DNA of 22,380 bases from a virus: IMG/VR virus record IMGVR_UViG_3300020436_000104, positions 1-22,380 of that record. One strand, given 5' to 3'. Below are positions 1 through 22,380 of the stretch, one piece after another (position 1 is the first letter of the stretch; every line of letters begins with the position of its first letter). The notes beneath the pieces were generated by a model that saw only the letters and a program-made list of their open reading frames with translations, was not told the origin of the DNA and did not search any database. The position numbers and the translations under genes were made by a program.

Positions 1-1
1 A

Positions 2-418
2 ACATACCTAGGAGGTAAGCATACTTGGGAACCAGTAACACTTACATTGCGTGAAGATGCAAATAATAATGTTCAAAAAATTATTGGACAGCAACTACAA
101 AGACAATTTGATTTCTTCGAACAATCAAGTGCAGTATCAAGCGGTACATATAAATTCCAAACTAGAATCGAAGTACTAGATGGTGGTAACGGTGCAAATG
201 GTGCAAATGTTATAGATAGATTTCATTTAATCGGTTGTTATATAGAATCTGCAAATTACAATACTTTAGCATATGCTACTAACGAAGCAGTGACAACAAC
301 ACTAAGCATACGTTATGACAATGCTATACAATTTGGTGCTGATGAAGATGTTAACGGTATTGGTGAAATTACAACAAGAGCGTTGACAGCAGCTTCAGGC
401 GGTACACAGGTAACATAA
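2..418 (+). CDS. 19: Tail tube protein gp19 (3' part, truncated by window edge)
   Basis: This is the C-terminal 138 or so residues of the T4-type tail tube protein, the subunit that stacks into the inner tube through which DNA passes. The frame is open to the left edge, so the true start lies outside the window; a TTG at 47 is an internal Leu codon, not the start. Visible gp19-like features are the TWEPVTLTLRED strand, a GQQLQRQFDFFEQ helix, a YKFQTRIEVLDG strand, and a terminal TLSIRYDNA strand, typical of the gp19/Hcp-like tube fold. A rho-independent terminator follows 25 nt after the stop, so the gene ends a transcription unit. Family assignment rests on remembered gp19 patterns and is fairly secure. 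Confidence 0.85.
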   Translation, partial: TYLGGKHTWEPVTLTLREDANNNVQKIIGQQLQRQFDFFEQSSAVSSGTYKFQTRIEVLDGGNGANGANVIDRFHLIGCYIESANYNTLAYATNEAVTTTLSIRYDNAIQFGADEDVNGIGEITTRALTAASGGTQVT

Positions 419-442
419 AACCTAATTAGATTGGCTTTAAAG

Positions 443-476
443 GCGGAAGTAGTTTATGATTACTTCCGCTTTTTTT
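443..476 (+). terminator. Rho-independent terminator after gp19
   Basis: A perfect 9-bp stem (443-451 with 461-469, GCGGAAGTA against TACTTCCGC) closes a 9-nt loop and is followed by seven T residues at 470-476. It lies 25 nt after the tail tube stop and before the late-promoter-like octamer at 498, so it separates two transcription units. Confidence 0.9.
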
Positions 477-497
477 ATCTACGCACTTAATTAATAG

Positions 498-505
498 GAT
501 AAATA
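498..505 (+). promoter_or_regulatory. Late-promoter-like octamer GATAAATA directly before the start at 511
   Basis: GATAAATA matches the T4 late promoter consensus TATAAATA at seven of eight positions. It ends five nt before the ATG at 511. If it sits around -10 as in T4, transcription would start at or near the A of the ATG, giving an essentially leaderless message. No Shine-Dalgarno is visible between it and the ATG. Confidence 0.6.
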
Positions 506-510
506 TTAAT

Positions 511-1827
511 ATGAGTTTCGATCCTTATCTTATAAACAGTAATAATGATGTACATCTACGTGATGCAAGACATGCTCATCAATTGTATACCGAGCATAAT
601 TTTGCTGTGGCTCCAAAAACTAAATTTTTATACCATGTAGTTTTTGAACTATATGATGAAGTTAAAGCATTTGGTAGTAATACAGATGTTCATAAAAAAG
701 AAATTGGAGTATTAGTTAAACAAGCTGACTTGCCTGGTTATAGAGTATCTGTTGAAAATAAGCAACAATACAATAGAAAAAAGAATATGCAGACTAGAAT
801 TGATTACCAGGATGTAACTATAGATTTTCATGATGATAATTTAGGACTTACAAGAGGATTGCTAGAAGATTACTACATGTATTACTATGTCGACGGTAAT
901 CACAGAGATCAAAACGGATTCTTTTCATCATATTTCGGTTCGCAGAATGCATTTAATGCTAGAGATAAGTATGACAATTTAGTGCCAAACTATGGTTTGA
1001 ACAACTACAAATATAATCCTTTTTTCAAATACATAAGAATATATCAACTTGCAAGACGTCAGTGGTTTGCTTATACACTTATTAATCCGTTAATTACACA
1101 ATTCAATCATGGAAATGTAGAGTCTGCTGACGGCGCATCTTTCAATGCTAATAGTATTTCAGTTGCATATGAAAGTGTAATATATTCAAATGGAGAAGTA
1201 GGACCACTAGGTGAACCAGTAGCATTTACTGATCCAGAAACTAGATATGATAATGTAATGAGTCCTCTTGCTTATAATGATTCAGGGCTAGGACGTCCTG
1301 GCGGTACACTTTCTGCATTACCTAAATTATTTGATAGGCTTAGAAACACTGGGCTTGATTCCATTTTACCTAGAGTGCGTAATCCAGATTCAAGAAGCAA
1401 TTCTATATTACGTAATGAAAGAAGGGACTTTGAAGGCGGCGCATTAGGAATGATAGGTGCAGGAATAAGAGAATTATTTCAAACAGAAACTCCTGGAGGG
1501 TTATTAGGTACAACTATACCTAGAGTACAACGTAGACGACAAGAAGATAGAAGCACCGTACTACCTGGCAACGACAGAGTACTTGACGGAGATTCAATAC
1601 TAGTTGAATTTAATAGAAATCCTGTAGCAAGGAGGAGTTACATTACTAGAGCGTTAAATAGTAATGCAATACCCAATCAAGATGTATCTACTTATAGAGC
1701 AAGCTCTGTGCCAGCAAAAAATGCTATAGAAACTGAACTAGTTAATAGAGCTACAGGAGGAAATGATTTAAAACTACAACGCACAGCTACTGATGCGATT
1801 GATGCAACAAAAGGAACTTTAGTATAA
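511..1827 (+). CDS. Tail-tube-fold protein, gp54-like (baseplate/tube initiator candidate)
   Basis: A 438-residue virion protein. Residues of about 40-235 have the pattern of the tail tube fold shared by T4 gp19 and gp54: an extended strand YHVVFELYDEV, the segment VLVKQADLPGYRVSVE, a strand TIDFHDDN followed by a helix LEDYYMYYY, and late strands SVAYESVIYSNG. Residues from about 240 to 438 form a long polar extension rich in R, N and D that looks disordered. Position next to gp19 and presence of a second tube-like domain suggest gp54, which starts tube assembly on the baseplate, but T4 gp54 is shorter (about 320 residues). Starts at the ATG 5 nt after a late-promoter-like octamer; the stop overlaps the next ATG by one base (TAATG). 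Alternative: another tube-fold tail-completion protein. Confidence 0.55.
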   Translation: MSFDPYLINSNNDVHLRDARHAHQLYTEHNFAVAPKTKFLYHVVFELYDEVKAFGSNTDVHKKEIGVLVKQADLPGYRVSVENKQQYNRKKNMQTRIDYQDVTIDFHDDNLGLTRGLLEDYYMYYYVDGNHRDQNGFFSSYFGSQNAFNARDKYDNLVPNYGLNNYKYNPFFKYIRIYQLARRQWFAYTLINPLITQFNHGNVESADGASFNANSISVAYESVIYSNGEVGPLGEPVAFTDPETRYDNVMSPLAYNDSGLGRPGGTLSALPKLFDRLRNTGLDSILPRVRNPDSRSNSILRNERRDFEGGALGMIGAGIRELFQTETPGGLLGTTIPRVQRRRQEDRSTVLPGNDRVLDGDSILVEFNRNPVARRSYITRALNSNAIPNQDVSTYRASSVPAKNAIETELVNRATGGNDLKLQRTATDAIDATKGTLV

Positions 1828-2204
1828 TGGCAAGTTCAGATCAAAATATAGGTTCAAGATTTGATAAAAGTAATAGTGACGATCAAAGAAGATTTTTCAA
1901 TAATTATTTTAAAACTGAAATAAATTACAATGCAAGCGAAGTTGATGCTGTAATTGGTTATTTTTTGAAACGAGACTTTGATAAAATTGCCGCTGTAAAT
2001 ACTGCGAGTGTAATTTTACAGCAAGCCGCAATCGACGAAGTACCTGTATTTGAATTATTAGATACCTTAAATGGAATAGACAATATTCAACTTAACAATG
2101 TTTTGGCTCAAATACTAAATTTAAATAGAGAAAAAACTAGCATGCTAGGATTTAGATCACAAAACAAAAGTGAATTATTTGACCAAAGGAACATATTAGT
2201 GTGA
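1827..2204 (+). CDS. Conserved T4-like phage protein of unknown function (125 aa)
   Basis: I do not recognise a named function. The 125-residue product is helical, soluble and without cysteine. It has a segment NASEVDAVIGYFLKRDFDK followed by a helix with VFELLDTLNG and a C-terminal LNREKTSMLGFR motif. Its pattern resembles small proteins I recall in marine T4-like phages beside tail and baseplate genes. It is translationally coupled: its ATG overlaps the TAA of the gp54-like gene, and gp4 begins one nt after its stop. The context suggests a virion assembly or structural role, but this is inference. Confidence 0.6.
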   Translation: MASSDQNIGSRFDKSNSDDQRRFFNNYFKTEINYNASEVDAVIGYFLKRDFDKIAAVNTASVILQQAAIDEVPVFELLDTLNGIDNIQLNNVLAQILNLNREKTSMLGFRSQNKSELFDQRNILV

Positions 2205-2205
2205 T

Positions 2206-2643
2206 ATGGCACATTTTGCTCAAGGGAAATATAATCTAAAAAACCCACAAAAATATATAGGCACTAGAAGCCCAACATATAGATCAGGTTGGGAATTCAC
2301 ATTTATGAAATTTTGTGACGAACATAATGCTATTGCACAATGGGCAAGCGAAGCAGTGCGTATACCATATAGAAATCCTCTTACAGGAAAGCAAACAATT
2401 TATGTTCCTGACTTCTTTATTGTATACGCAGATAGGCGCGGAAAGCAAAAAGTTGAACTAATAGAAGTAAAACCAAAAAATCAAGTGTTAAAAGAAAAAA
2501 CAGGAAAAAGTAGATACAACAAAGCTTCTTGGGTAGTTAACCAAGCTAAGTGGGAATCTGCTAGAGCTTGGTGTAAACAAAAAGGTATATTATTTAGAAT
2601 AGTAACAGAAGATGACATATTTCATTCAGGTAATAGAAGATAA
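2206..2643 (+). CDS. 4: Head completion protein gp4 (PD-(D/E)xK-type nuclease fold)
   Basis: A 145-residue protein close to the size of T4 gp4 (head completion, also called 50/65), which acts after packaging so that tails can join heads. The sequence shows a PD-(D/E)xK-like core: E30 in the first helix (GWEFTFMKF), D69 in VPDFF, and E87-V-K89 in LIEVKPK, with R21 and R26 in the N-terminal region. The GTRSPTYRSGWE segment and basic surface are as expected for this family. It starts one nt after the preceding stop, so translation is probably coupled. The next gene is 65 nt downstream behind its own promoter-like element. Catalytic activity is inferred from motif residues. Confidence 0.8.
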   Translation: MAHFAQGKYNLKNPQKYIGTRSPTYRSGWEFTFMKFCDEHNAIAQWASEAVRIPYRNPLTGKQTIYVPDFFIVYADRRGKQKVELIEVKPKNQVLKEKTGKSRYNKASWVVNQAKWESARAWCKQKGILFRIVTEDDIFHSGNRR

Positions 2644-2676
2644 TAGTCAAACAAAACTCTTTTATAACTTTTTTTG

Positions 2677-2684
2677 AATAAATA
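2677..2684 (+). promoter_or_regulatory. Late-promoter-like octamer AATAAATA upstream of small terminase
   Basis: AATAAATA differs from T4 TATAAATA at one base. A -10-type position would place +1 near 2690, giving a leader of about 19 nt that holds a Shine-Dalgarno-like CGGAG (2699-2703) before the ATG at 2709. A TATAAT also lies at 2693-2698 but has no good -35 at the usual spacing. Confidence 0.55.
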
Positions 2685-2708
2685 TAGTAGTATATAATCG
2701 GAGTTATA

Positions 2709-3203
2709 ATGACTAAAAAACTAGAAGATTTGTTAAACTTGCCTGACTCTAAAGATATTATAGAAACAGCTAAGACCCAAGAATCAGATCAAAAGTCTTA
2801 TGAAATAGAAGAATCATTCCGTGATATAGAAGAATTCGATAAGATTGCTAGTGCCTTGCCTGCTGTGAAGGGTTTGGGCAAAATGGCTGACGAAGAATTG
2901 AACGAAATAGCAGAAAAAGCAATTACAGCATACGATGATCTTATGGATTTAGGTATGAATGTAGAAAGCAGGTATAGTGGCAGAGTGTTTGAAGTTGCAG
3001 GTGGTATGCTTAAAACAGGACTAGATGCGAAAGTTGCAAAGTTAGATAAAAAACTTAAAATGATAGATTTGCAACTAAAAAAAGAAAAACTAGATAAGGA
3101 AAACTCCATAGGGCAGGACAATATTATTAATGGCGAAGGCTACGTAGTTACTGACAGAAACAGCTTGTTAGAGAAGCTTAAAGGGCTAGAGAAAGATAAA
3201 TAG
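2709..3203 (+). CDS. 16: Terminase small subunit gp16-like
   Basis: A 164-residue acidic, helical protein, the same length as T4 gp16 as I recall it. Small terminase oligomers recognise concatemer DNA and regulate the ATPase and nuclease of gp17. The central part (residues about 45-100) has helices with LGKMADEELNEIAEKA and a DDLMDLGMNVESRYSGRVFEVAGGMLKTG segment. Residues about 105-131 form a strongly charged coiled coil (KVAKLDKKLKMIDLQLKKEK), as in the central oligomerisation domain of gp16. CGGAG lies 6 nt before the ATG. Unlike T4, where genes 16 and 17 are adjacent, gp17 here starts about 3 kb downstream. The stop codon overlaps the GATAAATA element at 3195-3202. Confidence 0.75.
   Translation: MTKKLEDLLNLPDSKDIIETAKTQESDQKSYEIEESFRDIEEFDKIASALPAVKGLGKMADEELNEIAEKAITAYDDLMDLGMNVESRYSGRVFEVAGGMLKTGLDAKVAKLDKKLKMIDLQLKKEKLDKENSIGQDNIINGEGYVVTDRNSLLEKLKGLEKDK
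3195..3202 (+). promoter_or_regulatory. Late-promoter-like octamer GATAAATA at the end of gp16
   Basis: An exact GATAAATA that overlaps the stop codon of the small terminase gene. The next ATG is at 3222, so a T4-type +1 near 3208 would leave a 14-nt leader containing the AGAGGA Shine-Dalgarno at 3209-3214. Confidence 0.5.
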
Positions 3204-3221
3204 TTTATAGAGGATAATACA

Positions 3222-3785
3222 ATGAAATCATTTGCACAAATATTACAGGAATCTAGAAATACGTATTCGTTTAATATTGGCATTGCAGGTGAACTACCTG
3301 AAGGAATTGCAGACAGATTAGAATCTGTACTACAAAAGTTTCAAGTAATGAAGTTTACACAAGGCAAAAAGACGCCAATACAAAAACGTCCGCTAGATTT
3401 CCCACAGTTAGAAAATACAGAAGTAACATTTTTTGAAGCTGAAGTAGGATATCCTACTACTCCACAAGTGTTACAACATTACTTAGGAAATTGTTGTAAT
3501 GTTCCGCAAAGTCATATTATTGTAAGAAATCCAGAAGATCCAAGAGAAGCATATCAAGAAGAAACTCCAGATGAACCATACGAAGTGTTACTAACACAAG
3601 AAGAAATGGGCGGAGAATCTGCACAGAACGAAGTAGCAGATAATAGAACAATGGATTTATTAAAAGAATTAGAAACTGCTCGCAAAGAACGAGAAGTAGC
3701 CGCAGGTAACGAAGGTGCACCTCAAGGTGAGTCAAAAGATATCGAAGGCCATAAACAAAATACTAAAGCAGTCGTGGGAGGCTAA
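3222..3785 (+). CDS. Probable internal head/virion protein with capsid-targeting-like N terminus (187 aa)
   Basis: Function not established. The N terminus MKSFAQILQES resembles the capsid targeting sequence of T4 internal proteins (MKTYQEFIAE type), and LQE|S fits the (L/I)xE cleavage rule of the T4 prohead protease gp21. Residues about 15-110 look like a compact alpha/beta domain, with a SHIIVRNPEDPRE motif near its end. After residue about 115 the chain is acidic and low in complexity (E, Q, N rich), probably flexible. AGAGGA lies 7 nt before the ATG. It sits between gp16 and another probable internal protein. Packaging into the head is inferred from the N-terminal tag and the location. 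Confidence 0.6.
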   Translation: MKSFAQILQESRNTYSFNIGIAGELPEGIADRLESVLQKFQVMKFTQGKKTPIQKRPLDFPQLENTEVTFFEAEVGYPTTPQVLQHYLGNCCNVPQSHIIVRNPEDPREAYQEETPDEPYEVLLTQEEMGGESAQNEVADNRTMDLLKELETARKEREVAAGNEGAPQGESKDIEGHKQNTKAVVGG

Positions 3786-3789
3786 ACAA

Positions 3790-4851
3790 ATGAGCAACAT
3801 GCAAGATTTAATTAACAAAATGACAGACATTGAAAACTCTAGTAAAGAGCAATTAAATGAAGCTGCTTCCTTGACTGTTAACGCAGAAACAGGTGCAGAA
3901 ATTGCTGATATGATTTCAGCTATGCAAGGCAACGCAGGAATGGGCAAACCAGTTCCTGCTGATATGCCAATGCCAATGCGTCATGACATTGATAAGTTTA
4001 GAGCAGCAATGGATGACGATCCAAATATTCCAGGCAAAGACGATGTACCTGGAGATCAAGATCTACAAGCAGGACTATTAGGTGCATTAGGCGGTGCAGC
4101 AGCAGGTTCTATGATTCCAGGAGCAGGAGCTGCATTAGGCGGCGCAGGAGCAGTTGGTGGCGGAGCGTTAGGCGGCATGATAGGCGGACCAGGCGGCGCG
4201 GCACTAGGTTCTAAAATTGGTGGAGCAATTGGTAGAGCAGCACCAGCGGCAATAGGTGGCATGGTAGGTGATAAACTCACAGGCGAAGAAGATGTCGATG
4301 AGATTACAAAAGCTCAGGAAAAACTGCCTCCTAAATTACAAAAAGCAATCAAAGACAAAGAAGAAAAAGAAGGTAAAACAGACGAATGGGCAAACAGTGC
4401 CCCAGGCGAAGAAGAGGAGGATAGAGGTACTATGGGAGACTATGAAGACAATATTCGTGACGGTAGCGATTTACACAGAAAGAAAGATCGCAGAGCAATA
4501 CGTACAGTGAATCCTGCACTTGAAAACATTAAGGATACACTGTATAAAGCACTTGCCGAAAAGAAAGCAAAACCAGATTATATTGATATCGACGGTGATG
4601 GCGACAAAAAAGAACCTATGAAAAAAGCAGTAAAAGATAAAAAAGCTAAAAAAGTAAGCGAAGGTGAATTCAAAAAAACCGGCGCCAAAGGTGATGGGTC
4701 AGCTAAGTTTGACGAAATGGGTTGCAAAAATGAAATGAAAAAATTAAATGCTAGCGGTTGTGCAAAAAATGAAATGTATGACAAAGTAGCAGAAAAGTAC
4801 GGTTGTAGTAAAGGACAATTTGAAAAACTATACGCCGCACACTGCGCCTAA
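3790..4851 (+). CDS. Glycine-zipper, EF-hand-like and Cys-motif modular phage protein (353 aa)
   Basis: The start is taken as the ATG at 3790 because GGGAGG (3776-3781) is well spaced before it; a longer in-frame reading from 3715 would overlap most of the end of the preceding gene. Modules in order: a polar N terminus with LNE|A matching the gp21 cleavage rule (near residue 25); a Gly/Ala-rich stretch at about 94-161 with repeated GxxxG spacing, resembling glycine-zipper membrane segments; a charged linker; a DxDxDG loop at about 263-277 (DIDGDGDKKEP) resembling a calcium-binding EF-hand or dockerin loop but with Met where the last ligand would be; and a C-terminal block (about 311-353) with four Cys and two CxKNEM-type repeats that looks like a small helix-turn-helix. 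A terminator follows. Probably a virion protein; no enzyme domain is recognised. Confidence 0.6.
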   Translation: MSNMQDLINKMTDIENSSKEQLNEAASLTVNAETGAEIADMISAMQGNAGMGKPVPADMPMPMRHDIDKFRAAMDDDPNIPGKDDVPGDQDLQAGLLGALGGAAAGSMIPGAGAALGGAGAVGGGALGGMIGGPGGAALGSKIGGAIGRAAPAAIGGMVGDKLTGEEDVDEITKAQEKLPPKLQKAIKDKEEKEGKTDEWANSAPGEEEEDRGTMGDYEDNIRDGSDLHRKKDRRAIRTVNPALENIKDTLYKALAEKKAKPDYIDIDGDGDKKEPMKKAVKDKKAKKVSEGEFKKTGAKGDGSAKFDEMGCKNEMKKLNASGCAKNEMYDKVAEKYGCSKGQFEKLYAAHCA

Positions 4852-4870
4852 CATCCCCCCAGAAAAACTC

Positions 4871-4897
4871 AATAGCGTCTTCGGACGCTATTTTTTT
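4871..4897 (+). terminator. Rho-independent terminator with TTCG tetraloop
   Basis: A 9-bp stem AATAGCGTC (4871-4879) pairs with GACGCTATT (4884-4892) around a TTCG loop, and a run of seven T residues covers 4891-4897. It ends the unit that contains gp16 and the two following genes, and a late-promoter-like octamer begins two nt later. Confidence 0.92.
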
Positions 4898-4898
4898 G

Positions 4899-4906
4899 GT
4901 TAAATA
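4899..4906 (+). promoter_or_regulatory. Weak late-promoter-like octamer GTTAAATA before the start at 4912
   Basis: GTTAAATA differs from TATAAATA at two bases. It begins two nt after the terminator's T-run and ends 5 nt before the ATG at 4912, the same geometry as at 498-511. No Shine-Dalgarno is present in the 14 nt between the T-run and the ATG. Confidence 0.4.
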
Positions 4907-4911
4907 TCACT

Positions 4912-5460
4912 ATGCTTGAACATTTTCATATTGATTATGATTTTTCTTTTATTTTAAATAATCTTTATAAAGGTTATAGATCAGATGTATTGATAAACGC
5001 TGTTAAGTTGCCTGTAATGGTAGAAGATTACGAACCATTTGGCGGATTAAGTAAATCATATAATGAACACAATATCAACCTTTTTCGTAGAGAATGGAAA
5101 AAGAAAATTTTTGATTTAAAAAATATTCAAAAACAATTAGATTTAAAACATGTTTTGACTATTACATCTCTTATACAACAACCAGGAAATACTTTGCCTG
5201 TACACAGAGATAAACATTATGAAGCTGATAAAAAAGGATTGCAAAATTTACAAGGTTCATTTGTTAGAGCAAATATTTTTTTAGAAGATTGGAAACCAGG
5301 CCATACACTACAATATGAGATAAAAGGAAAATGGCATAGCTGTATAAATTGGAAAGCTAACGACGGTATTGTATGGGATCAAACGCATTATCACCTTAGT
5401 GGAAATTCTGGCATGCAGGATAAAGTAACTTTACAAATAAGTGGGGTCAGAAATGAATAA
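4912..5460 (+). CDS. Fe(II)/2-oxoglutarate oxygenase-like protein, aspartyl/prolyl hydroxylase type
   Basis: A 182-residue protein with the outline of a small cupin-fold (double-stranded beta-helix) oxygenase. The metal triad candidates are H98 and D100 in PVHRDKHY and H161 in HYHLSGNSG. A basic residue follows ten positions later (K171, before VTLQISG), where the 2-oxoglutarate carboxylate is usually bound. The segment VRANIFLEDWKPG and the WDQTHYHLSGN segment resemble the aspartyl/asparaginyl beta-hydroxylase family. Such enzymes hydroxylate proteins or small molecules; the substrate is not evident. Its coding end overlaps the sulfotransferase-like gene by 8 nt, so the pair is probably cotranslated. 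It follows a strong terminator, so it opens a new unit that runs into the large terminase gene. Confidence 0.6.
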   Translation: MLEHFHIDYDFSFILNNLYKGYRSDVLINAVKLPVMVEDYEPFGGLSKSYNEHNINLFRREWKKKIFDLKNIQKQLDLKHVLTITSLIQQPGNTLPVHRDKHYEADKKGLQNLQGSFVRANIFLEDWKPGHTLQYEIKGKWHSCINWKANDGIVWDQTHYHLSGNSGMQDKVTLQISGVRNE

Positions 5461-6244
5461 ATTTTTTATAATAGGCCTCCCACGTACTGGCACTACAGCC
5501 ATAGCAAAGACCCTTAACAATTACGATAATATTTACTTGTACAGTAAATCAGCAGAAGATTATAAAGACAGTGAAAGCGAGCTGTTTGAACCTTTCGCAT
5601 TAGGAAATTTAAAAGTTGAATTAGATTGGCAAAACAAATTAGAAAATGTAGTAGAGGTAGAATTTAATAGTAAATATAACGGATTTAAATTGATTCCAGG
5701 TGACGTTGTTTATGCTGGTGATTTAATAAGAGATTATAATTATGATCCATTAATAGTGATAAGAAAAAATATCTGGAAAAGTCTTTTTAGCAAAATAGGA
5801 GCAGTTTATATTTCAAATGACGAAAAAACAATAGATGCGTATACAAAATCAAGCAAAAATACAAAAGCTGACTTTAGTAATTTTAGACATTTTCTCCCAA
5901 GATTTATTTTTTTCCTTAAACAATATATTAAGCTTATGTACGAAGTAGAAACAAAATTTCAAACATCTATTGATAAAATATACTTTGAAGATTTTATAAA
6001 ACCAAATAAAACTTACGAAAAAATAAACAACTATTTTGGGCAAGAGATTATTTTTAATTTAAACTACAATGATGACTACAATGTTGTAGACCAATATTTA
6101 ACAGATGCTAACTGGACAGAAGAGCAATATAAAATACTAGCAAACGAAGTAAATGCAACAGTGCAAAGGTTTGATATAATGGAAAACAAAAAAGCTCCAT
6201 TATATTTGAAAGAAATTTTACTAGATAACCCATTTGTAAAGTGA
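5453..6244 (+). CDS. Sulfotransferase-like protein (P-loop, PAPS-dependent type)
   Basis: A 263-residue protein with a sulfotransferase-style 5'-phosphosulfate loop at residues 8-15 (GLPRTGTT), directly after an FFII strand. A 3'-phosphate-binding candidate is VIRKNIWKSLFSK, with R104 and S110. These are the two PAPS-binding signatures of the family. It probably transfers sulfate to a hydroxyl group; the acceptor is unknown. The ATG at 5453 is preferred: it gives the usual short N terminus before the first strand and a GGGG at 5442-5445 could serve as Shine-Dalgarno. An in-frame GTG at 5441 would add four residues. It overlaps the oxygenase-like gene by 8 nt, which suggests that the two enzymes act on the same pathway or target. 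This link is inference. Confidence 0.65.
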   Translation: MNKFFIIGLPRTGTTAIAKTLNNYDNIYLYSKSAEDYKDSESELFEPFALGNLKVELDWQNKLENVVEVEFNSKYNGFKLIPGDVVYAGDLIRDYNYDPLIVIRKNIWKSLFSKIGAVYISNDEKTIDAYTKSSKNTKADFSNFRHFLPRFIFFLKQYIKLMYEVETKFQTSIDKIYFEDFIKPNKTYEKINNYFGQEIIFNLNYNDDYNVVDQYLTDANWTEEQYKILANEVNATVQRFDIMENKKAPLYLKEILLDNPFVK

Positions 6245-6246
6245 TA

Positions 6247-6258
6247 AGTAGTATATAA
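6247..6258 (+). promoter_or_regulatory. 12-mer shared by the leaders of both terminase genes
   Basis: AGTAGTATATAA occurs here, 9 nt before the gp17 ATG, and identically at 2686-2697, 11 nt before the gp16 ATG. It overlaps a weak late-like GATAAGTA (6243-6250) and runs into the AAGGAA Shine-Dalgarno (6257-6262). It may be a promoter part or a common translational control element; its function is not shown. Confidence 0.35.
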
Positions 6259-6267
6259 GGAATTACA

Positions 6268-7848
6268 ATGGCTAAAAGTTTAGATGGTGTATTAACTAAA
6301 AAAGCAAACAAAAAAGAAACCTTTACCAATGAACAAGTAGAGGATCTTTTAAAGTGTATGGATCCTAAAAATGGATATGATTATTTTGCACGTAACTTTG
6401 CGTATATTCAGCATCCTGTAAAGGGAAAGCTACTATTTGAACCATACGAGTATCAAGATAGACTACTTAAAAGTTATCACGATCATAGATTTAACATTAA
6501 TATGTTACCAAGACAAACAGGAAAAACTACCTGTGCTGGTATATACTTGTTATGGTTTGCCATGTTTAATCCAGATCAAACAATATTAATTGCCGCACAC
6601 AAATATACTGGGGCACAAGAAATAATGCAACGTATAAGGTATGCATATGAACTTTGTGCAGATCATGTACGTGCAGGAGTTACAAACTACAACAAAGGTA
6701 GTATTGAGTTTGAAAACGGCTCGCGTATTGTAAGTGCTACAACAACTGGCAACACAGGACGTGGTATGAGTATTTCATTACTATACTGCGACGAGTTTGC
6801 ATTTGTACAACCTAATGTTGCTACAGATTTTTGGACATCAATATCTCCTACACTAGCAACAGGTGGTCGTGCTATTCTCACAAGCACACCTAACTCAGAT
6901 GAAGATACATTTGCCACTATATGGAAACAAGCAGAAGACAAATTTGATGCAAACGGTAATGAACAAGAAGTTGGCATCAATGGATTTCATAGTTTCCGTA
7001 GTTATTGGCAGGAACATCCAGATAGAGATGATGAGTGGAAAGAAGAAGAACTTGGACGTATAGGCGAAGAAAGATTTAGACGTGAATACGACTGTGAATT
7101 CCTAGTATTCGACGAAACACTTATAAGCTCATTAATACTTACAGAAATGGAAGGAGGCTCTCCATTAGTAAATATGGGTCAAACACGTTGGTATAAGAAA
7201 CCAACTGCTGAATTTACATACGCTGTTGCACTTGATCCTAGTATGGGCACAGGCGGAGACAATGCGGCTATACAGGTATTTGAATTACCTAGTTATGAAC
7301 AGGTGGCTGAATGGCAACATAATACTACAGCTATACCCGGACAAATTAGAGTACTGTCAGATATATGCAGTTACATAACGAAAGAAACAGGAAATGAAAA
7401 CGGTCTTTATTGGAGTGTTGAGAACAATGGTATAGGAGAAGCGGCCTTAATAGTAATTAACGATTTTGGTGAAGAAAATATACCAGGACTATTTGTAAGT
7501 GAACCAATGCGTAAAGGACATGTACGCAAGTTTCGTAAAGGGTTTAATACTACTCATGGTACAAAAATAACAGCTTGCAGTAGACTAAAAACTATGATTG
7601 AAAATGATAAAATGATTATACACAGTAAACCATTTATATCAGAATTAAAAAATTATGTTGCAACTGGATCTAGTTATCAGGCTAAATTAGGCCAAACAGA
7701 TGATTTGATAAGTGCCGCTTTGTTAGCAATTAGAATGATGGCTGTACTTAAAGATTGGGATCCTCGTATATATAATACCTTTTCACAAGCTGAAGAAATA
7801 CAAGATTATGAGCCTCCTATGCCTATCTTCATAAGCCAAAACTATTAA
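6268..7848 (+). CDS. 17: Terminase large subunit gp17 (packaging ATPase and headful nuclease)
   Basis: A 526-residue packaging motor protein. The ATPase domain shows Walker A RQTGKTT at 82-88, Walker B LLYCDE at 171-176 with the catalytic Glu at 176, and coupling motif TST at 206-208. The C-terminal RNase H-like nuclease shows D323 (ALDPSMG), E385 (SVENNG) and the D478/D479 pair (QTDDL), which fit the catalytic acidic triad of T4 gp17. It is shorter than T4 gp17 (610 residues), as in marine relatives, but has all key motifs. AAGGAA lies 5 nt before the ATG. It follows the sulfotransferase-like gene by 23 nt, rather than gp16 as in T4. Confidence 0.95.
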   Translation: MAKSLDGVLTKKANKKETFTNEQVEDLLKCMDPKNGYDYFARNFAYIQHPVKGKLLFEPYEYQDRLLKSYHDHRFNINMLPRQTGKTTCAGIYLLWFAMFNPDQTILIAAHKYTGAQEIMQRIRYAYELCADHVRAGVTNYNKGSIEFENGSRIVSATTTGNTGRGMSISLLYCDEFAFVQPNVATDFWTSISPTLATGGRAILTSTPNSDEDTFATIWKQAEDKFDANGNEQEVGINGFHSFRSYWQEHPDRDDEWKEEELGRIGEERFRREYDCEFLVFDETLISSLILTEMEGGSPLVNMGQTRWYKKPTAEFTYAVALDPSMGTGGDNAAIQVFELPSYEQVAEWQHNTTAIPGQIRVLSDICSYITKETGNENGLYWSVENNGIGEAALIVINDFGEENIPGLFVSEPMRKGHVRKFRKGFNTTHGTKITACSRLKTMIENDKMIIHSKPFISELKNYVATGSSYQAKLGQTDDLISAALLAIRMMAVLKDWDPRIYNTFSQAEEIQDYEPPMPIFISQNY

Positions 7849-7855
7849 GTGAGTT

Positions 7856-7863
7856 GATAAATA
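7856..7863 (+). promoter_or_regulatory. Late-promoter-like octamer GATAAATA directly before the start at 7868
   Basis: An exact GATAAATA located just after the gp17 stop and ending 4 nt before the ATG at 7868. No Shine-Dalgarno lies between them. With T4 late geometry the message would begin within one or two nt of the ATG. Confidence 0.55.
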
Positions 7864-7867
7864 CAGT

Positions 7868-10174
7868 ATGCAAGAATTAGATAAAATCGGTGAAGACCTC
7901 TTTAACAAGATACGTGGCAGATTCCCCCAAATAACAATAGGGAATGAAAATGGAGAAGTCATTAATGAGCCGTCACAGGCAAGATTTTTTGACTTTGAGT
8001 ATCAAGAAGGAGAAAACAAGCTAGGAAGTGTAAGTGTTAATATCAGCAAAGATGAAGGTATGACTGTTATATATTCTAAAGATTTTATTACACAAGAAGA
8101 TAAAATTACAAAAGATAATTGGTATAATTTTTTAAAAGAACTTAGATTATTTGCCAAAAAAAGAATGTTGGAATTTTCAATCAGAGATATTACAAAATCA
8201 AACTTAACTAAAAGAGATTATAGATTTTTATCTAATAATACCGGAGACAATACAATGGCAGAATCAAAACTATATGGTACTAGTAAAATAAGCTACCAAA
8301 ATATAGACAGTGCTAGGTTAGTTATAAAGCATACAGAAAGTGTGGATGCAGAACGCACAAATGCAAGAACTAGAAATGTAGGCACTATCTATATTGAAAG
8401 TTCAGAAGGCGAAAGATTTAAGTACCCATACAAGCATTTAAATGGTGCAAGAGCAATGGCTAGACATGTAGCAGAAGGCGGTAACGCATACGATGACTTC
8501 GGCAAACATATTGTAAGTCTTAGCGAAGAAATGGCAAAATTAAATAAATTTAAAAGATATATGAGTCGTTCAAGTGTAATGGCAGAAAGTTTAGCTGATT
8601 ATACTGATGCTGTTAATGACAGAATAGTAACAGTTAGAAAGACACTTAACAATCTACAAAAGAAAGCATTCTACACAGAAACATTTGAATCATTTACTCC
8701 GGCTGTGATTGAAGATGTTCCTAATGATATTGCTGAGAATTGGATTGAGCAACTAACAATTAAACAGTTTAATGAAGAGCTTAAAGACATATTCCCTTAC
8801 GTGTATAAGCTAGTAAGTGAAGTAACTAAAGCAAAAGAGATAGGACCTGATGATGTAGTAGCAGAAGATGGGTGTACACCGGCTCATAGAAAAGCAAACA
8901 AAAAGAAAAAAACAAAAGAAGAAGTAGAAATTGAAGATGCATTTGAAGGTTGGATGGGACAGTTTGGTGAAGATAGAGTTGACGAAGCACTTCCTCTTAT
9001 TGCATTAGTTGTTGCAGGTGCAAGAATGGCACTGCCAGCATTGACTAGAGCTGGAGCAAATATTGTTGTTAAAGGTGCAAAAGTAGCTGGTGCAGGTGCT
9101 AAAGGAGCAGCCGGTATAGCTGTCAAAAATCCAATGGCAACTGGTGTTGGAGTTGGTGGTGCATACTTAGGAAAGAAAGCAGGTGATGCTATCGATGCTG
9201 TAGGTGATATTGCGACTGACCTTAAAGGTGATGCAGATGCTCTTATAGCCCAAGCAAGTAATGGTATAAATGCAATTAAGGATCAAATTTCTGCAGCAAT
9301 AGGCAACAGTGGCTTTTTGAAAGTTGCTCAGTTTGCTAGCAAATATGCACTTCCTGCACTTGCTGTTGTTGCTATACTATACGGTGGCAAGAAAATAATT
9401 GACATGCTTAGAGGCAAAGGAAAAGAAGCAGAAAAACTACAAACAGCATCTATTGAGCAAATTGAAGAAGCAATTTTACATGAAGCATATATTAACAATG
9501 CAAAAGATGCAATTGAAGTTTTAGGACAGCTACGAGGCAAAGGTAAGCAGTTAGAACGAGGCCAACAAGAATACAAAGGTAACTTACCAAATGAATACGT
9601 AAACGATGTATGGGACGTATGGACTTGGATGGAAAGCAAACTTGGAGGCGGTCCAGAAGCAAATGATCCAAAACTAAAAGGAATTATGGATGAAGTATTT
9701 AGGCTTAGAGGCGAAGCTAAGAAAATGGAGCGTATATATAGACCAGACCTAGAACACTCAGACGAACATATGGGTGCAGGCGTATTTGCAAATCAAATTG
9801 TTAATGCTTTATATCCCCTAATGCAATATATAGATATGAATGAGAAAAAGTTTGAAGACGATACTATGGCAGTAAAAATTGACAAAGATGGTACTATGAG
9901 CAAAGCCGACGGCGCAAGCGAGAAGCAAAAGACTCCATTAGGCGAATTTATACTTAGTTACTTTGATAGGGAAACAGGCGAATTTCCTAAAGGCGAAACC
10001 GCAGTTCTTACAATGGTTGAGAAGGATTACGGTGAGCAGTTCATAGAACCTGCTAAGGCTTTTATTGAGCAAATTAATTCAACATACGAACAATTCCAAA
10101 TGCAGGCTCATCCGCAACAAATGGAAGTAGGAAATGAATTCGATAGAATGCGGGAATTAGCTGGCCTTAGATAA
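7868..10174 (+). CDS. Large probable internal or ejected virion protein (768 aa)
   Basis: I recognise this only as a type of large protein carried by marine T4-like phages; the function is not known to me. The N-terminal part (about 1-330) is mixed alpha/beta, then helical. Residues of about 372-440 are Ala/Gly/Val-rich with a hydrophobic start (ALPLIALVVAGARMALPAL) and repeated small residues. A second hydrophobic segment at about 493-507 (ALPALAVVAILYG) is followed by basic residues, as in a membrane-spanning segment. The remainder is charged and helical, and the chain ends in DRMRELAGLR. ILHE|A at about residue 537 fits the gp21 protease rule. Two membrane-active segments in a late virion gene suggest a protein packed in the head and ejected into the host envelope, but this is inference. 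It starts 4 nt after GATAAATA. Confidence 0.6.
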   Translation: MQELDKIGEDLFNKIRGRFPQITIGNENGEVINEPSQARFFDFEYQEGENKLGSVSVNISKDEGMTVIYSKDFITQEDKITKDNWYNFLKELRLFAKKRMLEFSIRDITKSNLTKRDYRFLSNNTGDNTMAESKLYGTSKISYQNIDSARLVIKHTESVDAERTNARTRNVGTIYIESSEGERFKYPYKHLNGARAMARHVAEGGNAYDDFGKHIVSLSEEMAKLNKFKRYMSRSSVMAESLADYTDAVNDRIVTVRKTLNNLQKKAFYTETFESFTPAVIEDVPNDIAENWIEQLTIKQFNEELKDIFPYVYKLVSEVTKAKEIGPDDVVAEDGCTPAHRKANKKKKTKEEVEIEDAFEGWMGQFGEDRVDEALPLIALVVAGARMALPALTRAGANIVVKGAKVAGAGAKGAAGIAVKNPMATGVGVGGAYLGKKAGDAIDAVGDIATDLKGDADALIAQASNGINAIKDQISAAIGNSGFLKVAQFASKYALPALAVVAILYGGKKIIDMLRGKGKEAEKLQTASIEQIEEAILHEAYINNAKDAIEVLGQLRGKGKQLERGQQEYKGNLPNEYVNDVWDVWTWMESKLGGGPEANDPKLKGIMDEVFRLRGEAKKMERIYRPDLEHSDEHMGAGVFANQIVNALYPLMQYIDMNEKKFEDDTMAVKIDKDGTMSKADGASEKQKTPLGEFILSYFDRETGEFPKGETAVLTMVEKDYGEQFIEPAKAFIEQINSTYEQFQMQAHPQQMEVGNEFDRMRELAGLR

Positions 10175-10175
10175 A

Positions 10176-10985
10176 TTGGATTGTCAAACAGATATATGTA
10201 GACTAGTGGATCAAGGGTATGATCTAACAGATCCTTATGTTATAAAAAGTTTATATAAAAGCAAATATAGTGCTAAAGAAATAGCTGCAACTATTAATCA
10301 ATGTTTTGATATAGACATTTTAATTGAAAATCAATTTGTTCAATCATTAATAGATTTACACAAAGATAGAAATTTAGAAAATCTTCCGGATGCAAACAAT
10401 TACTGGCATAAACTTAATATAGAATTAGACCAACCAATAATAGATATAAAAGATTATATATTAGATGATCCGTATAGACCTAACGAGCATGCATCATATA
10501 ATCCTGACACTGGCGGAGTTTGGACATTAAATTCTTATAAAGTGTTCAGCAAAAAATGGCTAGAATACCTAAAAAATGATTTAAAAATTTTTCCTGGACA
10601 TATACAACTATTTTATAAAAATAAAAATGCACAACACTCAGTAGCACATGTAGATGTAAGTATATTAGGTACATTACACGGCGGAGCAATTAATTGGACA
10701 TTAGATCCTGATGATGCTGAGATGGTTTGGTACGAAACACCGCCCTATGAACACAAAAATGAAATAAAAACAACGGCTCATAACCAAAGTAAAGAATGGC
10801 CTATTGCAGGACTAACAGAAGTTGATAGATGCAATATAGGTCAAGAAGCTACACTTGTGCGTACTGATGTTCCTCATACTGTAGATATCGGAAGTACTGA
10901 TAGGTGGGCAGTAAGTTTTAGAATTATATCTGCACAAAGTTGGCATACACATGTCACTGTACTAGAACAATATTTTCAAAAATAA
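10176..10985 (+). CDS. Second Fe(II)/2-oxoglutarate oxygenase-like protein (TTG start proposed)
   Basis: A protein of up to 269 residues with cupin-type oxygenase signatures: H158-x-D160 in SVAHVDVS, H234 in DVPHTVDIG, and R243 or R249 in the strand DRWAVSFRI, which fits an HxD...H...R arrangement. The N-terminal 80 or so residues are helical and belong to no domain I recognise. No ATG exists in the N-terminal region; the TTG at 10176, one nt after the preceding TAA, gives the longest product, and a GTG at 10206 is an alternative. No strong Shine-Dalgarno is visible, so reinitiation after the upstream gene is plausible. It is clearly different from the oxygenase-like gene at 4912. Substrate unknown. 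Confidence 0.55.
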   Translation: MDCQTDICRLVDQGYDLTDPYVIKSLYKSKYSAKEIAATINQCFDIDILIENQFVQSLIDLHKDRNLENLPDANNYWHKLNIELDQPIIDIKDYILDDPYRPNEHASYNPDTGGVWTLNSYKVFSKKWLEYLKNDLKIFPGHIQLFYKNKNAQHSVAHVDVSILGTLHGGAINWTLDPDDAEMVWYETPPYEHKNEIKTTAHNQSKEWPIAGLTEVDRCNIGQEATLVRTDVPHTVDIGSTDRWAVSFRIISAQSWHTHVTVLEQYFQK

Positions 10986-10998
10986 TTCAAAAAACTGC

Positions 10999-11027
10999 TT
11001 GACAGACTAAATATATTAGTGTATTAT
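10999..11027 (+). promoter_or_regulatory. Sigma70-type promoter upstream of gp32
   Basis: TTGACA (10999-11004) is a perfect -35 box, followed after 17 nt by TATTAT (11022-11027) as -10. The gp32 ATG is 68 nt further on. A late-like ACTAAATA (11006-11013) lies in the spacer, so the gene may also be read late. This marks the boundary between virion and replication genes. Confidence 0.75.
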
Positions 11028-11095
11028 ACATATTATGTATTGCACATTTAGGCAAATACAACATAGACAAGGCAAATTATAGGAGGCATTAGACT

Positions 11096-12079
11096 ATGGC
11101 TACATTAGCAGAAATCCGAGCAAAGCTCAAAGAACAAGAGTCACGCACAAGCGGCAACTCTAACAACACTGGCGATAACGCAATTTACCCATTTTGGAAT
11201 ATGAAAGAAGGCGGAAGTGCAACACTACGTTTCCTTCCTGATGGGAATACTGATAACACTTTTTTCTGGACAGAAAGATTGTTAATTAAACTTCCTTTTG
11301 CAGGGATAAAAGGTGAAACGGATTCACGTCCTGTACAAGTTCAAGTTCCATGTATGGAAATGTATGGGGACTCTTGTGAAATTTTAAGCGAGGTACGTGG
11401 TTGGTTTAAAGATCCATCTTTAGAAGATATGGGTCGTAAGTATTGGAAAAAGCGTTCATATATTTTCCAAGGATTTGTAACTGATAATCCATTGGGCGAT
11501 GATACTACGCCAGAAAATCCAATTCGTAGATTTATTATTGGTCCGCAAATTTTTCAAATTATTAAGGCGGCACTAATGGATCCAGATATGGAAGAACTGC
11601 CAACAGATTATACTGCTGGAGTAGATTTTAGACTAAACAAATCCTCAAAAGGTGGATATGCTGACTACAGTACCAGTAATTGGGCACGTAGAGAACGTCC
11701 ACTAGATGATTCTGAAATGTCAGCAATTAACAAACATGGATTGTTTAATTTGTCTGATTATCTTCCTAAGAAGCCAGATGACGTAGCTGTAAAAGTTATG
11801 AAAGAAATGTTTGAAGCTTCTGTTGACGGTGAAGCATATGACGCAGATAAATGGGGTCAATACTTCCGTCCAAGTGGAATGGCGGCAAGAACAGGTGATC
11901 CAACTAAAGCGGCATCACCTAATGCAACTGCAACAAGCCAAAGTGCGCCAGCACAAGAGGCAAAACCTGTAGCTGAACCGGCTACACCTGTAGCTGATAC
12001 TACTACTTCTTCAGCAGGAGAAAGTGAAGATAAAGCCGCAGATATTCTTGCAATGATTCGTTCAAGACAGTCAAGCTAA
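11096..12079 (+). CDS. 32: Single-stranded DNA-binding protein gp32
   Basis: A 327-residue T4 gp32-type protein that coats single-stranded DNA in replication, recombination and repair. The N-terminal region (about 1-30) is basic and polar, as expected for cooperative binding. The OB-fold core begins with YPFWNMKEGGSATLRFLPDG and has the basic patch KKRS at 118-121 and RRFIIGPQIFQII at 144-156. The region 205-310 includes a Pro/Ala/Thr linker, and the tail ends in an acidic stretch ESEDKAADIL, the expected protein-interaction end. Only two Cys (86 and 94) are present in the whole protein, so the Cys3His zinc site of T4 gp32 is not complete. AGGAGG at 11081-11086, 9 nt before the ATG, predicts strong translation, fitting the high copy number of gp32. 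Confidence 0.88.
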   Translation: MATLAEIRAKLKEQESRTSGNSNNTGDNAIYPFWNMKEGGSATLRFLPDGNTDNTFFWTERLLIKLPFAGIKGETDSRPVQVQVPCMEMYGDSCEILSEVRGWFKDPSLEDMGRKYWKKRSYIFQGFVTDNPLGDDTTPENPIRRFIIGPQIFQIIKAALMDPDMEELPTDYTAGVDFRLNKSSKGGYADYSTSNWARRERPLDDSEMSAINKHGLFNLSDYLPKKPDDVAVKVMKEMFEASVDGEAYDADKWGQYFRPSGMAARTGDPTKAASPNATATSQSAPAQEAKPVAEPATPVADTTTSSAGESEDKAADILAMIRSRQSS

Positions 12080-12081
12080 CA

Positions 12082-12105
12082 TAATGGGGGAGAAATCCCC
12101 CATTA
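12082..12105 (+). other. Hairpin between gp32 and uvsX
   Basis: A perfect 9-bp stem, TAATGGGGG (12082-12090) with CCCCCATTA (12097-12105), closes the loop AGAAAT. There is no T-run after it, so it is more likely a 3' stabiliser, processing point or partial attenuator than a full terminator. It lies between the abundant gp32 gene and the less abundant recombinase gene. Confidence 0.7.
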
Positions 12106-12126
12106 CATTTCTAATTAGGAGAAAAT

Positions 12127-13212
12127 ATGGCTAAATCATTTGATGTTAGTAAGTTCCGCAAGGACTTAACGAAAAGTATTACAGGTATGAGTGCAGGATT
12201 TAACGATCCTACTGATTGGATAAGCACTGGCTCATACGCACTCAATTATCTTATCTCAGGTGACTTTAACAAAGGTGTGCCTATGGGTAAGGTAACAGTT
12301 TTTGCAGGCGAATCAGGCGCAGGCAAATCATACTTTTGCAGTGGTAACATTGTAAAACATGCACAAGACCAAGGCATTTTTGTTGTGTTGATTGACAGTG
12401 AAAATGCACTAGATGAATCCTGGCTACAAGCATTAGACGTTGATACAAGTGAAGATAAACTTTTAAAACTTAATATGTCGATGATCGATGATGTAGCAAA
12501 GACTATTAGTACGTTCATGACAGACTATAAAGCTATGGACGAAGCAGATCGTCCTAAAGTATTGTTTGTTATTGATAGTTTAGGTATGTTATTAACACCT
12601 ACAGATGTTGATCAGTTTAACAAAGGTGATATGAAAGGCGACATGGGTCGTAAACCTAAAGCACTTACTGCTTTGGTACGTAACACTGTTAATATGATTG
12701 GTTCACATAATGTAGGACTAGTATGTACTAATCATACATATGCATCACAAGATATGTTTGACCCTGATGATAAAATATCAGGAGGACAAGGTTTTATCTA
12801 TGCATCATCTATTGTAGTTGCAATGAAAAAATTAAAACTTAAAGAAGATGAAGATGGTAATAAGACAAGTGATGTACATGGTATTCGTGCTGGTTGTAAA
12901 GTAATGAAAACTCGTTATGCAAAACCGTTTGAAGGTGTGCAAGTAAAGATACCATATGAAACTGGTATGAACCCTTACAGTGGATTGGTTGAGCTCTTTG
13001 AAAAGAAAGGTTTAATCGAGAAGCAAGGTAATAGGTTAAAATATACTACTAGCACAAACGAAGAAATACTCGAGTATCGTAAAAATTGGAATGGTCCACT
13101 TCTTGATCAAGTGATGTCGGATTTCGCACAAAAAGAAGCTAATTTGGTAAATACCTCTGAAGTAAACGAAGATTCTGATCACTTAATCGAGGAGACCGTT
13201 GTTAATGACTGA
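12127..13212 (+). CDS. uvsX: UvsX RecA-like recombinase
   Basis: A 361-residue strand-exchange protein that forms filaments on single-stranded DNA after displacing gp32. Visible motifs are Walker A GESGAGKS at 61-68, the segment LIDSENALDESWL at 88-100 (catalytic Glu region), and Walker B LFVIDS at 146-151. A DNA-binding loop region with GRKPKALTALVRN follows, and then CTNHTYASQD and the SGGQGFIYASS segment. T4 UvsX is about 390 residues. AGGAG (12117-12121) lies 5 nt before the ATG. It overlaps the next small gene, so the recombination genes are probably coupled. Confidence 0.93.
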   Translation: MAKSFDVSKFRKDLTKSITGMSAGFNDPTDWISTGSYALNYLISGDFNKGVPMGKVTVFAGESGAGKSYFCSGNIVKHAQDQGIFVVLIDSENALDESWLQALDVDTSEDKLLKLNMSMIDDVAKTISTFMTDYKAMDEADRPKVLFVIDSLGMLLTPTDVDQFNKGDMKGDMGRKPKALTALVRNTVNMIGSHNVGLVCTNHTYASQDMFDPDDKISGGQGFIYASSIVVAMKKLKLKEDEDGNKTSDVHGIRAGCKVMKTRYAKPFEGVQVKIPYETGMNPYSGLVELFEKKGLIEKQGNRLKYTTSTNEEILEYRKNWNGPLLDQVMSDFAQKEANLVNTSEVNEDSDHLIEETVVND

Positions 13213-13438
13213 AGAAGAGATAGTAGACATTTGGAATTTATTTAAAGAATATATTGACAAAAAGCAAATCGAGGTAGTAGCTGAAAAATATGTTGATCTT
13301 TTAGCAGACTACGGAGTATCTGATGAAACACTTGTATCTGCACTAGGCACTAGTACATCATTAGATGAAGCAATAAACTATTATCTTGACTCTGACGGAT
13401 TAGACGACGATGAGGATTTTGATGATGAGGATTACTAA
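13205..13438 (+). CDS. Small acidic protein coupled to uvsX (unknown function)
   Basis: A 77-residue protein from the ATG at 13205, which overlaps the uvsX stop by 8 nt and is 10 nt after GGAG (13191-13194); a TTG at 13199 would add two residues. Helices EEIVDIWNLFKEYIDKKQIEVVAEKYVDLLADYG precede a short TLVSALG segment, and the chain ends in a strongly acidic tail, DDDEDFDDEDY. I recall similar small genes directly after uvsX in marine T4-like phages, without a known role. The position and acidic tail suggest a partner of UvsX, gp32 or DNA, but this is inference. Confidence 0.7.
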   Translation: MTEEEIVDIWNLFKEYIDKKQIEVVAEKYVDLLADYGVSDETLVSALGTSTSLDEAINYYLDSDGLDDDEDFDDEDY

Positions 13439-13893
13439 TGGGATGGTACAGTGAAATATCGAGAGATGTTTCTAAGATTACAGATGCAGTAAATTACTTT
13501 GAAAACGAACTTCAACAAGCACGTCAAGAAGTAAAACTTAAAGGCAATGTAGAAAAGGCTGCTGCCGAAATGCCCGGTATAGTAGAACATCGATTCAATC
13601 AACTTCAAGAAATTGAAGCAATCCTTAATTACTTAAATATTGAGCTACGTAGATTGCGTAGCTCTTTGTTTAAAAAATATCTTGAAAATTATCAAAGATC
13701 GCTATCAAGCAGAGATGTTGAAAAATATGTAGACGGCGAGAGAGACGTAGTCGACTATGAAAAAATTATAAATGAGTTTGCTCTTATTAGAAATAAATGG
13801 TTAGGTCTTCTTAAAGGACTTGATCAAAAACAATGGCAAATTACAAATGTTGTTAAACTAAGAGTAGCTGGCATGGAAGATGCTAGTTTGTAA
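13438..13893 (+). CDS. Helical phage protein, possible UvsY-like recombination mediator
   Basis: A 151-residue, mostly helical, charged protein. Its ATG overlaps the stop of the preceding gene by one base (TAATG), so it belongs to the uvsX unit. The core has EHRFNQLQEIEAILNYL, a basic stretch LRRLRSSLFKKYLENYQR, the DVEKYVDGERDVVD segment, and a terminal VVKLRVAGMED. Size, helix content and the location after uvsX are compatible with UvsY, which loads UvsX on gp32-coated DNA. I cannot align it convincingly to T4 UvsY, however, and marine T4-like phages have another protein normally called UvsY. The call is therefore tentative; the gene itself is secure. Confidence 0.6.
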   Translation: MGWYSEISRDVSKITDAVNYFENELQQARQEVKLKGNVEKAAAEMPGIVEHRFNQLQEIEAILNYLNIELRRLRSSLFKKYLENYQRSLSSRDVEKYVDGERDVVDYEKIINEFALIRNKWLGLLKGLDQKQWQITNVVKLRVAGMEDASL

Positions 13894-13902
13894 CATTCGC
13901 AA

Positions 13903-13930
13903 TTGATGTGATATGACTCCTAATTATAAT
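13903..13930 (+). promoter_or_regulatory. Sigma70-like promoter ahead of the glycan cassette
   Basis: TTGATG (13903-13908) is separated by 16 nt from a perfect TATAAT (13925-13930). The first cassette gene follows 25 nt later behind an AAGGAG Shine-Dalgarno. This suggests that the cassette is transcribed by unmodified host polymerase. Confidence 0.6.
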
Positions 13931-13955
13931 AATTATATGTGCAAGGAGAATTTAA

Positions 13956-14738
13956 TTGTATACTATTGTTACAAGTTTGAACAAACAATATTGGAACTCA
14001 ACTTCTAAAATTAATATACAAAGTTGGGTACAATTTTTACCTCCCGAAGTAAAAATAGTTTTATATTCAGAAGATTTACTCGATTTAGATGGATTAGAAA
14101 ATAGAGTAGTTCTAAAAGACTTATATAAAACTTGTCCTAAGCTCGTAGAATTCAAAAAGTTACACAAGTATGATCCTCATTACAATGGTGAAGCGCCGGT
14201 CAAAGAAACTAAAAAATTTAAATGGAATGCAATTAAATTTGCACACAAAACGTTTCCTATATTTGAAGAAGCTAGAGTGTGTGGAACAAATTATTTAATT
14301 TGGTTAGATGCTGATGTATTAATGCATGATTATATAACTATGGAATGGCTAGGCGAATTATTTCCCGCAAAATCTTGTATATCATATTTAGGAAGACCGT
14401 CGAACACAAAAACAGCTTATGACGAATGCGGATTAATGGGTTTCAATTTAAAAACTCCATTAGCAAAAACTTTTCTAGAATCATATGAAGAATACTACGA
14501 AGGTAATAATCTAGATGAATTGAGAGAAACACATGACAGCTGGATATTTTATCAACTTAGATTAAGTTTTGAAAACGGGGGATATGAAGGCTTTAAAAAT
14601 CTTAATCCAACTCCAGTTAACAATAAAAGTCCATTTAACAATAGTGGAATAAATCAGTACATGGTTCATACTAAAGGAATGGGTAAAGAAAAACTACATA
14701 ATAAGTTTCTTAAACGGTTTAACATACAGAGCCTTTGA
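13956..14738 (+). CDS. GT-A-type glycosyltransferase (copy 1; TTG start)
   Basis: A 260-residue probable glycosyltransferase. It has a DxD metal/sugar-nucleotide motif at 118-120 (WLDADVLMH), preceded by FKWNAIKFAHKTFPIFEEA. The TTG at 13956 is chosen because AAGGAG (13943-13948) lies 7 nt before it and it gives the first strand MYTIVTSLN; no ATG is suitably placed. It is a paralogue of the gene starting at 21558, with shared PKLVxFK, FKWxAIxFAxKT, DAD, ECGxxGxNL and HDSxxF elements. It opens the cassette 63 nt after the recombination genes. It probably transfers a hexose or related sugar to a glycan or lipid acceptor; donor and acceptor are unknown. Confidence 0.65.
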   Translation: MYTIVTSLNKQYWNSTSKINIQSWVQFLPPEVKIVLYSEDLLDLDGLENRVVLKDLYKTCPKLVEFKKLHKYDPHYNGEAPVKETKKFKWNAIKFAHKTFPIFEEARVCGTNYLIWLDADVLMHDYITMEWLGELFPAKSCISYLGRPSNTKTAYDECGLMGFNLKTPLAKTFLESYEEYYEGNNLDELRETHDSWIFYQLRLSFENGGYEGFKNLNPTPVNNKSPFNNSGINQYMVHTKGMGKEKLHNKFLKRFNIQSL

Positions 14739-14739
14739 C

Positions 14740-15378
14740 ATGCATATACTGATAGCATGCGATCAAAACTATTACAGTAAATGGGGATTCAATCTTCTAA
14801 AAAGTATTAAAAAATATAATAGTCATTCTTGGTTAAACTTACACTGTCATATTATAAATTCGGATGAATATCACCCGGATTGGCGACTAGAAGATGTTGA
14901 CTATACAACAGAAGAATATGAAGATGTAACTATACCATACTTGCAAGGTGCAAGATTTTTAATAGCATCTAAAAAATTTAATACTAATGAACACGTAATG
15001 ATATTAGATGCAGATAGTATTTGCACAAGAGAATTTACTAAAGAAGAGTTTACCGATGTAACATCTAAAGTTACAGTGTTAAAACATCATAAAAAAAATG
15101 CAATACATCCTTGGCTATGCGGATTTGTTACATTAGGCACAGGATTATTTAGACAAGATTATGCTAACAACTTATTACAGACTGCAACTAGATCTTGGAA
15201 ATACGGCCATGATCAAGATATACTTTTAATGTTGCATGATGTACACCAGTATACTCCAGCACCTGTCGAATGGATATGCATGGGTAAAGCAAATCCTAAA
15301 AGTGTGTTTCTTACACTTAAAGGTGACAAACATAAAAACAATCCGAAGTATACGGATCAACTGAAAAGGTATTTGTAA
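14740..15378 (+). CDS. GT-A-type glycosyltransferase, GT8-like small form
   Basis: A 212-residue protein beginning with the strand MHILIACDQNYY and a helix WGFNLLKSIKKY, the usual N terminus of a retaining GT-A enzyme. DAD at 90-92 (VMILDADSIC) is the metal-binding motif. A WLCGFVTLGTGLFR segment and a GHDQDILLMLHD segment follow, matching the acceptor and late catalytic regions of such enzymes. It starts one nt after the previous stop, and its own stop overlaps the methyltransferase ATG by one base. It has no strong similarity to the cassette's other GT-A copies beyond fold motifs, so it probably makes a different linkage. Confidence 0.6.
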   Translation: MHILIACDQNYYSKWGFNLLKSIKKYNSHSWLNLHCHIINSDEYHPDWRLEDVDYTTEEYEDVTIPYLQGARFLIASKKFNTNEHVMILDADSICTREFTKEEFTDVTSKVTVLKHHKKNAIHPWLCGFVTLGTGLFRQDYANNLLQTATRSWKYGHDQDILLMLHDVHQYTPAPVEWICMGKANPKSVFLTLKGDKHKNNPKYTDQLKRYL

Positions 15379-15938
15379 TGACATTAGAACCCCATCTTGG
15401 AGGACACCAAGGAAAAACACACATAGACGAAGGCGCTTTACAATGGTTAGTTAACCTTGGCATTAAAAGTTTCATAGACATAGGATGTGGCCCAGGTGGA
15501 ATGGTAGAATTGGCTAAAAGTAAGGGATTACGTACTTTAGGCGTTGACGGAGATTATACATTAACACGTTTTGATCCTAATTATTTTGTAATACATGATT
15601 ATACTAAAGGAAGTCCTGTGATACAAGAGGATTATGATGTAGCATGGAGTGTAGAATTTTTAGAACATGTGGAAGAGCAATATATGGCAAACTACATGGA
15701 TACTTTTAAATGTGCAAAAACCGCAGTAGTTACATATGCACCTCCAGGATGGAATGGTCATCATCATGTTAATTTACAAGAAGAAGATTACTGGATTGCA
15801 CGTTTTGAAGAAAATGGATTCAGGCTAGACGAAAATAAAACAAAGTTTTTACGTAATAATTCTACACTCAATTTAGGCAAAAAAGGTAAAAAGGCATTTG
15901 TAAAAAACAGAGGATTATATTTCAATAATGTTGGATAA
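15378..15938 (+). CDS. SAM-dependent methyltransferase (class I, small)
   Basis: A 186-residue class I methyltransferase-like protein. Motif I is FIDIGCGPGGM at about 32-42, and the acidic residue ending strand 2 is in LGVDGD at about 54-59. Motif IV-like SVEFLEHVEE follows, with a VVTYAPPGWNGHHHVN segment. The C-terminal part after about residue 165 is basic. In this cassette the natural target is a sugar hydroxyl, carboxyl or amino group, but the acceptor is not visible. It overlaps the next gene by 11 nt. Confidence 0.7.
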   Translation: MTLEPHLGGHQGKTHIDEGALQWLVNLGIKSFIDIGCGPGGMVELAKSKGLRTLGVDGDYTLTRFDPNYFVIHDYTKGSPVIQEDYDVAWSVEFLEHVEEQYMANYMDTFKCAKTAVVTYAPPGWNGHHHVNLQEEDYWIARFEENGFRLDENKTKFLRNNSTLNLGKKGKKAFVKNRGLYFNNVG

Positions 15939-16848
15939 ATTTGTTGTAGGAATAAAAGGGTCTTATAGAACACACCCTCTTCCTGACTTGCCTAATTTTA
16001 AAGTTGTAGATTGGGAAAATCAAGACATTATTGAAAAAGCTGATGTATTTGTTCAAGCTAATATTTTAGAAAATAAATTTTTTAGAAAATTTAGAGCTCA
16101 ATATGAACATATAAGAGATAGCGGTAAACCATATATAGTTGTTGAAAGTAGTGTGTTTAGACGTAATATGCCTTTTCCTCCTAATCCTAAAGCATATCAT
16201 AGATGGAGTTGGACCAGTTACTTTCGAGACGAAGGAAACTATTGTAATGAAAACTGTCCTGATGATAGATGGAAGCAGATACAAAAAGACCAAAATATAG
16301 AAATAAAAGATTGGAAAAAAGGCGGCGAATATATTTTATTAGCAATGCAACGGCCAGGTGATAGTAGTCTAAAAAATTTAATGGCAAAGCACAAAACGTT
16401 TGACAACTTTATTGCAAATACTATTGCAGAAATACGCAAGTATAGCGACAGGCCTATTTTAGCTAGAATGCATCCTGCTAGAATGGATAGACAAAGACAA
16501 GCACTAGCTAAAATTGACACTAGTGGAATTACTGTAAGTAAAAATATGCACGGTTCAGGTAACTTAGAAGGAGGCGCAGGCTTATACGAAGATTTTAAAA
16601 ATGCATATGCTGTAGTTGGATTTAACAGTAATGCACTTACAGAAAGCATATGTGAAGGCATACCTACGTTTAGTTTGTGTCCTAGTTCAATGGCTTGGGA
16701 ATGTTCAAATAAAAACTTAAATACACTTGAAAACCTAGAGTATTTTGATAGACAACAATGGCTTAACAACTTAGGTTATTGCCAATGGAGAGAAGATGAA
16801 ATTGCTAGAGGTGATCCGTGGTATCACTTATTAAAAGGAATAATATAA
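15928..16848 (+). CDS. GT-B-like glycan protein, paralogue family member A
   Basis: A 306-residue protein with an N-terminal half containing an FVQANILENKFFRKF segment and a KPYIVVESSVF strand, and a C-terminal Rossmann-like half starting at GGEYILLAMQ (about 132). The C-terminal half has TIAEIRKYSDRPILARMHP at 165-183 and a GFNSNALTESICEGIPTFSL block, as in polysaccharide GT-B enzymes, where the last Rossmann domain binds the sugar nucleotide. The same blocks occur in the genes at 19781 and 20626. The family is not one I can name; the general outline resembles capsule and LPS glycosyltransferases. It overlaps the methyltransferase gene by 11 nt and ends one nt before the GSCFA gene. Confidence 0.5.
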   Translation: MLDKFVVGIKGSYRTHPLPDLPNFKVVDWENQDIIEKADVFVQANILENKFFRKFRAQYEHIRDSGKPYIVVESSVFRRNMPFPPNPKAYHRWSWTSYFRDEGNYCNENCPDDRWKQIQKDQNIEIKDWKKGGEYILLAMQRPGDSSLKNLMAKHKTFDNFIANTIAEIRKYSDRPILARMHPARMDRQRQALAKIDTSGITVSKNMHGSGNLEGGAGLYEDFKNAYAVVGFNSNALTESICEGIPTFSLCPSSMAWECSNKNLNTLENLEYFDRQQWLNNLGYCQWREDEIARGDPWYHLLKGII

Positions 16849-16849
16849 A

Positions 16850-17809
16850 ATGGCAAAAGCTAGATTAGCAAATGCTACTGCTAATTCAAAAGGTAGCGGA
16901 AAAATGTCAGCTGGTAACATAGACTTAGTTAAAAGTAAATGGCACACAAATAATTTAATAACTTATTTTCCTAAAGACAAATCTCAATTTGACGATCTTG
17001 AAAAGCTTGCAGAAGAATTCGTTTTTACAGGACATGGTCCTAAAAATCCTACTATACCTGCAGATGGTACAGTAGTTACAATGGGTAGTTGTTTTGCAGA
17101 AAGATTGCGTAACTGGTTAAAAGCAAATGGTAAGAATGCTGATTATATAAATGTTCCTGAAGGTCTTAATAATTCATTTGCAGTAAGACAATATCTTGAA
17201 TGGGCGTTAACTGGAGATCGTAGTTCAGATGCTTATTGGTATGATAATGACCCGCAAGCGGGTGCATATAAATGGGAGCCAGAAGATGAACAAAAGGCTC
17301 TCTTGGAGCATTTTAAAAAGACAAAAGGGGTAGTAGTTACATTCGGATTAGCAGAAGTATGGCGAGATAAAGCCACTAAACAAGTGTTTTGGCGTGGAGT
17401 ACCTGCAAAATATTTTGATCCAGACAAGCATGAATGTGTCACCAGCACAGTACAAGAAAACGTAGAAAACATGCAACGTATTGCAAATCTAATCCATACA
17501 TATGCCGGCGCAGACACACAAATTATTTTCACACTAAGTCCAGTGCCTTTAAATGCAACATTTATGGGTAGACCAACTATTATAAGTGACTGTGTGAGTA
17601 AAAGTATTCTGCGTGTAAGTTTAGACGAATTTTTAAATAATCATGTACATGAAAACATATACTATTGGCCTAGCTACGAAATGGTACGTTGGGTAGGAGC
17701 TCATACAGATTTCCCGACACTGTTTGAGGATAATACTCCAAGACACGTAAACAACAAAGTTGTGTCTATAATAATTAATAACTTTGTTAGAAAGTTTTTT
17801 GCAAAATGA
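16850..17809 (+). CDS. GSCFA-family SGNH-type esterase/acyltransferase-like protein
   Basis: A 319-residue protein carrying the name motif GSCFA at 79-83 (TMGSCFAERL), where the Ser is the likely nucleophile. FGLAEVWRD at 165-173, TLSPVPLNATF at 228-238, YWPSYEM at 272-278, and the late RHVN at 298-301 follow. These are the blocks of the GSCFA family, related to SGNH hydrolases, with H299 the likely catalytic His. Members are thought to handle acyl groups on glycans; in the cassette a role in adding or removing acetyl-type groups is plausible but unproven. AAGGA (16836-16840) precedes the ATG by 9 nt. The next methyltransferase gene overlaps its stop by 4 nt. Confidence 0.75.
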   Translation: MAKARLANATANSKGSGKMSAGNIDLVKSKWHTNNLITYFPKDKSQFDDLEKLAEEFVFTGHGPKNPTIPADGTVVTMGSCFAERLRNWLKANGKNADYINVPEGLNNSFAVRQYLEWALTGDRSSDAYWYDNDPQAGAYKWEPEDEQKALLEHFKKTKGVVVTFGLAEVWRDKATKQVFWRGVPAKYFDPDKHECVTSTVQENVENMQRIANLIHTYAGADTQIIFTLSPVPLNATFMGRPTIISDCVSKSILRVSLDEFLNNHVHENIYYWPSYEMVRWVGAHTDFPTLFEDNTPRHVNNKVVSIIINNFVRKFFAK

Positions 17810-18291
17810 TGATAGAGTTTGGCTGTGGTGAAACGCCGACACACCAAGACTATAAAACATGTGACATTAGAAATTTACCAGGTATAGACTTTGTTTGTCC
17901 TGCTTATGAAATTGATAAACACGTTGAGCCTAACACAGTAACACATATTTTTTCAAGACATTTTATAGAACATCTTACTTTTGAACAAGGAGAACGTTGG
18001 CTAAAGGCATGCTTTAAAATATTACGTTCCGGAGGACAAATGGACATCCGTTGTCCTAATATGGATTTCCATGTACATCAATGGCAAATAGGAAAAAATA
18101 TAGAACATGCAAGAGCTGGCTTTTGGGGTTGGCAAAGAGAGGCTGAAACTGGAGAGACTTGGGACTTACATAAAAGTGGATATAATTTTACGCAATTACA
18201 AAATATATTAACCGATAATGGATACACCAGTATTAGATCCTTACACAAACCAACTAACAAGCATCTAGGAGTTATTTCATACAAACCATAA
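17806..18291 (+). CDS. SAM-dependent methyltransferase, short class I type
   Basis: A 161-residue protein that begins directly at motif I (MIEFGCGETP), so the N-terminal cap of larger methyltransferases is missing. A KTCDIRN strand with an acidic residue at 20 follows, then SRHFIEHLTFEQGERWLKACFKILRSGG, the typical post-motif-IV helix and loop of Methyltransferase 11 relatives. A C-terminal strand LHKPTNKHLGVISYK closes the fold. Start and stop overlap with neighbours (ATG at 17806 inside the GSCFA stop region), so it is translationally coupled. Two methyltransferases in one cassette suggest two methylated positions in the product; targets unknown. Confidence 0.7.
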   Translation: MMIEFGCGETPTHQDYKTCDIRNLPGIDFVCPAYEIDKHVEPNTVTHIFSRHFIEHLTFEQGERWLKACFKILRSGGQMDIRCPNMDFHVHQWQIGKNIEHARAGFWGWQREAETGETWDLHKSGYNFTQLQNILTDNGYTSIRSLHKPTNKHLGVISYKP

Positions 18292-18315
18292 TGTTTAAAA
18301 ATTATAAAACACATA

Positions 18316-18323
18316 TATAAGTA
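18316..18323 (+). promoter_or_regulatory. Late-promoter-like octamer TATAAGTA before the start at 18329
   Basis: TATAAGTA differs from TATAAATA at one base and ends 5 nt before the ATG at 18329, the same geometry as at 498/511 and 4899/4912. It lies in the only longer gap (37 nt) within the cassette, and no Shine-Dalgarno is visible before this ATG. Confidence 0.4.
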
Positions 18324-18328
18324 TTAGC

Positions 18329-19108
18329 ATGGTAGAAAAGTACGTTCTTGTAACAGGTGGCTTTGATCCATTACATAGTGGTCACATTGCTTACTTTAAA
18401 GAAGCGAAAAAATTAGGTACAAAATTAATAGTAGGTTTAAATTCAGACGATTGGCTTGCTAGGAAAAAAGGCAGACCGTTTATGCCTTTTAGTGAAAGAC
18501 TTAGTATTATTAAAGAAATGAAAATTGTTGATAATGTAATTAGTTTTAATGATGCTGATAACACTGCATGCGGTGCAATATTTTATATGTTATCTACTAC
18601 AGGGTCAAGAGACAAAATAATATTTGCAAACGGAGGAGATCGAGAGCAAACAAATATTCCAGAATATAATATGTACAAAGATAACAAAAATGTTAGTTTT
18701 GTGTTTGGTGTAGGAGGTACTAATAAAGCTAACAGTAGTAGTTGGATACTAGACGAATGGAAAACACAAAAGACTGAAAGACAATGGGGCTATTGGCGGG
18801 TACTAGATCATAAACCTGAAAAAGGTTATAAAGTTAAAGAGCTTGTAATTTATCCTGGAAAAAGTTTAAGTGATCAAAAACATTTTAAACGTTCAGAGCA
18901 GTGGATGATTCTCGAAGGTTTTGTAGATATGGAGACCGAATATAACAATAACAAAGATCTAGTACAACTAAAGCCACATACTGCACCTTATGAAATAGAT
19001 AAAGGAGTTTGGCACAAAGCAAGTAATCCAGGTGATGAAAATGCTCATATACTTGAAATACAGTGGGGCAGTGAGTGCATAGAAGAAGATATAGAAAGAA
19101 GAGATTGA
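18329..19108 (+). CDS. Nucleotidyltransferase fused to mannose-6-phosphate isomerase-type cupin
   Basis: A 259-residue two-domain protein. Residues 1-130 are a cytidylyltransferase-like domain: GGFDPLHSGH at 10-19 holds the HxGH signature, LNSDDWL at 37-43 and an FANGGDREQTNIPEY block at about 99-113 follow, as in RfaE/TagD-type enzymes. Residues about 165-259 are a cupin like the isomerase domain of type II mannose-6-phosphate isomerases: PGKSLSDQKHFKRSEQW at 176-192, H229 in VWHKASNPG, and EIQWGSECIEEDIERR at the end. A sugar phosphate could be activated by the first domain; the cupin may isomerise or bind a sugar. No GDP-mannose pyrophosphorylase domain is present. The next gene's ATG overlaps its stop (ATGA). 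Confidence 0.75.
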   Translation: MVEKYVLVTGGFDPLHSGHIAYFKEAKKLGTKLIVGLNSDDWLARKKGRPFMPFSERLSIIKEMKIVDNVISFNDADNTACGAIFYMLSTTGSRDKIIFANGGDREQTNIPEYNMYKDNKNVSFVFGVGGTNKANSSSWILDEWKTQKTERQWGYWRVLDHKPEKGYKVKELVIYPGKSLSDQKHFKRSEQWMILEGFVDMETEYNNNKDLVQLKPHTAPYEIDKGVWHKASNPGDENAHILEIQWGSECIEEDIERRD

Positions 19109-19788
19109 TGAAAGTTTTTGTTGGATATGATACTAGAGAAGATATTGCTTACCAAGTTTGTAAGCATAGTATAGAAGTAAGAAATAAAAGTGTAGACGTA
19201 AAGCCACTTAAACAAAACGAACTACGAGAACAAGGTTGGTATACTAGACCTATTGATAAACTAGCGTCAACAGAATTTACTTTTACAAGATTTCTTGTAC
19301 CAGAATTATGTAATTTTAACGGATGGGCATTATTCTGTGATAGTGATATTATTTTTATAGAAGACATAAAGAATCTATTTGATCAAGCTGATAACAAATA
19401 TGCAGTAATGTGTGCTCAGCATGACTATACTCCCAAAGAAGGAGTAAAAATGGACGGGCAAACACAGACTGTTTATCCTCGCAAAAACTGGTCTAGTGTT
19501 GTTTTATTTAATTGCGGGCATCCAAGTAACACAAAATTAGATTTTAATTTAGTGAATGATCCTAATATCACAGGAGCATATTTACATAGATTTAGTTGGC
19601 TAGACGATTCAGAAATTGGAAAATTAAGTCACGAATGGAATTGGTTAACTGACTGGTACGAAGAAGGCAAAGATGGTTATCCTAAGGCACTTCATTTCAC
19701 AGAAGGAGGTCCTTGGTTTGAAAACTATCGTAATTGTAATTGGCATGTGGCTTGGAAGAATGAATTACAGGAAATGATGAATGGATAA
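19108..19788 (+). CDS. GT8-like glycosyltransferase
   Basis: A 226-residue protein starting at the ATG at 19108, which forms ATGA with the preceding stop; longer readings from 19075 would extend into the upstream gene. MKVFVGYDTRED is a typical first strand, EFTFTRFLVPEL the helix before the motif, and DSD at 78-80 (LFCDSDIIF) the metal-binding motif. NWSSVVLFNCGHPSN and HFTEGGPWF are late GT8-like elements, the last corresponding to the donor-binding His-Gly region. It overlaps the next gene by 8 nt. It probably transfers a hexose to the growing glycan; donor unknown. Confidence 0.72.
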   Translation: MKVFVGYDTREDIAYQVCKHSIEVRNKSVDVKPLKQNELREQGWYTRPIDKLASTEFTFTRFLVPELCNFNGWALFCDSDIIFIEDIKNLFDQADNKYAVMCAQHDYTPKEGVKMDGQTQTVYPRKNWSSVVLFNCGHPSNTKLDFNLVNDPNITGAYLHRFSWLDDSEIGKLSHEWNWLTDWYEEGKDGYPKALHFTEGGPWFENYRNCNWHVAWKNELQEMMNG

Positions 19789-20629
19789 TTTACAAGACAT
19801 GACCGGAGTAAATATTGAAAACTTCGATAATAAAATGTTGGCTATTGATACTAGAGATGCTATTGTAGGTTGTTTTGCACAAGGATGTCAGGCTGAAGAA
19901 ATAGCAGGCTGGAAAGATTTAAAAAATTGGGATACAAATATTCCTGTTGTGTTTAGAAGTATGGCACAAAGAAAAACAGTTAATATGTGCGAGAATCAAA
20001 AAAGGCCGTATTTTTATATAGACACAGGGTATATAGGAAATTTAAACAAAAAGAAACACTGGCATCGTGTTGTCCCAAATGGTATGCAACACAGTAAACC
20101 GAGATTTGATCTACCTAGTGATAGATTTGATAATTGCATTGATAGTCAAGATATAAGATTTAAGGGTTGGAGAAAAGATGGTGGACCTATTTTATTAGTA
20201 ACACCTTCCGATAAACCTTGTTTATTTTATGGAATAGAAAGAGAATCCTGGATTGAAAATACAATAAATGAAATAAAAAAACATACTGATCGAGAAGTGA
20301 TTGTAAGAAACAAAGGCTTAAGAAGAGATCGTGTAAGAGATAATAGCATATATCATCAATTTGAAGAAGATAATATTTTTGCAGTAGTAACTTATAATAG
20401 CATAGCAGCAACCGAAGCAATCGGCTTTGGCATTCCTTGTTTTACTTTAGCTCCAAATGCTGCAGACTTTGCATGCGGTACAGATTTAAGTAGGATAGAG
20501 AATCCTATATATGTAGAAGAAGAAAAAGTAATAGGCTGGCAAAACTGGTTAGGATACTGTCAGTATAATCCACAAGAAATGGTAGCAGGTACTGTGTTAC
20601 CTATGTTAAGGGAGTACGGAATAGAATGA
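19781..20629 (+). CDS. GT-B-like glycan protein, paralogue family member B
   Basis: A 282-residue relative of the proteins at 15928 and 20626. Shared blocks are KGWRKDGGPILLVTPSD before the second half, WIENTINEIKKHTDREVIVR in the middle, and NSIAATEAIGFGIPCFTLAP and WQNWLGYCQYNPQEM near the C terminus. The N-terminal half is more divergent (VFRSMAQRKTVNM and a RPYFYIDTGYIGN strand). It has no DxD motif, which fits a GT-B rather than GT-A fold. It overlaps both neighbours (8 nt with the GT8-like gene, 4 nt with member C). The usual HP after the middle strand is replaced by NKG, so its catalytic site may differ from members A and C. Confidence 0.5.
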   Translation: MDNLQDMTGVNIENFDNKMLAIDTRDAIVGCFAQGCQAEEIAGWKDLKNWDTNIPVVFRSMAQRKTVNMCENQKRPYFYIDTGYIGNLNKKKHWHRVVPNGMQHSKPRFDLPSDRFDNCIDSQDIRFKGWRKDGGPILLVTPSDKPCLFYGIERESWIENTINEIKKHTDREVIVRNKGLRRDRVRDNSIYHQFEEDNIFAVVTYNSIAATEAIGFGIPCFTLAPNAADFACGTDLSRIENPIYVEEEKVIGWQNWLGYCQYNPQEMVAGTVLPMLREYGIE

Positions 20630-21561
20630 CGATTACTGTAGCAAGTTACCTTATGGGAATACCTCCGGGTAACACCAATCCTGAAAAACCTGCTATTATT
20701 GTAAATGCAATTGAAGGAGTTTGGAAATGCGGTGATGAAGGAACTATTGTTACCGACTACAACGTTGTTGATGCAGATGTTGCGGTTATGCAAGGTTTTG
20801 TACATCCAGGAAGTAAAAGATCGCAACATTTAGATTTGCGTAGACGTGTAATAGAGCATCAAGTAAAAAGAGGTAAGCGTACATTAATTGTAGATGCTAA
20901 TTTATTTTTATATGCTGATCCAGGCAATAGTAACAAGTTTTTAAGATATAGTTATGATGGAATTTTTCCTACTACAGGAGAATATTGTAATGGAGCTGCA
21001 AATCCAGAAAGATGGCAAATTATAAGCAACAAGCTAGGTATAAGTTTGAAACCTTGGAAAACAAATGGGAATACAATACTAATTGCTTGTCAACGAGACG
21101 GTGGTTGGAGTATGGATAATCAACCTTTGTTACCGTGGGTAGTAAGGACAATACAAGAAATTAGAAAGTATTCAGATAGAGCAATAGTTGTAAGATTTCA
21201 TCCAGGAGATAAAAATCAAATGGAACATAAAAGATCAATTGCTAGATATAGATTACCTAATGTTAGAGTATCAAATTCAGATAACATAATGGCAGATATG
21301 CAACAAGCACATTGTTTAGTTAATCACAACTCAAGTCCAGGAGTTGTTGCGGCAATAGAAGGAGTACCTGTATTTTTAACTGATGCTCCAAGAAGTCAAG
21401 CGAAAGATGTTGCTCACACAAATTTTGCTGATTTAGAAAATATAACAAAATTCGATAGACAGCCATGGATAGAAAAGATGGCACAAATGCACTGGAGTTT
21501 AGATGAACTAAAAGACGGCACTGCATGGAAACATTTAAGAATTTGGGCAGATAAAAAATGA
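20626..21561 (+). CDS. GT-B-like glycan protein, paralogue family member C
   Basis: A 311-residue member of the same family as those at 15928 and 19781. Shared features include KPWKTNGNTILIACQRD, VVRTIQEIRKYSDRAIVVRFHP, NHNSSPGVVAAIEGVPVFLTD and a W-rich end (PWIEKMAQMHWSLDELKDG). The N-terminal half has IIVNAIEG, AVMQGFVHPG and TLIVDANLFLYAD strands. The Rossmann-like second half and the GVPVF block agree with a sugar-nucleotide or nucleotide-binding role. Members B and C are adjacent and overlap by ATGA, as expected for a tandem duplication that has diverged. The next gene also starts in an ATGA overlap. Confidence 0.5.
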   Translation: MTITVASYLMGIPPGNTNPEKPAIIVNAIEGVWKCGDEGTIVTDYNVVDADVAVMQGFVHPGSKRSQHLDLRRRVIEHQVKRGKRTLIVDANLFLYADPGNSNKFLRYSYDGIFPTTGEYCNGAANPERWQIISNKLGISLKPWKTNGNTILIACQRDGGWSMDNQPLLPWVVRTIQEIRKYSDRAIVVRFHPGDKNQMEHKRSIARYRLPNVRVSNSDNIMADMQQAHCLVNHNSSPGVVAAIEGVPVFLTDAPRSQAKDVAHTNFADLENITKFDRQPWIEKMAQMHWSLDELKDGTAWKHLRIWADKK

Positions 21562-22380
21562 CAGATATAACAGTCCTAACAACATTTCATGATGAAGGCC
21601 TTCAAGTTTATGGGCAAAGATTTTTAGATAGCTTTGCAAAAAACATTGATAAAAAAATAAAACTTTTAGTATATGCAGAAAATTGTAATCCAGTAAATCC
21701 TAATCCAGACCAAATTAAAATTCTAGATGCAATAGATTCTCTACCAAAGTTAGTAGCATTTAAAAATAGATGGAAAGATATACCTAAAGCAAACGGTATA
21801 CCTCCTGATGATATAAAAGCACGTAGACCTCGTGACTGGCACAAAGAGTTTAAGTGGGACGCTATACGCTTTGCTAATAAGACATATGCTGTTTATGATG
21901 CAGTACAGCGTTCTAAAGACTGGTGCGTATGGATGGATGCAGATACCTATGTGCATAGTCCTTTGGACTACAATAGTTTCCTAAACTTACTACCTAGTGA
22001 TTGTTGGATTACATATGTTGGAAGAGGTAAGGGATCGCAAACATGGCCTGAATGTGGATTTTACGGTTTAAATTTAAATCATCCTGTGTGTAATGAATTT
22101 ATGAAAGAATTCGAACGTATGTATGAAGATGCTGAAAATGGTATTTTTACTCTAGAAGAATGGCACGACAGCTATGTTTTTGGCCATATATTAAATAAGA
22201 TGAAATTAGACTTTCCTTCTGTATTAGATTACAGTGCAAACATTTATAATAACACTGCTAAGACAGGCGGTGGTGGTCATCCACTGATAAACAGTGAATT
22301 AGGTAAATGGCTAGATCATTTGAAAGGTGCAAGAAAGAAAGAAGGCCGTAGTAGAAATAAAGATTTAATGCAAAGCCGGC
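21558..22380 (+). CDS. GT-A-type glycosyltransferase (copy 2, partial at window edge)
   Basis: The ATG at 21558 overlaps the preceding stop (ATGA), and the frame stays open for 274 codons to the window end, so the C terminus is missing. It is a paralogue of the gene at 13956: PKLVAFK, FKWDAIRFANKTY, WMDADTYVH (DxD at 127-129), ECGFYGLNL and EEWHDSYVF all have counterparts there. The chain beyond about residue 215 differs, with a GGGGHP loop and a basic end near the edge. It is presumably another sugar transferase of the cassette. Together the two copies bracket the other nine genes. Confidence 0.65.
   Translation, partial: MTDITVLTTFHDEGLQVYGQRFLDSFAKNIDKKIKLLVYAENCNPVNPNPDQIKILDAIDSLPKLVAFKNRWKDIPKANGIPPDDIKARRPRDWHKEFKWDAIRFANKTYAVYDAVQRSKDWCVWMDADTYVHSPLDYNSFLNLLPSDCWITYVGRGKGSQTWPECGFYGLNLNHPVCNEFMKEFERMYEDAENGIFTLEEWHDSYVFGHILNKMKLDFPSVLDYSANIYNNTAKTGGGGHPLINSELGKWLDHLKGARKKEGRSRNKDLMQSR

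Follow-up and report, generated by a model that had tools for sequence, protein, structure and literature searches.

A glycan gene block between uvsY and uvsW

A sugar-chain pathway carried by a phage raises the question of what is built and on which acceptor it is placed. The 22,380-nucleotide stretch analysed here (IMG/VR record IMGVR_UViG_3300020436_000104; the window) ends in such a set of genes, for which the original prediction was a glycan synthesis and decoration cassette of eleven nearly contiguous, mostly overlapping genes. All 11 ORFs (A to K) were found, co-directional on the + strand between 13956 and 22380 and mostly overlapping, with intergenic distances of -11 to +37 bp; K is incomplete and runs past the contig end at 22380 (Table 1). 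The expected complement of four GT-A and three GT-B transferases stands, since A and B carry DxD motifs, A is homologous to K, the models of K and J are of GT-A and GT-B type, respectively, and D and I are homologous to J; with H, which has the DxD motif and scored 23.9 bits against the GT8 profile PF01501 (just under the cut-off of 24.3), this gives A, B, H and K as GT-A-type and D, I and J as GT-B-type. None of A, B, D, I, J and K matched a Pfam family, and B gave no match to H by hhalign (0.5%). Two methyltransferases (C and, by a weak match, F), a GSCFA protein (E) and a sugar-activation-type fusion (G, CTP_transf_like joined to MannoseP_isomer) were likewise present as anticipated. The cassette enzymes possibly decorate the glycan with methyl groups; acylation is put here just as a possibility, GSCFA proteins being uncharacterised, and no GSCFA match was found in cultured phages. 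A starts at TTG 13956 with AGGAG upstream, and the start of H is most likely ATG 19108 rather than GTG 19075.

Table 1. Features of the window and the evidence for their assignment.
Feature	Assignment	Coordinates	Strand	Evidence
Terminase	large subunit	6268..7848	+	PF03237/PF17289; 54% identity to PA5oct-type jumbo phages
SSB	single-stranded DNA-binding protein	11096..12079	+	41-52% to SSB position in CBB, Phosso, PA5oct and others
UvsX	recombinase	12127..13212	+	phrog_97 2.8e-70
UvsY	recombination mediator, left cassette boundary	13438..13893	+	phrog_231 1.4e-16
A	GT-A-type transferase, K paralogue, variable island	13956..14738	+	hhalign to K prob 100; invariant D118-A-D120, H238
B	probable GT-A-type transferase, variable island	14740..15378	+	invariant D90-A-D92 in 11 homologues; no Pfam match
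C	SAM-dependent methyltransferase, variable island	15378..15938	+	PF13489/PF08241 above cut-off
D	GT-B, beta-Kdo-transferase-like, variable island	15928..16848	+	QXXXD, RXHP, E73; J homologue
E	GSCFA (SGNH-like) protein, variable island	16850..17809	+	PF08885 119 bits (cut-off 25); 34 viral relatives
F	SAM-dependent methyltransferase-like, variable island	17806..18291	+	phrog_5399 9e-5; weak PF08241/PF13489
G	HxGH-type nucleotidyltransferase fused to sugar-isomerase-type cupin, core	18329..19108	+	PF01467 + PF01050; 49/50 relatives
H	GT8-like GT-A transferase, core	19108..19788	+	phrog_28018 1.5e-48; invariant D78, D80
I	divergent GT-B paralogue of J, core, sometimes fused	19781..20629	+	hhalign to J prob 99.8
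J	KpsC/WbbB-fold GT-B, core	20626..21561	+	model pLDDT 94.7; VIA Z 14.0 to KpsC
K	GT-A transferase with DxD, core, cut by contig end	21558..22380	+	model pLDDT 92.5

One element of the prediction did not hold, namely that a sigma70-like promoter ahead of A indicates early expression. The TTGATG-N16-TATAAT site at 13903 is 1 of 45 such sites, a number not above that given by shuffles (50.9 ± 8.2), and the gap between uvsY and A is just 2 bp in 6 of the 13 relatives checked (L010, L013, L015, L020, L024 and L172). In several relatives the cassette adjoins uvsY, which makes co-transcription with the recombination genes possible. A search for T4-type late promoters (TATAAATA, at most one mismatch) was uninformative, giving 74 matches against 85 expected.

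The phages that carry the block are widespread, uncultured jumbo phages of a T4-related lineage and are probably marine. In isolates without the cassette uvsY is followed by uvsW, and none of five cultured jumbo phages (CBB, Phosso, Vibrio 2.275.O, PA5oct and, for the stretch covered, Atu_ph07) had a glycan gene at this site; nor was a uvsY-uvsW glycan cassette found described in the open-access literature. The 'moraphages', which likewise have four core glycosyltransferase groups, have predicted Bacteroidota hosts and come mainly from freshwater (PMC12619734), and on this description were not equated with the present lineage.

A constant core and an exchangeable island

The interval from uvsY to uvsW was compared in 50 distinct relatives, all of which hold the block together, at the same position and filling the interval, rather than as unlinked genes; acquisition of host LPS genes one by one is ruled out by this linkage at a fixed site. 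Past position 22380 the cassette extends by one further GT-B gene in relatives (L), which lies between K and the gene for UvsW. J, K and L were present in every relative, and H was fused to I in 17 of them. The gene order recurs across dozens of contigs and every measurable cassette gene is under purifying selection (omega 0.02-0.25 against relatives L003 and L004, with F against L004 saturated), which argues that the cassette is more than a chance assembly. A G-type protein was found in 452 viral stretches. Homologues of H occur commonly in the genomes of marine alphaproteobacteria, and two of these genomes have a mini-cluster of H-, I-, K- and D/J-like genes.

The uvsY-side part (A-F in the window) contains 0-13 genes per relative, with about 90 families overall, and its content was nearly independent of core identity (rho 0.10): identical islands were found on cores of 54-63% identity and disjoint islands on cores of 85%. 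Because dS between the window and L003 was far lower for B-E (0.27-0.72) than for UvsX, UvsY, J and K (1.4-2.4), sequence divergence points to recent exchange of B-E as a block. The variable set appears to pass from phage to phage in a way that resembles the exchange of surface-antigen genes among bacteria. The islands of relatives encode, above cut-off, O-antigen-type glucose-1-phosphate cytidylyltransferase and CDP-glucose 4,6-dehydratase, and also pyruvyltransferases, GT25 transferases, sulfotransferases and FkbM methyltransferases.

These island genes are of surface-glycan rather than base-modification type, which bears on the idea that the cassette glycosylates a hydroxymethylated base of the phage DNA as protection against restriction. 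T4-related phages do glycosylate hydroxymethylated DNA bases, and diverse phage glycosyltransferases can act on DNA (cited in PMC12619734), a point in favour of such a role. It nevertheless seems highly improbable here: a 335-kb contig from a near relative (C57) had no homologue of thymidylate synthase/hydroxymethylase (PF00303), the window phage itself being represented by a 22-kb fragment, and G001 and G016 each encode one PF00303 protein, with the thymidylate-synthase residue Asn. A few islands also carry radical-SAM, amidinotransferase-like and 2OG-oxygenase genes, as might be expected if the product were a sugar-containing metabolite, free or secreted, or a modification of host proteins, with no coating involved. 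For some clusters of jumbo cyanophages, secondary metabolites have been proposed as the product (PMC7824862). However, five of the six constant genes are glycosyltransferases, pointing to a multi-sugar chain, and we consider this explanation improbable.

Core transferases with altered catalytic motifs

The retaining beta-Kdo transferases KpsC (GT107), WbbB (GT99) and KrkA (GT140) have a QXXXD motif that contains the nucleophile Asp and a CMP-binding (K/R)XHP motif (PMC10148158, PMC9587256, PMC12887879). In its predicted structure J has the fold of these capsule/LPS enzymes, which take VIA rows 1-15 (Z 14.0-11.8; next row 11.1), although sequence identity is just 10-14%. J keeps RXHP but has an invariant Gly160 in place of the nucleophile Asp (Gly in 51/51 sequences), and L keeps RXHP with an invariant Ser at the catalytic position (51/51). 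Both motifs are absent from I, where PSxK and RxK replace QXXXD and RXHP (37/37). Chemistry that dispenses with the Asp nucleophile is undescribed for the KpsC fold, and the J and L families pose a clean enzymology question, how this fold could work without Asp.

D, which is homologous to J (hhalign prob 100), has both motifs, with Q141 and D145 of QXXXD and R180, H182 and P183 of RXHP invariant in 21/21 sequences, and it aligned at these motifs, QXXXD included, with Capsule_synth proteins of bacteria (prob 76%). E73 is also invariant and, in sequence spacing only, lies 72 residues ahead of D145; in WbbB the general-base Glu is 74 residues from the nucleophile (PMC9587256). From its motifs, D possibly adds a CMP-ulosonate sugar such as Kdo. 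Sequence searches of the PDB with J, K, D and E profiles or proteins gave chance matches only.

Proposed assembly and candidate acceptor of the glycan

The enzyme reactions, the identity of the sugars, the acceptor and the benefit we infer from what was observed: the gene content, conservation, boundaries and mosaicism of the block, its lack of polytopic proteins, the J and K folds and the motifs. Soluble enzymes would assemble an oligosaccharide in the cytosol of the infected cell, with the constant enzymes G-L activating and adding its inner part; G would supply an NDP-activated building block, and sugars would be added by two GT-A transferases (H and K) and three KpsC-fold GT-B transferases (I, J and L). 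The variable enzymes (A-F here) would add outer sugars and methyl or acyl-type caps and, since the variable blocks are exchanged, related phages should show different outer glycans on a common core. The sugar chain would most likely be attached to a protein of the phage virion while this is still in the cytosol, ahead of particle assembly or in its course, and would give the particle a changeable sugar coat. We put this reading, a serotype-like glycan assembled by soluble cytosolic enzymes with virion proteins as the likeliest acceptor, at about an even chance. In its favour, the top VIA match of the K model was the PBCV-1 capsid-glycosylation transferase (Z 13.9), tied with GT6 enzymes and also with GT8-type ones.

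Alternatively, the cassette might remodel the host surface during infection (LPS core/O-antigen or a capsule linker), blocking adsorption of competitors or loss of progeny to infected cells. None of the 572 interval proteins from the 50 intervals was a polytopic membrane protein in a hydropathy scan, in which the single positive control, LysE, gave 6 segments, and the block therefore has no flippase or exporter; a polymerase, ligase or initiating transferase was also not found in any of the 50 intervals, which tells against a host-surface role. Such a role would further demand an identical host acceptor for all these phages, whereas one core common to phages with different islands would fit an acceptor that the phage itself carries. 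On the other hand, solubility is a trait of LPS-core and KpsC-type enzymes too, and is compatible with a lipid acceptor reached via host export. The O-antigen-type genes of the islands (CDP-glucose pathway, pyruvyl- and GT25 transferases), the match of J and D in fold and motifs to capsule/LPS Kdo transferases and the frequency of H homologues in marine alphaproteobacteria, with the mini-cluster in two, are all consistent with a host-surface target, and comparable cyanophage clusters have been read in this way (PMC7824862). We hold host-surface remodelling to be possible, if somewhat doubtful.

Returning to the virion as acceptor, a narrower proposal is that these phages have a serotype system for their own particles, in which KpsC-fold transferases lacking the catalytic Asp nucleophile make a conserved core glycan on the virion, and an outer glycan with block-swapped genes caps it; this we regard as speculative and rather unlikely. 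Should virions indeed carry the glycan, a single core would be common to many related phages and the outer sugar coat would be exchangeable, in parallel with the O-antigen serotypes of bacteria. Such a system would matter in the sea for how receptors are recognised, for grazing and the evasion of defences, and for phage serology.

Relation to known systems

Polymorphic phage glycan clusters are already known from jumbo cyanophages, where they are described as capsular/LPS modification clusters (Iyer et al. 2021, PMC7824862) and share with the present block a HIGH-superfamily nucleotidyltransferase, a cupin sugar-isomerase-type domain, several glycosyltransferase families and polymorphic content. 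The present block differs in its non-cyanophage lineage, fixed uvsY-uvsW site, constant six-gene core, KpsC-fold paralogues with an altered catalytic residue and fusion of the nucleotidyltransferase to the cupin; also unlike those clusters, no PfkB sugar kinase was matched among the scanned cassette proteins of the window. With bacterial O-antigen and capsule loci it has in common a constant part plus swappable serotype-like glycosyltransferases, and sugar-nucleotide and decorating enzymes, but it lacks their flippase, polymerase, chain-length regulator, exporter and ligase. Chlorovirus capsid glycosylation (PBCV-1 A064R and others) similarly employs soluble viral glycosyltransferases and methyltransferases, and K resembles the GT-A domain of A064R, albeit in a match tied with GT6-type enzymes; here, however, the virus is prokaryotic and a glycoprotein is a prediction from the genes.

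Smaller sets of related genes occur in two phages of other families, elsewhere in the genome. Caulobacter phage CcrColossus has adjacent J/L-, I- and H-like genes (about 22-34% identity), and Pelagibacter phage Mosig EXVC030M has adjacent K, H and I homologues (28-44% identity) together with methyltransferases and a sulfotransferase. As Mosig is a cultured SAR11 phage, its mini-set makes the question of the acceptor testable now.

Composition and variation of the cassette

The original prediction of a phage-borne cassette for glycan synthesis and decoration was borne out in that its eleven genes, A to K, were present as described. The window ends inside K, but the locus could be followed beyond position 22380 in two relatives (L003 and L013), where K is directly followed by L, a fourth GT-B-type gene, then by an uncharacterised gene and UvsW (identified by Pfam); the full cassette here therefore comprises twelve genes. 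A and K are paralogous GT-A proteins, both with a DxD motif. The model of K matched a capsid-glycosylation glycosyltransferase of PBCV-1 (Z 13.9), a score equalled by GT6 enzymes of bacterial and mammalian origin, so that the match shows the fold only. G joins an HxGH nucleotidyltransferase to a cupin resembling that of mannose-6-phosphate isomerase. Among the adjoining packaging and structural genes lie two genes for 2OG-oxygenase-like proteins and a sulfotransferase-like gene (see table), whose products could act on virion proteins or on the cassette glycan.

Coordinates of features in the window and its relatives
Feature	Position	Evidence
2OG-oxygenase-like protein	window 4912-5460	by eye; no Pfam match
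Sulfotransferase-like gene	window 5441-6244	weak PF13469
2OG-oxygenase-like protein	window 10176-10985	by eye; no Pfam match
Thirteen-gene island	L083/L085:385-9940	
Permuted tmRNA	L284:2048-2355 = G020:C57 about 42,048-42,355	RF01849, 145 bits (gathering score 50)

Loci of relatives, gathered via E, G and UvsY, gave 50 non-identical complete uvsY-uvsW intervals, which include near-duplicates (for example L002/L003 and L083/L085) and are not independent. J, K and L were found in all 50 and G in 49. H was likewise present in 49, as a single gene in 32 and fused to I in 17 (L010, L042, L101 and 14 other loci), the fusion protein having about 567 residues with H at 6-218 and an I-like part at 311-557. 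K was inverted in 18 of the 50; the fusion (17/50) and the inversion suggest two architectures of this core (G to L). Fourteen of the intervals were reached via UvsY alone, a search that did not select cassette genes, and all of these had J, K and L; they were drawn from the best 80 hits, and the result is valid for this lineage only.

The island on the uvsY side (A to F in the window) was variable, with 0-13 genes between uvsY and G and about 90 families across the 50 intervals, including many methyltransferases, GT25 and GT29-like proteins, sulfotransferases, pyruvyltransferases and NAD-epimerases. L067/L078 encode a glucose-1-phosphate cytidylyltransferase and a CDP-glucose 4,6-dehydratase above NCBI cut-offs, and an RfbH-like aminotransferase scoring under its cut-off. 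The L083/L085 island, unlike the glycosyltransferase/methyltransferase islands, has radical-SAM, amidinotransferase-like and 2OG-oxygenase-like proteins, and may make a different product.

Island content was hardly predictable from core identity (Spearman rho 0.10; no p-value is given because pairs are non-independent): the same island occurred on cores with as little as 54-63% identity, and at 85% core identity islands could be disjoint. For the window against L003, dS was 0.27-0.72 for B to E and 1.4-2.4 for UvsX, UvsY, J and K, which fits a recent block exchange. In all measurable genes omega lay between 0.02 and 0.25, a mark of purifying selection; the comparison of F with L004 was saturated.

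No glycan genes separate UvsY from UvsW in the cultured phages CBB, Sinorhizobium phage Phosso, Vibrio phage 2.275.O and PA5oct, where the order is UvsX, UvsY, UvsW, and the stretch examined in Agrobacterium phage Atu_ph07 holds many small genes, none with a glycan annotation.

KpsC-fold proteins

The model of J was of high confidence (pLDDT 94.7), and the top 15 rows of its VIA structural list were taken up by KpsC, WbbB and KrkA, all retaining beta-Kdo transferases (Z 14.0-11.8), with general GT-B folds next, at about 11. Both D and I are homologous to J. Hallmarks of retaining beta-Kdo transferases are QXXXD, with Asp as nucleophile, and (K/R)XHP (PMC10148158, PMC9587256, PMC12887879). D had QXXXD and RXHP in 21/21 sequences, its E73 is invariant and spaced much as in WbbB, and its motifs were in register with bacterial Capsule_synth proteins at moderate probability (76%). 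Because of these motifs and this alignment, D may be a CMP-ulosonate transferase drawing on host CMP-Kdo. J keeps the Gln and RXHP, with Gly for Asp in 51/51; L has Ser at that position in 51/51, and I has PSxK and RxK in 37/37. Strong conservation argues against decay of J and L, which would instead use other chemistry or another donor, or have another role.

The phage and its 335-kb relative

The window takes up an entire linear IMG/VR record (22,380 bases), which is a fragment of the phage genome. Its genes for tail tube, terminase large subunit, SSB, UvsX and UvsY are of T4 type; the closest cultured terminases, at 54% identity or less, are those of PA5oct-type jumbo phages. PBPT01000016.1 (335,231 bases; contig C57 of G020) has the window's gene order and the whole cassette (terminase 91%, UvsX 93% identity), and probably amounts to a near-complete relative. 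On it are tRNA genes and a phage-borne permuted tmRNA of the alphaproteobacterial family, with the tag ANDNYAPEMAMAA; this hints at, without proving, an alphaproteobacterial host. The MAG to which this contig was assigned is labelled Neomarinimicrobiota, and the phage terminase is present twice in it (contigs C57 and C77); this bin is contaminated.

DNA glycosylation is disfavoured as a role: the required hydroxymethylase was not found on the 335-kb contig or in two other large relatives. PF00303 had no match on the former, and the PF00303 proteins of the latter carry the Asn of thymidylate synthase.

Proposed site of the glycan

The original prediction had the cassette acting on the virion or on the infected cell. 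Across the 50 intervals no flippase, polymerase, exporter or ligase was found, and none of 572 proteins was polytopic by hydropathy (the control, LysE, gave six segments). Unless the phage borrows export from its host, a glycan produced by such a set would be completed within the cytosol. The acceptor would be something that phages themselves bring, a virion protein: the core is common to phages with otherwise different islands, which is simplest with a phage-supplied acceptor. We favour this reading, which could well be correct, over the host surface, a somewhat less probable site. A host-surface role against superinfection was proposed for the polymorphic glycan clusters of jumbo cyanophages (Iyer et al. 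2021; PMC7824862). Those clusters share their enzyme classes with the present locus, which differs in its phage lineage, in its fixed site, in pairing a constant core with a swapped island, and in the alterations of its KpsC-fold enzymes.

Smaller sets of related genes were seen in the cultured Pelagibacter phage Mosig EXVC030M and in Caulobacter phage CcrColossus, where they lie downstream of a tail gene and upstream of the lysis genes. Homologs of H are frequent in marine alphaproteobacterial genomes, two of which (L203 and L209) have an H-I-TPR-K-D/J-like group flanked by housekeeping genes; the core might have had its cellular origin in a group of this type.
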